From positions 2,418,001 to 2,482,000 of the forward strand of contig NC_007777.1 in the NCBI RefSeq assembly GCF_000013345.1: a DNA stretch of 64,000 bases, in the 5' to 3' direction. The position numbers and the translations under genes were made by a program. Position 1 is the first letter of the stretch. Each line of letters opens with the position of its first letter. The notes under the pieces are model-generated. The model was not told where the DNA came from. It saw only the letters and a list, made by a program, of their open reading frames with translations, and ran no database searches. Below are positions 1 to 64,000 of the stretch, piece after piece. Origin of the DNA: Frankia casuarinae. Its GTDB lineage: Bacteria > Actinomycetota > Actinomycetes > Frankiales > Frankiaceae.

Positions 1-1
1 G

Positions 2-82
2 ACCATCCGCAGAATCCGACACGACAACGCCCTGCTCCTGGCCATCCTCACTCTCGACAACCCCGCTGACCTGCATCAATGA
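2..82 (+). CDS. 3' end of an unidentified CDS (partial)
   Basis: An open frame runs in from the window edge and ends at a TGA, encoding about 26 residues that end in LTLDNPADLHQ. Composition is gene-like, but the fragment is too short to recognise. It lies tail to tail with the integrase remnant on the other strand. Confidence 0.25.
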   Translation, partial: TIRRIRHDNALLLAILTLDNPADLHQ

Positions 83-91
83 CTTTGCGGG

Positions 92-541
92 TCACCCTGA
101 CCGCGGCCCCCACGTCGTCAGCAACTCGCCCAGATCCACGCCATGGCGCACCTGGTAGGCGTAGAACGCGGCCAACGCCGACAGCTTCCGGTTCACCGTC
201 GACGCCGACACCGCCGGCTCCACCGACGGCAGCACCGCCACCCGCCCGTCCCGGCCCGCCGGCGACAGCCGCAACCAGGCCACGAACTCGCCGATGTCCT
301 CCAGCCGCACCTCCCGCCAGTCCAGCCCCCGCCACCCCAGAAAGACCCAGTAGTCCTTCAGATCATGGGCGTAGGCCTTGACCGTGTTCGGAGACCGCTC
401 GATATCGCTGAGATAGGCCAGATACCGCTCGACCGGTTCGACCGGAGCGTCGTCGACACCCAGGACAGTCCACGAATCCACCCGGGAACCGGGCAAGGCC
501 ACCCGCTGGACATGCATCCGCTCCTCCTCCACCTCATCCAC
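92..541 (-). pseudogene. Tyrosine recombinase/integrase, N-terminal fragment
   Basis: The 149-residue product matches the N-terminal SAM-like core-binding domain of phage-type tyrosine recombinases. It shows RYLAYLSDIERSPNTVKAYA, then a YWVFLGWRGLDW stretch and TVNRKLSALAAFYAYQVRHG. The protein stops shortly after RHGVDLGELL, so the whole catalytic domain (R-H-R-Y residues) is missing; intact relatives are roughly 300-400 residues. It therefore cannot recombine DNA and is read as a remnant of a transposon or integrated plasmid. The DUF2637 fragment just upstream on the same strand comes from the same class of elements. Confidence 0.7.
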
Positions 542-634
542 GTGCTGGACGAGGTGGAGATAACCATGTCCACAAGGCAGATCATCGGGCCTCGAACGCC
601 CGTCCCGAACGCCGAGGACAGTGTTACGACAGCT

Positions 635-952
635 TCAGATAACGCTGGAGAACACCAGCAGCCGCCGCGCCGGACGCAGCAGCTCCGCCGGAGCGCCCTG
701 TAGCGCCAGCTGCCGCGTGCCCAGCAAAAGGCCCACCACGGACAAGTCGACCGCCGGAGCCACCAGCGGCGCGACCCAGACCGGCACTCCCAGACGCAAC
801 CCGAGCTGGAACACGTTGCCGAACCCGAAGGCGAACGTGAGCCCGACAACCACAACCATGATCACCGTGACGAGGGTGACCGCCACGTCACTTCCTGCTG
901 CTGACTGTGCTCCAGCCGGAGCGTCCATCACGGCGGCGCCATCAACGGCCAT
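635..952 (-). pseudogene. DUF2637-type membrane protein, truncated
   Basis: The 105-residue product has two hydrophobic segments, around VTLVTVIMVVVVGLTFAFGF and VAPLVAPAVDLSVVGLLL. They match the start of DUF2637 proteins found on actinobacterial plasmids and integrative elements. The frame ends abruptly after RRLLVFSSVI, where intact homologues continue with more membrane and cytoplasmic sequence. It is probably a decayed piece of the element that also supplied the integrase fragment. The family assignment is from memory of the motif. Confidence 0.5.
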
Positions 953-1127
953 CAGGCACCGCCCCCGGCCAGCGCCCGAGCCGCTACCGGCCGGGGTCGG
1001 TCACTGGGCGTGATAAGCGCAGGTACCCGAGCCGACACGACCAGGCTCGCCTTCGCCCGGTTCTGCGTGGATGCTGTCCGAGCCTCCCCGGAGGCACACT
1101 CTGCATAGCTATCTGATACTCATCGTA

Positions 1128-1896
1128 ATGATTCGGGTATTTATTGACGACGATATGTCACCTCATGCCATTGACTGACCACCTATGGCCACCAGATCCG
1201 GCGATGGCGGCCCGGCTGCGCGGCGAGGCGCGCGAGCGGTGGGGCGCGGGCCCCCACCATGGCTACTGCCGGCAGGTGGGGATCAGCAGCTGGGAGGGCC
1301 TCTGGCTCGACCCCGACCTTGCCGCAGGGCCGCCTGGATTCGCGGCGTGGATCATCCGGTACCAGCGGCAGGTGCGGGCACCCTACGATGACGCCAACAC
1401 CCTGGCCGAGGAGTATCGGTCACTGCGGGCGGAGTTCGCCACGCCCTACCCGGACGTGCCCGAGGCGCTGCGCAGGCTCGGCATCGACCACGAAATCTGG
1501 GTCGTCACCAACGGCGACGGCGAAGTCCAACGCCGCAAGCTTCGCCTGTCCGGTCTGGACGTCCTGGCGGATCGCGTGTTCGTGTCGGCGGACATCGGCG
1601 CGGCGAAACCCGATCCGGCGTCCTACGCGGCCGCGGAAGAAGCCCTGGCCGCCTCAGCGCTCCGCGTCGCACTGGTGATCGGGGACAGCGCCACCAAGGA
1701 CCTCGCGCCCGCCCTGGAACGCGGATGGCCCCTGCTCGGCGTCCGCCGTTCGCCGGCCTCCAGCGCTGCGCCGGACCGCGGGGTGACCTGGATCCCCGAT
1801 CTCAGCGGGATCGCCCCAAAACGCGGCCCGCAGCGCGTCGTCAACCAGCAGCTGGACGCAAGCTTCTTGATCGGCCGGGTGTCGAAGCGGTCCTGA
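1128..1896 (+). pseudogene. HAD-superfamily hydrolase, frameshifted at its catalytic N-terminus
   Basis: The long frame starts at a TTG (1144) and encodes HAD motifs II-IV: IWVVTNGD (motif II), GAAKPDPASY (motif III lysine) and LVIGDSATKD (motif IV). It lacks the N-terminal DxD nucleophile. An ATG at 1128 in another frame encodes MIRVFIDDDMSPHAID and then hits TGA. Skipping one base there continues as DHLWPPDPAMAARL, which rejoins the long frame and restores a typical HAD start with an IDDD aspartate motif. A single extra base near 1176 has therefore separated the nucleophile from the rest. If translation begins at 1144, the product should be inactive. Substrate unknown. Confidence 0.6.
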
Positions 1897-2136
1897 TCGA
1901 GGGCCGTGAACAGACCGCAGGCCCTCGCATGCCGATCGGCCGGCAGTGGGAGCTCGTCCGTGATGCTCGCCAGTGCCCCCTCGACGTCCTCCGCCGCATA
2001 CGCCTCCAGCGCAGGCCCCCGAACACCCACGGCAACAGAATAGTACTTACCCGTCGAACTTCTGACGCGGGACAGTCGCTCCGTTATTCGCCGCAGGCGC
2101 CCGGACGCACCGCGCCGGGTACCCTCGACCGCGTGA

Positions 2137-2759
2137 TCAGCCTCGAGCGGCGGTCAGTGAGTAGCCACTCGACATCCCGACGGTCGATCTCGCGACATCA
2201 AAGGACGGCCGGGAGGACGCGACCTCGCTCAGCAACGCCCTCGGTTGGCGGCCGAGACCGACCCGACCGGCGGGAAGTGCACCGGAGCCGGGCACGTTTC
2301 TGCTCGGGTCGTCTCGGCTCCGGTTCCCGACGACCGCAGCCTGCTGGCGATCTCTGAGGTCGAGCTTGCGGAGGACCGCGCTGACGTGTTTCTTCACGGT
2401 CGACGCGGCGACTGAGAGTTCCGCCGCTATCTCCGAGTTGCTGAGGCCGTTTGCGAGCAGATAGAAGACTGTCTGCTCGCGCTCCGAAAGCAGTTCGCTG
2501 ACATCGATCCCCTCGCCCGGCAGCCGCGAGGCGAGCAGTATCTGCCCGACACCCGCCGGTTCGAAGACCATTCCGCGGGCGGCTACGCAATGGACCGCGT
2601 GACAGAGTATCGACACCGCCGAGGCCCGGGTCAGATAGCCCCGGGCACCCGCCTTGATCGCGTGGGCCGGATCCGGGCCGGCCTCGGTGTCGGTCAGAAT
2701 GAGGACTGCCAGCGCGTCGCCGAACGCGGTCACGAGCTCGCGGGTAATCTTTATACTCT
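2137..2759 (-). pseudogene. LuxR-family response regulator, 5' truncated by IS66
   Basis: The frame encodes the last part of a receiver domain (LAVLILTDTEAG, AIKAGARGYLTRAS with the conserved switch lysine region replaced by LTRA). A typical LuxR HTH follows: LLSEREQTVFYLLANGLSNSE and STVKKHVSAVLRKLDLRDR. The phospho-acceptor aspartate and the start codon are missing because the coding sequence runs straight into the inverted repeat of the IS66 element at 2760. The N-terminus is not found on the far side of the IS, so this is a deletion or rearrangement rather than a simple insertion. The regulator is presumed non-functional. Confidence 0.75.
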
Positions 2760-4660
2760 CGTAAGTATTCGGCGATGGCGTGGAGGGGCTGGTTCCGCCG
2801 TGTGGCGGTGTCGTGGCTGTGGCGGGAGTCGGGCGGAGTGTCCGCGGGATGCTGGTGGGGGGTTGTGGGCTCTTCGTGATACGTCGGGTGTAGTTCCTGA
2901 TACCGAGGACGCTGGTGATGTGTCCTGGGTGGTGTGTCTGTTCTGTCTGTCACCGATGATGTCACCGAGGTGGCGTACTGGCGTGGGCGTGCCGAGCGGG
3001 CCGAGGAGTGTGCGGAGAAAGCCGAGGCCCGTGTCGGGCAGCTGCAGCTGCGGGTCGAGGAGTTGAGCGAGCAGGTCGCGGTGCTGTCCCGGATGCTGTT
3101 CGGTCGTTCCTCGGAGAAGACCGGCCCGTCGTCGGCTGTGGATGAGAAACCAGAAGATCGGCAGGATTCGGGCGGTGGGGATGCCGGCCGGCCGGCGCGT
3201 CAACGCGGGCAGCGGCCGGGGAGCCGGGGGCATGGCCGGCGGGACTACTCGCATCTGCAGACCCGCGAGGAGATCCATGATGTGCCCGAGGTCGACCGTG
3301 CCTGCCCCGGGTGTGGGGTGGCGTTCACGCCGTTGGGGACCGACGACAGCGAACAGGTCGACTGGCAGGTCGTGATCACCCGGATCGTGCATCGGCGGCG
3401 GCGGTATCGGCGGTGCTGCACATGTCCGGGGCCGCGGACAGTGACCGCGCCGGTGCCACCCAAACCGATTCCCAAGGGCCGGTTCACCGCGGGGTTCCTC
3501 GCCCGCCTTCTCTACGAGAAGTACGTCCTGGGCCTGCCGTTGCACCGGATCGCTCGGGCGCTGGCCGCCGCCGGGCTCGGTGTTGCCGAGGGCACTCTGT
3601 GTGGGGCGTTGAAGGACGTGCATGGACTGCTCGGCGGGCTCGATGAGCAGATCGTGGCGCGTAACGCCGCCGCCGGTCATGTCCACGCGGACGAGACGAC
3701 GTGGCGGGTGTTCGAGCGGGTCGAGGGCAAGGACGGGACCCGCTGGTGGCTGTGGGTGTTCGTCGCCGCCGACACGGTGGTGTTCCGGATGGACCCGACC
3801 CGCTCGGCTGCCCCGGTCGAGAAGCACTTCGGGATCGACCGGGCCGCCGGGGCGCTGTCCGACGGATGTCGCCTCGTCGTCTCGTCGGACTTCTACACCG
3901 TCTACCAGTCCCTGGGCCGCGTCGACGGAGTCGACCCGCTCTGGTGCTGGGCACACATCCGCCGGTACTTCATCCGGGCCGGGGACGCCCACCCCCAACT
4001 GCGGTACTGGGCCGACCAGTGGGTCGCCCGGATCGGGATGCTCTACCTCGCTCACCGCGCCCTCGCCGCCGAGCAGCCCACAACCGGCGGCTACCGCGAG
4101 GCCGCCGGCGCGTTCGAGGCCGCGCTGAGGGCGATCGACACGGCGCGGCGCGCGGAGGCGGCGATCCACAGCCTGCACCCGGCGGCGAAGAAGGTCCTGG
4201 CGACCCTGGACCGGGAATGGGACGGGCTGGCCCGCCACCAGGACTTCCCCGACCTGGATCTTGACAACAATGCTGCCGAGAGAGCGCTACGGACCCCGGT
4301 CGTCGGGCGGAAGAACTACTACGGCGCACACGCTGAGTGGGCCGCGCACCTCGCCGCCCGGGTCTGGACCATCGTCGCCACCGCGGAGCGTAACGGCCGT
4401 GAACCCCTCGCGTTCCTGACCGGCTACCTGAACGCCTGCGCCACAGCCGGCGGGAAAGCACCCGCCGGCCCCGCCCTCGAACCCTTCCTCACCTGGCAGA
4501 CCACCACCCAGACCGGCAGCCCTCCCAGCACCGACCCACCCCAGGACGGCCCACCCGACGGGCCCGAGCCCTAACCCCACCCACAAGCCGAAAACCACCC
4601 GACCGGCAACACCGGCCGGGCCTTCGGCCCGCCCACCCACGCCATCACCGAACTCTTACG
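2760..4660 (+). mobile_element. IS66-family insertion sequence (copy type A)
   Basis: A 24-bp imperfect inverted repeat bounds the element: 2760-2783 (CGTAAGTATTCGGCGATGGC...) and 4637-4660, whose complement reads CGTAAGAGTTCGGTGATGGC. About 21 of 24 positions match. The element is about 1.9 kb and carries one transposase gene and no separate tnpA or tnpB. The 8 bases flanking the two ends differ (TATACTCT and CGCTACCA), so the 8-bp target duplication usual for IS66 is absent and the flanks have been rearranged since insertion. It is a different subtype from the two IS66 copies further along. Confidence 0.8.
2934..4574 (+). CDS. IS66-family transposase (TnpC type)
   Basis: The 546-residue protein has the IS66 layout. 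It starts with an N-terminal leucine-rich coiled coil (VGQLQLRVEELSEQVAVLSR) and the MLFGRSSEK motif. A zinc-binding CPGCG segment and an RRRRYRRCC basic strip follow. The DDE catalytic core shows D in HVHADETTWRV, D in VSSDFYTVY and E in DNNAAERALR. The frame is intact, so the transposase could be active. The start is a GTG; a slightly later start is possible. Confidence 0.88.
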   Translation: MSVLSVTDDVTEVAYWRGRAERAEECAEKAEARVGQLQLRVEELSEQVAVLSRMLFGRSSEKTGPSSAVDEKPEDRQDSGGGDAGRPARQRGQRPGSRGHGRRDYSHLQTREEIHDVPEVDRACPGCGVAFTPLGTDDSEQVDWQVVITRIVHRRRRYRRCCTCPGPRTVTAPVPPKPIPKGRFTAGFLARLLYEKYVLGLPLHRIARALAAAGLGVAEGTLCGALKDVHGLLGGLDEQIVARNAAAGHVHADETTWRVFERVEGKDGTRWWLWVFVAADTVVFRMDPTRSAAPVEKHFGIDRAAGALSDGCRLVVSSDFYTVYQSLGRVDGVDPLWCWAHIRRYFIRAGDAHPQLRYWADQWVARIGMLYLAHRALAAEQPTTGGYREAAGAFEAALRAIDTARRAEAAIHSLHPAAKKVLATLDREWDGLARHQDFPDLDLDNNAAERALRTPVVGRKNYYGAHAEWAAHLAARVWTIVATAERNGREPLAFLTGYLNACATAGGKAPAGPALEPFLTWQTTTQTGSPPSTDPPQDGPPDGPEP

Positions 4661-4822
4661 CGCTACCAAACCCCCGAACAGGCCGAAAACCTCTACCACG
4701 CGACTATCGCAACTATTGCGGACGCCGCATAAGAAGGATAAGGTCCCTACTATGCAGGTGTCCGAGAAACGGGGCTCACCTCAGGCCACGGCACGTCGGC
4801 ATAACGAAGACGTCACCATAAG

Positions 4823-5410
4823 ACGCGCTGCACACCCAGGACGACACCGCGACCTGGCTCGTCGACCACGGAGCGCACTACCTGCTGATTGTGGAGGCGA
4901 ACCGGCCGACGCTGCTGGCCCAGCTGGCGACCCTGCGCTGGACGAAGGTCCGCACCACGTCGCGGACGAGAAGCCGCGGCCACGGCCGCGTCGAACGCCG
5001 GACCGTGCAGGCCACCGAGGTCCGCGCCGGGATCGGCTTCCCCCACGCGGTCCAGTCCGTCCGGATCATCCGCCACCGCCGGCCCCTGGCCCGGCGGCCC
5101 AGCCACAGCCGAAACCGTCCACGCGGTCACCAGCCTGCCCACGCACCACGCCAGCCCGAGGCTGCTCGCCGAACTCGCCCAAGCGCACTGGGCCATCGAG
5201 AACCGCCTCCACTGGGTCCGCGATGTCACCTACGACGAGGACAGACACCGCGCCCGCACCGGAAACGCGCCGCAGGTCATGACCAGCCTCCGCAACCTCG
5301 CGATCACCATCCTGCGCCTTACCGGCGCGAAGAACATCGCGAAGGCCCTACGCCACCACGCCCGCCACCCCGAACGACCCCTCGAAACAATCAAGAAGGC
5401 CGGTTGCTAA
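4823..5410 (+). pseudogene. ISAs1-family transposase, fragmentary and frameshifted
   Basis: Frame 1 encodes DALHTQDDTATWLVDHGAHY followed by LLIVEANRPTLLAQLATLRW, matching the middle of ISAs1 transposases. Near 5095 the match moves to another frame: AETVHAVTSL, LLAELAQAHWAIENRLHWVR, DVTYDEDRHRARTGNAPQVM and a C-terminus with NIAKALRHHA. The N-terminal third is missing because the sequence begins beside the IS66 right end. The combination of truncation and frameshift means it is dead. Confidence 0.8.
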
Positions 5411-5530
5411 CCAGCAACTTTGCCGCCGCCCTGGGCCCCCACCCGCTCGTCACCAGCGCTTCGGCCGGCAGGTCGAACAACCTGCGCCACGGGCCGTGAC
5501 CCTTGGCCATCCAGCTGGCAGACTTGGGCC

Positions 5531-6106
5531 ATGCATTTGGTGGGTGCTGACGAGGTGCAGCAGGCCGTGGCCGAGATGGTGCGGGTACTGGCCCCTCATG
5601 ACGAAATCGACTGGCACATACCCGCGGGTTCCCTGGAGTGGACCTGCTGGACTACCGCTGCGCACGTGGTCCACGACCTCGCGGCTTATGCTGTACAGCT
5701 CACAGCCCAGAGCGACGAGAAATACCTGCCCTTTGACCTGACAGTTCGGCCGGGCGCGTCGCCGCGACAGATTTTGCGACTGGCTAGGGTGTGCGGCTGT
5801 CTGCTCGGCGCGGCGGTGTCGGGAGCCGCGCCGGAGGTCCGCTCCTGGCACTGGGGGGCCACCGATCCCAGCGGCTTCGCCGCGCTGGGCGTCTGCGAGA
5901 CCCTGGTCCACACCTACGACATTACCCAGGGTCTGGAAATCGCGTGGTCGCCTCCCGAGCCGCTGAGCGTCGCCATCCTCGGACGGCTTTTCCCTGACGC
6001 TCCGGAAGGTGACCCGTCCCGGGCACTGCTGTGGTGCACGGGACGGATTGACCTCCCTGGCCGACCCCGCGTCACCTCTTGGGTTCTGAGGACCGCCGTC
6101 GCCTGA
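5531..6106 (+). CDS. Mycothiol-dependent maleylpyruvate isomerase-like (DinB superfamily) protein
   Basis: The 191-residue protein starts at ATG 5531 (MHLVGADEVQQAVAEMVRVL). It resembles actinobacterial DinB/maleylpyruvate-isomerase N-terminal proteins: an early tryptophan-rich WTCWTTAAHVVHDLAAYA segment with the first metal-type histidine, and a later ALGVCETLVHTYDITQGL segment with the HTYD motif. These enzymes are small four-helix proteins that often use mycothiol and a divalent metal. The substrate here is unknown. It is the only apparently intact non-mobile gene between the ISAs1 relic and the IS630 element, and no operon partner is left. Confidence 0.6.
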   Translation: MHLVGADEVQQAVAEMVRVLAPHDEIDWHIPAGSLEWTCWTTAAHVVHDLAAYAVQLTAQSDEKYLPFDLTVRPGASPRQILRLARVCGCLLGAAVSGAAPEVRSWHWGATDPSGFAALGVCETLVHTYDITQGLEIAWSPPEPLSVAILGRLFPDAPEGDPSRALLWCTGRIDLPGRPRVTSWVLRTAVA

Positions 6107-6137
6107 CTCGATGCGGGTGTCCTGTTTCCGCGCGCTA

Positions 6138-6164
6138 AGTGGTTGAGCCTGGAAGTCCTTCGGG
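6138..6164 (+). repeat. Left terminal inverted repeat of IS630 element 1
   Basis: The sequence GTGGTTGAGCCTGGAAGTCC... is repeated in inverted orientation at 8849-8874 with near-perfect identity and is preceded by the TA target dinucleotide. IS630 element 2 also begins GTGGT at the same place relative to its TA. Confidence 0.85.
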
Positions 6165-6174
6165 GGTGCAGTGA

Positions 6175-6501
6175 TCAGCTGGGTTCGGTGGGGAGGTGGA
6201 CGGTGCAGGCGGTGTCGAGGGCGTCCTGGGGGCTACCGGCGAGGTAGCCGGTGAGCAGGGCGGTTTCCTGGTAGCGGTTGTGGGCGGCGGAGTAGATCGC
6301 GAAGCCGAACGAGTGGGCTGACCCGCCGTAGCGCAGCCGGCACAGGGGGATCTCCTCGCCGTCGGGCAGGACGCCGGCGACGTAGGCGAACGCGCCACGG
6401 TAGGTGACCTCGGTGCGGGCGAGTTGCGGCCAGCGCTGCTCCGCATGATCGAGCAGGCGCAGCCGGATCGAGGACGTCGTGGACTCGGGGATCGCCGCCA
6501 T
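6175..6501 (-). CDS. IS630 passenger protein (unknown function, copy 1)
   Basis: This 108-residue protein begins MAAIPESTTSSIRLRLLDHA. It contains YRGAFAYVAGVLPDGEEIPL, CRLRYGG and a GFAIYSAAHNRYQ segment. A clear homologue (116 residues) lies at 33861-34211, in the same divergent position beside the other IS630 transposase. The two share IPES, YRG.FAYV, PDG, PLCRLRYGG, GFAI and A.H..Y. The gene lies fully inside the inverted repeats, so it travels with the element. No known domain was recognised. A role in transposition control or in fitness of the carrier is possible but unsupported. Start ATG 6501 was chosen because homology between the two copies starts there. Confidence 0.65.
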   Translation of the reverse strand: MAAIPESTTSSIRLRLLDHAEQRWPQLARTEVTYRGAFAYVAGVLPDGEEIPLCRLRYGGSAHSFGFAIYSAAHNRYQETALLTGYLAGSPQDALDTACTVHLPTEPS

Positions 6502-7777
6502 GCCCACCAGTCTGCCGGCAGCCGGCAGATCGCTACGATCATCCCGCCGTCGCCTTGGACGCCCACCCCGCCTGCTCCCGGAGTGCGTGATGCCGTCACC
6601 CCGCGTTGCCGTACCCATAGACCTGACCGCGAGCGAACGCAGACGGCTCAAGGCCCGCGTGAACGGGCGCAGGACGCCGTACCGGGACTGGTAGCGGTCA
6701 ACGATCGTGCTGGACGCGGCCCGCGGCTACTCCAACGCGCGGATAGCCCGGCGACTGTGCGTGACCGAGGACACGGTCCGCACGTGGCGGGGCCGGTTCG
6801 CGCGGCGACGCGAGGCGGGACTGGTCGACCTGCCCCGGTCGGGTCGGCCACGGCGGATCAGCGAGGCGGAACGGGCCGAGGTCGTCGCGCTGGCCTGCCA
6901 GTTACCTGCCGAGACCCAGGTGCCGCTGGCCCGCTGGTCGTGTCCGGAACTCGCCGCCGAACTGCTCTCCCGCGGCCTGGTCGACGCGATCTCGGCGTCG
7001 TCGGTGCGGCGGATCCTCGCCGAGCACCCGATCAAACCGTGGCGCTACCAGTCCTGGATCTTCGCGCGCGGCCCGGGCTTCGCCGCGAAGGCGAAAGTGA
7101 TCCTCGATCTCTACGAGGGCTTCTACCAGGAGGAACCCCTCGGCCCCGAGGATCGAATCGTCTCGATCGACGCGAAGCCGTCGATCCAGGCGAGAGCCCG
7201 GATCCACCCGACCACCCCGCCCGCCCCGGGCAGGATCATCCGGGTCGAGCACGAGTACGAACGTCACGGCGCGCTCGCGCTGTTGCCCGCGCTCGACGTC
7301 CAGACCGGGAGGATCGCCGCCGTGCTGACCCCGCCGACGACGGGCATCGCGCCGTTCATGGAACTGATGGGCCAGGTCATGGCCCAGGACCGCTACCGGA
7401 CGGCGAAGCGCGTGTTCGTGATCGTCGACAACGGCTCCGACCACCGAGGCCAGGCCTCGATCAACCGACTCAGGGCCGCCCACCCGAACCGCATCCTGAT
7501 CCACACCCCGACACACGCCTCATGGCTGAACCAAGTGGAGATCTTCTTCTCGCTCGTCCAACGGAAGGTCGTGTCACCCTGCGACTTCGCCAGCCTCGAC
7601 GTGCTCGCCGACACCCTGACAGCGTTCGTCGACCGCTACAACGTCACCGCCACACCGTTCAAGTGGAAGTACACCGCGGCCGACCTCGAACGCCACCTCG
7701 CCCGCCTCGACGACGACACAGCACCAGCCGTCGCGGGCTCCGTCGCTCGGTTGCCCGTCCCACCACCCGACACCAAT

Positions 7778-8780
7778 GAGCCTTTTCAATCTCTGTTTGT
7801 CTGATTCTTTCGGCCGTTGAGGATCACCAATTGACGAATTGAACGGGCACTGGTTCCGGTCGTTCCGTCATCTGGCGGCGGCGATAGTTGTTCGGGCGGT
7901 GGCCGGAGGGGTGCCGTAAATAGAGAAGTCCCCGGTAGATCACAGGGTGTCTACCCCACTGTGCCCTTGACCGAGGACTTCCGTTGCTAACCTACCCTGG
8001 TGTCGTCGACCTGCCCGAGTCGACCCTGACCTTCCTCGCGGGGCTGCTGGCCGAGGACCGCGCCCAGCGTCGGACCTGGCGCAAGCTGCCCCCACCCGAG
8101 CAGGCACTCCTGGTGCTCGTCCACCTCCGCAAGGGTGAACGCTACGAGCAGCTCGCCGAGGGCTTCCAGGTCAGTGTCGGCACCGTCCACAACTACATCC
8201 GCGAAGCCGTCCGCCTGCTCGCCACTCACGGCCGGACCCTGCTCGCCGCGGTCTGGATCTTCGCGTGGACCCAGAGCAACTTCCTCATCCTCGACGGCAC
8301 CGTCGTGCGTACCAACCGTGTCCGCGCGCACAACAAGCTGTACTACTCGGGCAAGCACAAGTACCACGGCATCAACCTGCAGGGCCTCACCGACCCCTAC
8401 GGCCGGCTGATCTGGATCTCCGAAGGGCTTCCCGGCTCCGTCCATGACCTCACCGCGGCCCGGATGCACGACATTCTCGATCTGATCGACCGCTCGGAGC
8501 TCTACCTCTACGCGGACAAGGGCTACGTCGGCGGCGAGGGCGACCGCCTCCTCGTCCCGATCAAGAAACCCAAGAACAACGACCTCCCCGACCGTGACAA
8601 GGAGGCCAACCGGACCCACGCCACCACCCGCTCACAAGGCGAACGAGGATTCGCGGTCCTCAAGAACTGGCACATATTCGACCGTTTCCGTGGCTGCCCA
8701 CGCCGCGTCGGCACCTTCGCCCAGGCCGCCCTCGTCCTCGCCACCGAGGGCCTTTAGGAAAACCAACTTTGAAATGGCTC
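7778..8780 (+). mobile_element. IS5-family element nested in IS630 element 1
   Basis: The ends are inverted: GAGCCTTTTCAA at 7778 and the complement of TTGAAATGGCTC at 8780. The trinucleotide AAT is duplicated on both sides (7775-7777 and 8781-8783). The element is 1003 bp and encodes one transposase. A 3-bp duplication is typical of several IS5 groups. The insertion post-dates the arrival of the IS630 element because it lies inside it. Confidence 0.82.
7984..8757 (+). CDS. IS5-family transposase (DDE_Tnp_4 type)
   Basis: The 257-residue protein begins at TTG 7984 with a GAGG sequence 7 nt upstream. It has an N-terminal HTH region (YEQLAEGFQVSVGTVHNYIR) and then the DDE domain: LDGTVVRTNRVRAHNKLYYS, YHGINLQGLTDPYGRLIW and SVHDLTAARMHDI. 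The late segment YADKGYVGG and the closing GERGFAVLKNWHIFDRFRGC motif carry the remaining acidic residues. The frame is intact and the termini are intact, so it may be mobile. Confidence 0.85.
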   Translation: MLTYPGVVDLPESTLTFLAGLLAEDRAQRRTWRKLPPPEQALLVLVHLRKGERYEQLAEGFQVSVGTVHNYIREAVRLLATHGRTLLAAVWIFAWTQSNFLILDGTVVRTNRVRAHNKLYYSGKHKYHGINLQGLTDPYGRLIWISEGLPGSVHDLTAARMHDILDLIDRSELYLYADKGYVGGEGDRLLVPIKKPKNNDLPDRDKEANRTHATTRSQGERGFAVLKNWHIFDRFRGCPRRVGTFAQAALVLATEGL

Positions 8781-8848
8781 AATGATCACGGGAGTCAGGT
8801 GAAGTCAGAACCAAATGCCAGAGCCCTCACACAGGCCGCCTAACAACC

Positions 8849-8874
8849 CCGAAGGACTTCCAGGCTCAACCACT
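8849..8874 (-). repeat. Right terminal inverted repeat of IS630 element 1
   Basis: CCCCGAAGGACTTCCAGGCT... is the inverted partner of 6138-6164, followed by TAA as at the left side. Confidence 0.83.
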
Positions 8875-8998
8875 AAGCTTGCCGTTTAACCTCCGAACGT
8901 CACGCTGTGTGATACCTGGAGGTGTTGTGGGGTGGGTGGGCGTGTCGCCGTGACGTGAAGCGGCCTTCTGTTGATCCTGGTTTCTCGCCAAAGACACC

Positions 8999-9750
8999 GT
9001 GATCAGGCATAAGGCCGTGGAGGACAGCTTGGCCCGTGATGTCCCCGCCGTCGAGGACCTGGAAGTGCTGTGTCGGTTCCGCCAGGAGTTCTACGACTGT
9101 CTGACCCGGCGGGCGGATGCCCTGTTCGAGCTCACCGACGCGGTGCTGTGCGCGGACGGCCCGGTTCGTGACCTGGTCGGCCTGTCGCTGACCCCGGAGC
9201 ACCGCCGGGGGCACGGCGCGCTGTACGACGCGGTCAACCAGGGCCGCATCGAGATCGGCCGGCTGCGCCGCGCGCTGGCACGGGCTGCCGCTGCCGCGGG
9301 CCGCCGACGGCCGGATCATCCTGGGCGTGGACGTCAGCCCGTGGCTGCGCCCGGACGCGGCCACCAGCCCGGACCGGCTGTTCTGCCACACCTACGGCCG
9401 AGGCAAGGGCAACGCCCAGATGATCCCCGGCTGGCCCTACTCGTTCGTCGCCGCCCTCGAACCGAGCCGCACCTCGTGGACAGCGCCGCTGGACGCGGTC
9501 CGCCTCGGTCCCGGCAACGACCTCACCACGGTGACCGCCCGACAGCTCCGCGACCTGGTCGACCGGGTCGTCGCCGCCGGCCACCACCGCGGCGGCGCCC
9601 CGAACATCCTCGTCGTCCTCGACGCCGGCTACGACGTCACCCGCCTGGCCTGGCTGCTCGCCGACCTGCCCGTCGACCTCGTCAGCCGGCTGCGGTCCGA
9701 CCGTGTCTTCCGCCTGCCCGTCCCGCCCCGCCCACCGGGTGTGGGGCTCC
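8999..9750 (+). pseudogene. Decayed transposase (DDE type, related to NF041680-like actinobacterial transposases)
   Basis: The first frame encodes DVPAVEDLEVLCRFRQEFYD, then ALFELTDAVLCADGPVRDL and LTPEHRRGHGALYDAVNQG. Near 9285 the match changes frame to LPLPRAADGRIILGVDVSPW, CHTYGRGKGNAQMIPGWPYS, FVAALEPSRTSWTAPLDAVR and ILVVLDAGYDVTRLAWLLAD. This is the order expected of a common actinobacterial transposase of about 450 residues. It is broken by one frameshift and loses its C-terminal half after LRSDRVFRLP. The family name is recalled rather than searched. Confidence 0.65.
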
Positions 9751-10606
9751 CGCAGCGGGTGTGGGGGTGTGGGGGGCTTTGGCTGCCACCCTGGCTGCCA
9801 CCAAAGATCGCCGATCTAGAAAAACGCCGGCCGCCCGGGGGTCCGGGGGTCGCCCCCGGGCAGGCATAACGGCAGGTGGCGAAGCTGATCAAAGATCAGC
9901 GAGCACGGAACGGGAGCGCGTGGGGCGGGTGGACCATGTGTACCAGCATCCGAACCGTTCGATCTTGGTTGTTGGCCCTGAAATCACTGTTCGGCCGGTC
10001 GCCACACGTGCCTCGAACAGGAACGATGCTCGGTGACCGTGCCAACCAGAACATCGCCTACCGAGTAGAACAAGCGTTCCGAACACCTGGCGGTCCGGGC
10101 ACTTCCGGGCCGCCAGGCGACCGTGATCGTGGTCACTGCGGCTGGTCGAGTTGGCTGGCGACGAGCGGGAACTCTGCCTTGAGAAGCACTGTCAGTTGCG
10201 GGTGTGTCAAGAAAGTGCGACAGAGCCAGCGACCGGACACTCCCCTCCGAAAGGCCGCGGACGCCTACGACCAGGCGCTCGAGAGACTCCTCAAAACAGG
10301 CAGGACTCGCAGCATGATCCGCAGCTCGTGAACCTGACTCATCCTTACCGACTTCGCCAGCCCAAGCCCTCTAGGAACGCCGCGCTATGGCGGTCCGCGG
10401 CCGGTCGCTCGGACGCTCATCCGGGCGGCAACTCGCGCCAGCTCACCACGATCGTGGACCGCCGGTGGCGGGCAGGCCTGGCTTCGGACGAACACGCTCG
10501 CGAGAATCAGGCCCTCGCGAAGAACGCGGCGATCGACCGTTAGCCGGGTCTGCCCGCCTGTCGGGACCGTGCCGCGTGCGCGCCGGTCCACCTCCATCGG
10601 TCCGGG
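9751..10606. other. Gene-free remnant DNA with a short palindrome
   Basis: No frame in this stretch looks like a real gene. It has low-complexity G and C runs near 9740-9860 and a perfect hairpin GCTGATC-AAA-GATCAGC at 9884-9900 without a T tract. The rest looks like decayed mobile-element DNA between the transposase relic and the 3' end of the biosynthetic operon. No clear terminator for that operon was identified. Confidence 0.4.
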
Positions 10607-11926
10607 TTACGCCTCGACGGGCTCCCTGTCCTCCGCCTCGTTCAGTTCGGCGTAGTACGGGCACTCGCTGACGCGCTCGAACGGCGCGAAGGTGTCCCAG
10701 CGACGCTCCTTGACGACCTCCTGGGCGAGCTTGTTCCGGGCGTTGAAGAAGTCCCCGCAGAGGAAGCGGACGACCCACTTGTTGCTCGCGAAGGCGTCGC
10801 CGCAGTCGTCGAGTCCGACGGACGCCAGGTAGGCGTCAGGATCCGGCTCCTCGTAGTACATGTAGATCAGCCGGGCGTACATGTCGTAGCCGGTCTTGTA
10901 GAACCGCTGGTACTCGTTCTGGAGCTCCTCGGCGCGGAGCGGCTCCCGCAGGGCGGCGTCGATGGACTCGCCGGCGCGGATGCCGGTGGAGGTGGCGAGG
11001 TAGACACCGCCGGAGAAGATCGGGTCGAAGAAGCAGCCCGCGTCGCCGGCTAGGAACCAGCCCGGCCCCGCGACCTGGTCCGAGTAGTAGCAGTAGTCGG
11101 TTTCGATCTGCACGTCGCTCACCGGATGGGCGCCCGCGACCCGCTCCCGGACGCGCCGTACCCGGGACACGTGCTCGTCGAACAGCGCGGCGGGATCGCC
11201 GGACCGCAGCACCTGTTGCGGCATGACCGCGCCGACGCTCATCGTGTCGGGCCAGATGGGAATGGCCCACAGCCATCCGTCCTCGTGGGCGCCCACCTGG
11301 ATGTCGCCCTCGAAGCCGGGATTGCGCGCCTCGTCGATGCCCTTGAGGTGGCGGAAGACCGCGACCATCTTCAGTCGGTCGACCGGCTTCCGCAGCCGGA
11401 ACGCCTTGGCGATCTTGCTGGCCCGCCCGCCGGCGTCGAGAACGTACTGTGCCCGCACCTCGCGAGCCGTCCCGTCGTGTTCGTAGCGCACACCGACGAC
11501 CCGGTCGCCTTCTGTTATCAGGTCGTGTACCGTCGCCTCGTGGATCACCCGCGCACCGCACTCGCCCGCGAACTGAATGAGCATATTGTCCAGGTGCGCC
11601 CGCTCTACCTGGAACGTCACGTGGTGGCGACCGGGCCCCTGCGTTGTGAACGAAACGCGGACGTTCTCGTCCTCCTCTCCCTGGCAGAACTCGGCACCAT
11701 GCTTGGCGACATAACCCTGCTGCTTGAGCCGGTCGAGTATTCCCAGCTTCTCGAACGCGGCGTTGACGAACGGCACCATGGACTCGCCGATGTGAAAACG
11801 GGGAAAGGTCCGCCGTTCCAACACAATCACGCTACGCCCGGCCTTCGCGAGCGTCGCTGCCGCCGCCGCACCTGCCGGCCCGGCGCCGATGACCACAACG
11901 TCGACGACTTCAGTATTCTCGGCCAT
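10607..11926 (-). CDS. FAD-dependent halogenase-type oxidoreductase
   Basis: The protein has an N-terminal Rossmann FAD motif (VVVIGAGPAGAAAAATLAKA), the GESMVP segment and GWLWAIPIW (residues about 215-223), matching the WxWxIP signature of flavin-dependent halogenases. The late FAD motif WFLAGDAGCFFDPIFSGGVY follows. Length (439 residues) suits the group that halogenates free or carrier-bound phenols and pyrroles. The PHxG-like segment suggests chlorination of an aromatic ring, here probably a 3,4-AHBA-derived one; this is inference. It is the last gene of the minus-strand operon. An alternative GTG start at 11959 has a better AGGAGG ribosome site, adding VKNSLLNGGRG. Confidence 0.75.
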   Translation of the reverse strand: MAENTEVVDVVVIGAGPAGAAAAATLAKAGRSVIVLERRTFPRFHIGESMVPFVNAAFEKLGILDRLKQQGYVAKHGAEFCQGEEDENVRVSFTTQGPGRHHVTFQVERAHLDNMLIQFAGECGARVIHEATVHDLITEGDRVVGVRYEHDGTAREVRAQYVLDAGGRASKIAKAFRLRKPVDRLKMVAVFRHLKGIDEARNPGFEGDIQVGAHEDGWLWAIPIWPDTMSVGAVMPQQVLRSGDPAALFDEHVSRVRRVRERVAGAHPVSDVQIETDYCYYSDQVAGPGWFLAGDAGCFFDPIFSGGVYLATSTGIRAGESIDAALREPLRAEELQNEYQRFYKTGYDMYARLIYMYYEEPDPDAYLASVGLDDCGDAFASNKWVVRFLCGDFFNARNKLAQEVVKERRWDTFAPFERVSECPYYAELNEAEDREPVEA

Positions 11927-11979
11927 GCCTCTCCCACCATTGAGCAACGAATTTTTCACATTGTCCTCCTGTGGTGATT

Positions 11980-13317
11980 TCAAGGTGTGTCCAGCGAGCC
12001 GCCGGGGAGCCGTAGAAGACTCGTCTCGATCTCCTCCGCCGCGTCGACGTCCTTCGCGACGATGCAGTACTCGACTACTCCCGACTGCTGGATATGCTCG
12101 CAGCCGATCAGCACTCCCGCACGCGCGTCCGGCTCGAAGAGCAGTCCGCTCGTCCTGAGCCGGGCCACCGCGTCGTCGAACGAGGAGACATGCCAGTGGT
12201 TTCGCGTCATCAACACGCATTCGGTCTGATAGTCGTGGCCGACCAGGGCGTCGGCGATCCAGTGCAGGTGTGTGGTGCCGCCGAGGCGTCCGTTCATCTC
12301 GGTCAGTAGGAGGTCTCCGTCGGGCGTCAGGATTCCATCGATATTCGCCAGGCCGACGTATCCGAGCGCACGGATGGAATCGCAGACCCGCAGCACGATG
12401 TCGTTGAACTCCGCCCGGTTCTTCTCGCTCAGCACGGCCCCCGGGATCACTACCCCGTCGAATACCGGTGCCATTCGCATCTCGCCGATATGGTGCAGCC
12501 TGCTTCCCTCGGCCGTGATTCTCACCTCCGCGCCCAGCGGCATGGAGTCGGGCACATAGTCCTCGACGATCACCTTGTGGCGGCCGTCGACCGAGTAACG
12601 TGACCAGGCGCTGTCGAAATGCCGTCGGACGGCGTCCTGGGAATCGAGCACCCGCAGGCTGGGCGCGCCCAGCGGCTGCACGTCGGGGCGCGGCGAGATG
12701 ATCTCGTTGCCGTAGCCGCCGGCGTGAAAGTCCTGCTTGACGATCACGCACCTGTTCGCCGCGACGAGATCGGCCGCGAACTCCTGCGCCTTGGCTCTGG
12801 AGGTCGCCACGATGCCTGTGGTGACCGGGAGGCCCAGACCGCCAGCCATCGCGCGGAACACGCTCTTGCTATTCACGAGGTCCGCGCCGCCGGCCTCGTA
12901 GAATCCGAACCCCGGCATCGATCTGTGCAGGCCCAGCTCCCTGATGAGATGGGCGGTCGTCGCGTCGAACACGTAGGGGCAGGCATGGTCGACGTTCCGC
13001 TTCGTGACCAGGGCGCGCAGTTCGGCGAGAAAGCCCCCGTCGAGGAGCCGGTCGCCGGTGAGAACATCCGACCCGAGACGGCCCGCGGGCGGAACCATGA
13101 TCAGGACCGAGTCGACATCCAGGCCGCGCAGAGTCAGCGCGTAACGCACAAACTCGGGTCGCGGGGGCTGCGGAAGCACGAGGATGTCACCGGGCTCGGC
13201 AAGCCAGATCATCCGGAGCGAGATGTTGCCGGCCACCTGGCGGTCAGCCTCGCGAAAAGATGCGAGATCCGCGACGAGACTGTCGTTGTACGAGTTTCCG
13301 ATCAGCAGCGTGCTCAC
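11980..13317 (-). CDS. PGM1-like ATP-grasp peptide ligase
   Basis: The protein starts at GTG 13317 (VSTLLIGNSYNDSLVADLAS), just after the stop of the upstream gene. Its N-terminal domain (NISLRMIWLAEPGDILVLPQ) matches the pheganomycin ligase PGM1 family. The ATP-grasp core follows: VNSKSVFRAMAGGLGLPV, VIVKQDFHAGGYGNEI, KVIVEDYV and the metal-binding DGDLLLTEMNGRLGGTTHLH. PGM1-type enzymes join a carboxylate to an amino acid or peptide amine using ATP. Here the acyl or amine partner may be the 3,4-AHBA-type aromatic acid; this is a proposal. About 445 residues, apparently complete. Confidence 0.75.
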   Translation of the reverse strand: MSTLLIGNSYNDSLVADLASFREADRQVAGNISLRMIWLAEPGDILVLPQPPRPEFVRYALTLRGLDVDSVLIMVPPAGRLGSDVLTGDRLLDGGFLAELRALVTKRNVDHACPYVFDATTAHLIRELGLHRSMPGFGFYEAGGADLVNSKSVFRAMAGGLGLPVTTGIVATSRAKAQEFAADLVAANRCVIVKQDFHAGGYGNEIISPRPDVQPLGAPSLRVLDSQDAVRRHFDSAWSRYSVDGRHKVIVEDYVPDSMPLGAEVRITAEGSRLHHIGEMRMAPVFDGVVIPGAVLSEKNRAEFNDIVLRVCDSIRALGYVGLANIDGILTPDGDLLLTEMNGRLGGTTHLHWIADALVGHDYQTECVLMTRNHWHVSSFDDAVARLRTSGLLFEPDARAGVLIGCEHIQQSGVVEYCIVAKDVDAAEEIETSLLRLPGGSLDTP

Positions 13318-13321
13318 TGGT

Positions 13322-14596
13322 TCATCCCATCGAGTTCGCCAGGTTGCGCAGGGTGTCCCGCAGTCGATCAACAAGAAGGTTCATCTCGTGAGTGGCGATG
13401 GTCAGCGGAGGCGCGACGATGACCGCCTCGGTCGCCCGGTCGACGCCGGTCGGGCGCAGCATCAGGCCGAAGTTGATCGCCGTCGCGCAGATTTCCTTCG
13501 CCTGCGAAAGTCGTGGTCCGGTCAGCACCGGAAGGGTGAATAGCAGTCCCCGCCCTCGTGGTTCTCCGAGATAGTAGACGGGCGCTGCGAGGGCCTCGAG
13601 CTCACGTTTGAGGAAGGCACCCATCTGTCTTGCTCGCTCGGGAATGTTCTGTTCCTTCGTAAACCGAAGGACGGCGTGCGCCGTCACGGCCGACGAGGGA
13701 CCGAGGGCCGTCGCGCCGGTGCACAGCTGCTGCGGCCGGACGTTCTGCCCGACCACGCAGGCCCCGATTGGAGAGCAGCCGGCGTTGAGGCCCGGCCCCA
13801 TGACGATTAGGTCGGGGGTTACACCGGAACTGGAATGTCCGAACCAGTCGCCCACCTGGCCCAGACCGGTGAGGGTCTCATCGGCGACCAGCAGCGCCCC
13901 GTTGGCGTCGCATAGCTCCCGCAGGCCGCTCAGCGTCTCGTCGGACAACGCCGTCGCGCCGCTGTCGGCGCTTCCCATGGGCTCCACCAGAACGGCCGCG
14001 ACGCGCCCGTGCCCGACCCGGTCGAACGCCAGCTGCCAGTCGTCGAGATCGGGACCGAGTTGGTCGGCGTTCGGCGCCGCCCGCTGTGTCCACGAGGCCG
14101 GGCTGTCGCGGCCGAGGGCCGCACTCCCGTCGTGAGCGGGCCGCCCGGCGATGCTGAACGCGACGACACCCGATCCCTGATGGCTCGGTCGCTGTGTCAG
14201 AACCATCGGCCGGTCGCTCTCGTCGTTGAGAGCGTGGTGTCGCCTTACCAGGTCCAGTGTCAGCTTGATCGCGGCAGGTCCTGAGTCAGTGTAGAGGACC
14301 TCCCGATAGCCGGCGCCAGTTAGGTTGAGAATTTCTCTCGTAAGGTCGACAATCGGTTGGCTCGCGAACTGCGTCCGGTGCGCGAAGCTCGCTAACGCCG
14401 CCTTTTTGTGCATTGCGCTGAGCATTTCTGGAATGCCGTGCCCGAGATTGTTGCAGGTCGCGCCGGAAATGCCGTCGATGTAATCCCGGCCGCGGTCGTC
14501 GAAAAGTCGCGATCCGTGCGCACGAACGATCCGAGGCTGACCACTCGCGCTCACATCCCGCGAGCGACGGTGGAAACCTGAGGTACCGACCCCCAT
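13322..14596 (-). CDS. Class III aminotransferase homologue lacking the PLP lysine
   Basis: The 424-residue protein aligns along its length with the aminotransferase at 22107-23426. Both have an HGSR(L/I).D..GR(D/E) segment, then NNLGHG/VNIGHG, (F)AHR(T/S)QF and a C-terminal APPLTI/APSLTI. The residue that binds PLP is changed: the paralogue has VVTGKGLSGGYTPIGA (Lys266), while this protein has IVMGPGLNAGCSPIGA (Pro268). The phosphate-binding NSGSEA is DSGPAA, and YHGMT is HQGSG. Asp239 of the ADET motif remains. It should not form the internal aldimine. A non-catalytic partner or a new activity is possible. The start overlaps the upstream stop by one base (TGATG). Confidence 0.8.
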   Translation of the reverse strand: MGVGTSGFHRRSRDVSASGQPRIVRAHGSRLFDDRGRDYIDGISGATCNNLGHGIPEMLSAMHKKAALASFAHRTQFASQPIVDLTREILNLTGAGYREVLYTDSGPAAIKLTLDLVRRHHALNDESDRPMVLTQRPSHQGSGVVAFSIAGRPAHDGSAALGRDSPASWTQRAAPNADQLGPDLDDWQLAFDRVGHGRVAAVLVEPMGSADSGATALSDETLSGLRELCDANGALLVADETLTGLGQVGDWFGHSSSGVTPDLIVMGPGLNAGCSPIGACVVGQNVRPQQLCTGATALGPSSAVTAHAVLRFTKEQNIPERARQMGAFLKRELEALAAPVYYLGEPRGRGLLFTLPVLTGPRLSQAKEICATAINFGLMLRPTGVDRATEAVIVAPPLTIATHEMNLLVDRLRDTLRNLANSMG

Positions 14597-15753
14597 CAGA
14601 CCTCCTCCGCGTGATGGCCGAAGAGCCAGTCGTGGTCCTCGAGGGGCAGCTCGGTCACCGCGGCGTCCTGGCGCGACGCAGGCTCCTCGGCCCGCAGATG
14701 CTCCGCGTTCTGCCGGGAGCTAAGAAGGATCTCTCTCGCCCGCGGAACCCGTAGCCGTTGGTAGCGGTCGAACGCGGCCCGGTGCGAGTCAGCGGCGTCC
14801 GCCAGGCACAGGGCCAGGACCGTCGCGTCCTCAATCGCCTGGTTCGCGCCCTGAGCGAGGAACGGCAGCATCGGATGCGCGGCGTCGCCGATCAGTACGG
14901 TGCGGTCGGTCGCCCAGCATTCGATGGGCTCACGGTCATGCAGCGCCCACACGGTGACCTCGTCGAGGGCGGCCAGCACCGAGCGGACGGAGTCGTGCCA
15001 GCAGTCGTATCTGGCCCGCATCGCGGTGAGGTCGCCGCGCCGCGACCACGACTCGTGGCCGCCCTCTTCGGCCGGGACCGTCGCGGCGACACTGATCAGC
15101 TGGCCGCGTCGGACGGGATACATCACGGCGTGGCCGTCCGTGCCTTTCCAGACCCGGATCGAGTTCCCGAACGCTCCGGGCAGCCGCCGTGCGTCGACAA
15201 GCCCCCGATAGATGAGCTCGCCTGAGAAACACGGGACGTCGGCCGATATGCGTGAACGGACAACCGAACGTATCCCGTCCGCACCGATCAGCAGTCCGAC
15301 TTCCTCGGTCGAGCCGTCCGCGAAGAGAAGTCGAACGGACTCGTCGTCCTCCGTCACCTCGACGCACCGCCGCCCGGTGGCGACGGGCGTCTCCAGCCTG
15401 GAGGTCAACAGCGCGTGTAGGTCGGCGCGGTGCACGGTGTAGTACGGCGCGCCGTACCTGTCCGCGCAGTCCTTCCCGAACGGTGTCCGGGCGACCACCG
15501 TTCCGTCGTCCCACTGACACATCAGTGCGGACTCGACCTCGACCGCGATCTCCCGCAGGGCATCCGCCAAGCCCAATCGGTGCAACAGCCGCACCGCGCT
15601 CGGCGCGAGCTGCACTCCCGCGCCGATCTCGCCGGACAGTTCCGCCTGCTCGAACAGGACGCTAGGTACGCCACTATCCGCCAACATCAACGCCAGGGTC
15701 ACGCCTGCTATCCCGGCACCAAGAATTCCGACTCGAGGCCCACTGTTTTTCAT
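14596..15753 (-). CDS. FAD-dependent aromatic monooxygenase (salicylate/3-hydroxybenzoate hydroxylase type)
   Basis: The 385-residue class A flavoprotein has GILGAGIAGVTLALMLADSG at the N-terminus and GAGVQLAPSAVRLLHRLGL, typical of salicylate and 3-hydroxybenzoate 6-hydroxylases. The DG motif is LLIGADGIRSVVRSRI. The GD motif is RTVLIGDAAHPMLPFLAQGA followed by NQAIEDATVL. It would use NAD(P)H and O2 to hydroxylate an aminohydroxybenzoate ring, possibly with loss of the carboxylate. Comparable enzymes act on 3,4-AHBA in other actinobacterial pathways, but the position attacked cannot be read from the sequence. It lies between the pathway genes and the aminotransferase homologue in one operon. 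Confidence 0.75.
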   Translation of the reverse strand: MKNSGPRVGILGAGIAGVTLALMLADSGVPSVLFEQAELSGEIGAGVQLAPSAVRLLHRLGLADALREIAVEVESALMCQWDDGTVVARTPFGKDCADRYGAPYYTVHRADLHALLTSRLETPVATGRRCVEVTEDDESVRLLFADGSTEEVGLLIGADGIRSVVRSRISADVPCFSGELIYRGLVDARRLPGAFGNSIRVWKGTDGHAVMYPVRRGQLISVAATVPAEEGGHESWSRRGDLTAMRARYDCWHDSVRSVLAALDEVTVWALHDREPIECWATDRTVLIGDAAHPMLPFLAQGANQAIEDATVLALCLADAADSHRAAFDRYQRLRVPRAREILLSSRQNAEHLRAEEPASRQDAAVTELPLEDHDWLFGHHAEEV

Positions 15754-15793
15754 CGCGATCCCATTCGTCGATCCATGTAAGGGCCGCCAGGAC

Positions 15794-16900
15794 CTATTTT
15801 TCGATGCAGAACTCGTCGATCGGGTAGCCGACGTGCCGGTCTTCGACCGGCAGGTATCCGAGCACCTTTGTACCCGGTTGGAGCTCGGTGACGTTGATGA
15901 CCACGCCGCCCGGCCCGAGAACCCGCACGTGCCAATCGTCCTGGACGATGAGATCTGCCACTCGGCCGGACGGGGACTTCGCGGTGATCATTCGAAGAGG
16001 TCGCGTCTCGATCTTGATCCGGCCGACGGTCACCGGCCGAGCGCGGCCGTCCGCGTCGACGGCCAGCACTCTTCCGCCCGCCTGTAGCTCGCTGAGGTAG
16101 TTGGTGCGGCCGGCCATCGACATCGTGTAGGAATGAACCGCGCCGGCGTTTACCCGAAACGGCCGTGTCGGCATGTAGGGCAGTGGATGCGTCTCGCTGC
16201 ACGCAAGGATCATTCCCTTGGAGTGTGAGCCCACTAGGATTCCCTCGTTCTCGCCGAACATGCTGCAGGTGTCGACGCAGGCCCGCTCGCCCATTCCCAC
16301 ATGACTGGTCTCGATGACTTCCAGTTCCTCGAGCTGGAGCGAGAAGGAACCCCCGGCGGCCACGGCCTTAAGCGCGGACAACTCGCCGACAGCCTTCGGC
16401 GCCAGCATGATGCCGTCGGCGCCACGCTCCAGGCAGCCGAGCACGACGTTGGCCTCGTCCGTGTCGTGAACAACGGTGATCACGCTGCCCTGGGACTTGT
16501 GCGCCGCGGCCAGGACGATCTCCAGCGGGATCTTCGTCTCGTCGCGGAACCGGAGGACGGTCCACGCCCATTCCTGGGCGGCTGCGCAGGCGGCATCGAG
16601 CGTCTGCGCATCGGTCACCTCGAGATACCTGCCGAACTCGACGTGCGGGTAGGTAGCTGACAGCTCGTGAATCCGCTCCCGTTCGGCATCGAGGATGACG
16701 ACATCAACGCCGTCCAGGTCTTCGCCCAGGGAGCCGTCCTTGGTCAGCAGAACCTTCTTGACCGTCGGCGGCAACGTGGACAGGTTGGCGGGATCGTCGG
16801 AGACGACGGCGTCGACCCTCTGGTGAATCGCCTCCTCCGCGACCGCGGTCAAGAGCGGTCCAGCGCCATGGATCTCAACCCAGTACAGTTTCATGGACAT
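15794..16900 (-). CDS. 3-amino-4-hydroxybenzoate synthase, GriH type (3-dehydroquinate synthase II family)
   Basis: The 368-residue protein begins MSMKLYWVEIHGAGPLL. It contains the DHQ synthase II signatures: LEIVLAAAHKSQGSVITVVH, ERGADGIMLAPKAVGELSAL, VGMGERACVDTCSMFGENEG, ILVGSHSKGMILACSE and RPFRVNAGAVHSYTM. In grixazone biosynthesis GriH turns the aldol product made by GriI into 3,4-AHBA. The next gene upstream is the GriI homologue and the one before that is an aspartokinase, so the GriH role is well supported by context. A second in-frame start (16894) is equally plausible. Confidence 0.85.
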   Translation of the reverse strand: MSMKLYWVEIHGAGPLLTAVAEEAIHQRVDAVVSDDPANLSTLPPTVKKVLLTKDGSLGEDLDGVDVVILDAERERIHELSATYPHVEFGRYLEVTDAQTLDAACAAAQEWAWTVLRFRDETKIPLEIVLAAAHKSQGSVITVVHDTDEANVVLGCLERGADGIMLAPKAVGELSALKAVAAGGSFSLQLEELEVIETSHVGMGERACVDTCSMFGENEGILVGSHSKGMILACSETHPLPYMPTRPFRVNAGAVHSYTMSMAGRTNYLSELQAGGRVLAVDADGRARPVTVGRIKIETRPLRMITAKSPSGRVADLIVQDDWHVRVLGPGGVVINVTELQPGTKVLGYLPVEDRHVGYPIDEFCIEK

Positions 16901-16927
16901 TCTCCCACCGTCCGTATCCGTCTTTTT

Positions 16928-17746
16928 TCAGCCGACCGCGCCGCTATGCTGCACCCTCGGCTGCTTCCTGGCAACCTCAAGCGGATCGTGCACGATCTGG
17001 GCGATTCGACGCGCCATCGCGCAGGGGTCGGGGGCCTGAAAGACATTCCGGCCGATCGCGACACCGCCGACCCCGGACCGCATCGCCGCCGCGAGTTCGG
17101 CGAGGTATTCTTCGGGTTCCATTGAGGAGCCACCCGCCACGACCGTCGGGATCGGTGAGGCGGCCACCACGTCGCGTAGCTCGTCGGTCGAGCCGAGGCG
17201 AGGAATCTTGACTATGTCCGCACCGAGGTCCGCGGCCAGCACAGCCGCGTGCATGCACAACTCCGCGTTGGGCGGGTCAGCGATCCTCGGGCCCCGCGGA
17301 TACATCATGGCGAGCAGGGGAACGCCCCACCGGTCACAGGAGTCCGCCACCGCCGCCAAGTCCGCGATCTGACGGCTCTCCTGTGCCGAACCCAGGTTCA
17401 CGTGGACGCTGACGGCGTCGGCCCCCAGACGAAGCGCCTCTTCGACGCTCGCCACCAGGATCTTCGCGTCGGGGTCCGGAGCGTGTCTGGTGCTGGCTGA
17501 AAGTTGCACGATCAACGACATGTGGTCGAAGCGGACGGCGTTTAGGTACCGCAGGCTTCCTTTGTGCAGTACAACCGCGTCGACGGCGCCGCGGGAGATT
17601 CCCTCGATCAGCTCATCAAGTGAGCGACGTCGGCTGAGTGGACCGTCGGTGACGGAGTGGTCCAGCGGCACCATAAACAGACGGCCACGGTGGTGACGAT
17701 ACAGCCTCCGAAGCCGAACGAGCCGCGAGAACGGGTAGTTGGGCAT
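16928..17746 (-). CDS. GriI-type aldolase for 3,4-AHBA formation (class I, DeoC/LacD superfamily)
   Basis: The 272-residue protein matches the archaeal-type aldolases used for aminoshikimate-like precursors. Visible are LFMVPLDHSVTDGPL, VVLHKGSLRYL, GADAVSVHVNLGS, VPLLAMMYPRGPRI, ADLGADIVKIPRLGS (Schiff-base lysine in the VKIP motif) and VVAGGSSMEPEEYL, with GVAIGRNVFQAPDP near the end. GriI condenses L-aspartate-4-semialdehyde with dihydroxyacetone phosphate. Gene order aspartokinase-GriI-GriH and short gaps show a dedicated 3,4-AHBA supply unit. No aspartate-semialdehyde dehydrogenase is in the window, so the housekeeping enzyme would have to provide it. Confidence 0.85.
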   Translation of the reverse strand: MPNYPFSRLVRLRRLYRHHRGRLFMVPLDHSVTDGPLSRRRSLDELIEGISRGAVDAVVLHKGSLRYLNAVRFDHMSLIVQLSASTRHAPDPDAKILVASVEEALRLGADAVSVHVNLGSAQESRQIADLAAVADSCDRWGVPLLAMMYPRGPRIADPPNAELCMHAAVLAADLGADIVKIPRLGSTDELRDVVAASPIPTVVAGGSSMEPEEYLAELAAAMRSGVGGVAIGRNVFQAPDPCAMARRIAQIVHDPLEVARKQPRVQHSGAVG

Positions 17747-17761
17747 GCCGTACCTCGTTTT

Positions 17762-18988
17762 TCATCGATCCGATGAGTGCGCCTCGAGCCCTCGGCCGAG
17801 CACCAGCGCGTCATGTATGGTCAGCGCCAGCCGACGCATCCCGCCCCTGGGGACCAGGATGGATATACGTCGCTCCGAGATAGCGATCCACGGACTGCGG
17901 ATCCCGTGCGTCGAAAGAATCTCGGCCAGCGTTTCGATGACCGCGCCGCACAGGTTCATCCTGGTTCCGACCAGCGATAGCCGCCCCAGATCATCACGCA
18001 GTTCCACAGTGCCGCCGGCCTGGCGTGCGATATGCGCCAGGTCGATCTGCCTGGCCGGGCTGCTGGTGAATCCAAGCGTGCTTCCATGCGTCGAGTCGGC
18101 CAGCGCGAAGAGATCGGCCGGCGCGACTTTCGCCGACGCCATTCGCGCGAGCGCGGCCCAGGAGTCGAGAGGTTCGCCGCGGCCGCGCATCATGACGAGC
18201 GTGGTGTCCTCGTCCTGGGTGACCGCCGCGACGACGCCGTCAGATTCCAGCGGGTTTCCCGGCACGACCTCGACGACCGTGCCTGGATTCGTCCCGAGCG
18301 AGTTCCGGACCTGGACCGGGATTCTCCTCGTGGCGGCCAGGTCCACCGCGCGCGGATGGAGGATGCCAGCGCCGGTGTGCGCCATCTCGTGCATGAGGGG
18401 CGCCGGTACGGTGGGAAGCAGCCGTGCCCGCGGAACCAGCCTCGGGTCGGCGGTGTAGACACCGTCGACGTCGGTGTAGATCTCGCAGGTAGCGCCCAGG
18501 GCCGCTGCCAGCGCGACGGCGGTGGTATCCGAGCCGCCTCGCCCGAGGGTTCGCACGTCGCCGCTGGCGTCGACTCCCTGGAAGCCTGCGACGACGACAA
18601 CCTTGCCCTCCTCGAGACTCGTTCTGAGCCGGTCCGGAGTCACCGAATGGACAGCAGCGGAGCCGAACTCTCCGCTGACCTGTATGCCGGCCTGCCCGCC
18701 GGTCATGGACACCGCGGGCTGGCCGAGCTCCCGCAGGGCGAGCGCCGTGGTCGCCGCCGACACGACCTCGCCGGTCGAGACCAGTTGGTCGGACTCCCGG
18801 CTGCGCCAGTGCCCGCCGAGCGCGCGAGCCTCGCCGAGCAGCTCGTCGGTAGTCCTGCCGCGGGCGGACACTACGACGACGACCTGCTTTCCCGCCGCCG
18901 CAGTGTCGACCACCCGTCGCGCTACGCCGCGAATCTTCTCGATCGTCGCGAGTGAGCTGCCACCGTATTTCTGTACGATAATCGCCAT
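17762..18988 (-). CDS. Aspartokinase dedicated to the biosynthetic cluster
   Basis: The 408-residue protein begins MAIIVQKYGGSSLATIEKIR, the aspartokinase KYGGSS signature. Further on it has VVVVSARGRTTDELL, the ALRELGQPAVSMTGGQAG segment, TLGRGGSDTTAVALAAALGA and CEIYTDVDGVYTADPRLVP. The C-terminal ACT region carries the regulatory sites. Catalysis gives aspartyl phosphate for aspartate semialdehyde, the GriI substrate. ATG 18988 is preferred over the GTG three codons earlier because GGTGGAGAAG lies directly before it. A copy inside the cluster may escape the feedback control of primary metabolism; that is inference. Confidence 0.88.
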   Translation of the reverse strand: MAIIVQKYGGSSLATIEKIRGVARRVVDTAAAGKQVVVVVSARGRTTDELLGEARALGGHWRSRESDQLVSTGEVVSAATTALALRELGQPAVSMTGGQAGIQVSGEFGSAAVHSVTPDRLRTSLEEGKVVVVAGFQGVDASGDVRTLGRGGSDTTAVALAAALGATCEIYTDVDGVYTADPRLVPRARLLPTVPAPLMHEMAHTGAGILHPRAVDLAATRRIPVQVRNSLGTNPGTVVEVVPGNPLESDGVVAAVTQDEDTTLVMMRGRGEPLDSWAALARMASAKVAPADLFALADSTHGSTLGFTSSPARQIDLAHIARQAGGTVELRDDLGRLSLVGTRMNLCGAVIETLAEILSTHGIRSPWIAISERRISILVPRGGMRRLALTIHDALVLGRGLEAHSSDR

Positions 18989-19835
18989 CTTCTCCACCTT
19001 CTGATGCTCGGCGGCCGCACAGGAATCCGGCGTGCTGGAAACAGTTCACCCCGGCGCTATGCGGCGTACATCAGCGGACGGATTTCACCCGTTCTTCGGC
19101 CAGCTGCACGATCTCTTCGCCGATCTTCGTGCGCAGATCCGACTGGAGTGAGCTGAACCCGGGGCAAGCGTTGACCTCCAGGACCATCGCCTGACCGTCG
19201 CTCTCGATGATGTCGACACCGGCCATGCTCAGCTCCATGGCCGCTGCGGCACGAAGCGCGAGGTCCACCATCTCCGGCTTCGGATCGACCATCTCGTTCC
19301 GGAGTCGCTTTACCCGCGGCGTGCAGCAGGCGCAGTACTCCTCGTCGTCCTCGGCGTGGTAGACCCACTTGTGACCGTGGTTCGGCTTCCAGCCGTCATC
19401 GCCGGTGACCTGGTTGAAGGAGACCGACGGTTGGTCCCCGATCGTCGTCACCCGCAGCACCCCGGAATGGGGGAAGTACGGCTGGCAGAGAAGGGTCCCG
19501 TACGTCTTCAGCAGGTCACCGACCTTCAGCCTTCCCTTCTCGTCGTCGCCGTCGAGGAATCGCTCGACATCGTGACCGCCGAAGCCGATCGAGGGCTTGA
19601 CGACGGTCGAGCCCCATTCGGCGCAGGCCGCCTCAAAGTCGGCGATGCTGGAGCAGGACCTGGTGGGCTGGGTCGGCACTCCGACTTGCGTGAGCCGGTG
19701 GATCATCGCGAACTTGCTGACCGACCGGATGTGCGGCGTCGCGGAGTCGAGCATCACCAGGTCGGGCACGCTGGACAGCAGGTAGAGCGCCTCCGCGGTG
19801 CCGCGCCACTGATAACCGAGGTGGGCGCGTGAGAC

Positions 19836-21755
19836 GTACGTATTCGGAAATCCCGTTGGGGCATGATCGTGGGCGGCGTGACCGTGGGGCACTCCGCTGG
19901 GGTCTCGGGGGTCGGGGTCAGCCGGGAGGCTGTTGCCAGGTGGTGAGGTCCTCGGGGCTGGCGGCCCAGGGCAGGAACCGGTCGAGGTCGGCGCCGGTCG
20001 GCGGCTTGCCGCCGGCCCGGCCGCAGGCGTCGAGGTAGTTCTCCAGGTAGGTCAGCAGGTTCAGGTTGTGCATCGCGGCGGTCGCGGTGACCGTGAAGAT
20101 CGTGGCGGCGTGGCGGGCGGTGTCCTCGGTGCGGGAGCCGCCGGCGTTGCGCCGGGTCACGACCGGGCCCCTGATCGCCCTTTCCGCCGGGTTGTTGTCC
20201 ATGCCGATCATGGGGTAGTCGCGGTGGGCGACCAGCCCGTCCCATTCCCGGTCCAGGGTCGCGAGCGCCTTGCGCGCGGGTTCCTGCAGGCCGGGCGAGG
20301 CCGTCTGCTCGCGGCGAACCGTGTCGATCACGGTGATCGCGGTGTCCCAGCCGGCGTACGCGGCGGCGAGCCGCTTCTCGGTGGCCGGCGACGGGGCCGC
20401 GGCGGCGGTGTGCCAGGCGGCGGCGAGCTCGCCGTGCGCGGTGTAGAGCGCGCGGATCCGCTCGACCCACTGGCGGGCCCAGATCCCGAGCTGGGCGGGG
20501 TTCGCGTCGCCGGCCCGCACGAAGTACCGCCGCGCGTGCGCCCAGCAGTACAGGTTGACCAGGCCATCGGCGCGGCGGCCGGCGGAGACGTACACGGTGT
20601 AGAAGTCCGACGACAGCACGAGGCGGCGCGGTCCGCCGTCGGCGTCGTCGGTCAGCTGGCCGCTGTCCGGGTCGAGGCCGACGTGTTCGGCGAGCACCGC
20701 CGTCGAGCGGGTCGCGTCCATCACGAAACAGACGCTGTCCGGCCCCAGGAACACCCACAGCCACCAGCGGGCCGGCCCGCCGCCGCCGGTCGGGGTGAAC
20801 ACCCGCCAGGTCGTCTCGTCGGCGTGCAGGTGCCACGACCCCCGCGACCGCCCGACGATCTGCTCGGCGAGTGGGGCGAGCAGGCCCGCGACCTGGGCGC
20901 ACGCCCCGGTCAGCGTCGCCGGCGAGAGCTGGGCGCCGTGCCGGGCCAACCCGGTGACCAGCGAGTTCTGCGAACGGCCCGCGACATAGCGCTCCACGAT
21001 CAGCATCGCGAGGAACCGGTGCGTGAACAGGCCCTTCCCGATCGCCTTCGACGGTCCCGGCGCGGTCACCGTCAACGACCCGCCACAGCGGCAGCCCCGC
21101 CGATACCGGCGCCGCCTCGACACCCGAACCCGCACCGTCACCAGCCAGTCGAGCTGCTCGACGACATGCTCGCCCCACGGCGTGAACGGCTGCCCACACG
21201 ACAGGCAGCCATAGCCCCCGCCCTCGAAGTCGCAGTCGACCTCGTCGCGGGACAGATGGTCGTAGCTCCGCCGGCCCGAGCGCGCGCCCGGCCCCCGCCG
21301 CCGGCCTGCCGACCCGGCGGCCTCGCCCCGCGCCCCGTCGCCACAACCGTCCCCGCCATCCGGCGAACCCACGGCCGGCGACCCGCCGCACTCCCGTTCC
21401 GACGACCGGCCGAACAGCATCCGCCGCAACGTCGCCAGCTCCGCCTGCAACGCCTCGAGCTGGAGACGCAGCTCCACCACCTCGGCCTCACGCGTCGCCT
21501 CCCGCGCGACCAGCCCGGCGATGTCCGTCAACAGCTCCGCGACCCGGGCCCGCAGCCAGGCGTTCTCCGCCAGCAGCGCCGCGCCCTCGGCAACCTCACC
21601 GCTCGCGGCAGCGCCCGCCCCCGACTCGACAACCGTCACGCACCGCAGCAAACCACCCCGACCGGCAGAACATCACCCACCACGACCATCAGGCCACACC
21701 CAGCCCCGAAGGCCGTCACCCCAAAAGATCAACAACGGGACTTCCGAATACGTAC
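19836..21755 (-). mobile_element. IS66-family element (type B, copy 1) inside the ATP-grasp gene
   Basis: The element is 1920 bp. Its ends are inverted: GTACGTATTCGGAAATCCCG at 19836, and at 21755 the complement begins GTACGTATTCGGAAGTCCCG. A perfect 8-bp direct repeat CGTGAGAC flanks it (19828-19835 and 21756-21763). It carries one intact transposase gene. The clean duplication and undamaged target halves suggest a recent insertion. A second, inverted copy of the same length lies at 26187-28106. Confidence 0.92.
19918..21651 (-). CDS. IS66-family transposase (type B, copy 1)
   Basis: The 577-residue protein has a coiled-coil N-terminus (VVELRLQLEALQAELATLRR), MLFGRSSERE, a zinc-type CLSCGQPF segment and RRRRYRRGCRCGG. 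The DDE residues are in HLHADETTWRVF, LSSDFYTVYVSA and GMDNNPAERAIRGPVV. Its predicted translation is identical to that of the copy at 26291-28024. It is distinct from the type A transposase at 2934-4574. Confidence 0.9.
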   Translation of the reverse strand: MLRCVTVVESGAGAAASGEVAEGAALLAENAWLRARVAELLTDIAGLVAREATREAEVVELRLQLEALQAELATLRRMLFGRSSERECGGSPAVGSPDGGDGCGDGARGEAAGSAGRRRGPGARSGRRSYDHLSRDEVDCDFEGGGYGCLSCGQPFTPWGEHVVEQLDWLVTVRVRVSRRRRYRRGCRCGGSLTVTAPGPSKAIGKGLFTHRFLAMLIVERYVAGRSQNSLVTGLARHGAQLSPATLTGACAQVAGLLAPLAEQIVGRSRGSWHLHADETTWRVFTPTGGGGPARWWLWVFLGPDSVCFVMDATRSTAVLAEHVGLDPDSGQLTDDADGGPRRLVLSSDFYTVYVSAGRRADGLVNLYCWAHARRYFVRAGDANPAQLGIWARQWVERIRALYTAHGELAAAWHTAAAAPSPATEKRLAAAYAGWDTAITVIDTVRREQTASPGLQEPARKALATLDREWDGLVAHRDYPMIGMDNNPAERAIRGPVVTRRNAGGSRTEDTARHAATIFTVTATAAMHNLNLLTYLENYLDACGRAGGKPPTGADLDRFLPWAASPEDLTTWQQPPG

Positions 21756-22106
21756 CGTGAGACGATCACGTCGAAGGTCGACGCCGCCTCGCCGCGGATC
21801 TGAGGCACGCCGCCTCCGGAGACCGCCGCGCAGGTGATGTCGTTGATTCCGAAGAAGACGGAATCATGCCCCCGGTCATGCGCCACCTGGGTGATGATGA
21901 GCGACTCGAGCTCATCTTCATCCTCGCATTCCCACGCCAGGATGCCAATCTTCACCGTGCATCACTTCCTCACTGCCAGAATGGGTTCGAACATTTTCTA
22001 GATCCGTGCGTTCAGCTGGTCAGCGCCTGCGCGGCCGACGGGCGGCCGGCGCTCTCGCGGAATCGGAGCCGACCGGGTGACGTGGCCGGCGGCGCAGCCC
22101 AGGACC

Positions 22107-23426
22107 TCACCAGCGGCGCCCGCGCGTTCTCGCGAGCTGCGTGTCCACGGCGGTGACGGTCCGCGCGAGGCGTCGCACAAGCTCGGCGAGCTCGGCGTCC
22201 TCGATCGTCAGCGACGGCGCGACCAGGAGAGCCTGGGTCCAGTGGTTCACGCCAGCGGGATAGACCACCAGTCCGAACTCGCGCGCCGCCCGACAGATCG
22301 TCGCGGCGAGTGGCGCCCGGGCGTGGGCGCCGGCGGCCTGACGCACCGGCAGCCCAAGCAGGAGGCCACGGCCACGGGGCTGGTCGAGGAAACCGACCTT
22401 CCCGGTGACCTCTTCTTCAAGGCGACGACGCAGCTCCGCCCCGATTCGCTCGGCCCGCTCGGGAAGGCGCTGTTGCTCGGTCACCCGCAGGACGGCGAGC
22501 GCCACGGCCGCAGACAGGGGGTTACCGCTCATTGTGTGCCCCAGAGCGAGGTCGGAGGCCGATCTGCCCGGCAGGACGGACGCGCCGACGAGGACCGCTC
22601 CGATCGGCGTGTAGCCGCCGCTCAGCCCCTTGCCCGTGACGACCAGGTCGGGAGTGACGCCGGAGCGCTGATAGCCGAACCAGTCGCCGGTCCGCCCGAA
22701 GCCGGTCATAACCTCGTCCATCACCAGGAGCGCGCCACTCGCGCTGGTCAGTTCGCGGAGCCGCCGGAGCACGTCGTCACGCAGAACCGCCGCACCTCCC
22801 GCGGCGCCGCTCACCGGTTCCACGAGGACGGCGGCGATCCGCTCCGGCCCGATCCGGCCGAAGGCCTCCTCCCAGGCCGACGTGGCCGGCAGCGGATCTG
22901 CGGCGGGATCGTCGGACGTGACCGGGACCGTCGACACGCCCGTCGAGACCAGCGCGTCCAGGTGCTCGCGTCGCGGTGGGTGGCCCGACACGGACAAGGC
23001 GCCAGCCGTCATGCCGTGGTAACTCGGCTGCTGGGTGAGCACGATGGAACGCTCGGGACTGCCTGCCAGAGCATGGTGGAAAAGGGCTAGGCGCAGGGCA
23101 GTCTCGGTGGCTTCCGAACCGGAGTTCGTGTAGACGACCTCGCGATATCCAGGCCCACCGATCGAGAGAATCTTCTCCGTCAGCGCCAATACGCTTCTGC
23201 TCGTGAACTGGCTTCGGTGCGCGAACGTGACGAGTTCCGCCTGCTCTCGCATCGCGGCCAGAACATCGGTCGATCCGTGCCCAATATTTACACAGATCGT
23301 GCCGGAGCTGCCGTCGATAAATTCACGCCCGTCCTCGTCGTAGATGCGGCTGCCGTGCGCTTTGGCTACCACCGGAAGGTCGCTCGATAGCCGTTGACGC
23401 CCGACGGGCAGGGTCGGTGCTGACAT
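22107..23426 (-). CDS. Class III PLP-dependent aminotransferase (active-site intact)
   Basis: The 439-residue protein starts at ATG 23426 (MSAPTLPVGR). It has all expected class III motifs: YTNSGSEATETALRLAL for PLP phosphate binding, the YHGMTAG loop, LLVMDEVMTGFGRTGDWFGY (Asp237) and DLVVTGKGLSGGYTPIGAVL with the PLP lysine (Lys266). Such enzymes transfer the amino group between an omega-amine or amino acid and a keto acid or aldehyde. It is first in the minus-strand operon and has a degenerate paralogue at 13322-14596. Substrate unknown; it may prepare the amine partner for the ATP-grasp ligases. Confidence 0.82.
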   Translation of the reverse strand: MSAPTLPVGRQRLSSDLPVVAKAHGSRIYDEDGREFIDGSSGTICVNIGHGSTDVLAAMREQAELVTFAHRSQFTSRSVLALTEKILSIGGPGYREVVYTNSGSEATETALRLALFHHALAGSPERSIVLTQQPSYHGMTAGALSVSGHPPRREHLDALVSTGVSTVPVTSDDPAADPLPATSAWEEAFGRIGPERIAAVLVEPVSGAAGGAAVLRDDVLRRLRELTSASGALLVMDEVMTGFGRTGDWFGYQRSGVTPDLVVTGKGLSGGYTPIGAVLVGASVLPGRSASDLALGHTMSGNPLSAAVALAVLRVTEQQRLPERAERIGAELRRRLEEEVTGKVGFLDQPRGRGLLLGLPVRQAAGAHARAPLAATICRAAREFGLVVYPAGVNHWTQALLVAPSLTIEDAELAELVRRLARTVTAVDTQLARTRGRRW

Positions 23427-23753
23427 CGTAACCGCCTTGGCTCCGTGGTCCGTTGCTCTTCGTCCCGGTCGGTCGGCGCCATTGTGTTGCATGCGACTCG
23501 ACGGCCCGAATTGGAACAGTCGGCAGTTTCATGCAGCCATCAGGCTGGCGGTCCGAGGCGACCCAAGATGCCCGTGACCGGCCGATCGCCAATAGCTTCG
23601 TGATAGCGAACCGTGGAGCATCTAGGCAGACACTCAGGCTGACGCAGAGGCGGGCGTGGATCAAGCTATGTGGTGACGGGCACGCCTGAAGCCCGATCAG
23701 CCTCCTTTCCGGGTGTCCTGACCATCACATACGCCTACCATGTTGGAGACGGC
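23427..23753. promoter_or_regulatory. Divergent control region between the aminotransferase operon and the LLM monooxygenase
   Basis: This 327-bp gene-free stretch lies between two outward-facing genes and must hold the promoters for both. An inverted pair TGCATG...CATGCA lies near 23488-23536. No convincing -35/-10 pair was identified by eye. The plus-strand gene has a ribosome site TTGGAGACGGC before ATG 23754. Confidence 0.35.
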
Positions 23754-24944
23754 ATGAAGTTCTCTATCTTCCTGAATCCGCAGGTTCCCGGATCGGGCTA
23801 CCTTTCTGAACAGCACGTCGGGGCGAAGCGACCAATCGGGCGGGACACCGACTCCTACCAGGCAATGCTCCACGAGCTGCGCAGCATCGCGGTACAGGCC
23901 GACCAGACCGGCTTCGACGCTCTGATGCTCAGCGAGCACCATTTTCATTCTGAGGGCCTAGAGCTCTCGGTCAACCCGCTGATGGTGCTGGCCGACCTGG
24001 CCGCGCGAACCGAACGCCTGCTGCTGGCTCCGCTGGGCATGGTGCTTCCGGCGTGGGATCCCGTCCGCGCAGCGGAGGACGTCGCCCTTCTCGACCAGTT
24101 CTGTCGCGGCCGGCTCCGGCTCGGACTGGCCCGGGGTTTCCAGAACCGATGGGTCAACGTCCTCGGCCAACGCTGGGAGGTGACGGACGCCAGCGGCGAC
24201 GGCTCACACACCGACGACCGCAACTTCGAGGTGTTCGGCGAAATCCTGAAGATCATGAAGATGTGCTGGACTCAGGAGACCGTGCGATACCGGAGCGAGA
24301 TTCTGGACGGCTATTCGATCCCGCAGCCCTTTGACGGCATCGCGGACTGGCCGGCCGTGGAATGGACCCGCGCGTACGGCGCTGCGGACGAGATCGACGA
24401 GCAGGGCCGCGTCCGCGCGGTCTCGGTCTGCCCGCGGCCATACCAGGACCCGTACCCGGAGCTGTGGCAGCCGTTCACGATGAGTGACCGGTCGATCGTC
24501 CGGTGCGCGCAGGAGGACATCGTCCCGTGGATCTTCACGCCCTTCCTGAACGAGCATCGGGCGAAGGCTGAGCTTTACCAGTCCGAGTGCGCCAAGTTCG
24601 GTCGGGAGTACAAGCTCGGCGAGCACACCGGCTTCCTGAAGATGATCGGGCTCGCCGACACGACCGAAGAGGCCGCCCGGGTCTTCAATCCCTCGATCCT
24701 GAACGACTTCGCGACCTTCTATGGATCGTTTGGCTTCCAGGACCCGAGCCTGATTCCGGAGGTCGGCCTGTTCGGTGCCCCGGATGACGTCAAGCGAGGC
24801 CTGGAAAAGATCTTCAACAGCACTCCGGACCTGGAGTGGATCGGGCTCTTCATGATCGGCCAGCAGGGCGGCCTGCCGCTCGACCGGGTACTGCGCAGCC
24901 TGGAGCTCTTCGCCGAGGAGATCATTCCCGAGTTCCGCGACTGA
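23754..24944 (+). CDS. LLM-class flavin-dependent monooxygenase
   Basis: The 396-residue luciferase-like protein starts MKFSIFLNPQVPGSG, with GGAG six bases upstream. Family features are the N-terminal beta strand and LMLSEHHFHSEGL, followed by LAARTERLLLAPLGMVLPAW, DPVRAAEDVALLDQFCRGRL and RLGLARGFQNRW. It would use FMNH2 or F420H2 supplied by another enzyme. It faces away from the 3,4-AHBA operon and shares its control region, so it is probably a pathway oxygenase. The target, such as an amine or the aromatic ring, is unknown. Confidence 0.75.
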   Translation: MKFSIFLNPQVPGSGYLSEQHVGAKRPIGRDTDSYQAMLHELRSIAVQADQTGFDALMLSEHHFHSEGLELSVNPLMVLADLAARTERLLLAPLGMVLPAWDPVRAAEDVALLDQFCRGRLRLGLARGFQNRWVNVLGQRWEVTDASGDGSHTDDRNFEVFGEILKIMKMCWTQETVRYRSEILDGYSIPQPFDGIADWPAVEWTRAYGAADEIDEQGRVRAVSVCPRPYQDPYPELWQPFTMSDRSIVRCAQEDIVPWIFTPFLNEHRAKAELYQSECAKFGREYKLGEHTGFLKMIGLADTTEEAARVFNPSILNDFATFYGSFGFQDPSLIPEVGLFGAPDDVKRGLEKIFNSTPDLEWIGLFMIGQQGGLPLDRVLRSLELFAEEIIPEFRD

Positions 24945-25026
24945 CGCGGAGGACTCCCCTGCCGCCCGTGGGCTCGGCACGGACTCAGCGAGCTGGGAGT
25001 CCACGAACGGTCGACCATTCCGCGGT

Positions 25027-25110
25027 GACTATGCGGTCGACCGCTGGGTCGGCACCGTCCGCCGGGAATGCACCGACAGGCTGTTGATCGTCTCCGAACG
25101 GCACCTGACG
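25027..25110 (+). pseudogene. Integrase-core (IS3/IS481-type) transposase scrap
   Basis: About 28 codons read YAVDRWVGTVRRECTDRLLI and VSERHL. This is the conserved AERW(I/V)GT(L/V)RRECTDRLLI...ERHL segment of rve-domain transposases, including the catalytic Glu. Both ends are missing. A related scrap lies at 39561-39885. Confidence 0.55.
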
Positions 25111-25118
25111 TCCCGGAG

Positions 25119-26186
25119 CTACGTCGGGGGGACAGGCGGGTTGACCCGTCCGGCGACGAGGATGATTCGCATTCCGGCGGGCGGGGCGGCGGGTAGAAGC
25201 GCGGCGATGCTGTGGCCGGCCGGCCCGCGCACCCCTGCATCCTCGTCGAGCCCATCCACGACGAGGACGAGCCGCTCACCATAGGCGTCGCAGCGCTCGG
25301 CGGCTCTGGTGAGTAGACCGAGGAAATGGGTGTCCCGGGTGGCGTCTGTCAGCGGCGGTAAGGACACGCCGAGCAGGTCGCAGAGCTGTTCGATGACCAG
25401 GTCGGTGAAGGCGATCCGGTCGTTCTGGCTGGCGTAGCGGGCGGTGATGAAGAACGACACGACCCGCACCCCGGGTAGGGGATGTAGGACCAGCCAGGAC
25501 ATCAACGCCGACTTGCCCGTCCAGGCCGGTGCCCGCCACCAGGCGTAGCCGGCCCCCGGTGCTGGCGCGGTGTAGCGCGTCGGCGATGTGCGGGTCGTGG
25601 GTGCTGATGGTGGTGAGGTAGTCGAGGAGGTCCCGGCGGTTGGAGACGCTTTCGACGTCGATGCGTTCCACGACCCGTGCCCCGACGGGGAAGGTGATGG
25701 TGCTGGGTCGGGTAGTGGCGACGATGATCGTGCCGGGGGGAAGAGCTGGGGGTAGGCCGAGGGGGAGTTCGCTGCCAGGTGGAGGTGGTGCTTCGTCGAG
25801 GCCGTCGACGAGAAGCACCACCGGCTGGTCGGGTTGTGTGGCGTCGCGGGTCTTGGCGGCGTCGCAGAGCCGAAGGTAGAGCCAGCGTGGGGTGTGGGCG
25901 TCCGTGGGGAGGATGCCGTCGGGGGCGGTGTCAAGTTTCCAGGTGGCGATGAGCTGTGCGGCGAGGTTCAGCCGTGCGGTTTCGGGGGTGCGTCCTTCGG
26001 TGAGGCGGGTGAAGTGCGCCGGCCACACCCGGGTAAACGCCAGGTATGCGGCCAGCGCGGACTTTCCCATTCCAGCTTCGGCTTCGACGAGCAGATAGCC
26101 ACCGCGGCGCTGCCGTATACACCGGTCGATGAAGGCGTCGATCTTGCCGATGAGGTCGGAGCGTCCCCGGAATCGGGCGACCGGAT
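25119..26186 (-). pseudogene. Double P-loop NTPase (NACHT/STAND-like), truncated at both ends and frameshifted
   Basis: Reading on the minus strand from the IS66 boundary, the first NTPase domain shows FRGRSDLIGKIDAFIDR, Walker A EAGMGKSAL and Walker B PVVLLVDGLDEA. It ends near HDPHIADALHRAS. The frame then gives RLRLVAGTGL and, after one extra base near 25521, TGKSALMSWLVLHP. The restored GTGLTGKS is a second Walker A, with Walker B LVLVVDGLDED further on. Both NTPases are of the STAND/NACHT type common in bacterial immunity and signalling. The N-terminal effector is cut off by the IS66 element, and the C-terminus ends near 25119. Confidence 0.65.
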
Positions 26187-28106
26187 GTACGTATTCGGAA
26201 GTCCCGTTGTTGATCTTTTGGGGTGACGGCCTTCGGGGCTGGGTGTGGCCTGATGGTCGTGGTGGGTGATGTTCTGCCGGTCGGGGTGGTTTGCTGCGGT
26301 GCGTGACGGTTGTCGAGTCGGGGGCGGGCGCTGCCGCGAGCGGTGAGGTTGCCGAGGGCGCGGCGCTGCTGGCGGAGAACGCCTGGCTGCGGGCCCGGGT
26401 CGCGGAGCTGTTGACGGACATCGCCGGGCTGGTCGCGCGGGAGGCGACGCGTGAGGCCGAGGTGGTGGAGCTGCGTCTCCAGCTCGAGGCGTTGCAGGCG
26501 GAGCTGGCGACGTTGCGGCGGATGCTGTTCGGCCGGTCGTCGGAACGGGAGTGCGGCGGGTCGCCGGCCGTGGGTTCGCCGGATGGCGGGGACGGTTGTG
26601 GCGACGGGGCGCGGGGCGAGGCCGCCGGGTCGGCAGGCCGGCGGCGGGGGCCGGGCGCGCGCTCGGGCCGGCGGAGCTACGACCATCTGTCCCGCGACGA
26701 GGTCGACTGCGACTTCGAGGGCGGGGGCTATGGCTGCCTGTCGTGTGGGCAGCCGTTCACGCCGTGGGGCGAGCATGTCGTCGAGCAGCTCGACTGGCTG
26801 GTGACGGTGCGGGTTCGGGTGTCGAGGCGGCGCCGGTATCGGCGGGGCTGCCGCTGTGGCGGGTCGTTGACGGTGACCGCGCCGGGACCGTCGAAGGCGA
26901 TCGGGAAGGGCCTGTTCACGCACCGGTTCCTCGCGATGCTGATCGTGGAGCGCTATGTCGCGGGCCGTTCGCAGAACTCGCTGGTCACCGGGTTGGCCCG
27001 GCACGGCGCCCAGCTCTCGCCGGCGACGCTGACCGGGGCGTGCGCCCAGGTCGCGGGCCTGCTCGCCCCACTCGCCGAGCAGATCGTCGGGCGGTCGCGG
27101 GGGTCGTGGCACCTGCACGCCGACGAGACGACCTGGCGGGTGTTCACCCCGACCGGCGGCGGCGGGCCGGCCCGCTGGTGGCTGTGGGTGTTCCTGGGGC
27201 CGGACAGCGTCTGTTTCGTGATGGACGCGACCCGCTCGACGGCGGTGCTCGCCGAACACGTCGGCCTCGACCCGGACAGCGGCCAGCTGACCGACGACGC
27301 CGACGGCGGACCGCGCCGCCTCGTGCTGTCGTCGGACTTCTACACCGTGTACGTCTCCGCCGGCCGCCGCGCCGATGGCCTGGTCAACCTGTACTGCTGG
27401 GCGCACGCGCGGCGGTACTTCGTGCGGGCCGGCGACGCGAACCCCGCCCAGCTCGGGATCTGGGCCCGCCAGTGGGTCGAGCGGATCCGCGCGCTCTACA
27501 CCGCGCACGGCGAGCTCGCCGCCGCCTGGCACACCGCCGCCGCGGCCCCGTCGCCGGCCACCGAGAAGCGGCTCGCCGCCGCGTACGCCGGCTGGGACAC
27601 CGCGATCACCGTGATCGACACGGTTCGCCGCGAGCAGACGGCCTCGCCCGGCCTGCAGGAACCCGCGCGCAAGGCGCTCGCGACCCTGGACCGGGAATGG
27701 GACGGGCTGGTCGCCCACCGCGACTACCCCATGATCGGCATGGACAACAACCCGGCGGAAAGGGCGATCAGGGGCCCGGTCGTGACCCGGCGCAACGCCG
27801 GCGGCTCCCGCACCGAGGACACCGCCCGCCACGCCGCCACGATCTTCACGGTCACCGCGACCGCCGCGATGCACAACCTGAACCTGCTGACCTACCTGGA
27901 GAACTACCTCGACGCCTGCGGCCGGGCCGGCGGCAAGCCGCCGACCGGCGCCGACCTCGACCGGTTCCTGCCCTGGGCCGCCAGCCCCGAGGACCTCACC
28001 ACCTGGCAACAGCCTCCCGGCTGACCCCGACCCCCGAGACCCCAGCGGAGTGCCCCACGGTCACGCCGCCCACGATCATGCCCCAACGGGATTTCCGAAT
28101 ACGTAC
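26187..28106 (+). mobile_element. IS66-family element (type B, copy 2, inverted)
   Basis: This 1920-bp element has the same length and the same transposase as copy 1 at 19836-21755, in opposite orientation. Ends are GTACGTATTCGGAAGTCCCG at 26187 and the inverted partner ending at 28106. The 8-bp flanks differ (GACCGGAT and CATCGCCG), so the target duplication is gone. The genes on the two sides are unrelated truncated fragments, which suggests a deletion or recombination through another IS copy. Confidence 0.9.
26291..28024 (+). CDS. IS66-family transposase (type B, copy 2)
   Basis: The 577-residue frame is intact and translates identically to 19918-21651, with the same DDE residues (HADETTW, SSDFYTVY, DNNPAERAI). 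Complete identity of two copies 4.5 kb apart points to recent transposition or gene conversion. Confidence 0.9.
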   Translation: MLRCVTVVESGAGAAASGEVAEGAALLAENAWLRARVAELLTDIAGLVAREATREAEVVELRLQLEALQAELATLRRMLFGRSSERECGGSPAVGSPDGGDGCGDGARGEAAGSAGRRRGPGARSGRRSYDHLSRDEVDCDFEGGGYGCLSCGQPFTPWGEHVVEQLDWLVTVRVRVSRRRRYRRGCRCGGSLTVTAPGPSKAIGKGLFTHRFLAMLIVERYVAGRSQNSLVTGLARHGAQLSPATLTGACAQVAGLLAPLAEQIVGRSRGSWHLHADETTWRVFTPTGGGGPARWWLWVFLGPDSVCFVMDATRSTAVLAEHVGLDPDSGQLTDDADGGPRRLVLSSDFYTVYVSAGRRADGLVNLYCWAHARRYFVRAGDANPAQLGIWARQWVERIRALYTAHGELAAAWHTAAAAPSPATEKRLAAAYAGWDTAITVIDTVRREQTASPGLQEPARKALATLDREWDGLVAHRDYPMIGMDNNPAERAIRGPVVTRRNAGGSRTEDTARHAATIFTVTATAAMHNLNLLTYLENYLDACGRAGGKPPTGADLDRFLPWAASPEDLTTWQQPPG

Positions 28107-29049
28107 CATCGCCGACACCCGAACCGGCATTGCACCACCGACCGTGGACATCAACCGTGCCCGCGTGCTCGCATCGGCGCTACGGTCCGCCAACGCGATC
28201 ATCACCCCTGCCACCCTTCGGGCCGTCTACCGCCTCCAGGCCATCGACGTGGAGGTACTACTCAGTGCCGTGACCTGGCTACACCAGCACCCCAACGCTG
28301 GCAACTGGACTCTGCGGCAACTCCCGGTCCCCGGTATGCACACCAAATGGCTTGACACCCACGGCGCGCTGCTGCGCGATGTCGCGGGCCGCGATGTCCG
28401 ACACGAAGTCAGACCCCGGCTGACCGTCATGCACCTGACATATGTCGATCCCGACCACGCCGCATCGGGCCGCCGCAGGCACGACGCCTGGACCACCGGT
28501 GACGTACATGACATCGCCTACCAGCCACGCGTGGTCCTCGTCGTCGAGAACCGCGACTCCCGCCTCTGGTTCCCGCCAGTCAGGGACACAATAGTGGTCG
28601 AGGGCGGCGGCAAAGCCGCAGCCACCCTGCTAGCAAACGTTCCCTGGATCCGCACCGCGGACCACATCGTCTACTGGGGCGACATCGACGCGGACGGGTA
28701 CACGATCCTCGACCAGTTTCGCGCTGCGCTAGCCGAGCCCGCACCAGACGGCGCACCAGCGAAGCACGTCACCTCCATCCTCATGGGCGCCACAGACCTG
28801 CACCACTACGCTCAGCACGGTATTAACCACGACAAGGCGGGTCGTCCCATCCAGCCATCACCGACGACCCTGCCACACCTGACCGAAGCCGAGGCCACCG
28901 CGTACAACACCATCGCGACTGCGGGCCCCACCCCATTCCGCCGGATCGAGCAGGAAGTCATCCCCCTCACCCACGCAGCTGCCCGACTAATGCAGATCCT
29001 GAAAGGCGGGGGTCTGTCGCTGGCTTGCAGACCCGATCAGAAAGGATGA
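28107..29049 (+). pseudogene. JetD-like (DUF2220, Wadjet) Toprim protein, 5' truncated
   Basis: The coding frame continues out of the IS66 element. From about 28110 it encodes TVDINRARVLASALRSANAI, a winged-helix-like region and a C-terminal Toprim domain: RVVLVVENRDSRLWFP, TIVVEGGGKAAATLLANVPW, IVYWGDIDADGYTILDQFRA (acidic DxD) and RRIEQEVIPLTHAAARL. JetD is the nuclease subunit of Wadjet plasmid-defence systems. JetA, JetB and JetC are not in the window, and the N-terminal part is lost at the IS boundary. It is a relic of a defence locus, consistent with the NTPase remnant on the other side of the IS. Confidence 0.7.
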
Positions 29050-29303
29050 AACCGAACATGGAGATGGCGGCGCGCCTTGCGCCCGGCGGCGGGGCCGCTG
29101 GGCCGGCCGTGGTCGGAACGAGCGTCAACTCATCTACCGCACCGCCTTCGGCCTGACCAACGTCACCAACCAGCAACACCGCGCCCGCTACACCGCCTCC
29201 CGCACCACCCGCCCCGCTGGCTACACCAGCCAGGAACATCCTGAAGCTGCCCGGGACTGTAGGTGTCCCGCGTCAAGATCTTGGCTCAGGAATCCTGACC
29301 TGA

Positions 29304-29357
29304 GTGGGCGTTCTGCACGCTTTCGCCGGGCCTCAGCTTGAGTTGATCTCTGGGGTG
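29304..29357 (+). repeat. Left 54-bp terminal inverted repeat
   Basis: It pairs with 30681-30734 at 53 of 54 positions. This is unusually long for IS5-type ends, which are generally much shorter. Confidence 0.88.
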
Positions 29358-29406
29358 CGGAGTTGATCGTCTTGCGTTCGCCGGCTGGCGCGTTCTGCTG
29401 GAAGAC

Positions 29407-30243
29407 ATGGCAGAACGCAAGCCGTACCCCAGTGACCTGTCCGATGAGGCGTGGGACCTGATCCGCCCGGTCCTCACCGCGTGGAAGGCCCGGCACCCCT
29501 CGGCCAGCGGGCACGAGGGCGGCTACGACATGCGGGAGATCGTGAACGCGGTCCTCTACCAGGCCCGGACCGGCTGCCAGTGGCGCTACCTGCCCCACGA
29601 CCTGCCCCCGACGTCCGCGGTGTACTACTACTTCGGCCAGTGGCGCGACGACGGCACCACCGAGACGATCCACGACCTGCTGCGCTGGCTGGTCCGTGAG
29701 CACCACCGCAGGAAAGCCGACCCGAGCGCGGTCGTGCTGGACTCCCAGACCGTCCGGTCCTCCACCAACGCCCCGAAGGGCACGACCGGCCTGGACCCGG
29801 GAAAGAAAAGCCCGGGCCGTAAACGCGGGATCGCCGTCGACACGTTGGGACTGCTCATCGCCGTGGTCGTGGTCGCAGCCAGCGTGCACGACAACACCAT
29901 CGGCACCGCCCTGCTGGACCGGGTCGCCGCCGCCGCCCCGCCGGTGCGCAAGGCGTGGGTGGACGCCGGGTTCAAGACCACCGTCGTCGAGCACGGCGCC
30001 GGTCTGGGCATCGATGTCGAGGTCGTCGGACGCGAGCCGGGAGCGCGGGGGTTCACCCCGCTCCCGAAGCGGTGGCGGGTTGAGCAGACCCTGGGCACGT
30101 TGATGCTGCGCCGGCGGCTGGCCCGGGACTACGAGGCGAAACCGGCCAGCGCGGTAGCGATGATCCACTGGTCGATGGTGGAGGTGATGGCCCGCCGGCT
30201 GACCGGGGCGGCCACCCCGACCTGGCGTGACCCGCCGGTCTGA
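29407..30243 (+). CDS. IS5-family transposase
   Basis: The 278-residue protein begins MAERKPYPSDLSDEAWDLIR, the DUF4096 start typical of IS5/IS402-like transposases. The QARTGCQWRYLPHDLPPTSA segment follows. The DDE core has AVVLDSQTVRSSTNAP, RKRGIAVDTLGLLIAVVVVA, VRKAWVDAGFKTTVVEHGAG and WRVEQTLGTLMLRRRLARDY. The frame is intact. Confidence 0.88.
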   Translation: MAERKPYPSDLSDEAWDLIRPVLTAWKARHPSASGHEGGYDMREIVNAVLYQARTGCQWRYLPHDLPPTSAVYYYFGQWRDDGTTETIHDLLRWLVREHHRRKADPSAVVLDSQTVRSSTNAPKGTTGLDPGKKSPGRKRGIAVDTLGLLIAVVVVAASVHDNTIGTALLDRVAAAAPPVRKAWVDAGFKTTVVEHGAGLGIDVEVVGREPGARGFTPLPKRWRVEQTLGTLMLRRRLARDYEAKPASAVAMIHWSMVEVMARRLTGAATPTWRDPPV

Positions 30244-30261
30244 CCGGCGGGAGTGTCGGGA

Positions 30262-30705
30262 ATGACGAGCGGAGTGCCGGTGCGGGAGGTGCTGGAACAG
30301 ATCGAGGCTCGGCGGGCCCGCGCCGGGCGGGCCGTCGAGGAGCTGCGGGAGGAGATCGCCCGGCTCACCGGGCAGCTCGCCGCCGCTGAACGTGCCCTGG
30401 AACGGTTGGAGATCACCCGGGAGACGGTGCTGGACCTGGCCGCCGAGAACGACGCCGCACCGGCCGAGCCGCTGCCGCCGGGGTATCGGGAGGTGCTGGC
30501 CGTGTTCACCCGGGGCGGGAACGGGCTGCACGCCAAGGACGTGTGCCGGGCGCTGGGTGGCGGCACCGAGCCCCGGCATGTCGAGAGCATGCGGGCCCGG
30601 CTGAAACGGCTGGTAGAGCGGGGTGTTCTCACCGAGCCCGATCCCGGCCTGTTCGTCCTGCCCCAGCCCGACCCACCGGCCACCCCAGAGATCAACTCAA
30701 GCTGA
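30262..30705 (+). CDS. IS5-element passenger: coiled-coil plus winged-helix-like protein
   Basis: The 147-residue protein starts at ATG 30262 (MTSGVPVREVLEQIEARRAR), with GGGAG eight bases upstream, 18 nt after the transposase stop. Residues about 12-60 form a heptad-rich coiled coil (EELREEIARLTGQLAAAERA). A second half (PGYREVLAVFTRGGNGLHAK, MRARLKRLVERGVLTEPDPG) looks like a winged helix with a wing-type turn. It lies within the long terminal repeats and moves with the element. It could bind DNA ends or regulate the transposase. No known name; its presence in the element is certain and its function is inference. Confidence 0.6.
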   Translation: MTSGVPVREVLEQIEARRARAGRAVEELREEIARLTGQLAAAERALERLEITRETVLDLAAENDAAPAEPLPPGYREVLAVFTRGGNGLHAKDVCRALGGGTEPRHVESMRARLKRLVERGVLTEPDPGLFVLPQPDPPATPEINSS

Positions 30706-30734
30706 GGCCCGACGAAAGCGTGCAGAACGCCCAC
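30681..30734 (-). repeat. Right 54-bp terminal inverted repeat
   Basis: It is the inverted partner of 29304-29357 and overlaps the last codons of the passenger gene (ending INSS). Confidence 0.86.
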
Positions 30735-30926
30735 TGAGAGCAGCGTGCGGGCCTGGGAGTAACCCGAGACCAGCCAGACCTCTCGACCGTCGTAGAGGCG
30801 GACCCGGTTGAGCGGGCCCTGCTCGGCGAGGCGTAGCACGCCTTCCGGAGGCGCGTATGGGCAGGTCCGCGCCTGTGGGAAGGGCGGCGCCTCGGCAGAG
30901 GATGTCGGTGTTTCGGTGTGTGTCAT
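30735..30926 (-). pseudogene. Cytochrome P450, N-terminal stub
   Basis: About 63 residues start MTHTETPTSSAEAPPFPQAR and read on through TCPYAPPEGVLRLAEQGPLN, RVRLYDGREVWLVSGYSQAR and TLLS, a typical bacterial P450 N-terminus. The frame then enters the IS5-type element. The rest of the P450, with the heme cysteine, is not found beyond the IS. It may once have belonged with the SnoaL/MFS genes to the right. Confidence 0.75.
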
Positions 30927-31148
30927 GGGACCTCGCAGACTCGGTCAGCCGACATCACCGGGAGCGCGGGCGGCCCAGTGGGGCGGCGCGTCCGCCCGTG
31001 GCTGGGGCTGGTCGGGCCCATGGCACGGCGGCGTGGACGACGAACCGGCAGGACCCGCTGATGTCGTGCGATGCCGCCTCATTCTTCGGCGGCGACGCAA
31101 AGCAGCGCCAAAGTCACCGGGCTCGGAACGCGCAGCCAGCCGCCCCCG

Positions 31149-32045
31149 TCAGGAAGTCTTTTCCTGCGGGCCGGTGGCGTGACGGCTTCGGACCGGGGCG
31201 TCGGCGGCGGCCGCGACGCTGACGGGTGCCGTGGCGATGGCGCGCCGGGCACTGGCTCGGTGCCGGTGGGCCTGCTGTCGGCAGGCGGCCCCGCAGTAGC
31301 GCGCGGGACGGCCGGTGGCCCGGGCGGAGATCGGCCGACCGCACAGCGCGCAACGCGCGGAGTCCCGGCTCTCCGTTTCGTTACGGTCGGCCGGAGGGTC
31401 TGGCTGTTTCGTTACGGCGGGGGGCGGCAGCGGCTCCAGGGTCTCGTCCGGCCGCAGCGCACCGGCGATGAGCGTCACGATGCGCCAGGAGAAGTCCGTC
31501 GTCTGGCGTTCCCGCGCGGTGACGGCGGCCCCCACCGCCAGGAGCCGGATCTCGGCGACGGTCATGTCGGTGCGCAGGGCGCCGACGGCCTTGGCCCGGC
31601 TGCTCAGGACATCCAACGCGGCGTCGAACGCCGCGGCGGACCGCTGATCGGGCGCGAAGCGTGGGTCGGAGGTGGAGTCGAACGCCTCGCAGAGCGCCTT
31701 GTTGATCACCGTCTGTTCCACCATTTGGTAGAAGAAGCGGAAGAAGGCGGCCCGTGGGTCCTCCGCCGTGGCGAGTGCTCTGGCCTGCAGGGTCAGGCGG
31801 CGCATCCCGGCGACGATGACGGTGCCGAACAGGTCCTCGCGGGTGGGGAAATGCCGGTAGACGGTTCCGACGCCGACACCGGCCCGCTTCGCGATCTGGT
31901 CGAACGACACCGACGTCCCCGCGCTGGCCAGCAGCTCGTCCGCGACCCGCAGCAGCAGCGTCCGGTTGCGTAGCGCGTCGGCCCGACGGGCCGGCGGAGC
32001 TCCTCCACCGGCCGCGCGGGCGGCCGCTGACGGTGTCGTTCGCAT
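31149..32045 (-). CDS. TetR-family repressor with C-terminal zinc-ribbon-like tail
   Basis: The 298-residue protein starts at ATG 32045. The TetR HTH lies at residues about 30-75 (VSFDQIAKRAGVGVGTVYRH then FPTREDLF). The ligand-binding helices follow. The tail carries CALCGRPISARATGRPARYC and GAACRQQAHRHR, a four-cysteine zinc-ribbon or zinc-finger-like motif not part of ordinary TetR proteins (about 200 residues). The gene diverges from the SnoaL/MFS operon and probably represses it and itself through the palindrome at 32110-32125. The tail occurs in some actinobacterial regulators, but its role is not known to me. Confidence 0.8.
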   Translation of the reverse strand: MRTTPSAAARAAGGGAPPARRADALRNRTLLLRVADELLASAGTSVSFDQIAKRAGVGVGTVYRHFPTREDLFGTVIVAGMRRLTLQARALATAEDPRAAFFRFFYQMVEQTVINKALCEAFDSTSDPRFAPDQRSAAAFDAALDVLSSRAKAVGALRTDMTVAEIRLLAVGAAVTARERQTTDFSWRIVTLIAGALRPDETLEPLPPPAVTKQPDPPADRNETESRDSARCALCGRPISARATGRPARYCGAACRQQAHRHRASARRAIATAPVSVAAAADAPVRSRHATGPQEKTS

Positions 32046-32071
32046 GCTCGTCCACCACCTCGTCGGTCGCC

Positions 32072-32101
32072 TTGACATCCGGAGAAACCTCGCTGTATGT
32101 T
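32072..32101 (+). promoter_or_regulatory. Probable promoter of the SnoaL/MFS operon
   Basis: TTGACA (32072-32077) is separated by 18 bases from TATGTT (32096-32101), a good sigma-70-like match for an actinobacterium. It lies between the divergent TetR gene and the SnoaL gene, directly upstream of a palindrome where a repressor would block transcription start. Confidence 0.55.
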
Positions 32102-32109
32102 CCCCAAAA

Positions 32110-32125
32110 CGGATAGATCTCTCCG
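32110..32125. promoter_or_regulatory. Palindromic operator candidate for the TetR regulator
   Basis: CGGATAGATCTCTCCG reads the same on both strands except for one symmetrical mismatch pair, so 14 of 16 bases are palindromic. It lies about 8 bases past the predicted -10 box, over the expected transcription start, the usual position of TetR operators. Binding by this TetR is inferred from position. Confidence 0.5.
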
Positions 32126-32173
32126 GTTCTTCCTACAGCCTACCTGCTGATTTTCTTCCCAAGGAGGAGTTTC

Positions 32174-32641
32174 GTGCCCGAGACGACGGAGTACGCGGCT
32201 GCCACCACTCATGAGGTGATCGAGCGGCTCGCGAACGCGATGGAGACCGGCCGCAAGGACATCTTCATTGCCCAGTTCGCCGAGGACGCGGTCTACGAGA
32301 CGCCGTTCGTGCTCGCCGGGCAGCAGTCGCGGTGGGAGGGCTTCGCCGCGGTCAGCGAGCACCTGAACGCGGACAACCCGACGCGCAGCCTGCTCGCGTT
32401 CGACAAGGTCTCCGTGGTCATCCACCTGGGCGCCGACGGTGAGGAGGCGACCGCGCAGTTTCTCGTCGACGGCCGGGTGCTCGCGACCAACGAGTCGTTC
32501 CACCTGCCGTCGTCCATCGGCATCATCCGCGTTCGTCACGGCAAGATCGTCCACTACACGGATTACACGAACGTGCTGCGTGGCGCCCAGGTCGCGGGTG
32601 TGCTCAAGCAGTTCGGCGCCTCGCTCGAGGCGCTCGGCTAG
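32174..32641 (+). CDS. SnoaL-like/NTF2-fold protein
   Basis: The 155-residue protein starts at GTG 32174 with a strong AAGGAGGAG site. It has the nuclear-transport-factor-2 fold pattern: VIERLANAMETGRKDIFIAQ, FAEDAVYETPFVLAG and WEGFAAVSEHL, ending with IIRVRHGKIVHYTDYTN. The family includes polyketide cyclases, hydroxylases and steroid isomerases. The residues that would define a reaction are not clear. IS630 element 2 has inserted at the TA of its TAG stop codon, and the stop codon is kept. Confidence 0.75.
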   Translation: MPETTEYAAATTHEVIERLANAMETGRKDIFIAQFAEDAVYETPFVLAGQQSRWEGFAAVSEHLNADNPTRSLLAFDKVSVVIHLGADGEEATAQFLVDGRVLATNESFHLPSSIGIIRVRHGKIVHYTDYTNVLRGAQVAGVLKQFGASLEALG

Positions 32642-34208
32642 TGGTCGTCGCTGCAAGTTCGCCGGTTATGCGGCGAGGGCGAGGCCGCTGGCGGTCTTGA
32701 GGAGATCGGCGCGGGTGTACTTCCAGTCGAACGGGGCCGCGGTCTGGTTGTAGAGGTCCTGGAAGCCCATGACCCGGTCGCCGAGTGCGTCGAGGTCGGC
32801 GAAGTCCCCGCGTTCGATGGCCTTGCGCTGCAGGATCGAGAAGTAGATCTCCACCTGGTTCAACCAGGAGGCGTGGACCGGGAGGTGGACGAGCGTCGCG
32901 GTCGGATGGGCCGCGCTCATCCGGCGGATCGAGGTCTGGCCGTTGTGGGAGGAGCCGTTGTCGACGACCCAGAACACCCTGCGTGCCGAGGCGTAGGGCT
33001 CGGCCGTCATGACCTGGTCGACGAGCCGGTGAAACGGGGCGATGCCGGTGGTCGGCTCGATCCGGCCGATGACGTGGGCATGGTGGACGTCGTAGGCGGC
33101 GAAGTAGGCCAGGGTGCCGCCGCGTTGGTACTCGAACTCGACGCGCGGTCCGTGACGGGCCTGGGCGGGCGCGGTCGGGTGGCAGCGGCGCAGTGCCTGC
33201 AGTTGGGACTTCTCATCGGCTGAGATCACATAGTCGTTCTCGCCGAGTGGTGCACCGTCCCAGATCCGAGCGTAGAGATCGAGGACCCGGGAGGCCTTCG
33301 CGACGAACGCCGGATCCCTGGGGAAGATCCACGAGCGGTGCTGCCAGGGGCGGATCGCATCCCGGGCCAGCCAGCGTCCGACCGACGACGCTGACACGCC
33401 CGCCACGATGCCCTCCCGGGCCGCGTGGCGGGCGAGTTCGGCGTTCGACCAGCGTTCCAGCGGCGCACCGACGTCCGCGGGCCGGGTGCACGCCAACGCC
33501 TTGACCTCGGCGACCTGCACCGCGGTGAACCGGGCCGGCCGACCCGAACGGGGCCGGTCCACCAGCCCGGCGAGCCCTTCACGGGCGAACCGGCCCCGCC
33601 ACTTGCCCACGGTGTCCTCGCAGACACCGAGATCGGTGGCGATCGTCGTGTTGCTCGCACCGTCGGCGGCGGCGAGCACGATCGCCGCGCGCAGCCAGTC
33701 ACGGCGCGGCACCGTCAACGAACGGGCACGGCCCGCCAGAACGGCACGGACGTCGCAGGTCAGGGTGATCGCGGTGGCACGGCGGGACACCCTCCCGGTC
33801 CTACCGGGCCAGCCACGCCCCCAAGGCACACCACGATCAACCCCCGGCCACAATCAGACCGTGGCGGGTATCCCGGAATCGACGAAGATCTCCTTGCGGC
33901 AGCGTCTCGTCGCGCATGCCGCCACGAACTGGCCCGGGATCAGCGTGTCCACCCGCTACCGGGGTCGGTTCGCCTACGTCACCGCGACCGATCCCGACGG
34001 CGACGACCAGCCCCTGTGCCGGCTCCGCTACGGCGGCTACGCCAACCAGTGGGGCTTCGCGATCTGGCGCGCCAGCCACGACGACTACGCCGACTCCGTC
34101 CTGGCCGACGGCTCACCGACCGGCACCGCCGAAGCAGCCCTCGACCTCGCCGCCGGCCTCTACCTACCCGCCACCACCCATCACCGACGAACTAACGGCG
34201 GCGACCAC
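32641..34208 (-). mobile_element. IS630-family element 2 with divergent passenger gene
   Basis: Inverted repeats of about 35 bp, beginning GTGGTCGTCGCTGCAAGTTC at 32641 and its partner ending at 34208, match at about 29 positions. TA is duplicated outside (32639-32640 and 34209-34210). The 1568-bp element carries a transposase on the minus strand and a divergent passenger gene. It shares with element 1 the GTGGT tips, the TA target and the divergent two-gene layout. Confidence 0.85.
32666..33790 (-). CDS. IS630-family transposase (intact)
   Basis: The 374-residue protein starts at GTG 33790 (VSRRATAITLTCDVRAVLAG). An HTH region reads TTIATDLGVCEDTVGKWRGR. The DDE residues are in YVISADEKSQLQAL, FWVVDNGSSHNGQTS and LNQVEIYFSILQRKAIERGD. 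It has leucine in RDWLRAAIVL, where the copy at 6590 has an amber codon. An upstream TTG at 33853 is less likely because similarity to the sister protein begins near 33790. About 70 bp separates it from the passenger gene, leaving room for two divergent promoters. Confidence 0.87.
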   Translation of the reverse strand: MSRRATAITLTCDVRAVLAGRARSLTVPRRDWLRAAIVLAAADGASNTTIATDLGVCEDTVGKWRGRFAREGLAGLVDRPRSGRPARFTAVQVAEVKALACTRPADVGAPLERWSNAELARHAAREGIVAGVSASSVGRWLARDAIRPWQHRSWIFPRDPAFVAKASRVLDLYARIWDGAPLGENDYVISADEKSQLQALRRCHPTAPAQARHGPRVEFEYQRGGTLAYFAAYDVHHAHVIGRIEPTTGIAPFHRLVDQVMTAEPYASARRVFWVVDNGSSHNGQTSIRRMSAAHPTATLVHLPVHASWLNQVEIYFSILQRKAIERGDFADLDALGDRVMGFQDLYNQTAAPFDWKYTRADLLKTASGLALAA

Positions 34209-34211
34209 TAG
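33861..34211 (+). CDS. IS630 passenger protein (unknown function, copy 2)
   Basis: The 116-residue protein starts at GTG 33861 (VAGIPESTKISLRQRLVAHA). It is homologous to the product of 6175-6501: RYRGRFAYVTATDPDGDDQP, then LCRLRYGGYANQWGFAIWRA and ALDLAAGLYLP. Its stop codon TAG includes the TA target duplication, so the reading frame ends exactly at the element border. The pair of elements shows that this gene is kept through divergence of the IS. No known domain was recognised. Confidence 0.65.
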   Translation: MAGIPESTKISLRQRLVAHAATNWPGISVSTRYRGRFAYVTATDPDGDDQPLCRLRYGGYANQWGFAIWRASHDDYADSVLADGSPTGTAEAALDLAAGLYLPATTHHRRTNGGDH

Positions 34212-34316
34212 CCGCTGCGCGCGGGAGCAGCAGGACGGCGCGGCCCGGCGGGGCCAGCCCCGCCGGGCCGCGCCGGCGACCGACCGGGCTCGAGCAGACC
34301 GAGGAGTGACGTCGCC

Positions 34317-35792
34317 GTGAGTACCGTGAGTACGCCCGCAGCGGTAGCGGACGAATCCGACCGGCTGGATCCGGCGCTGCGCAGGCTGATCGCCGTGCTG
34401 ATCATCGGTGCGATGGCGCCGCTGCTGGACACCACGATCGTCAACGTCGCGCTGAACACCATCGTGCACGACCTGCACACCACGGTCTCCGCCGTCCAGT
34501 GGGTCAGCACGAGCTACCTGCTCGCCATGGGGATGTCGATCCCGCTGGCGGGATGGGCCGTCGCCCGCTTCGGCGGCAGGCAGACCTGGATGATGTCGCT
34601 CGTCCTGTTCCTGGTCGGCTCGGCGCTGGCCGGGGTGGCGTGGAACATCGGCAGCCTGATCGCCTTCCGGGTGGTCCAGGGCACCGCGAGCGGCATGGTG
34701 CTGCCGGTGCTGCAGACGCTGCTTCTGCAGGCGGCTGGCGGGCGCCGCACCGGGCGGCTGATGTCCGCGGTGAGCATGCCCGCCGTGATCGCGCCCATAC
34801 TTGGGCCGGTGCTCGGCGGTCTGATCGTCGGCAACACCACCTGGCGGTGGATCTTCCTGATCAACATTCCCGTCTGCCTGGTCGGTATGTTGCTCGCCTG
34901 GCGGGGTCTCGAACCCACCAGCGCGCGGCCCGGTGACCCTCTGGACGCGGTGGGCCTGGCCCTGCTCTCGCCCGGCATCGCGGGCATCCTGCTGGCCCTG
35001 TCCCAGTTCAGCAGCCGCCGCGAGTTCGGCCTTCCGGTGATCATCCCGCTCGTTCTCGGGCTGGCGTTGCTCGTCGCGTTCGTCGTGCACGTGCTGCGCG
35101 GGCGCGTCGCCAACCCGATCATCGACGTCCGGCTCTTCCAGGTGCGTGCCTTCAGCGCCGCCTGCGCCCTGCTGTTCCTGTCGGGCCTGTCGCTGTTCGG
35201 TGGAACGCTGCTGGTTCCCCTCTTCCTCCAGCAGGCCCGCGGCTACTCCGCGCTGTCGGCGGGCCTGCTCCTAGTGGCTCAGGGGGTGGGGGCGATGCTC
35301 GCCCGGAGCACGGTGGGCAAACTGGCCGACCGCACGGGCTCGAGACCTCTTGTGCTGGTCGGCATCGTCCTGATCGCGCTGCCGATCATCGGCTTCACTC
35401 AGGTCGGCAGCCACACCCAGGTGCTGTTCATGGCCGCCTTCCTGCTGGTCTTCGGCTGCGGTATCAGCACGGTGAGCATCGCGGTGATGACCTCGGCCTT
35501 CCAGGGGCTGGACCGCGCGCAGGTCCCGCACGCGAGCGGGGCCACCCGAATCGTGCTCCAGGTCGGCGGCTCGTTCGGCGCGTCGATCGTCTCGCTCATC
35601 CTCGCCCGACAGATCGCCACGCACGGCGGGGGAGGCCAGACCGGCCTGATCACCGCGTTCAGTCACACGTTCTGGTGGGCGGCCGGGTTCGCCCTGATAG
35701 CGCTGATCCCCGCGGCGTTCCTCCCTGGGCGCGGGCATCAGCTCGCGCCGGCCGTCCCGAAACAGCCGCGGGGGGAGGATGCGCGCCACTGA
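34317..35792 (+). CDS. MFS drug exporter, DHA2 (EmrB/QacA) type
   Basis: The 491-residue membrane protein starts at GTG 34317 and has about 14 hydrophobic segments. Signatures are LDTTIVNVALNTIVHDL in the first helix, WVSTSYLLAMGMSIPLAGWA (motif D1 region), GRRTGRLMSAVSMPAVIAPI with motif C-like LGPVLGGLI, and WRWIFLINIPVCLVGMLLAW. It probably exports a toxic natural product. It lies beyond the IS630 insertion from SnoaL. Without the IS the two genes would be about 100 bp apart under the same TetR-controlled promoter, so the insertion may reduce its expression. Confidence 0.85.
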   Translation: MSTVSTPAAVADESDRLDPALRRLIAVLIIGAMAPLLDTTIVNVALNTIVHDLHTTVSAVQWVSTSYLLAMGMSIPLAGWAVARFGGRQTWMMSLVLFLVGSALAGVAWNIGSLIAFRVVQGTASGMVLPVLQTLLLQAAGGRRTGRLMSAVSMPAVIAPILGPVLGGLIVGNTTWRWIFLINIPVCLVGMLLAWRGLEPTSARPGDPLDAVGLALLSPGIAGILLALSQFSSRREFGLPVIIPLVLGLALLVAFVVHVLRGRVANPIIDVRLFQVRAFSAACALLFLSGLSLFGGTLLVPLFLQQARGYSALSAGLLLVAQGVGAMLARSTVGKLADRTGSRPLVLVGIVLIALPIIGFTQVGSHTQVLFMAAFLLVFGCGISTVSIAVMTSAFQGLDRAQVPHASGATRIVLQVGGSFGASIVSLILARQIATHGGGGQTGLITAFSHTFWWAAGFALIALIPAAFLPGRGHQLAPAVPKQPRGEDARH

Positions 35793-35817
35793 CCCGGTGC
35801 TCTTCCTCGGCAGCGAC

Positions 35818-35855
35818 CAGCCCCGGGTGGACGATCTCTCGTCCGCCCAGGGCTG
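35818..35855 (+). terminator. Hairpin terminator after the MFS gene
   Basis: The stem GGGTGGACGA / TCGTCCGCCC with loop TCTC (one G-T wobble), extended by CAGCC/GGGCTG, lies 25 nt after the exporter stop. The group II intron starts 8 nt downstream of it. Confidence 0.7.
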
Positions 35856-35863
35856 TCGTCGTG

Positions 35864-36656
35864 GTGCGCCCGGCATGGGCAGTCGTTTGGAGGTGGAAGT
35901 CCTCTGGGGGATGCGGCGGTGCCAACCCTGAGCTGGAGGCAACGGCGTCATCGTGAGGTGGGGGCGGGAGGAAGCCCGAGGCGAGACCCCTGCACCGAGG
36001 GACACGAACCGCGTAGGAGGCGTTTCGGTCGGGTGAGCCAGCACGCGATGGTGAAGCCCGTCACCGCCAAGAAGGCCGGGGCGTAAACGCGGGCGTAGGG
36101 GGACAGCGGCTGTTCTTATCCGGGGAGGTCTGCCCGCACCGTGATCCGTGCGTCCGCGCGTAGCACACATGGGGCCTGCGTGGACTGTGGCAGAAGTCAG
36201 CAGTGGCCGTAGTACCAGCCGGGATCTTGTGGGTGGCTGGGAAGGGCCGAACGTTGGGATGAGCGGACGAGGGAGTGTTGCTCGCGCCAGTCGCGGGGAT
36301 CGCCGCCCCCCGATCCAGGGGCCGTTGTGGGAGGAGACGGTGCATCCGTCGGAGACCACGGTGGGCGTAGCTACGGGTCGGCGCGCATTGGCGAGTCCGT
36401 TTCCGGGCCGGCAGGTGGCCTGTGGTCACGGGAGAACCTGTCGGTGGCGTTGCGGCGTGTCGAGGCCAATCGTGGCGCGCCGGGGGTGGACGGGATGACC
36501 ACGGCCGAGTTGCGGCCGTGGCTGGTTGTTCACTGGCCGGTGGTGCGGGAGGCGTTGGACGCGGGGAGTTACCGACCTGCGCCGGTCCGCCAGGTGATGA
36601 TCCCGAAGCCTGGGGGCGGTCAGCGGATGCTGGGAGTTCCGACGGTCAGGGCATAG
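35864..36656 (+). mobile_element. Group II intron (class C-like), 3' truncated
   Basis: The segment begins GTGCGCCCGGCATGGGC, the standard 5' end of bacterial class C group II introns, directly downstream of a transcription terminator hairpin, the usual target of that class. About 450 nt of GC-rich ribozyme-type sequence (domains I-IV in part) precedes a reverse transcriptase start. The reverse transcriptase is cut after about 110 residues, and no domain V/VI is seen. The junction near 36656 leads into the recombinase module, so the intron cannot splice or move on its own. Confidence 0.65.
36327..36656 (+). pseudogene. Group II intron reverse transcriptase/maturase, N-terminal fragment
   Basis: The 109-residue frame includes SRENLSVALRRVEANRGAPG, VDGMTTAELRPW and YRPAPVRQVMIPKPGGGQRM followed by LGVPTV, which are RT blocks 0-1 of group II intron maturases. 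It ends at TAG 36654-36656, long before the YADD catalytic motif. The first codons and exact start are uncertain. Confidence 0.7.
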
Positions 36657-36693
36657 TGCTGAATTGCCCAGGCCGTCTTTGGGTTTTCTAACG

Positions 36694-37074
36694 GTGACCC
36701 ATCCGTTTCACGCGTTTGCTGGCCGGCGTCTGGAGATTTTGTATGTCAAGCGCCGGGGTGGTGGGCTGGTGTTTGTCTGCGTGCGTGATGTGAGCCGGAC
36801 GGTGACGTTGCCGCAGGCGTGGACGGATCGTGGGGAGGCCCCGATGACCCTACGGCTGTCGGTGGAGCAGCTGGGTGCTGCACGGGCGCTGGCCGATGCC
36901 CTGCTGCGCCGGGGTGAGCGCGTCGGGGCGGGGCAGGGGGAGGACAGCGGGGAGGTGGCGTGCGAGGCCCCGGCGGGGCCGGGATCGAGGGGCCATGGCG
37001 GGGCTGGGGGTGTGGCGCGAGCAGGTGATGGTGCTGGCGAACATGGTCGAGGCGGTGCTGGAGGGTCGCTGTGA
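36694..37074 (+). CDS. DUF5372-like small protein coupled to the serine recombinase
   Basis: The start GTG 36694 (VTHPFHAFAGRRLEILYVKR) matches the beginning of DUF5372 proteins. The GLVFVCVRDVSRTVTLPQAW and TDRG...LSVEQLGAARALADAL segments follow. Its stop overlaps the recombinase start by four bases (GTGA), so the two are translationally coupled. Proteins of this type are often found next to serine recombinases of integrative or transposable elements. Their function is unknown to me; a targeting or accessory role is an inference from the coupling. Confidence 0.6.
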   Translation: MTHPFHAFAGRRLEILYVKRRGGGLVFVCVRDVSRTVTLPQAWTDRGEAPMTLRLSVEQLGAARALADALLRRGERVGAGQGEDSGEVACEAPAGPGSRGHGGAGGVARAGDGAGEHGRGGAGGSL

Positions 37075-39560
37075 ACGGGCTGTCGAAGATCACCGCGTCG
37101 CATCGGTCCCGGGTGGCGGTGGTCTACCTGCGGCAGTCGACGCTGGTGCAGGTGCGGGACAACACCGCCTCCACGGTGCGGCAGTACGGCCTGGTGGACA
37201 CGGCCGTGGAGCTGGGCTGGGACCGCGAGAACGTGCGGGTGATCGACGCGGACCTGGGGGTGTCGGGGACGTTCGGTGCCGACCGCGAGGGCTTCCGCGA
37301 CCTGGTGGCCCAGGTGTGTCTGGGCGAGATCGGGGCGATCTTCGGGTTGGAGGTGTCCCGGCTGGCCCGCTCGTCGGCGGACTTCGCCCGCCTGCTGGAG
37401 TTGGCCCGTCTGACGGATGCGCTGCTGGTGGACGCCGACGGTGTCTACGATCTCGCGGACATCAACGACCGCCTCCTGCTCGGGCTGAAGGGCAGTATGT
37501 CCGAGTGTGAGCTGCACCTGCTGACGGGCCGGCTGCAGGGCGCGAAACGGGCCGCGGCCGAACGCGGCGAGCTGCGTTTCCCGCTGCCGGTCGGCTACGT
37601 CTACGACGACGAGGGTGTCTGCGTGATCGACCCGGATCAGGAGGTGCAGGGGGCCATCCGGGACGTCTTCGCCGCGTTCGCCGCGGGCGGCTCGGCGTTC
37701 CAGGTGGTGGCCGCGTTCGTTCGGCGGCGGTTCCCGCTGCGGGCCTATGGGGGGATCTGGGCCGGGCAGTTGCGATGGGGCCGGCTGACGCACTCCCGGG
37801 CGCTGGGGGTGCTGTCCAACCCGTGCTATGCGGGCACCTACGTCTACGGCCGGTACGCCACCTGCCGGACGGTGCGCCCGGACGGCACCGTGCACACCGG
37901 GGTGCGGCTGCGCCCGCGCGAGCAGTGGCCCGTGGTGCGCCACGGCCACCACGAGAGCTACATCAGCTGGGAGGAGTATGTGGCCATCGAGGCGAGGCTT
38001 TCGGCCAACTGCACCCACCAGGGGGCCCGCCCGGCGCGGGAGGGCCTGGCCCTGTGCCAGGGGATCATGTTCTGCGGGTCGTGCGGGCGGCCGATGACCA
38101 CCCGCTACTACCCACAGGGGCGGGCGGCCTACGGCTGCTCGTCGTCGCGCGCCGACCACGAGGCCACGCCCACCTGCCGGTCGATCCGCGCCGACGTCGT
38201 CGACGACGCGGTGGCCGGCCTGCTACTGGCCACGGTGTCGCCGGGGCAGATCGAACAAGCCCTGGCCGCCGCGGACGAGGTCACCTCCCGGCACACCCGC
38301 GCCCACCGCGCGGCCGAGCTGGCCGTGGAACGCGCCCGCTACGACGCCGACCGCGCCGAGCGGGCGTTGGGCGCGGTGGAGCCGGAGAACCGGCTGGTCG
38401 CCCGCACCCTGGAGACCCGCTGGGAAGCCAGACTGTCCGCCTTGGCCGAAGCCGAGGCCGCCCTGGCCGCTGTCCGGGAGCGCAGGCCGGCGCTGCCGGA
38501 CCGGGACGGCCTGCGCGCACTGGCCGCGGACCTGCCCGGACTCTGGCACAACCCGCACACCCGGGACCGGGACCGCAAGCGGCTGCTGCGCACCCTCATC
38601 TCGGACGTCACCCTGCTGCCCGAGACCGACCGGGCCCGCGCCCGGCTTGGGGTGCGCTGGCACACCGGCGCCACCGACGAACTCGCCCTGCGCAGACCGG
38701 CCACCTCGCCACAGGTGCGCAGGACCCCGGCCCCGGCCCGCCAGCTGATCGCCCGGCTCGGCCCGGACCATTCCGACGCCGAGATCGTCACCGCACTCGC
38801 CGACGCCGGGCTGACCACCGCAACCGGCCGTCCCTACGACGAAGCGGCCGTCGCCTGGGTCCGCCACGCCTTCCACATCCCCGGCCGGTGTCCGTTCCGG
38901 GACGGGGAGATCTCCGTCGACCAGGTCGCGGCGACCCTCGGGATCACCGCCAACGCCGTCTACTACTGGCTCACCCACGACCGGCTGGCCGGCCGCAAGG
39001 ATCTCTCCGGACGCTGGTGCATCCCCTGGAACGCCCAGGTCGAGGCCGCCTGTCGCCGCCAGATCGACGCCTCCGGCCACCTCATCCCCCGCACCCCCGG
39101 CCCCCGTGAGGTCCTGCCCGGCGACGTCACCGTCCACGAGGCCGCCACCCGGCTCGGCGTGCCCGACGACGTCGTCTACTACCGCATCCGTATCGGCCAG
39201 CTGACCGCGCGGCGCACCCCGAGCGGGTGCCTGAGCCTCCCGTGGAACCCGCAGGCCGAGGCCGCCTGCCGCACGCGGATCGCACATCCCGGATCCGGCC
39301 CGACCGGCCCGGGCAGCCGGCCCCTCCCGCACGCCGCCACCGCACACGGAGACATCAGCGTCCAGCAGGCCGCCACCAGGCTCGGTATCCCCACCGCGCA
39401 GGTCTACTACTGGATCCGCCGCGGCTACCTGACCGCCTACCGCCTCAACGCTGGCCGGGTCGCCATCCCCTGGAACGACCAGGTGGAAACCGCCTGCCTC
39501 CACCGCGCCGCCCGCACCGTGAAAGTCAACTCCACAACCCAAACGATCACAGCGAGATGA
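37071..39560 (+). CDS. Large serine recombinase with three C-terminal HTH-like repeats
   Basis: The 829-residue protein has the resolvase catalytic domain at the N-terminus (VAVVYLRQSTLVQVRDN, nucleophile about Ser23; SRLARSSADFARLLEL). The recombinase domain and zinc ribbon (FCGSCGRPMTTRYY...C) follow, then a long coiled coil (AELAVERARYDADRAERALG). The last 220 residues hold three repeats of about 55-60 residues: GEISVDQVAATLGITANAVY..., GDVTVHEAATRLGVPDDVVY... and GDISVQQAATRLGIPTAQVY..., each ending in a (V/L)..PW(N)(A/P/D)Q.E.AC motif, consistent with MerR/excisionase-type DNA-binding helices. Apparently intact. It probably drives movement of the DUF5372-recombinase unit. Confidence 0.85.
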   Translation: MNGLSKITASHRSRVAVVYLRQSTLVQVRDNTASTVRQYGLVDTAVELGWDRENVRVIDADLGVSGTFGADREGFRDLVAQVCLGEIGAIFGLEVSRLARSSADFARLLELARLTDALLVDADGVYDLADINDRLLLGLKGSMSECELHLLTGRLQGAKRAAAERGELRFPLPVGYVYDDEGVCVIDPDQEVQGAIRDVFAAFAAGGSAFQVVAAFVRRRFPLRAYGGIWAGQLRWGRLTHSRALGVLSNPCYAGTYVYGRYATCRTVRPDGTVHTGVRLRPREQWPVVRHGHHESYISWEEYVAIEARLSANCTHQGARPAREGLALCQGIMFCGSCGRPMTTRYYPQGRAAYGCSSSRADHEATPTCRSIRADVVDDAVAGLLLATVSPGQIEQALAAADEVTSRHTRAHRAAELAVERARYDADRAERALGAVEPENRLVARTLETRWEARLSALAEAEAALAAVRERRPALPDRDGLRALAADLPGLWHNPHTRDRDRKRLLRTLISDVTLLPETDRARARLGVRWHTGATDELALRRPATSPQVRRTPAPARQLIARLGPDHSDAEIVTALADAGLTTATGRPYDEAAVAWVRHAFHIPGRCPFRDGEISVDQVAATLGITANAVYYWLTHDRLAGRKDLSGRWCIPWNAQVEAACRRQIDASGHLIPRTPGPREVLPGDVTVHEAATRLGVPDDVVYYRIRIGQLTARRTPSGCLSLPWNPQAEAACRTRIAHPGSGPTGPGSRPLPHAATAHGDISVQQAATRLGIPTAQVYYWIRRGYLTAYRLNAGRVAIPWNDQVETACLHRAARTVKVNSTTQTITAR

Positions 39561-39885
39561 ACAGTATGAAGGCACCACGTTCACCGACGCCGGCATCACC
39601 ACCGTCAAGATCCCACCCCGAACCCTGCGGGCGAACGCCTACGCGGAACGGTTCATCCGCACGGTCCGGACCGAGGTCACCGACCGGATGCTGATCTTCG
39701 GTGAGCGGCACCTTCGCGTTGCCCTGGCCGAGTACGCACGGAACTACAACAGACGACGACCCCATCGTGGCCGCGACCTTCAACCACCACAGCCCGATCA
39801 CCCCGTCGCGGACCTGACCCAGGAACGGATCAAGCGCCGGCCCGTCCTCGGCGGCTTGATCAACGAATATGAACGAGCCGCCTAA
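39561..39885 (+). pseudogene. Integrase-core transposase, C-terminal remnant
   Basis: The open frame after the recombinase stop reads FTDAGITTVKIPPRTLRANA, YAERFIRTVRTEVTDRMLIF, GERHLRVALAEYARNYNRRR and PHRGRDLQPPQPDHPVADLT, and ends RRPVLGGLINEYERAA. This is the end of an rve-domain transposase with the catalytic Glu region. The first two thirds are missing, cut at the recombinase element. Confidence 0.75.
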
Positions 39886-40267
39886 AACCCCCGGTCAACG
39901 CGGGTGCCCGAGTTTTGACACCCCGACGTGGTCCTGAACCATCCGCGAGAATTGCTTCTTTACACGCGGGCTGACCGTAGCACTCCGCTGCGGGAGTCGA
40001 GGCGAAATTCTGCATAATACCCCGCATTGATGGCCGCAAGGAGTCCGTCAGTGGGATGAAAGATCGCGCGGCTAACGTCGTCGCTGTCCACAGTGCCTGG
40101 TCGGGCGTGCCGCATCCGGCGCCGCGAGGCCATGCGCGACGACTACATCCTCTCCGCTGGAAGGGGAAATCGGCAATGACGGTAATGACCACACGGACCG
40201 GTGTCGAACAGGATTTCGGCCGACTTTCGACGCGAGAAGGTGCCGGTACGACACGCGGGATCCTACC
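39886..40267 (+). promoter_or_regulatory. Upstream region of the KAS III operon
   Basis: This stretch between the transposase relic and the KAS III gene holds no full gene. It has a TTGACA box at 39915-39920 without an obvious -10 partner, and a small open frame (40176-40271) described separately. It is presumed to carry the promoter of the operon from 40268. Confidence 0.35.
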
Positions 40268-40271
40268 TTGA
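40176..40271 (+). CDS. Possible leader peptide overlapping the KAS III start
   Basis: The 31-codon frame MTVMTTRTGVEQDFGRLSTR... starts at ATG 40176 behind GAAGGGGAAAT. It ends at TGA 40269-40271, which overlaps the TTG start of the next gene (TTGA). The overlap would allow coupled translation of the TTG-started gene. It has no known homologue; chance is possible. Confidence 0.3.
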   Translation: MTVMTTRTGVEQDFGRLSTREGAGTTRGILP

Positions 40272-41344
40272 CGGCCCGCGCCGCGGTGCTGTCCGGGCTG
40301 GGCGGTTGGGTGCCGCCCCGGCTGGTGACCAACGACCAGCTCGCCGAGGAACTGGACACGACCGATGAATGGATCAGGACGCGAACCGGAATCCGCCAGC
40401 GGTTCGTCGTCGACGCGGGCATGGCAACGTCGGGTATCGCGATCGAGGCGGGGCGGCGCGCGCTGAGGTCCGCCGACCGGTCGAGGGTGGACCTGGTGGT
40501 GCTGGCGACCAGCACGCCGGATCACCCCTGTCCGGCGACGGCTCCCGAAGTCGCCAGCAGGCTCGGGCTCGGGGAGGCACCGGCCTTCGACATCGCGGCG
40601 GTGTGCAGTGGTTTCGTCTACGCGCTGGCCACGTCCGCGACGATGATCGCAAGCGGATCGGTCGACACCGCGTTGGTCATCGGGGCCGACTCGTTCTCCA
40701 CCATCCTCAACCCGCGGGACCGCACCACCAGGGCGATCTTCGGTGACGGTGCCGGCGCCGTCGTCCTGCGGGCCGGCGAGGCCGGTGAGCGGGGTGCGAT
40801 CCTCGGATTCGACCTCGGGAGCGACGGTTCCCAGGCCGACCTCATCACGGTGCCGGCCGGTGGCTCCGAGCAGCGCTCGATGGGGCTGCTCGCGCCGGAG
40901 GACGACTACTTCTTCGACATGCAGGGGCGCTCCGTCTTCCGCAACGCCGTGATCCGGATGAGCGAGTCCGCGGGGAAGGTGGCCGAGCGCGTCGGCTGGT
41001 CGGTCGGCGAGATCGACCGTGTCATCGCGCATCAGGCGAACGTCCGCATCCTGCACGCCGTCGCACTCGAGCTCGGGATTCCCGTGGAACGGCTGGTGGT
41101 GAACCTCGACCGGGTCGCGAACACGGTTGCGGCGTCCATCCCACTCGCCCTGGTCGACGGCGTCGTCTCCGGTCACCTGCAACCGGATGACCAGGTCATG
41201 CTCTGCGGATTCGGTGGCGGCCTCACCTGGGGAGCCGCGGGGCTGACGCTCCCGTCCCTGTCCGTCGAGCCGCTGCCCGGGCTCCCGCTCCCGACTCGTC
41301 CGCCCCTTCCCGCCGCGCTGCCCGTACCGGCTGCGGCCCGCTGA
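40268..41344 (+). CDS. Beta-ketoacyl-ACP synthase III (FabH-like)
   Basis: The 358-residue protein starts at TTG 40268 and follows FabH: WIRTRTGIRQRFVV, FDIAAVCSGFVYALATSATM (nucleophile Cys113), FGDGAGAVVLRAG, and FRNAVIRMSESAGKVAERVG with VIAHQANVRILHAV (catalytic His). Asn is in VANTVAASIPLALVDG, and GFGGGLTWGA closes the fold. It would start a short acyl or polyketide chain on the ACP encoded next. The C-terminus has an extra proline-rich tail of about 25 residues. Confidence 0.82.
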   Translation: MTARAAVLSGLGGWVPPRLVTNDQLAEELDTTDEWIRTRTGIRQRFVVDAGMATSGIAIEAGRRALRSADRSRVDLVVLATSTPDHPCPATAPEVASRLGLGEAPAFDIAAVCSGFVYALATSATMIASGSVDTALVIGADSFSTILNPRDRTTRAIFGDGAGAVVLRAGEAGERGAILGFDLGSDGSQADLITVPAGGSEQRSMGLLAPEDDYFFDMQGRSVFRNAVIRMSESAGKVAERVGWSVGEIDRVIAHQANVRILHAVALELGIPVERLVVNLDRVANTVAASIPLALVDGVVSGHLQPDDQVMLCGFGGGLTWGAAGLTLPSLSVEPLPGLPLPTRPPLPAALPVPAAAR

Positions 41345-41356
41345 TCGGAGAACATC

Positions 41357-41596
41357 ATGAACGCGCTGGAAGGAACGCTCACCGACCTGCTCGTGTCCCG
41401 GCTCGGTGTCGTCGCCGAGGGCGTCACGCCCGACAGCACCTACGAGCAGCTGATGCTCGACTCTCTCGGTCTGATCGAGTTCCTCCTGATCATCAGGAAG
41501 GAGCTCGGGGTGTCGCTCGACGACGACGCCCTGCAGACCGGCACCACCCTGGCCGAGACCGCCAGGCTGGTCGAGGCGAAGGGGAGCCGGGTGTGA
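41357..41596 (+). CDS. Acyl carrier protein
   Basis: The 79-residue protein carries the phosphopantetheine site DSLGLIEFLLI with the serine of the DSL motif (residue about 36). The ATG has a weak ribosome site. It lies between two ketosynthase genes and overlaps the next start by four bases (GTGA), so it is part of the same small biosynthetic operon. Confidence 0.85.
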   Translation: MNALEGTLTDLLVSRLGVVAEGVTPDSTYEQLMLDSLGLIEFLLIIRKELGVSLDDDALQTGTTLAETARLVEAKGSRV

Positions 41597-42831
41597 CCGG
41601 TTCCTCGCCGGCCCGGTTCGACGCCGCGATCACCGGTCTGGGCCTGGTCAGCGCCGCCGGCATCGGGACGGACGCCACCTGGGAGCGGGTGTGTTCCGGG
41701 GTGTCCACGGCGGCGCGGGACCCGGCCCTGGCCGGTCTCCCGGTCGACTTCTCCTGCCGGGTGCCGGACTTCGACGGGACGAAGCTGCTGGGCCGAGCCA
41801 TGGCCTGGCGGCTCGACCGGTTCGTCCAGCTTGCGATCGTGGCCGCTCGCCAGGCGATCGCCGATGCCCGGCTGGACCCGGGGACGTGGGACGGCGCGCG
41901 CGTCGGCGTGGTGATCGGCAACTCGCTTGGCGGCACCGACACCTGGGAACGGCAGCACCGCTCTCTCGTCGAAGGCGCGCCGGAGGACGTCTCGCCGTTG
42001 ATGATCCCTATGGGGATGGCGAACATGGTCGCGGGCTGCGTGGCGATCGACTGCCAGGCGCTCGGCCCAAGTCTGGTCACGGCGACGGCCTGTGCGTCCG
42101 GCTCCACCGCCGTAGGTCTCGCCCGGGACCTGCTGCGGTCCGACACCTGCGACGTCGTGATAGCCGGCGGTGCCGAGTCGGCCCTGTCCGCGGGTGCGAT
42201 CACCGGCCTGCAGCGGATGGGCGCGCTGTCGGCCCGGCGTGACGACCCGGCCGCCGCGTCGCGCCCGTTCGACGTGGCCCGGGACGGGTTCGTCGCCGGT
42301 GAGGGCGCTGGGATCCTCGTTCTTGAGCGGCCCGCCGACGCCCGCGCCCGCGGGGCCGACGTCCACGCCCTGGTCAGCGGATTTGGAGCCTCGTCGGACG
42401 CGTACCACGCGACTGCGCCTGATCCGGCCGGGGCGGGCATCGAGCGGGCGGTGCGGGCGGCTCTGCGAGACGCGGGGATCGCCGGCGACGACGTCGACCA
42501 TGTCAACGCGCACGGCACGTCGACGCCGCTCAACGACGTCACCGAGGCCAGGGCGCTGCGCCGGACCCTCGGCGAGCGTCCCCTGGTGACGTCGACCAAG
42601 GGGGTGACTGGCCACGCCCTGGCCGCAGCCGGCTCCATCGAGGCCGGTCTCACCGCGTTGGCGCTGCGCCACGGCGCCGTCCCGCCGACGGCGAATCTCA
42701 CCGACCTGGATCCCGCGGTCGACCTGACGGTCGTCGCCGGCACGGCGACGACCGCGTCCCTCGATGTGGCGCTGAGCACCTCGCTGGGATTCGGCGGTCA
42801 CAACGCGGCGCTGGTGCTCCTCGCCGCCTGA
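41593..42831 (+). CDS. Beta-ketoacyl-ACP synthase II (KAS I/II family)
   Basis: The 412-residue protein shows the decarboxylating ketosynthase triad. The cysteine is in LVTATACASGSTAVGLARDL, the first histidine in VNAHGTSTPLNDVTEARALR and the second in TSTKGVTGHALAAAGSIEAG. The GFGGHN motif closes the sequence. It would extend the chain held on the neighbouring ACP. The start GTG overlaps the ACP stop. Confidence 0.85.
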   Translation: MTGSSPARFDAAITGLGLVSAAGIGTDATWERVCSGVSTAARDPALAGLPVDFSCRVPDFDGTKLLGRAMAWRLDRFVQLAIVAARQAIADARLDPGTWDGARVGVVIGNSLGGTDTWERQHRSLVEGAPEDVSPLMIPMGMANMVAGCVAIDCQALGPSLVTATACASGSTAVGLARDLLRSDTCDVVIAGGAESALSAGAITGLQRMGALSARRDDPAAASRPFDVARDGFVAGEGAGILVLERPADARARGADVHALVSGFGASSDAYHATAPDPAGAGIERAVRAALRDAGIAGDDVDHVNAHGTSTPLNDVTEARALRRTLGERPLVTSTKGVTGHALAAAGSIEAGLTALALRHGAVPPTANLTDLDPAVDLTVVAGTATTASLDVALSTSLGFGGHNAALVLLAA

Positions 42832-42851
42832 GTCCGAAAGGAGAACGTGGG

Positions 42852-43820
42852 ATGCAGGTACGGAAACTCGGCGCAACCGGGGTCGAGGTCGGCGGGATCG
42901 GCCTGGGCTGCATGGGGATGAGCTGGCTCTACAAGGAGTCCGAACTCGACGACAACCGTTCGGTCGAGGTGATCCGGGAAGCCGTCGACCTCGGCGTGAC
43001 CCTGCTCGATACCGCGGACATCTATGGTGCCGGCCACAACGAGGAGCTGCTCGGCCGGGCCGCCGTCGGTCGGCGCGAGGACGTGGTCGTCGCCACGAAG
43101 TTCGGCATCGTGATCGAGGACCTGGCTGCCCGGAGGTCACATCTCGACGGGTCGCCCGCCTATCTGCGCACGGCGATCGAGGCGAGCCTGCGCCGGCTTG
43201 GCACCGAAGTCATCGACCTGTATTACCTGCACCGCGTCGACTCGGCCGTCCCGCTCGCGGACACCTGGGGGGCGATGGCCGAGCTGGTCGCCGAGGGCAA
43301 AGTGCGTTTCCTCGGCCTTTCCGAGGTCAGCGTGGCGCAGGCCGTCGAGGCGCACGCGATCCACCCGGTCACCGCGATCCAGTCGGAGCTGTCCCTGTGG
43401 ACGCGGGACCCGCTCGGGCCGGACAAGGCGAGCGACGTCGTCCGATGGTGCGCCGACAACGAGGTGAGCTTCGTGCCGTTCGCCCCGCTGGGCCGCGGCT
43501 TCCTCACCGGTACCCTGCACGTCGACCGTTTCGAGGACTCCGATTTCCGGGCGACCAACCCGCGGTTCCGCGGACCCGCGATCGTGACGAACCAGCGCAT
43601 CGTTGATGTCGTCCGCGAGGTGGCGGAGCGTCACTCCGCGACGCCGGCGCAGGTGGCCATCGCCTGGACGCTGGCCCACGGCAGTCAGGTCGTCCCCATT
43701 CCCGGCACAAAGAACCCTCGCTACCTGCGGGAGAACGTGGCGGCGACGGACCTGGTCCTGAGCGGCGAAGACCTGGCGGATCTCGACGCGGTGCCGGCGG
43801 CCGTCGGCACCAGGTACTGA
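42852..43820 (+). CDS. Aldo/keto reductase
   Basis: The 322-residue protein starts MQVRKLGATGVEVGGIGLGC after AAAGGAGAACGTGGG. AKR residues are Asp and Tyr in LLDTADIYGAGHNEELLGRA, Lys in VVVATKFGIV and His in DLYYLHRVD. VPFAPLGRGFLTG and VVPIPGTKNPRYLRENVAA form the NADPH site. Resembles AKR13-type enzymes. It could reduce the beta-keto intermediate made by the KAS genes, replacing the usual ketoreductase; that is inference. Confidence 0.83.
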   Translation: MQVRKLGATGVEVGGIGLGCMGMSWLYKESELDDNRSVEVIREAVDLGVTLLDTADIYGAGHNEELLGRAAVGRREDVVVATKFGIVIEDLAARRSHLDGSPAYLRTAIEASLRRLGTEVIDLYYLHRVDSAVPLADTWGAMAELVAEGKVRFLGLSEVSVAQAVEAHAIHPVTAIQSELSLWTRDPLGPDKASDVVRWCADNEVSFVPFAPLGRGFLTGTLHVDRFEDSDFRATNPRFRGPAIVTNQRIVDVVREVAERHSATPAQVAIAWTLAHGSQVVPIPGTKNPRYLRENVAATDLVLSGEDLADLDAVPAAVGTRY

Positions 43821-43826
43821 GTCGCC

Positions 43827-44507
43827 ATGGGCATCGATCCCGCCCGGATCGCGTTCTTCGACGTCGACGAAACACTCATCACCGTCAAGGGGATGCTCAG
43901 TTTTCTGGAGTTCCACCTCGGCGCGCCGGACCGGTACCGGCAGATCGCGGACCGGTTGCACCGGCTCGCGGCCGACGGGGTGCCACGCGGGGAGACCAAC
44001 CGGCTCTATTACGAGGTCTTCGCTGGCCAGCGGGAGACCGAGGTGGCCGCAAGCGGCCGGCGGTGGTTCCAACAGGAGATGGTGGGGGGCTCGCTCTTCC
44101 ACGGCGAGCTGGTGCGGGTGCTGCGCCGACTCCAGGCCGCCGGGACGATCATCGTCCTGGTGTCGGGATCGTTCTCGGCCTGCCTGGACCCGATCGCGGA
44201 ACACCTCGGGGCGGATCAGGTGCTCGGTACGGTCCCCGAAGTCCGTGCCGGCCGGTACACCGGCCGGGTGGTCCGCACCGTCATCGGTGAGGGCAAGGCC
44301 ACCGCGGCCCGGGCGTTGCTCGCCGAGTTCGGCGTCGACGGGCGGCTCTGCGTCGCCTACGGCGATCACTCCTCGGACCTGCCGATGCTCGCGGCCGTGG
44401 GCCACGCCGGCGTGGTCGGACAGGACCCGGTTCTCCTCGCCCATGCGGCCGAGCGCGGCTGGGACCTTCTTCCCGGCATTCCGACACGAGGCAATGGGAA
44501 GGCATGA
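43827..44507 (+). CDS. HAD-IB family phosphatase (SerB-like)
   Basis: The 226-residue protein has HAD motif I in IAFFDVDETLITVKGMLSFL, motif II in IIVLVSGSFSACLDPIA and a lysine in GEGKATAARALL. Motif IV is CVAYGDHSSDLPMLAAVGHA. HAD-IB enzymes remove phosphate from small molecules, for example phosphoserine. Its place between an aldo/keto reductase and a KAS III-like gene, with a four-base overlap at the 3' end, makes it a pathway enzyme of unknown substrate. Confidence 0.8.
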   Translation: MGIDPARIAFFDVDETLITVKGMLSFLEFHLGAPDRYRQIADRLHRLAADGVPRGETNRLYYEVFAGQRETEVAASGRRWFQQEMVGGSLFHGELVRVLRRLQAAGTIIVLVSGSFSACLDPIAEHLGADQVLGTVPEVRAGRYTGRVVRTVIGEGKATAARALLAEFGVDGRLCVAYGDHSSDLPMLAAVGHAGVVGQDPVLLAHAAERGWDLLPGIPTRGNGKA

Positions 44508-45544
44508 TGTACCTCAGATCGGGGTTCGGTCTCCGAGCGGTCCGAGCGTGGTTGCCCGACGCGACCGTGTCCGCCCGAGACGCGATCGGCCAGGGCCACA
44601 TCAGCGAACAGGACCTGGCGAACACCGCCGTCATCCGGGTACCGGTCGCGCGGGATGTCGCGGCGCCGGAAATGGCGGTCCGGGCCGCGCGGGCGGCGCT
44701 GTACGCCGCCGGCTGGGACGGAAGCCGCCTCGGTTTCAGCGCGCACGCCTGGATCCATCACCAGGGGCACGACTTCTGGTCGCCCGCGCACTACATCGCC
44801 GATCAGCTCGGTGCCCGCCGCAGCGTCCCGCTGGGCATCCAGGTCATGTGCAACGGCGGAGGGGTCGCCCTGGAGGCGGCCTGCGCCCGCCTGCTCGCCG
44901 ACAGCACGACCGGCGCCGCGCTGGTGACGACGGCCGACTGTTTCCGCGACGAGGGATTCGACGGCTGGAGCGGTGACTACGGAGTCTTCTACGGTGACGG
45001 CGCGACGGCCATGCTCCTGCACGAGCGGGACGACGCGGTGGACGAGCTGACGCTGCTCGGTCTGGCCAGCGGGGCGGTCTCCGCCGCTGAGGGGCTGCAC
45101 CGCGGTCGCGACCCCTTCACCCCGGCGAGCCGGTGGCTCAGCGAGCGAGTGGACGTGAGGCGGACGAAGAAGGCCTTCATGGAGGACGTCGGCACCGCCG
45201 GCTTTTTCCGGGACGTGCACGCGACGCTCCGTCGCATCATCGCGGACTGCCTCGCCGACAGCGGCCTCACCTCCGACGATCCGCGGCTGCGCCTCATCGC
45301 CCTGCCCCGGGTCGGTCTCAAGGTGCGGCAGGAGACCTATCACCCGGCCGTTGAGAACGCCACCACCGCCAAGATCGTGGACCTCGGCGCGGAGACCGGG
45401 CATCTGGGCGCGGGCGACATGGGGGCGAACCTCGCCGCGATCGTCGAACAGGACCTGCTCGCCCCGGGCGAGTTCGCCCTGGTGATCGGCGCCGGCGGTG
45501 GCTTCAGCTTCTCCTGCGCGGCCGTCGGCCGACCGGCGGCCTGA
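44504..45544 (+). CDS. KAS III-like acyltransferase with altered active site
   Basis: The 346-residue thiolase-fold protein has the nucleophilic cysteine in GIQVMCNGGGVALEAACARL and FYGDGATAMLL. The usual His-containing AHQAN motif is replaced by LIALPRVGLKVRQETY, and the Asn motif GNT by ETGHLGAGDMGANLAAI. It therefore lacks a standard Cys-His-Asn triad. Similar KAS III-like proteins in natural-product clusters transfer acyl groups to alcohols or amines instead of condensing with malonyl-ACP. That role is likely but not proven. The start ATG overlaps the HAD stop. Confidence 0.72.
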   Translation: MMYLRSGFGLRAVRAWLPDATVSARDAIGQGHISEQDLANTAVIRVPVARDVAAPEMAVRAARAALYAAGWDGSRLGFSAHAWIHHQGHDFWSPAHYIADQLGARRSVPLGIQVMCNGGGVALEAACARLLADSTTGAALVTTADCFRDEGFDGWSGDYGVFYGDGATAMLLHERDDAVDELTLLGLASGAVSAAEGLHRGRDPFTPASRWLSERVDVRRTKKAFMEDVGTAGFFRDVHATLRRIIADCLADSGLTSDDPRLRLIALPRVGLKVRQETYHPAVENATTAKIVDLGAETGHLGAGDMGANLAAIVEQDLLAPGEFALVIGAGGGFSFSCAAVGRPAA

Positions 45545-45635
45545 CCCGGTCGCGCGTCCTTCTCCGCGCCACCCGTCCCCTCCGTTCTTTTCGCCCTACT
45601 CGGCCCCACCAGTTCTGGGAACAAGGACCTCTGCC

Positions 45636-45827
45636 ATGAATGCGCCTTCCGTGGGCGGCCGCGGCCGCCCGGTGATTGTTCTGATCGCGGTCTGCCTGGC
45701 CGTGCTGACCCTGCCGGCCTCCCTGACCGGCACGTCCGTCGCCCTGCCGCGGATCGGTGTCGACCTGCACGCCGGGTACGCTCCGTTGCAGTGGGTGGTC
45801 AACTCCTACGCAAGTAGTACGTCGTAG
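45636..45827 (+). pseudogene. MFS exporter, 5' fragment interrupted by the integrated element
   Basis: The first 58 native codons (MNAPSVGGRGRPVIVLIAVC ... LQWVVNSY) encode the first transmembrane helix of a DHA2-type exporter. After the core site CCTAC (45805-45809) six foreign codons (ASSTS) lead to a TAG. Removing 45810-57862 (one core copy) joins it in frame with 57863, giving WVVNSYNLAFACSM. Confidence 0.9.
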
Positions 45828-45829
45828 CA
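45805..45829 (+). other. attL of the integrated element
   Basis: The MFS-side core CCTAC (45805-45809) is followed by GCAAGTAGT and the arm ACGTCGTAGCA (45819-45829). The same core occurs at attR (57858-57862), preceded by the inverted arm TGCTACGACGT. The exact crossover within the shared 5 bp cannot be fixed. Confidence 0.75.
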
Positions 45830-45848
45830 ACGTCTGACCTGCATAGAT

Positions 45849-45877
45849 GTACCCCGCTTTCCCTGCAAGCGGGGTAC
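45849..45877. terminator. Hairpin at the left end of the element
   Basis: A perfect 11-bp stem GTACCCCGCTT / AAGCGGGGTAC (loop TCCCTGC) lies just inside attL. It may isolate the element from transcription of the interrupted MFS operon. There is no long T tract. Confidence 0.5.
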
Positions 45878-46020
45878 CTTCGCGCGCTCGGGGCCTAGCT
45901 GCCGCAGATGGGCGCTGAGGTCGCGTCCGGCGCCGGGTCGGTTCGGTGCGACCATCCGGCCGCAGGGGCGGCGTCGTCCGATCTTGCTTCCCCTGGGACG
46001 CCGGCTCGTAGCGGAAACGT

Positions 46021-46034
46021 TCATCACGTGATGA
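46021..46034. promoter_or_regulatory. Perfect 14-bp palindrome upstream of the first element genes
   Basis: TCATCACGTGATGA is fully symmetrical and lies in the 370-bp non-coding stretch before the genes at 46250 and 46552. It resembles a dimeric regulator site. The regulator is unknown; the HTH/TPR protein at 47598-49010 is a candidate. No other feature was recognised between 45878 and 46249. Confidence 0.35.
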
Positions 46035-46249
46035 TCGCTCGATGGAAGGTGCGTTGTGGACCCTGCCGATGTCCGCAGGGGCACAGAGAATCGACCGGCG
46101 GCATTCCTCGGGATTCCCTGAATCGGCGGACTATCCGACGTCCACCGGGTATCATGAAAGAGAATTGAATAGAGCGGCCCGGGACGGTGTTGGTAGCACC
46201 ATTCCCGGGCCTTGATCCCAAATCCTGCGTGAACAGGAGAGTGGAACCC

Positions 46250-46552
46250 ATGGCCATGATGCCATACGGGACGGGCGGCGATAGCCGGTCCCATCTACAG
46301 GTCGTGTTGCAGGCGCACCCGGCGGAAGACGCTGAGATTCAGCTGCCGAAGCACACCCAGTACGCCGCGTTGCGGCCGGTGCTGCTGCTCCCGGGTGGGG
46401 TGCGGGTGATGGTGGACCCGAACGCGCCGTTGGACGTGGCGGGCAAGTGGTGGGACTCGGTGACCCTGGCCGGCACGATGGCTTCTCTGTGGTACCAGTC
46501 GCAGGTCACCGGATTCCCGGGCGGTCGCCACCGTCGGGACAGGGGCCAGTGA
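46250..46552 (+). CDS. Hypothetical protein of the integrated element
   Basis: The 100-residue protein starts at ATG 46250 behind CAGGAGAGTGGAACCC. Its middle reads HTQYAALRPVLLLPGGVRVM, VDPNAPLDVAGKWWDSVTLA and GTMASLWYQSQVTGFPG. No known family was recognised. Its stop overlaps the next start by one base (TGATG), so it is co-translated with the resolvase-like protein. Confidence 0.5.
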   Translation: MAMMPYGTGGDSRSHLQVVLQAHPAEDAEIQLPKHTQYAALRPVLLLPGGVRVMVDPNAPLDVAGKWWDSVTLAGTMASLWYQSQVTGFPGGRHRRDRGQ

Positions 46553-46911
46553 TGGCCGGCACGGTGCGGGCGCTGAGTTTCACCCGACACACCGGCACTG
46601 GGGACAGTGCGGAACAGCGGGACGTGTTCACCTCGGCGTGCGCGGCACGGGGCTGGTCCGCTGGTGGTGCGGTGCGTGAGTTCGGGTCGGGGCTGCGGGC
46701 CTGGTGGGCGGCACTGCGCCTGGTCCGGGCGGGCCGCTATGACGTGGTCGTGGTCGACAGCATCGACCGCCTTGCCGAGACAGAATCGGGCCAGCTGGCC
46801 GCGTTGGAGATGCTGCGCTGTGCCGGTGTGCGGCTGCTCGTGGCCCGGGACGGAACCGACACGGCCGATCCGGTCGGCGCTGAGCTGGTCGCCTCGCTCC
46901 TGACCGTGTAA
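46552..46911 (+). CDS. Stand-alone resolvase-fold protein without the catalytic serine
   Basis: The 119-residue protein has the fold order of a serine-recombinase catalytic domain: VRALSFTRHTGTGDSAEQRD, FTSACAARGWS, GRYDVVVVDSIDRLAETESG and LEMLRCAGVRLLVARDGTDT. In active enzymes the first strand ends Y.R(V/Y)S with the nucleophilic serine; here it is FTRHTG. The recombinase and DNA-binding domains are missing. It may be a regulator or decoy of the integrase, or a decayed remnant. Start ATG overlaps the preceding stop. Confidence 0.6.
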   Translation: MAGTVRALSFTRHTGTGDSAEQRDVFTSACAARGWSAGGAVREFGSGLRAWWAALRLVRAGRYDVVVVDSIDRLAETESGQLAALEMLRCAGVRLLVARDGTDTADPVGAELVASLLTV

Positions 46912-46930
46912 CACCTGGTGGCACCCGAAC

Positions 46931-46960
46931 GGCCGGTAACCCGGATCACGGTTACCGGCC
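46931..46960 (+). terminator. Hairpin terminator after the resolvase-like gene
   Basis: A perfect 11-bp stem GGCCGGTAACC / GGTTACCGGCC with an 8-base loop, followed by GTTTCCCG, lies 20 nt after the stop at 46911. Confidence 0.75.
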
Positions 46961-47597
46961 GTTTCCCGTCGGCGGAAATCTACGCCACGACACGTTTTTG
47001 TCTTTCACATACTCCGGGCTGAGCTGATCTCCTCCGTCGGTCGGGCAGGCCGCGCCTTACCCCGGGTTCTCCGGCCGTGCACGAGCGCCAACGTTGCCGG
47101 TGCCTGCTGGGTGCTGTGCGCTCTTGCGCGGTCGGGGGTTCCGGGGTAACCCCTCTGGGTGTCCGTCCGGCGGAGGCGATCAGCGGACATCCGCCGCACC
47201 TCCCCCTCCTCCAGAGCGAGGGCCGGGGTCTGGGGCAGCGCCCCAGAAAACACCAGCGTCAACCGCACACACCCCGCTCCGTCAGATCTCGCGGCCTTGG
47301 GGCGTAGCCCCCCGGGTATGAGCTGCCCGAAGGGCATCCGTATCTCTCACGAACCGCAGGCTTCCGCCTTTCCCGGCGTGCGGCGGGTGGTCTGACGCTC
47401 CGACGGGCCGACGCACCGACACACCCGGCAGGCCGACGCACCGGTGGGGAGCCGACCGAAGGGAGGCGGGGCCCCGCCGCGTGCGGCGAGCCCGGCCGGG
47501 CGTGGCGAGTGCGGCGCGCACGGCGTGTGCGGCAGGGCGTCCGCGCGCCCCGTAGGGGCGCCTTGAAACGGTACAGAACATTAGCGAGGATCTTGAA
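46961..47597. other. Gene-free GC-rich region with short hairpins
   Basis: No convincing gene was seen. A perfect hairpin TCTGGGGC-AGC-GCCCCAGA followed by AAAACA lies at 47229-47247, and further G/C-rich inverted pieces near 47520-47570 (GGGCGCC-type) precede the convergent HTH/TPR gene end. The region may contain terminators for both sides; a role in replication or transfer of the element cannot be excluded. Confidence 0.35.
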
Positions 47598-49010
47598 CTA
47601 CTCGGGGATCCGGGTTGTCGGGGTCACCTGGCAGTAGTTCTCGACCTCGGCTGCAATGTCGAGTGCCTGCGGCGATCGTCCGTACCGCTGGTCGGTCAGC
47701 GCACCTTGAATGCGCTGCATGAGGGTGCGGATCCCGTGGTTGCGGCGCTGGGCTGGGATGGCTAGGACGGGCCGGAGGGCGTCTTGGGCGCCGTCGACGT
47801 CACCCCGGCGGGTGCGAGCCAGAGCGAGGTTGATGTGGGCCCCGGCTCGGCTGCCGTAGCTGGCGTTACCTGCGGCGGCGAAGGCTTCCACGGCGTCCAT
47901 GGCTGCCTGCTCGGCGCGTGGGTCCTCGGGGAGTCGGGTAAGGGCATCGGATGCGATGAACAGTTGGACGGCTACCGGGGTGGAGAGTTCACCCCCGATC
48001 TCGTCCAGGTCGTCGGGACGGGTCCGCTCGCGGAGGTCTACGGCTCGCGTGATGGCGGCATGGGCCTGTGCGCTGTCGCCGAGTGCCGCATGGGCACGGG
48101 CTGCCTGTACGGCGGTCTCTATCGCTGCCGTGCCGTGAACGAGGTGGACGTCTGCTTCGGCTGCTTCGATGTAGCGCAGTGCCTCGTGTGGTGCCCCTGT
48201 CCAGTAGGCGGCGCGGGCCTGTTCGGTGCGTACCCAGATGCGCAGGCCGGGATGATCTGCCCGGTCGGCGCACAGGTAGGCGACGCGGGCGTAGATGTCG
48301 GCGGTTGTGTGCTGGCTGAGGTCGACTCCTGCGCGGGCGAGGAGGCCGGAGGTGATTGCTGCGAGAAAGTAGAGGTCCCGGGCCTGGTCTGGCGGAGTTG
48401 GGCCGTCCAGGAGTCTGAAGGCGACGCGCTGTGCGTCGAGTAGCGGGCCTACAAGGTTCGTCGCCTCGGTCGGGAACGCGATGGCGAGGCTGCGTACCTG
48501 TTGGTGGAGGAAGTCGAGAACTTCCGGTCGAGCCGCGGCCCGTTCGGCGTTGACCAGGAAGTTAAACGCCTCTTCTGATTCGGTCATGATCCGCCTCTCC
48601 GGCCCGTCGGTATCGGGCGGGCGTGAAGCGGTGTACCCGCCGATGTCTCCAGAGTAAGGCGGCGGAGAGGACGCGGCCCGGTCACTGGGAGAGTCGGCCT
48701 GCTGCGGAGTCGTCTGGGCGTGCTCGGCGGGGAGCCGGTGGCGGAATCCCAGGTCGGCGTCTCCAGTGCCGAAGATGTGCCGGTAGCTGGCGCGGTAGTC
48801 GGCGCCGGGGTAGGTCTGCCCGCGTTCGTGCTTGCCGATGACTTCGGCGGTCGCCAGTGGCGGGGTGAAGCTTCGTTCACGGGCGCTGTCGACGTCGATA
48901 TTGCGGATGCGTTCGGCGAGCGTGGGAAGGGTGAGCCCGTACTGAAGCCGATGCCGGCGGAGCATAGAGGGGTTCCATCCGGGGTGCTCTGTCGCGCGAT
49001 GTGGCGTCAC
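47598..49010 (-). CDS. XRE-type HTH regulator with TPR-like C-terminal domain
   Basis: The GTG start 49010 (VTPHRATEHPGWNPSMLRRH) is preceded by CTGGGAGGCACCC. The N-terminal 100 residues hold an HTH-like region (YGLTLPTLAERI ... EVIGKHERGQTYPGADY). A low-complexity linker leads to a helical repeat domain of about 320 residues with TPR pattern: ARAAYWTGAPHEALRYIEAA, ARAHAALGDSAQAHAAITRA and AGAHINLALARTRRGDVDGA. Such proteins are common on actinobacterial plasmids and integrative elements. Their peptide or partner ligand is usually unknown. It faces away from the lasso operon and could control it or the replication genes. Confidence 0.7.
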   Translation of the reverse strand: MTPHRATEHPGWNPSMLRRHRLQYGLTLPTLAERIRNIDVDSARERSFTPPLATAEVIGKHERGQTYPGADYRASYRHIFGTGDADLGFRHRLPAEHAQTTPQQADSPSDRAASSPPPYSGDIGGYTASRPPDTDGPERRIMTESEEAFNFLVNAERAAARPEVLDFLHQQVRSLAIAFPTEATNLVGPLLDAQRVAFRLLDGPTPPDQARDLYFLAAITSGLLARAGVDLSQHTTADIYARVAYLCADRADHPGLRIWVRTEQARAAYWTGAPHEALRYIEAAEADVHLVHGTAAIETAVQAARAHAALGDSAQAHAAITRAVDLRERTRPDDLDEIGGELSTPVAVQLFIASDALTRLPEDPRAEQAAMDAVEAFAAAGNASYGSRAGAHINLALARTRRGDVDGAQDALRPVLAIPAQRRNHGIRTLMQRIQGALTDQRYGRSPQALDIAAEVENYCQVTPTTRIPE

Positions 49011-49393
49011 GGGTGCCTCCCAGAACAAGGGGTTGCACGAAGCGTAGCGGCCCATGTTCGGTGGCGGACCGGGCGGCAGGGAAGTCACCGTGGATTCGGC
49101 TGGTCGACTGATCATTTGACCTGCGATTCGACTGGTCACGTCAACCGGACAACGGCTCTGATCGCCGGACGGGCCGTCGGTGACAGCCGGTTACTTGACG
49201 TGGCATCTGTCCTTGGGCACGTGCGGAATCCGCGTTGAACTTCTCGTAGCGGCCCTGGTCGGGCTTGGGGCCGTCCCCCCCGGCCGGTGCCGTTGGGGGC
49301 CTGGGGTGCCGTGGCTGGAGTGCGCAGCATTCTTGGTCCCACAGGTACCGGGGGTTCGCGGTCTGACGGATGCGGTCGGTAGAGGTGGGAGCG
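49011..49393. promoter_or_regulatory. Divergent region between the HTH/TPR regulator and the genes leading to the lasso cluster
   Basis: No gene was recognised. The stretch must contain the promoter of the regulator and probably that of the plus-strand genes. No obvious promoter boxes were found by eye. Confidence 0.3.
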
Positions 49394-49702
49394 ATGAAGG
49401 ACGAGGACAGGTACGACGTCGACGATGACGACTGGGAGTGGGATGACGAGAACGGGTATTCCTACGGGGCTCGCGCGAATGGTGAACCTCCGGGACGTGA
49501 TGACCCCGTCGGGAGCCTTCGCGCTGGTAGTGCCGGGCGCTCAGGTGGTCGCCCCATTCGCGGATCTGCGGTCGATGGCGAACTATGCCCACCGGCACGG
49601 GATCACGATTCCGGGATACCGTGCGCTTCCGTTCCTGGACTTGGGGATGATCGCGAGCCTTTGAGGGATCTGGCTCTGGCTCTTCGTCCGGGGCCCGAGT
49701 AA
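49394..49702 (+). CDS. Small acidic hypothetical protein (start of a possible frameshifted gene)
   Basis: ATG 49394 follows AGGTGGGAGCG and encodes MKDEDRYDVDDDDWEWDDEN GYSYGARANGE. This is strongly acidic and gene-like for about 35 codons. Later codons in this frame look unnatural. The neighbouring frame from about 49479 reads MVNLRDVMTPSGAFALVVPG and AQVVAPFADLRSMANYAHRH, which is more protein-like. Either two overlapping genes exist or one gene suffered a frameshift. No family recognised. Confidence 0.35.
   Translation: MKDEDRYDVDDDDWEWDDENGYSYGARANGEPPGRDDPVGSLRAGSAGRSGGRPIRGSAVDGELCPPARDHDSGIPCASVPGLGDDREPLRDLALALRPGPE
49479..49664 (+). CDS. Hypothetical small protein (alternative frame)
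   Basis: The 61-residue frame MVNLRDVMTPSGAFALVVPG ... YRALPFLDLGMIASL has normal actinobacterial codon use and a hydrophobic middle. It has no clear ribosome site of its own, so it may depend on coupling with, or a frameshift from, the acidic frame that starts at 49394. Confidence 0.4.
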   Translation: MVNLRDVMTPSGAFALVVPGAQVVAPFADLRSMANYAHRHGITIPGYRALPFLDLGMIASL

Positions 49703-50172
49703 TGGCGAGTGGGGCGGTCACGGCCACGGGGTGGGAATTTCACACGGGCCAGCTCCCGGAGTTCGTGCCCTGGCACCGCGACGGTTTGATCATCGGCATG
49801 CTGCCAGAGCCGTTGCGGGCGGACAGCGAGGCACAGGAGATGCTGCTGTCCGACCAGTTGGCGGTGGACGAGGAAATCATGGTGGGGGCAAGTATTGGGA
49901 TTGCCCAGCTTGCTCCGGTGGGGCTCGTACTGATGCACCGCAGGTTCACGTCGCTGATGGAATCCCGGGTGGCGTGGGCGGTCGGTATCCGGCTGCGGCG
50001 ACAGAGGATCATGGCAGGTGAGTTGCCCCGGATCGTAATGGCGGGATCGAGACCGAACCCGGATGTGACACCGGACGGAGTGACGTTCAGTTTGCATCGG
50101 GTGCGCCTGCGCGACCACGAAGTGGTGTTGCCGATCGACGTCTGGGAGATCCATTTCCCTGCTCTGATTTGA
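49702..50172 (+). CDS. Hypothetical protein upstream of the lasso cluster
   Basis: The 156-residue protein MASGAVTATGWEFHTGQLPE has FVPWHRDGLIIGMLPEPLRA, MVGASIGIAQLAPVGLVLMH and a C-terminus LRDHEVVLPIDVWEIHFPAL. No known domain was recognised. It may be part of the element backbone, since nothing links it to lasso peptide maturation. Confidence 0.45.
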   Translation: MASGAVTATGWEFHTGQLPEFVPWHRDGLIIGMLPEPLRADSEAQEMLLSDQLAVDEEIMVGASIGIAQLAPVGLVLMHRRFTSLMESRVAWAVGIRLRRQRIMAGELPRIVMAGSRPNPDVTPDGVTFSLHRVRLRDHEVVLPIDVWEIHFPALI

Positions 50173-50308
50173 AGGTCGACGCTGCGTCATAGTCAAGAAT
50201 GACGCTCCGGTGAGCCTTCACCCAGATCCCCCGACGCGGAATCGGCCGCTGTCGGGTACCCAGGCGCGGTATTGGCCGCGCAAACACCAGGAAAGGTAGG
50301 GCGGAAAA

Positions 50309-50452
50309 ATGGTGACGGTTGACCTCCAGTCGCACGAGGGTCCGGCGGAAAAGGATCCGGTGCTGCTGGTGTGCCTCGGTGAGGCGTCGATGGTGACACT
50401 CGGCCAGGGCAAGGGCAGCGCGGAGGACAAGCGGAAGGCGTATAACAGCTAG
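50309..50452 (+). CDS. Lasso peptide precursor, albusnodin-like
   Basis: The 47-residue peptide starts at ATG 50309 after GTAGGGCGGAAAA. The leader (residues 1-31) ends ...LGEASMVTL with threonine at -2, the usual recognition residue. The proposed 16-residue core is GQGKGSAEDKRKAYNS. Gly1 can form the macrolactam with Glu8 or Asp9, and AYN at the end could form the plug. The pattern GQG.G...EDKR.AYN closely resembles what I recall for albusnodin. Lys10 corresponds to the acetylated lysine of albusnodin, and a GNAT gene lies in this cluster. Cyclase and protease genes follow directly. Confidence 0.85.
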   Translation: MVTVDLQSHEGPAEKDPVLLVCLGEASMVTLGQGKGSAEDKRKAYNS

Positions 50453-50464
50453 TCCGCGTCCTGC

Positions 50465-50496
50465 TGGTGCCTGGTTCCGCATGGGGCCAGGCACCA
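50465..50496 (+). terminator. Hairpin between the lasso precursor and the cyclase gene
   Basis: A perfect 10-bp stem TGGTGCCTGG / CCAGGCACCA lies 12 nt after the precursor stop and 26 nt before the cyclase start. It has no T tract. It may attenuate transcription so that precursor mRNA exceeds enzyme mRNA, or stabilise the short precursor transcript. Confidence 0.6.
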
Positions 50497-50521
50497 GTAC
50501 GTTCAGGAAAGGACGAAAGGG

Positions 50522-52350
50522 ATGGGAGACATGCGCTGGTTCGGGGGCTTCAGTAGCGCCGCAACGCCACCGCGGACCCCTGCCAACAGTGCGGAGGTGT
50601 GGCCGACCATTCCCGGATGCTGGACGGTCGGCCGATGGGACGGGCACGAGGTCCGCACGACGCACAGCGACCACCGAATGGTTGCGGTGATCGGCCCCTG
50701 CGCCATCACTCGGAATTCTTTGACGCGACTCGGAACGCACGGGGTTCCGGACGACGTGGCCTGGCAGTGGGCGGGTAGTTACACCACTGTGGAAGTCACC
50801 GACAGCCTTACCCGCATCTGGACCGACCTCGGTGGAGCATGGCCCATCTACACAGCCTCGCTGGACGGCGGGGTGTACTGGTCTTCCAGCTCACGCGCGT
50901 TGGCTGCGCTGACCGGTGCCGGGCCGGATCTGGATCGGTTGGCGATGTGGCTTTTGGCTCCGTCGGTGCCTGTCCTGTTTGCGGGGCGGTCCGCGTTCAA
51001 GGGCGTAGGGCTTGTACCCGCCGGACATCGCCTGACCCTGATCCGCTCGGGGGCGGTGCGGGCGGAACGGATGTGGTCGCCTCGACCATGCGCAGATTCA
51101 CCCGGCAGGCGACTGCGGGCGGAACTGGCAGCGGCGGTGGCCGTGCGGGCAGTCAACGCGACAGCGCTGACAGCGGATATGTCAGGCGGGTTCGACTCGA
51201 CATCTCTTGCTTGCTAGCCCATGCGTCGTCCGGCACTTCGCGGCCGGTGACCGGGGTGACGGTGCATCCAGTCGGCCGTGCCACGGGTGGGGACGTGGAC
51301 TATGCGCGGCTCGCGGCCAGACATTCCGGAATCGTTCATCGCCTCATGCCGCTGGGCGCGGAGCACGCGCCGTATTCTGCGTTGGATGTTGTCCCGGTAA
51401 CAGACGAACCGGCGCCGTCCACGATCGCGCATGCCCGATTTTCCGGTCAACTCGCCTGGATGCGGAGAACCTTCGACACTGATTGCCATTTGACTGGCGA
51501 TGGCGGGGATAGCCTGCTGTGTTCTCCACCAATCATTCTGGCAGATTTGTTCGCGATCGGGCATAGCCGGCGGGCAGTGGTCGAAACGATCCGATGGGCG
51601 CGGTTGCGTAGGCTTCCCGTGTGGCCGCTGCTGCGGTCGGCTCACCGTGTCTCGCGAGAACGTCGCGCGGCAGCGCTGGCGGCGCTGGCCACGGAGTTGG
51701 GTGGAGGTTCCTCACGAAGTACCGCCGATGGCGATATCGGCTGGTGCGGGATCGAACCTCTTCCCTCATGGGCGACGTTGCAGGCACGGGAACGGGCACG
51801 GACTGTCGCCTCGGCGGTAGCTGAACGCACGGATGATCCCACCCCCGGTTCGTTTGCCACGGTCATGACCGGTGAAGGAATGGCGGAGGTGGGGCGCTCC
51901 GCGCGCGCCGATATTCAGCTTGCCGAAGCGGCCGGGGTAGCGCTGCACAACCCATTCACGGATTCTCGCGTGGTGGATACCTATCTGTCGGTTTCCCTGG
52001 GTGACCGTCCCGGCCCCGCCGACTACAAGCCCGTGTTGCGGGCTGCGATGGCGAACCTGTTCCCTGCCAGGCTGGCAGAGCGCACTACCAAGGGCGATTT
52101 CAATCCTGACCACTACCAGGGGATGCGCACGAACCTGGCTTCGCTCCATGCCCTGGCTGACGGCCGGTTGGCCGCTCTGGGCCTCGTCGAGCCCGGCGAG
52201 TTCCGACAGACGTTGACGATGATGGCCGCAGGGCTCCCTGTCCCGTTCGCCACCGTGGAGCCGGCTTTGGCGGCGGAGGTATGGCTACGGGCCCTGGGTG
52301 ACACATCCGATGTGGCGTGGATTCCAAGAACCACGGAGAGCGATAGATAA
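50522..52350 (+). pseudogene. Lasso cyclase (asparagine-synthetase-like), one-base frameshift
   Basis: The start ATG 50522 follows GGAAAGGACGAAAGG. The first frame encodes MGDMRWFGGFSSAATPPRTP, a glutaminase-like N-domain, and the ATP-binding P-loop in DMSGGFDSTSLA, then meets TAG after one more Cys. A -1 shift at the CTTGCTTGCTAG repeat (about 51208) continues LLAHASSGTSRPVTGVTV and gives the rest of the synthetase: HLTGDGGDSLLCSPP, HNPFTDSRVVDTYLSVSLGD and KPVLRAAMANLFPARLAERT. The joined product is about 608 residues, normal for lasso cyclases. Deletion of one base, a sequencing error or programmed slippage are all possible. The last codon overlaps the next start. Confidence 0.82.
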
Positions 52351-53111
52351 TGTCATGTGAGTACATCAGCGTCCCCGAACACGTTCGTGCGCTCGATGTC
52401 GGCCCGGCCACCGTGATCGTCAACTACCGCAACGGCCGTGCTGATGTACTGACCGGGCCGGCCGCGCGCTGGTGGGAGGCGGCAACGACCAGCGGGTACG
52501 GCGACCCGTCAGGGCTGCTGGACACCCAGTCCGCGCGGGCCCTGCGTGAACAGCTCCTTACGGCAGAACTGATCATGGAGACCCTTCGACATCGGGCGGG
52601 CCAACCGACGGCGGTCGGGCCGTCGTGGGTGCCAAGCTGGGGAACGCAGGAGATGCAGGCCGGGCGCACGACGGCCGGATCCGCATCCTGCGGGATGACC
52701 TTGCGTGCGGGTGTGGCCCTACTCGTCGTGCTCGGCGCGCTCTCGGCCGGACAAGGTCGCAGCCGGATGGCGCGGCTACTTCGTCTGCTGACGTGGGCCA
52801 CGCGACGCACCAGGGTCAACGCCTCAGCTGATCACCTCATGGAAGCGGTCAACGCCGTCCGGCGGGCAGGAACGGTCATGCCGGGTCGTGTTGCCTGCCT
52901 CGAAGAATCATCAGCGGCGTTCCTCCTGCTGGCCATGGGCCGGAAGCGGGTGACGTGGTGCCACGGCGCAGCAGCCGACCCTGTCCGGCTCCATGCCTGG
53001 GTGGAGACTGACGACGGACAGCGGGTTGCCGAACCGTCGTCAACCGCACGGTTCGGCGTCCTGCGCGCCGTACCCGAACGCGACAACGGAAGCGAGAACA
53101 GGCGTGCATGA
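52350..53111 (+). CDS. Lasso peptide maturation protein, RRE (B1) fused to leader protease (B2)
   Basis: The 253-residue protein has an N-terminal PqqD-like recognition element (residues about 1-80: YISVPEHVRALDVGPATVIV, ADVLTGPAARWWEAATTSGY). A transglutaminase-like protease domain follows. Catalytic Cys is in GRVACLEESSAAFLLLAMGR and His in VRLHAWVETDDGQRVAEPSS. Many actinobacterial clusters encode the two halves as separate genes; here they are one chain. It would bind the leader and cut it off so the cyclase can close the ring at Gly1. The start overlaps the cyclase stop by one base. Confidence 0.82.
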   Translation: MSCEYISVPEHVRALDVGPATVIVNYRNGRADVLTGPAARWWEAATTSGYGDPSGLLDTQSARALREQLLTAELIMETLRHRAGQPTAVGPSWVPSWGTQEMQAGRTTAGSASCGMTLRAGVALLVVLGALSAGQGRSRMARLLRLLTWATRRTRVNASADHLMEAVNAVRRAGTVMPGRVACLEESSAAFLLLAMGRKRVTWCHGAAADPVRLHAWVETDDGQRVAEPSSTARFGVLRAVPERDNGSENRRA

Positions 53112-53685
53112 ACCGATCGTGTGGATCCGGGGCGAACGCGCTGGGCTCGGCCCGTTCTCCAGCAACCTCGTCGATCTTTACTGGCAGTGGGAGCAGGATC
53201 CTGGCGTCCTGGTCGGCTACGGTCGCCAGACACCGGACTCGCTGGAAAACCGGCGAGAGGGGTTCCAGCATCAGGCGCGCGGCACGGACGATCAGCTGAG
53301 GTTCACCGTCTACGACGTGACCACGGATCCGCCGACCCCCGCTGGCACCACCGCCGTTCTCATCGACCATCACGTGCGAACCGGGGAGTTCGTGATCCAG
53401 CTCGGCCCGGCCAGCCGTGGCAACGGTATCGGTACCGAAGCGACGCGGCTCACACTCGACTACGCCTTTCACGTGACGAACCTGCGATGCGTCCACCTAT
53501 CGGTACTCTCTCCGAACCTGGCTGCGATCCGGGCCTACGAGAAAGCTGGTTTCCGCAGGATCGGGGAGCGTCGAAACTCCGGATACTGGCTGGGTGAGCT
53601 TGCCAACGAAACGCTGATGGACGCGATACCCGCCGACTTCCCGGGGCCGTCTGCGGTACGGCAGGCCGTCGAGTCGGACCGGTAG
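53104..53685 (+). CDS. GNAT acetyltransferase of the lasso cluster
   Basis: The 193-residue protein starts at GTG 53104 (VHEPIVWIRGERAGLGPFSS), 8 bases before the previous stop. The acetyl-CoA site is LGPASRGNGIGTEATRLTLD (R/Q-x-x-G-x-G/A type). The AFHVTNLRCVHLSVLSPNLA and AIRAYEKAGFRRIGERRNSG segments complete the fold. Albusnodin requires an acetyltransferase acting on a lysine, so this enzyme probably acetylates Lys10 (or Lys4 or Lys12) of the peptide. The overlap with the protease gene supports a dedicated role. Confidence 0.8.
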   Translation: MHEPIVWIRGERAGLGPFSSNLVDLYWQWEQDPGVLVGYGRQTPDSLENRREGFQHQARGTDDQLRFTVYDVTTDPPTPAGTTAVLIDHHVRTGEFVIQLGPASRGNGIGTEATRLTLDYAFHVTNLRCVHLSVLSPNLAAIRAYEKAGFRRIGERRNSGYWLGELANETLMDAIPADFPGPSAVRQAVESDR

Positions 53686-54365
53686 AGCAACGATTCTCGC
53701 GGAACTATCCCTACCGATCCACCCCCGCCAGGCGACCCCGCGGCCTTCCCGACCCTTCCCCTCGGGTGGAGGTGCCCCGGGGTCGTCGCCATGCCCCCTG
53801 GCACCCAATGCGCCGGGGTGGTATCGTCAATGACGGCATTCGAGGGTTCTGAACCCTGCGCCACGATGATCTTTTTCTTGTACGGCAGTACGCCACATTG
53901 TCGGGCTGTCCACATGTGAGCCGCCTCGGAGCGGCACGGACCGGGCTCGGGCTGCTGCACCGTGGGTCGCCGTCGGTGGCCTGCGTCCAGTCGTGTTGAT
54001 GTTCCGTCTGGGGTGCGCATGTGCCGTGTTCTGCTGCTGTCCTGGGTTGCTGCTGCCTGTGGGGTGAGCGGGTAGCCGGGGGCGGCTGAGCCTGCGCGGG
54101 GTTTCCGCGCGTTCACCTGTTCCCCGTGCCGGTGCCGGTCTGGTGCCGGTCGCGCTGCCGTTTCGTGTGCCATTAGCGCTGCCGACTATGGGCGTGTTTT
54201 TGTGTGTGGCATTGTGCCGGCGTTTCGGTGTGGGATGGCTGTACGGCGGAAGGCCCGTCGGGTTCGGTTTCCGTTCCGGTTCTCCTGTTCTCATTCCTGC
54301 TTTCTTTCTTCGCGCTCTCCGCTGGTCTGACCTGTGGTTTTCCGGGTCTGGGCTGGTGGGGGCGT
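53686..54365. other. Gene-free region before repSA
   Basis: No convincing gene was found. The inverted pair CGTCA-A-TGACG near 53824-53834 and G/T-rich stretches near 54170-54350 precede the replication gene. The region may hold its promoter and a double-strand origin, as is usual upstream of repSA-type genes, but no origin consensus was recognised. Confidence 0.35.
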
Positions 54366-55823
54366 GTGCGAGTGAAAGGGCGCGGTGTGTTTTCCGTGGA
54401 TGTGGGCGTGAGCCTGCCCGAAAACCGGCCGGTCGCGGGTGGCTGTTCCCGTCCGATCCGCCTGTCCGGCCATGTCGATCATGTGGATGTCGGGACCGGT
54501 GAGATCCGCCGTGCGCTGTCCGGGAAGGATCTGCCGGGCGGGGTGCTGCATGTGCGGTGCGGCAACCGGCGGGAGTCCGCGTGCCCGGCCTGTTCGGCGG
54601 TGTACAAGCGGGACGCCCGGCGGCTGGTCCTGGCCGGGCTCGCGGGCGGCAAAGGCGTACCAGAGACCGTCACGACGCATCCGGCGTGGTTCGTGACGTT
54701 GACCGCTCCGACCTTCGGGCCGGTGCATTCCCGCCGTCAGCAGGGCGGTAAGGGCGGTCCGGTGCGGGCCTGCCACCCCCGGCGGGGGCTCTGCCCCCAT
54801 GGCCGTCCGGCAGGCTGTCATGAGCGGCACCGCGAGGATGATTCCCGGCTCGGTTCCCCGATCTGCCCGGACTGCTACCAGTACGGCCGGGCCGTGACGT
54901 GGAACGCGCTGGTACCTCGGCTCTGGAAAACGACACGCGACGCGACGGAATCCGCGGTCGCGGCTGCTGCGGGTCTGACGGTGGCGGGGCTACGCCGCTC
55001 GGCGCGGCTGAGCTTCGTCAAGGTCGCGGAAATGCAGGCGCGGGGCGTGGTGCATCTGCATGTGGTGGTCCGGGTCGACGGGCCGGACGGGCCTGGCTCG
55101 TCTCCTCCTGGCTGGGCGGATGGTGATCTGGTCGCGGACGCGCTGCGGGACGTCGTCGGGTCGGTCGCGGTAGCTGCTCCGGATCCGGACATGGGCACCC
55201 TCGACGGCACCGCATCGGCTGACGGGTGGGCGGTGCGCTGGGGTGTCCAGGTCGACATCCGGCGCATCGCGCTCGACGGACCCACCGATGTCGGACGGAT
55301 CAGTAACTATCTGGCGAAGTACCTCACCAAGTCGGCGGCGGCCGGCGGGGCGCTGGATCATCCGGTGCGGTCGCTGGCCGCGCTGGGCCGGCTGATCCTG
55401 GCGCCGCATGTGCGCCGTCTGGTGGAGACCTGCTGGCGGCTCGGCCATGATCCGGTGTTCACCGCGGCGTTGGATGCGGCACTCGGCCGGGATTCCGGCG
55501 ATATCCCACGGCTACTGCGGTGGGCGCATCAGATGGGGTTCGGTGGCCACTGGCTGACGAAATCGCGGACCTACTCGACGACGTTCACCGCGCTACGGAC
55601 GGTACGGCGGGTGTGGTCGCGCACGATCGGCGCGGCGATGGCGGGCCGTGTCCCGGTGGACGCCTTCGGCCGGGCTGAGGGCGATGAGAACACGATCGTT
55701 CTCGGGGCGTGGACGTATACGGGCCGGGGGCTAGACCTCGGCGGACACGGGGCTGACCCTCCCGAGTTGCGGTCGTCGCGGACGGCTGGTAGCCCGGTGG
55801 GCAATGGGCCGGCTGAGAGATGA
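54366..55823 (+). CDS. repSA: RepSA-family replication initiator
   Basis: From GTG 54366 (VRVKGRGVFSVDVGVSLPEN) the protein has about 485 residues. RepSA features are GGVLHVRCGNRRESACPACS, AVYKRDARRLVLAGLAGGKG, TTHPAWFVTLTAPTFGPVHS, SPICPDCYQYGRAVTWNALV and QARGVVHLHVVVRVDGPDG. The late ISNYLAKYLTKSAAAG has the tyrosine pair typical of rolling-circle initiators, and ILAPHVRRLVETCWRLG follows. The family, known from pSAM2, starts rolling-circle replication of integrative elements after excision. An upstream start at 54204 would add a hydrophobic stretch and is less likely. Confidence 0.82.
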   Translation: MRVKGRGVFSVDVGVSLPENRPVAGGCSRPIRLSGHVDHVDVGTGEIRRALSGKDLPGGVLHVRCGNRRESACPACSAVYKRDARRLVLAGLAGGKGVPETVTTHPAWFVTLTAPTFGPVHSRRQQGGKGGPVRACHPRRGLCPHGRPAGCHERHREDDSRLGSPICPDCYQYGRAVTWNALVPRLWKTTRDATESAVAAAAGLTVAGLRRSARLSFVKVAEMQARGVVHLHVVVRVDGPDGPGSSPPGWADGDLVADALRDVVGSVAVAAPDPDMGTLDGTASADGWAVRWGVQVDIRRIALDGPTDVGRISNYLAKYLTKSAAAGGALDHPVRSLAALGRLILAPHVRRLVETCWRLGHDPVFTAALDAALGRDSGDIPRLLRWAHQMGFGGHWLTKSRTYSTTFTALRTVRRVWSRTIGAAMAGRVPVDAFGRAEGDENTIVLGAWTYTGRGLDLGGHGADPPELRSSRTAGSPVGNGPAER

Positions 55824-56344
55824 GTACCGGGTCGGTTCAGCCGTCGCTGTTCGATGACCTCGACGACTCCGGTTCGGGCCCGGCGGAGCTGGGTGGGCAG
55901 GTGGCTGGCCCGGAGACGAGCACCGAAGGTGCCGATTGTTCGTCGTCGTTGCTCACGGACACGGCCGGTGAGCGCTCGTGTGAGACGACAGTGGCGTGGG
56001 TGGGCGGGTGGGCTGCACCTCGACCGGCGTTGGCGCGGGGCGGTCTGCGGGATATCGGGGCTGATCGGGTGATGTCGTGTGAGTCGGAGACGGATGGTGG
56101 TCGTGGGCCTGGTGCTGCTGGGCGGCGGCGTGGTCGGTCCTCGGGCAGGTCGGTCTCCAGGTCGGCGGCTGGCCCTCCTGATGCCGGCCGTGAGGCTGAG
56201 TTGGAGGCGGATGCGCGGTGGATAGCGGCTCAGCTCGCGCGGGCTCCGGAACCATCGGCGCTGATGGCGGCGGCGATCGTGACCGCACTTGCACCGAAAC
56301 CCGCGCGGAACGTCGACAGCGGCGGTCAGGCAGGTCCGGGATAG
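55820..56344 (+). CDS. Hypothetical protein between repSA and int
   Basis: The 174-residue protein MSTGSVQPSLFDDLDDSGSG overlaps the repSA stop by four bases (ATGA). It is mostly low-complexity and acidic or basic, with a helical C-terminal segment EADARWIAAQLARAPEPSAL followed by MAAAIVTALAP. Excisionase genes often lie here in related elements, but no HTH was recognised. A recombination directionality factor is a guess. Its end overlaps the convergent integrase end by 19 bases. Confidence 0.45.
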   Translation: MSTGSVQPSLFDDLDDSGSGPAELGGQVAGPETSTEGADCSSSLLTDTAGERSCETTVAWVGGWAAPRPALARGGLRDIGADRVMSCESETDGGRGPGAAGRRRGRSSGRSVSRSAAGPPDAGREAELEADARWIAAQLARAPEPSALMAAAIVTALAPKPARNVDSGGQAGPG

Positions 56345-57831
56345 CGCCATTGCGGGTCCAGCCGTTCCCGCAACGGAAGATCCTTCCCGGGAACCACAAT
56401 GATCTTCACCATGATCGTTGACAGGACACGGCGTTTCTCCGTGAGGGTGCCTCCGCGCCAGAGTCGGAGCGCTTCCGCTCCGTCCAGGACGGTCACGAGA
56501 CGCGCGCGGCGGGCCAGTTCGGCGTCGATCTCCCGTAGCCGGGTCTCGTACTGGGCCTCGAGCTGGCCACCCAGCCGCAGGCTGATCTCCTTGGCGGCGA
56601 TCGCGCGGGGAAGATCGGCCAGTTCGCGTTCCTTCTCGGTCCGCTCGGCCTTCAGCTCGTCACCGTCCGCGACGTCGCCGGTCTTCTCCCAGTCTCGGCG
56701 GCGTAGGTAGGCGTCAACCAGGCGGGTCATCAGGTCGTCCGCGTCGGCGGCGTTGATGTGGAACGACTGGTCACACTCGAAGTGTTCACGGCTCTTCCCG
56801 AGACGATGCCGCCACAGGGCGTACGCGCGGGGAGAGTTCCGGACCAGGGAACGCCTGCACTTGTGGCACACGTAGTACCCGGCGAACGTGTGCTTGACGG
56901 CCGTACCCGTGCCCTTGCGGGTCGTGACCGCTTCCAGCGCCGCGCATGTCTCCCGCCACTCCTCCTCGGTGAGGATCGCGGGGAAGTTCGCCATCGGGCC
57001 CTTCACGGTCCAGCCCGTGTGAACGTTTCCCGTCGCGAACAGACCAGCGATCCTCGGGTTACGCAGCATCGCGGAGAGGCTGGCGCGCGTCAGGCTGCCG
57101 CTCTTCATCGTGTCGCCCGGGTGCGTGCGCCGGTGCGGGATCCGAAGCCCACGGTCGTAGAAATCATCCGAGACCTTGAGAACGGCCTCACCTTCGCGGA
57201 TACGCCGCGCGGCCTCGCGTAGCCAGCGGGCCTGCTCCTCGTCGACGGACCACACCGTCACGATCTTCTTACCTGACCGGGTGATCGTCTGGGACCACCC
57301 GAACCCCACGGGGCCACCCAGGAACTCCAGGGCTTCGCGCTTCGCGTCCAACTTCCGCTTGACCAGCTCGGACTTCAAACCCGAATCACTGACGGACTTC
57401 CCCACCGCGCCATGCCATGAGTCACGGTCGCGCTGCCGGCGGAAATCGTAGGTCGTGGCCTTCTCCCCATCGGTCACGATGAGGCGGCCCCCGATCCGCT
57501 GCATGATCTTGCCGAACTCGGCTCCGACCACCGGATCACGGGTGATCCGGCTTTCCTCTCACGCCACGACCAGCCGATACTTCCCGGCGCGCAAGACGGA
57601 CAGGAACCGCTCGAACTCAGGCCGAACGACGTCTTCCCGCCACGCTGAGACGCCGTCATCGGCCCATGCCCCGGCGATCCAGTATTCGCCGGTCAGGGCG
57701 GCGTACTTCTGCCCTCGGGCGAACTGATCCGGGATACGGGCATCCTTGTCGAGATCGGACATCCGTCCGTACCACAGGGCGGGGTCGGCATCGGGCCATT
57801 GGGGCAAGGGGCTCAACGGCGGAAATTCCAT
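56326..57831 (-). pseudogene. Serine integrase with in-frame TGA
   Basis: The ATG start 57831 (MEFPPLSPLPQWPDADPALW) is next to attR. Catalytic domain: YGRMSDLDKDARIPDQFARG (nucleophile about Ser25), ADDGVSAWREDVVRPEFERF and GKYRLVVA. Then a TGA (57559-57561) occurs where relatives have Trp (VVA-W-EESR), followed in the same frame by EESRITRDPVVGAEFGKIMQ and the rest: recombinase domain, zinc ribbon (YYVCHKCRRSLVRN) and coiled coil. One base change (TGG to TGA) explains it. A restart at GTG 57531 would lack the active serine. The total would be 501 residues. Confidence 0.85.
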
Positions 57832-57838
57832 ACCATGA

Positions 57839-57862
57839 TGCTACGACGTTTTAAACACCTAC
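57839..57862. other. attR of the integrated element
   Basis: The arm TGCTACGACGT (57839-57849) is the inverted copy of the attL arm. TTTAAACA and the core CCTAC (57858-57862) follow, after which the MFS reading frame resumes (AACCTGGCC). Rejoining the element ends gives an attP with two 11-bp inverted arms around the core. Confidence 0.75.
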
Positions 57863-59266
57863 AACCTGGCCTTCGCGTGTTCCATGCTGGCATGCGGTTC
57901 GGCCGCCGACATCCTGGGTCGCAAGCGGCTGTTCGTCGCCGGCCTCACCCTGTTCAGCCTGTCGAGCGCGGTGAGTGTGCTGACGTCCGACATCATCGTG
58001 CTGGATGCGGCCCGGGCGCTGGCCGGGGTCGGCGCGGCCGCAGTCATGACGGCCGGGTCGGCAATCCTCGCCACCACGTTCGAGGGCGCGGCGCAGGCCA
58101 GGGCGTTCGCCATCCTCGGTTCGGCGGCCGGCGCCGGGCTGGCTCTCGGTCCGTCGACCGCCGGGCTGCTGGTGGACGCCTTCGGCTGGCGAGGCGTGTT
58201 CGCCTCGCACCTGGTGGTCATGGTCCTGGTGGCCGTCGCGGTGCCGATGGTGCGGGAGTCGCGCAATCCCGCCGCGATCCGGTTCGACTGGCCGGGCATC
58301 GCCTCCTTCACGCTGAGCCTGCTGCTGCTGATGCTCGGTGTCGTACAGGGGCCGCAGTGGGGCTGGAGCAGCGCCGGCACGGTGCTGCTCCTCGTTGCGG
58401 CGGCGGTGCTCATGGCGCTGTTCGTCGTCGCCGAACTGCGCCAGGCGCGACCGATGTTCGACCTCGGTCTGTTCGGCCAGCCGCGCTTCCTGGCCGCCTC
58501 GCTGGTGCCGCTGTCCCTGTCCTTCGGGTTCGTCTGCCTGGTGGTGCTCCTGCCCGCCTACCTGACCGGTGCCCGCGGGATGTCCGTCGGCCGCGCCGGT
58601 GACACGATGATGCTGCTTACCCTGCCTGTGCTGGTGGTGCCGCTGGTTGTCAGCAACCTGGTCCGGCGCGGGCTGTCCACCCGGCTGGTGCTCAGCCTGA
58701 GCATGCTGGTGGCCGCCGGCGGTGCAGCCTGGCTCACGGTCATCGACCAGGACATCGCGGTCGTCAGCCTCATCGGGCCGCTGTTCCTGATCGGTACGGG
58801 CATGGGCATGACGGCCGGTCTGGTCGACGGTGTCGCGATCACCTCGGTGCGGCCCGAACAGGCGGGTACCGCCGCCGGCATGTTCAACACCGTGCGGCTG
58901 GCCAGCGAGGCGGTGGCGATCGCGGCGATGGGGGCCCTGGTGCTCGATGTGACCCGGGGGAGAATCTCCGCGGGCCTGCCGGCGACGGCGGTCCCGCCGG
59001 GCGGTGCCGATGCCGCCACGATCGCGAACAAGGCGGTCAGCGGGAACCTCACCGGCGCGGCGGACGGCCTCACCGGTACCGCCCGCGCCGATTTCCTCGA
59101 CCTGCTCACGCGCAGCTACACCCACGGCATCCACGTTCTGCTGTGGTTGCTGGTCGGCATCGGAGCCGCCACCGGGGTCGTGCTTCATCTGCTGCTGCGG
59201 CCGCGGGAGGTTGGCGTCACCACCACCGAGCAGGCGGAGCCCGTCACCGTGGCGGTGGACGCATGA
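57863..59266 (+). pseudogene. MFS exporter (DHA2 type), 3' fragment
   Basis: This part encodes NLAFACSMLACGSAADILGR then KRLFVAGLTLFSL and the remaining helices, with GSAAGAGLALGPSTAGLLVD (motif C) and AFGWRGVFASHL. Joined with 45636-45809 it gives about 525 residues with 14 transmembrane segments. Alone it could start at ATG 57884 but would lack the first helix. Its stop overlaps the FAD monooxygenase start by four bases. Confidence 0.88.
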
Positions 59267-60798
59267 CGCCGTCGGCACCGCGGCTGCCGGTGCTGGTCGC
59301 CGGCGCCGGACCAGCCGGTCTCATGGCCACGATCGAGCTGACCCGGCGCGGGGTGCCGGTGCGCTGCATCGACCGGGCCGGCGGGCCGAGCACCCTGTCC
59401 AAGGCACTCGGGGTGTGGCCACGCACCCGTGAACTGATCCGTCGGATCGGGGGCGATGAGGCGCTGGCATCGAGATCCCTGCCGCAGACGCAGATGCGCT
59501 ACTACTCCTCGGGGAAGGTCATCGCCAACCTGCGCTACCGGACGGCCACCCGGCCGCTGATCTGCCCGCAGCCCGGCGTCGAGGAGGTACTGCGGGAGGT
59601 CCTGACCGGCCTCGGCGGCTCGCCGGAATGGCGCACCGAACTGCTCGACCTCGACCAGTGCGACGACCGGGTGCGGGTGCGGGTGCGGTATCCGGACGGC
59701 GCGGAGCGGATCGAGGAGTTCGCCTACCTGGTCGGCGCCGATGGCGCGAGCAGCACGGTCCGGGCCCAGCTCGGCATCGGCTTCGACGGCGACACCTATG
59801 AGCTGCGCTTCGTGGTGGCCGACGCGCTGGCGGACACCGCACTCGATCCGACGATGACCCACTACTTCTGCTCCACGCGCGGCATCCTGGTCGCCTGCGG
59901 GCTGCCCTCCGGCCGGTGGCGGGTCTTCACCTCCGCGCCACCGGACTTCACCCAGCAGGGAGCCGACCTCGACGCCGTCCAGCGGCTGGTCGACGAGCGG
60001 GGCCCGGGCGGGATCGTCCTGCGTGACCCGGACTGGCTCAGCGTGTTCTCGGTGCACGCCAGGCAGGCCGAGCGGACCAGGGTCGGGCACGTGTTCCTGG
60101 TGGGGGACGCGGCGCACATCCACAGCCCGGCCGGCGGGCAGGGCTTGAACACAGGCGTCACCGACGCGCACAACCTGGCCTGGAAGATGGCGTTCGTCTG
60201 GCACGGCCGGGCGGATCCGGATCTGCTGGACACCTACGCGGCGGAGCGTGGGCAGGTAGCCCGGGCGGTCGTCCGCCAGGCCGACGTGCAGACGCGGATC
60301 TGGCTGCTGCGCCGCGGCTACCAGGTGGCGCTTCGGGACACGCTGCTGCGGGCCGCCTCAGCCCTACGACTGTTCGACATCTCCTACGTTCCCTGGCTGG
60401 CCGGCCTGCGCACCAGGTACCGGGTGGCGGCGTCGGAGGGCCGCGCGGTGGCCGGATTCCAGCCGGGCGCACTGATCCCGCTGCCGCTGCGGTCCGAGCT
60501 CGACGACCTGCGCTACACCCTGCTGATCTCGCGGCCCGAGCGGCACGGTTCCGGCGGCGCCTCGTTCGACGCACTGGCGGACCTGTGCCGCGACCACTTC
60601 GCGGACCGGGTGGACGTGCGGGTGCTCGACGGAAACGGCCGGGCGCGGGGCGCTGTCGCCGCCCTGGTGCGCCCGGACGGGCATGTCGACACGGCCTCCC
60701 GTGACGCCGCACCGGTGCGGACCCGACTGACCGCACTGTTCACCGCACCGCCGACGAGGCAGCCTGACGGCCTCGGCGACCTGAGGAGAAAAACGTGA
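59263..60798 (+). CDS. FAD-dependent aromatic monooxygenase (PheA/TfdB, polyketide hydroxylase type)
   Basis: The 511-residue class A flavoenzyme starts MTPSAPRLPVLVAGAGPAGL. ELTRRGVPVRCIDRAGGPST is the FAD-ribose region, VGADGASSTVRAQLGIGFDG the DG motif, and HVFLVGDAAHIHSPAGGQGL with NTGVTDAHNLAWKMA the GD motif. The C-terminal thioredoxin-like domain (RSELDDLRYTLLISRPERHG onwards) is present. Such enzymes hydroxylate phenols and aromatic polyketides. The overlap with the MFS gene and with the PPOX gene (GTGA) shows a continuous operon. Confidence 0.82.
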   Translation: MTPSAPRLPVLVAGAGPAGLMATIELTRRGVPVRCIDRAGGPSTLSKALGVWPRTRELIRRIGGDEALASRSLPQTQMRYYSSGKVIANLRYRTATRPLICPQPGVEEVLREVLTGLGGSPEWRTELLDLDQCDDRVRVRVRYPDGAERIEEFAYLVGADGASSTVRAQLGIGFDGDTYELRFVVADALADTALDPTMTHYFCSTRGILVACGLPSGRWRVFTSAPPDFTQQGADLDAVQRLVDERGPGGIVLRDPDWLSVFSVHARQAERTRVGHVFLVGDAAHIHSPAGGQGLNTGVTDAHNLAWKMAFVWHGRADPDLLDTYAAERGQVARAVVRQADVQTRIWLLRRGYQVALRDTLLRAASALRLFDISYVPWLAGLRTRYRVAASEGRAVAGFQPGALIPLPLRSELDDLRYTLLISRPERHGSGGASFDALADLCRDHFADRVDVRVLDGNGRARGAVAALVRPDGHVDTASRDAAPVRTRLTALFTAPPTRQPDGLGDLRRKT

Positions 60799-61184
60799 CC
60801 ATCATTCCGGACAGCCACCGCGACCTGTTGGAGCGGCCGCTCTTCGCCCATCTGGCGACCATCCGGCCCGACGGGCAGCCGCAGGTGAATCCCATGTGGT
60901 TTTCCTGGGACGGCGAGTTCCTCTGTTTCACGAACACGACCGTCCGGTACAAGTACCGAAACGTGACGGCCAATCCACACGTGGCGGTCTCCATCAACGA
61001 CCCGGACCAGCCATACCGGTACCTCGAAATCCGCGGGGTGGTGGAACGCATCGACCCGGATTCGGCCGGAACGTTCTTCATGACGCTGGCCGACCGCTAT
61101 GCGATGGCGCTGGACGGTCCGCCACCGGACGCCCAGTACCGGGTCGTCTACGTCGTTCGGCCCACGGGCAGCAGCAGCCAGTGA
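60795..61184 (+). CDS. PPOX-class (F420/FMN-dependent) oxidoreductase
   Basis: The 129-residue protein starts at GTG 60795 (VTIIPDSHRDLLERPLFAHL). The split-barrel features ATIRPDGQPQVNPMWFSWDG, TTVRYKYRNVTANPHVAVSI and YRYLEIRGVVERID match the family that includes F420-dependent reductases of actinobacteria. It overlaps the monooxygenase gene and may work with it as a reductase of the same pathway. Confidence 0.8.
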   Translation: MTIIPDSHRDLLERPLFAHLATIRPDGQPQVNPMWFSWDGEFLCFTNTTVRYKYRNVTANPHVAVSINDPDQPYRYLEIRGVVERIDPDSAGTFFMTLADRYAMALDGPPPDAQYRVVYVVRPTGSSSQ

Positions 61185-61188
61185 CGCC

Positions 61189-61716
61189 TCACGGCGCGAG
61201 GATATCCGCCATCGAGCAGATCGCCGCGCCCGCGCGCGCGAGCTGATCGAGCGCTCCGGTGTGCTCCGCCACCGTCACGCTCGCGGTGGCATCGGACACG
61301 ACGGCCACGTCGAAGCCCGACGCCACCGCCGTTCCAGCGGTGGCGGACACGCCGTGCGCGGTGGACAGGCCCGCGATCACCAGCCTGGTGCGGCCCTGTT
61401 CGCGCAGCAGCCCGGCCAGGCCGGTGCCCGTGAAGGCATCCAGGCCGTCCTTGGTGACGACAAGGTCGCCGGGCCGCGGCGCCAGGGCGGCGACGAGCTG
61501 GTTCGGCGCGGCCTGGGGCCCACCGTCGCGGCCGTCGGCACGCAGATAACGCACGATCACCGTCGTCGCCTTCGCGTCGGCCAGGCCGTCACGCAGCCGG
61601 ACGCAGGCGTCGACGACCTGGGTACCCGGGATCGGCGCCCACGGCATGTCGACGATCCAGTGCTGGAGATCCACCAGCACGAGGGCTGTTGTCTCGCCGC
61701 GCCGGTAACCGGGCAT
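61189..61716 (-). CDS. Isochorismatase-family protein without catalytic cysteine
   Basis: The 175-residue protein starts at ATG 61716 behind GGAGGCGGCGGCG. It has the family aspartate in TALVLVDLQHWIV and a lysine in LVVTKDGLDAFTGTGLAGLL. In the nucleophile motif, usually T..(C)V..TA, the sequence is LSTAHGVSATAGTAVASGF, with Gly where Cys is expected. Hydrolase activity by the normal mechanism is therefore unlikely; a different reaction or a binding role is possible. It is transcribed against the operon and is nearly adjacent to the PPOX gene end. Confidence 0.7.
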   Translation of the reverse strand: MPGYRRGETTALVLVDLQHWIVDMPWAPIPGTQVVDACVRLRDGLADAKATTVIVRYLRADGRDGGPQAAPNQLVAALAPRPGDLVVTKDGLDAFTGTGLAGLLREQGRTRLVIAGLSTAHGVSATAGTAVASGFDVAVVSDATASVTVAEHTGALDQLARAGAAICSMADILAP

Positions 61717-61783
61717 CGCCGCCGCCTCCACACGTGACCCGTCGGGGATTGCCAGACACGCGCACGCTAGCAGAGAGACGCAG

Positions 61784-62749
61784 ATGGAACGGTTTGTGCG
61801 GACACGAGACGATCTTATGCTATGGACCGAAAGTTTTGGCAGGTCAGCGGATCCCGCGATTCTGCTTGTGATGGGCGGGCCCGCGCAGGGGATCACCTGG
61901 CCCGACGCGCTCTGCCGGATGCTGGCCGATTCCGGGTACCGGGTGGTCCGATACGACCATCGTGACGTCGGTCTGTCCACGAAGACCGACTCCCGCCTTT
62001 CCTGCTATGACCTGTCCACGCTCGCCGGGGACGCGGCGGACGTCATCACCGGACTGGGACTGGCATCCGCACACGTGGTGGGCCAGTCCGCGGGCGGCAT
62101 CGTGGCCCAGCTGCTCGCGCTGGAGGAGCCGAGCCTGGTTCGCTCCCTGGTCCTGCTGTCCTGCTCCCCGGATGCCAACGGCGACGTCCATCTGCCGCCC
62201 CTGACCGGCCTGCCCGGTCCGGAGCGGCCGTTGCTCGACCACGTCGCCGCGCTGAACGACAACCCGCCGACGACCAGAGCGGCGCGCGTCGCGGCGGCGG
62301 TGCGCGGCTGGCGCGTGCTCGTGGGGGCCGGCGCGCCGTTCAGTGAGACCTACTGGCGGGACCTGGTCGAGCGCTCGATGCGACGGGAGGCGGGCTCGGA
62401 CCTTGGCAGTAACCATCTGCGGGCACTGGACCGCACGCCGCCGCTGACCGCGAGGATCGGCGCGATCCGGGTGCCGGCCCTGGTGGTGCACGGCCGGCGC
62501 GACACCGTTTTTCCCCTCGCGCACGGCGAAACGCTGGCCCGCGAGATCGCCGCCGCGCGGCTGGTGGTTGTCGACGAGCTGGGCCACATCTTTCCCCCGC
62601 AGTGGTGCCCGCTCGTGCACGGGCTCGTGACGCGGCATCTCCGCGAGGCCGGGGCGCATCCCGCCGGGCAGGTGCGGTCACCCGGTGCGGGCGGGACGTC
62701 CGACCGGCGGGGGGCGACGGCCGCGGACGTCCCGCCCGCGGCCCTCTGA
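61784..62749 (+). CDS. Alpha/beta hydrolase (RdmC/aclacinomycin methylesterase-like)
   Basis: The 321-residue protein MERFVRTRDDLMLWTESFGR has the nucleophile in AHVVGQSAGGIVAQLLALEE (GQSAG), the acid in VHGRRDTVFPLAHG and histidine in VVDELGHIFPPQW. VVRYDHRDVGLSTKTD is typical of the RdmC-like group, which cleaves methyl esters of polyketides. Start at ATG 61784 behind GCAGAGAGACGCAG. It may process the product of the KAS/FAD monooxygenase genes. The C-terminus is a long Gly/Ala/Pro-rich tail. Confidence 0.78.
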   Translation: MERFVRTRDDLMLWTESFGRSADPAILLVMGGPAQGITWPDALCRMLADSGYRVVRYDHRDVGLSTKTDSRLSCYDLSTLAGDAADVITGLGLASAHVVGQSAGGIVAQLLALEEPSLVRSLVLLSCSPDANGDVHLPPLTGLPGPERPLLDHVAALNDNPPTTRAARVAAAVRGWRVLVGAGAPFSETYWRDLVERSMRREAGSDLGSNHLRALDRTPPLTARIGAIRVPALVVHGRRDTVFPLAHGETLAREIAAARLVVVDELGHIFPPQWCPLVHGLVTRHLREAGAHPAGQVRSPGAGGTSDRRGATAADVPPAAL

Positions 62750-62781
62750 CCACACCGGCCCTCGACCCCCGGAGCTCTGCT

Positions 62782-64000
62782 GTGCACCCCATCGTGTCCG
62801 TACGGTCCGCGCTCGGACTCCTCGTTGTCGCGGCGATACTTCTGCTCACCGGGTGCGGTCCCGACACCGCCGCGGTTCCCGCAGGCGGTGGTCGACCCGT
62901 GCGCGGGGGAACCCTGACCTACGCGATCGACGCGGAGCCGACCTGCTTCGACATCCACGCCAGCCAGCAGGACGTCACCGCGAGCGTCCTCCGCAACGTC
63001 TTCGACTCACTCGTCGCGCAGGACGACGCCGGTCATTTCCACCCCTGGCTGGCGACGTCCTGGGACATCACCGACGGCTTGCGCACCTACACCTTTCATC
63101 TGCGCCACGGCGTGACCTTCACCGACGGCAGCGCCTTCGACGCGGCGGCGGTGCGGGCCAACTTCGCGCACATCGTCGCGAAGCAGACCAGGTCGCAGTA
63201 CGCCGCGAGCCTGCTCGGCCCGTACGCCGGCACCGACGTCGTCGATCTCTACACCGTACGGGTGCGTTTCAGCCGGCCGTTCGCCCCGTTCCTCCAGGCC
63301 GCCAGCACCACCTATCTCGGCTTCTACTCGCCGAAGGTCCTCGCCACCGACGCCGCGCAGCTGTGCGCGGGCGGGCCACGAGCGGTTGGTACCGGGCCGT
63401 TCTCCGTCACCAGTCGCACCCGAGGCCAGCGCATCGTCCTGACCAGGAATCCGGCCTATGACTGGGCGCCCGCGACCGCGCGGCACTCCGGCCCCGCCTA
63501 CCTCGACCGGATCGTCATCCGCATCCTGAAGGAGAACTCCATCCGGGTCGGCGCGCTGACCAGCGGGCAGGTCGACGTCGCCGCCGCCGTGCCACCGGCG
63601 GACGCGCGGTCCGTCGGCGCCGACCGGAATCTGCGGCTGCTGCGGAAGGACGTGCCGGGAGTCCCCTACAGTCTCTACCTGAACACGTCGCTGGCGCCTT
63701 TCACCGACCGCCGGGTCCGCACCGCGATCCAGCGGGGAATCAACGTGGACCGGAATGTCGGCGCCGTGTACTTCGGTCAGTACCGGCGAGCCTGGGGCCC
63801 GCTGACGGACGTCACTCCCTCCTACGACGCGACCGTCAGGCAGAGCTGGCCCTACGACCCAGTCAAAGCCGGCCAGCTGCTCGACGAGGCCGGTTGGGCC
63901 AGGCGCGACGGCGCCGGGTTCCGCGTGCGCGACGGCCGGCGGCTGAGCATCTCCTGGCCGGTCGTGCCGACGTACCTGCGCGACCAGCGTGATGTGCTCG
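62782..64000 (+). CDS. ABC transporter solute-binding lipoprotein, SBP_bac_5 family (partial, runs off the window)
   Basis: The GTG start 62782 follows GGAG at seven bases. The signal peptide ends in a lipobox LLTGC (Cys25), so the protein is a lipoprotein facing outward. The mature part has GGTLTYAIDAEPTCFDIHAS, ATSWDITDGLRTYTFHLRHG, VTFTDGSAFDAAAVRANFAH, and VGTGPFSVTSRTRGQRIVLT with NPAYDW. This is the oligopeptide/nickel-type substrate-binding family. The gene is still open at 64000; permease and ATPase genes would be expected beyond the window. Confidence 0.82.
   Translation, partial: MHPIVSVRSALGLLVVAAILLLTGCGPDTAAVPAGGGRPVRGGTLTYAIDAEPTCFDIHASQQDVTASVLRNVFDSLVAQDDAGHFHPWLATSWDITDGLRTYTFHLRHGVTFTDGSAFDAAAVRANFAHIVAKQTRSQYAASLLGPYAGTDVVDLYTVRVRFSRPFAPFLQAASTTYLGFYSPKVLATDAAQLCAGGPRAVGTGPFSVTSRTRGQRIVLTRNPAYDWAPATARHSGPAYLDRIVIRILKENSIRVGALTSGQVDVAAAVPPADARSVGADRNLRLLRKDVPGVPYSLYLNTSLAPFTDRRVRTAIQRGINVDRNVGAVYFGQYRRAWGPLTDVTPSYDATVRQSWPYDPVKAGQLLDEAGWARRDGAGFRVRDGRRLSISWPVVPTYLRDQRDVL

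Follow-up and report, generated by a model that had tools for sequence, protein, structure and literature searches.

An albusnodin-family lasso peptide cluster with a split cyclase gene on an integrated RepSA element of Frankia casuarinae CcI3

Introduction

Does the albusnodin-like gene cluster of Frankia casuarinae CcI3, a nitrogen-fixing plant-symbiont bacterium, still encode a lasso peptide pathway, and can the integrated element that carries it still move? The cluster lies in the 64,000-nucleotide stretch of DNA analysed here (the window), where its genes follow each other in the order A-C-B-T across positions 50309-53685: precursor (A), cyclase (C), fused RRE-protease (B) and GNAT (T) (Table 1). 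An earlier note, made from the letters of the window, had called it a complete cluster. Family and gene order were recognised correctly, as NCBIfam models match A, B and C and T is a GNAT; completeness, however, has to be rejected, because the cyclase occupies two reading frames. We consider it likely that the cluster arrived as cargo of the element, that its cyclase is broken and the cluster non-productive, and that the integrase is stopped.

Results

Table 1. Features of the element and the lasso cluster (positions in the window)
Feature	Position	Strand	Evidence
Interrupted MFS-transporter gene (element target), 5' part	45636..45809	+	alignment to uninterrupted gene (L058)
12,053-bp integrated element; exact ends ambiguous within shared core CCTAC	45810..57862		uninterrupted target gene, congener G005
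Inner left att arm ACGTCGTAGCA, reverse complement of right arm	45819..45829	+	read from sequence
Left-end ORF, function-unassigned, 55% with sister element	46187..46552	+	tblastn; no PHROG match
Left-end ORF with weak likeness to N-terminal domains of serine integrases/invertases, 58% with sister element	46552..46911	+	PHROG 95 E 1.5e-5; tblastn
NsdA-family TPR-like regulator	47598..49139	-	NF053720 88.2 bits, cut-off 75
ORF upstream of precursor	49702..50172	+	no Pfam, NCBIfam or PHROG match
A: albusnodin-family precursor, 47 aa, core GQGKGSAEDKRKAYNS	50309..50452	+	NF033525 'albusnodin family lasso peptide' 73.2 bits
C, N-terminal half of the cyclase, terminating in SGGFDSTSLAC and a stop	50522..51217	+	NF033561 positions 1-228/561, 260.7 bits
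Deletion of a single nucleotide, between about 51210 and 51211, with the stop that it creates	51206..51217	+	DNA alignment, three relatives
C, second half: C-terminal part, other frame, within ORF 50839-52350	51214..52350	+	NF033561 positions 229-559/561, 471.5 bits
B: fused RRE and cysteine protease	52350..53111	+	NF033537 81.4 bits; predicted structure
T: GNAT acetyltransferase	53104..53685	+	Pfam PF13302 (Acetyltransf_3) 51.4 bits, PF00583 (Acetyltransf_1) 41.4 bits, both above cut-off
RepSA replication initiator	54204..55823	+	PF20199 469.1 bits, cut-off 34
ORF, 54% with sister element	55820..56344	+	tblastn; no PHROG match
Serine integrase gene, in-frame stop 57559-57561 (codon 91)	56326..57831	-	PF07508 above cut-off; PHROG 95, both parts
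Inner right att arm TGCTACGACGT	57839..57849	+	read from sequence
Interrupted MFS-transporter gene, 3' part	57863..59266	+	protein 92% identical in congener G005; DNA alignment

The 12-kb integrated element with RepSA that the earlier note had proposed can now be delimited to 12,053 bp, since the target gene is uninterrupted in a congener (G005), to which the left flank aligns up to 45809 and the right flank from 57854, with nine bases, AAC[T/A]CCTAC, in common. Long direct att repeats and insertion at a tRNA gene were both rejected: a repeat search (length at least 18) listed none at the element ends, and ARAGORN found no tRNA gene within the window. A replication protein and a defined integration site are present, as is an integrase gene, albeit interrupted; among the element ORFs scanned with Pfam, NCBIfam and PHROG no transfer gene, including the FtsK/SpoIIIE type, was recognised, and the element would therefore miss the three-component definition of actinomycete integrative and conjugative elements (AICEs) as given in PMC3218068.

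The same genome contains, at about 4.958-4.967 Mb, a sister element that has the same ends, RepSA and an integrase, and is without lasso genes. Its integrase frame is open, as it is in another genome (G003), whereas that of the lasso-bearing element is stopped. A search for phage relatives of the integrase gave none, and one for plasmid relatives gave one weak match. Mobility of the lasso-bearing element, by the sister integrase acting in trans or by read-through of the stop, is possible but doubtful. The second integrase copy shares 89% identity across 401 residues, the two elements resemble each other in the inner att arms that adjoin the core, and a Frankia alni element with a stop-interrupted integrase gene is reported to excise (PMC3218068). 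However, the two elements diverge in the sequence that separates the right arm from the core, the ORF scan recognised no gene for transfer, and no second copy of the lasso cargo was found across 35 Frankiaceae genomes.

Turning to the cluster itself, the 47-residue precursor at 50309-50452 is well over the NF033525 cut-off of 30 bits, and the translated core GQGKGSAEDKRKAYNS has Thr at -2, Gly1, Glu8, Asp9 and Lys10, as had been claimed. Two lysines had been regarded as extra relative to albusnodin; Lys4 also occurs in the Actinomadura formosensis precursor, whereas Lys12 is indeed found in none of the 18 other distinct loci with a recognised precursor. These were obtained with a regular expression that matched 19 of 25 related loci (none in L024, L026, L032, L034, L038 and L041). 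Because this expression itself demanded one of DK, EK, ED or NK within the core, the E-[D/N]-K motif is in part a product of the search. Two pairs, L026/L038 and L033/L040, have identical GNATs and contigs of equal length and are the same loci, which leaves 23 distinct loci among the 25. Within Frankiaceae, the precursor family is present in only one of 35 genomes. The computed monoisotopic mass of the mature acetylated CcI3 peptide would be 1718.83 (2+ at 860.42), or 1631.80 if Ser16 is absent. A scan for promoters and terminators found none, and a literature search for albusnodin together with Frankia found nothing in the library covered.

For B, the NF033537 match (cut-off 33 bits) spans residues 119-240, and the predicted structure of residues 4-80 has lasso leader-binding B1 proteins as its top three VIA-align matches, with Z values of 9.5-9.8 compared with 8.3 for 2xdv, which we take to be unrelated. 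Foldseek gave nothing at E 0.001, its first row being TbiB1 (E 0.013, probability 1.00), and the profile search of B found no solved relative by sequence. The model match and the predicted fold together support the single-chain RRE-protease put forward earlier. The GNAT at 53104-53685, likewise anticipated, is matched by two Pfam acetyltransferase models above their cut-offs and has a solved relative, 9iy3 (E 3.8e-101); a literature search for the PDB entries of the close GNAT found no paper naming them. In a GNAT tree built without L036 (GNAT in two frames), L023 and L039 (no GNAT match), the group of this GNAT crosses orders with support of 88/84, at a fork that is not starred.

The cyclase alone of the four genes has a broken frame; A, B and T are open. 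By sequence it is an NF033561 member, an albusnodin/ikarugamycin-type macrolactam cyclase, that is not intact: its halves abut at model positions 228/229 with neither overlap nor gap, and lie in two frames because one nucleotide is missing directly 3' of the SGGFDS motif. With that nucleotide lost, no complete cyclase is predicted. A profile search with the Amycolatopsis AA4 cyclase found no solved relative by sequence. The gene is a single open frame in 21 of the 23 distinct related loci, the two broken ones being those of L023 and L039; these, like the split GNAT of Streptomyces sp. JJ66, may represent decay or draft errors. Both lesions of the Frankia element are read from a single genome sequence, and a sequencing error is possible at one or both.

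Discussion

Taken together, the lesions in the cyclase and the integrase imply that the cluster is probably non-productive and that movement of the element through the integrase it encodes is not to be expected. The locus is probably a decaying element carrying, as cargo, a new and probably inactive member of the known albusnodin family. We propose the following course, in which (i) an ancestor of CcI3 would have acquired A-C-B-T on a small RepSA/serine-integrase element, the direction and time of this transfer being our reading, and the element inserted into the MFS-transporter gene, an insertion evident from the alignments; (ii) in an intact cluster, judging from albusnodin and from lasso biosynthesis in general, the RRE of B would bind the leader, the GNAT would acetylate Lys10 and the protease part of B would cut the leader off after Thr-Leu; (iii) on the same grounds, the cyclase would activate Glu8 with ATP and link this residue to Gly1, closing the ring around the threaded tail; (iv) in the present sequence the cyclase lacks one nucleotide directly after SGGFDS and the integrase frame contains a stop.

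Horizontal spread of the peptide together with the element, as had been suggested, may plausibly have taken place in the past, given the precise insertion, the sister element without lasso genes, the order-crossing GNAT group and the close relatives found on plasmids. It does not extend readily to the present copy, with its integrase stop, no transfer gene recognised in the ORFs scanned and no RepSA match beside the 25 related clusters. RepSA elements as the usual vehicle of such clusters were unsupported, as none of the 25 loci gave a RepSA, integrase or other backbone match (E 1e-3) in flanks that are short in several cases (L036, 5.6 kb; L042, 10.3 kb; L037, 11.8 kb). Short of sequencing errors at the lesions, recoding, or complementation in trans, a present benefit to the host or to the element, as had been envisaged, is unlikely.

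An unlikely alternative is that a sequencing error accounts for the frameshift in the cyclase, and perhaps also for the stop in the integrase, and that CcI3 produces an acetylated albusnodin-like peptide from a complete cluster. In its favour, each half of the cyclase is long and, the lesion aside, well conserved (471.5 and 260.7 bits), A, B and T are open, and the evidence comes from one genome sequence. That genome is one finished contig with 99.94% completeness, which indicates good general quality and says nothing on the base in question; against the alternative, the same element also contains the integrase stop, a lesion of a different kind. Still less probable is a broader scenario in which RepSA/serine-integrase elements are Frankia cargo platforms that move each other, the lasso operon is swappable and the GNAT is kept as 'cheater' immunity. 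Small elements without recognised transfer genes would then be moved through related integrases, and after cyclase loss the intact GNAT would protect against the acetylatable lasso peptides of neighbours. That programmed -1 frameshifting yields a cyclase, or that the two halves act as separate chains, is very improbable: the halves do join exactly at one NF033561 position, as a -1 shift would give, but by eye there is no slippery heptamer and possible restart codons have no clear ribosome-binding site, the downstream RNA folds no more stably than shuffled sequences (z 0.59, with 144 of the 200 shuffled versions equalling or exceeding it in stability), and the split is absent in 21 of the 23 related loci.

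The locus offers a clean case of a lasso peptide cluster carried by a precisely bounded integrated element, for which a congener shows the site uninterrupted and the same genome contains a clusterless sister element. For genome miners, it is an albusnodin-like cluster that is called by models and yet probably has no working cyclase, a poor isolation target until resequenced. In other respects the cluster is an unremarkable representative of a family already described.

The albusnodin cluster of Streptomyces albus DSM 41398, reportedly A-C-B-T in the work of Zong et al. 2018, shares with the Frankia cluster the gene order, the fused B, the GNAT and the EDKR core motif; the Frankia cluster differs in its broken cyclase frame and in its carrier, a RepSA/serine-integrase element. 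A Streptomyces BB1-1-1 plasmid encodes a precursor with the core GQGGGQSEDKRRAYNC(A), which presumably resembles that of albusnodin and from which the Frankia core differs at Lys4, Ser6, Ala7, Lys12 and the terminal Ser. The nearest relatives found are those of Amycolatopsis sp. AA4 (on a plasmid, L018), Actinomadura formosensis (L035) and Streptomyces sp. JJ66 (L036), with 60-70% likeness for the cyclase halves and 54-68% for B, and 78-82% for the GNATs of L035 and L018. In all three the cyclase frame is open, in contrast to F. casuarinae, whereas the GNAT, open in F. casuarinae, lies in two frames in JJ66. Their stretches gave no RepSA match (that of L036 being only 5.6 kb), while RepSA stands beside the Frankia cluster. 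With RepSA-type AICEs such as Faln2929, as portrayed in PMC3218068, the element has in common RepSA, a serine recombinase at one end and a protein-coding gene as its insertion site, and differs from them in its interrupted integrase frame and in that no transfer gene was recognised.

The lasso operon and its split cyclase

The precursor A, whose C-terminal core is GQGKGSAEDKRKAYNS, scores 73.2 bits against the NCBIfam albusnodin precursor model (cut-off 30), in a window (2,418,001–2,482,000) belonging to a single-contig genome of 5,433,628 bp. The B protein reaches 81.4 bits against the lasso B2 model (cut-off 33) through residues 119–240, and in its predicted structure (mean pLDDT 81.8) the best structural matches of residues 4–80 are lasso leader-binding proteins (5v1v_A: Z 9.8, 77 residues aligned, rmsd 2.6; 6jx3_B: Z 9.5, 73 aligned, rmsd 1.9), so that B is predicted to be a fusion protein. 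The GNAT T exceeds the cut-off for two Pfam acetyltransferase families, and its residues 4–192 match the solved-structure sequence of 9iy3, 9iy4 and 9ubc ('GCN5-related N-acetyltransferase') with an E value of 3.8e-101; no literature naming these PDB entries was found.

The cyclase occupies two frames, matching positions 1–228 and 229–559 of the 561-position family model NF033561, and the first is closed by a stop directly after SGGFDSTSLAC. Alignment with Streptomyces JJ66, Amycolatopsis AA4 and Actinomadura formosensis places one missing nucleotide between about 51210 and 51211. No slippery heptamer was seen near the split, the RNA downstream is not more stable than shuffles (z 0.59), and no clear ribosome-binding site was recognised by eye at the restart codons. 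A sequencing error could also account for the frameshift; the simplest reading is that the cyclase is a dead gene.

Among the loci from class genomes and plasmids (L018–L034), the cyclase halves share one open frame in 16 of 17, L023 being the sole truncated case, and the cyclase is open in seven of the eight named-genome loci (L035–L042), that of Amycolatopsis rubida (L039) being broken and its locus giving no B or GNAT match. Because two pairs among these 25 loci are one locus each and were counted once, the cyclase frame is open in 21 of 23 distinct loci. Of the 18 matches that individually exceed 300 bits in a further, overlapping sample of the class, 17 contain no internal stop. The GNAT of Streptomyces JJ66 (L036) lies in two frames; together with the cyclases of L023 and L039, all three from draft assemblies, it points to cluster decay elsewhere too. 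The positions of the breaks in these three albusnodin-type clusters are listed in the table.

One other lasso B2 match above cut-off is present in the genome, at 3.535 Mb, and we read the open 618-aa frame adjoining it as putatively cyclase-like. A table in PMC7532629 lists three 'bacteriocin/lassopeptide' clusters each for CcI3 and CcI6 and two each for three other strains.

Positions of the features discussed (window positions unless a locus is named)
Feature	Position	Remark
Element	45810–57862	RepSA/serine integrase
Left module	46155–47594	70% to sister element
Left-end ORF	46187–46552	relatives with internal stops
Precursor A	50309–50452
Cyclase, first frame	50522–51217	NF033561 1–228
Cyclase, second frame	50839–52350	NF033561 229–559
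B protein	52350–53111
GNAT T	53104–53685
Right module	54431–57862	82% to sister element
Integrase stop	57559–57561	codon 91
Second large serine recombinase	37071–39560 (+)	829 aa, outside element
Ketosynthase-like (FabH-, FabF-type) and FAD monooxygenase-like genes	40268–45544; 57863–60798	region around the split transporter gene
Sister element	L077 8669–18115	~4.958–4.967 Mb of genome
Second lasso-type locus	L081	3.526–3.545 Mb; separate B1-like and B2 ORFs, putative 618-aa cyclase-like ORF, ABC transporter
Broken cyclase	L039 9998–10866
Broken cyclase	L023 7710–9086
Broken GNAT	L036 4965–5358

The carrier element

The carrier is an integrated element with well-defined borders and in decay. 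The MFS-transporter gene that it splits is whole in the congener G005 (92–93% DNA identity), whose gene aligns with the left flank to 45809 and with the right flank from 57854, sharing nine bases, AAC[T/A]CCTAC; these alignments fix both borders and thus a length of 12,053 bp. Inverted arms of 11 bases, TGCTACGACGT and ACGTCGTAGCA, stand at the two ends. Between them lie two left-end ORFs, an NsdA-family regulator, small ORFs without assigned function, the lasso operon, RepSA, one further ORF without assigned function and the serine integrase; none of the ORFs scanned was recognisable as a transfer gene. The integrase frame is interrupted by a stop where the sister element and the congener G003 are open. 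Immobility is not certain, since excerpts of PMC3218068 report that another element excised despite a stop codon in its integrase gene. In the same excerpts, this 2011 survey of actinomycete elements excluded fragments with two or fewer of the integrase, replication and transfer genes, and none of the named CcI3 elements has a gene number near the present one, as estimated from position.

In several Frankiaceae genomes (G021:C14, G021:C51, G010:C665, G001:C1, G009:C433), relatives of one left-end ORF are interrupted by stops within the aligned region, reflecting either decay of the element family or an ORF start set too far upstream. The recombinase outside the element combines resolvase, recombinase and zinc-ribbon domains with helix-turn-helix/excisionase-like domains on its C-terminal side. 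As the split transporter gene sits among ketosynthase-like and FAD monooxygenase-like genes, insertion may have damaged another biosynthetic cluster too.

The genome holds nine RepSA matches, two being neighbouring pieces, and a second integrase copy with an open frame (89% identity over 401 residues). Both flanking modules match the sister element, the interiors differ in length (6.8 kb in the window element, 4.2 kb in the sister), and A, C, B and T have no match at E 1e-3 in the 19.9-kb sister-element stretch; the lasso operon therefore appears, from sequence comparison, to occupy a variable slot of a common backbone. The sister's own cargo comprises an HTH regulator and ORFs without a Pfam match, and its flanks suggest that it likewise splits a protein-coding gene.

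Distribution and relation to known systems

The precursor family occurs in 13 of 393 genomes of the class sample (11 exceeding the cut-off) and, at order level, where the search covered one family, in one of 35 Frankiaceae genomes, that of the window. A motif search identified a precursor at 19 of the 25 related loci, 18 of them distinct. All 18 contain E-[D/N]-K, which the search motif itself favours; Lys4 recurs once, in Actinomadura formosensis (GQGKGSSEDKRRAYN), and Lys12 in none.

Queried with the 503-aa frame containing the C-terminal cyclase half, plasmid records gave 32 matches at E 1e-5. Among the 20 listed, six have at least 48% identity (Amycolatopsis AA4, Streptomyces BB1-1-1 and four Pseudonocardia records) and 14 at most 31%; the AA4 cyclase shares 65.5% over 75% of the query. 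In a 21-row GNAT tree, the window protein falls into one group with those of Actinomadura formosensis and AA4, a grouping that crosses orders (support 88/84, not starred). A search of the 25 related loci turned up no RepSA or other element-backbone match. Horizontal movement of such lasso clusters is well supported; for movement by RepSA elements the claim rests on one case.

Excerpts of PMC9266682 and PMC8498205 describe the albusnodin cluster as ordered A-C-B-T with an acetylated Lys10, the product not being seen when the acetyltransferase gene is absent, and parts of a review (PMC13352647) describe lysine acetylation as self-resistance for triculamin and lariocidin. The cluster is of a kind already known, and the window copy is a new, probably inactive member.
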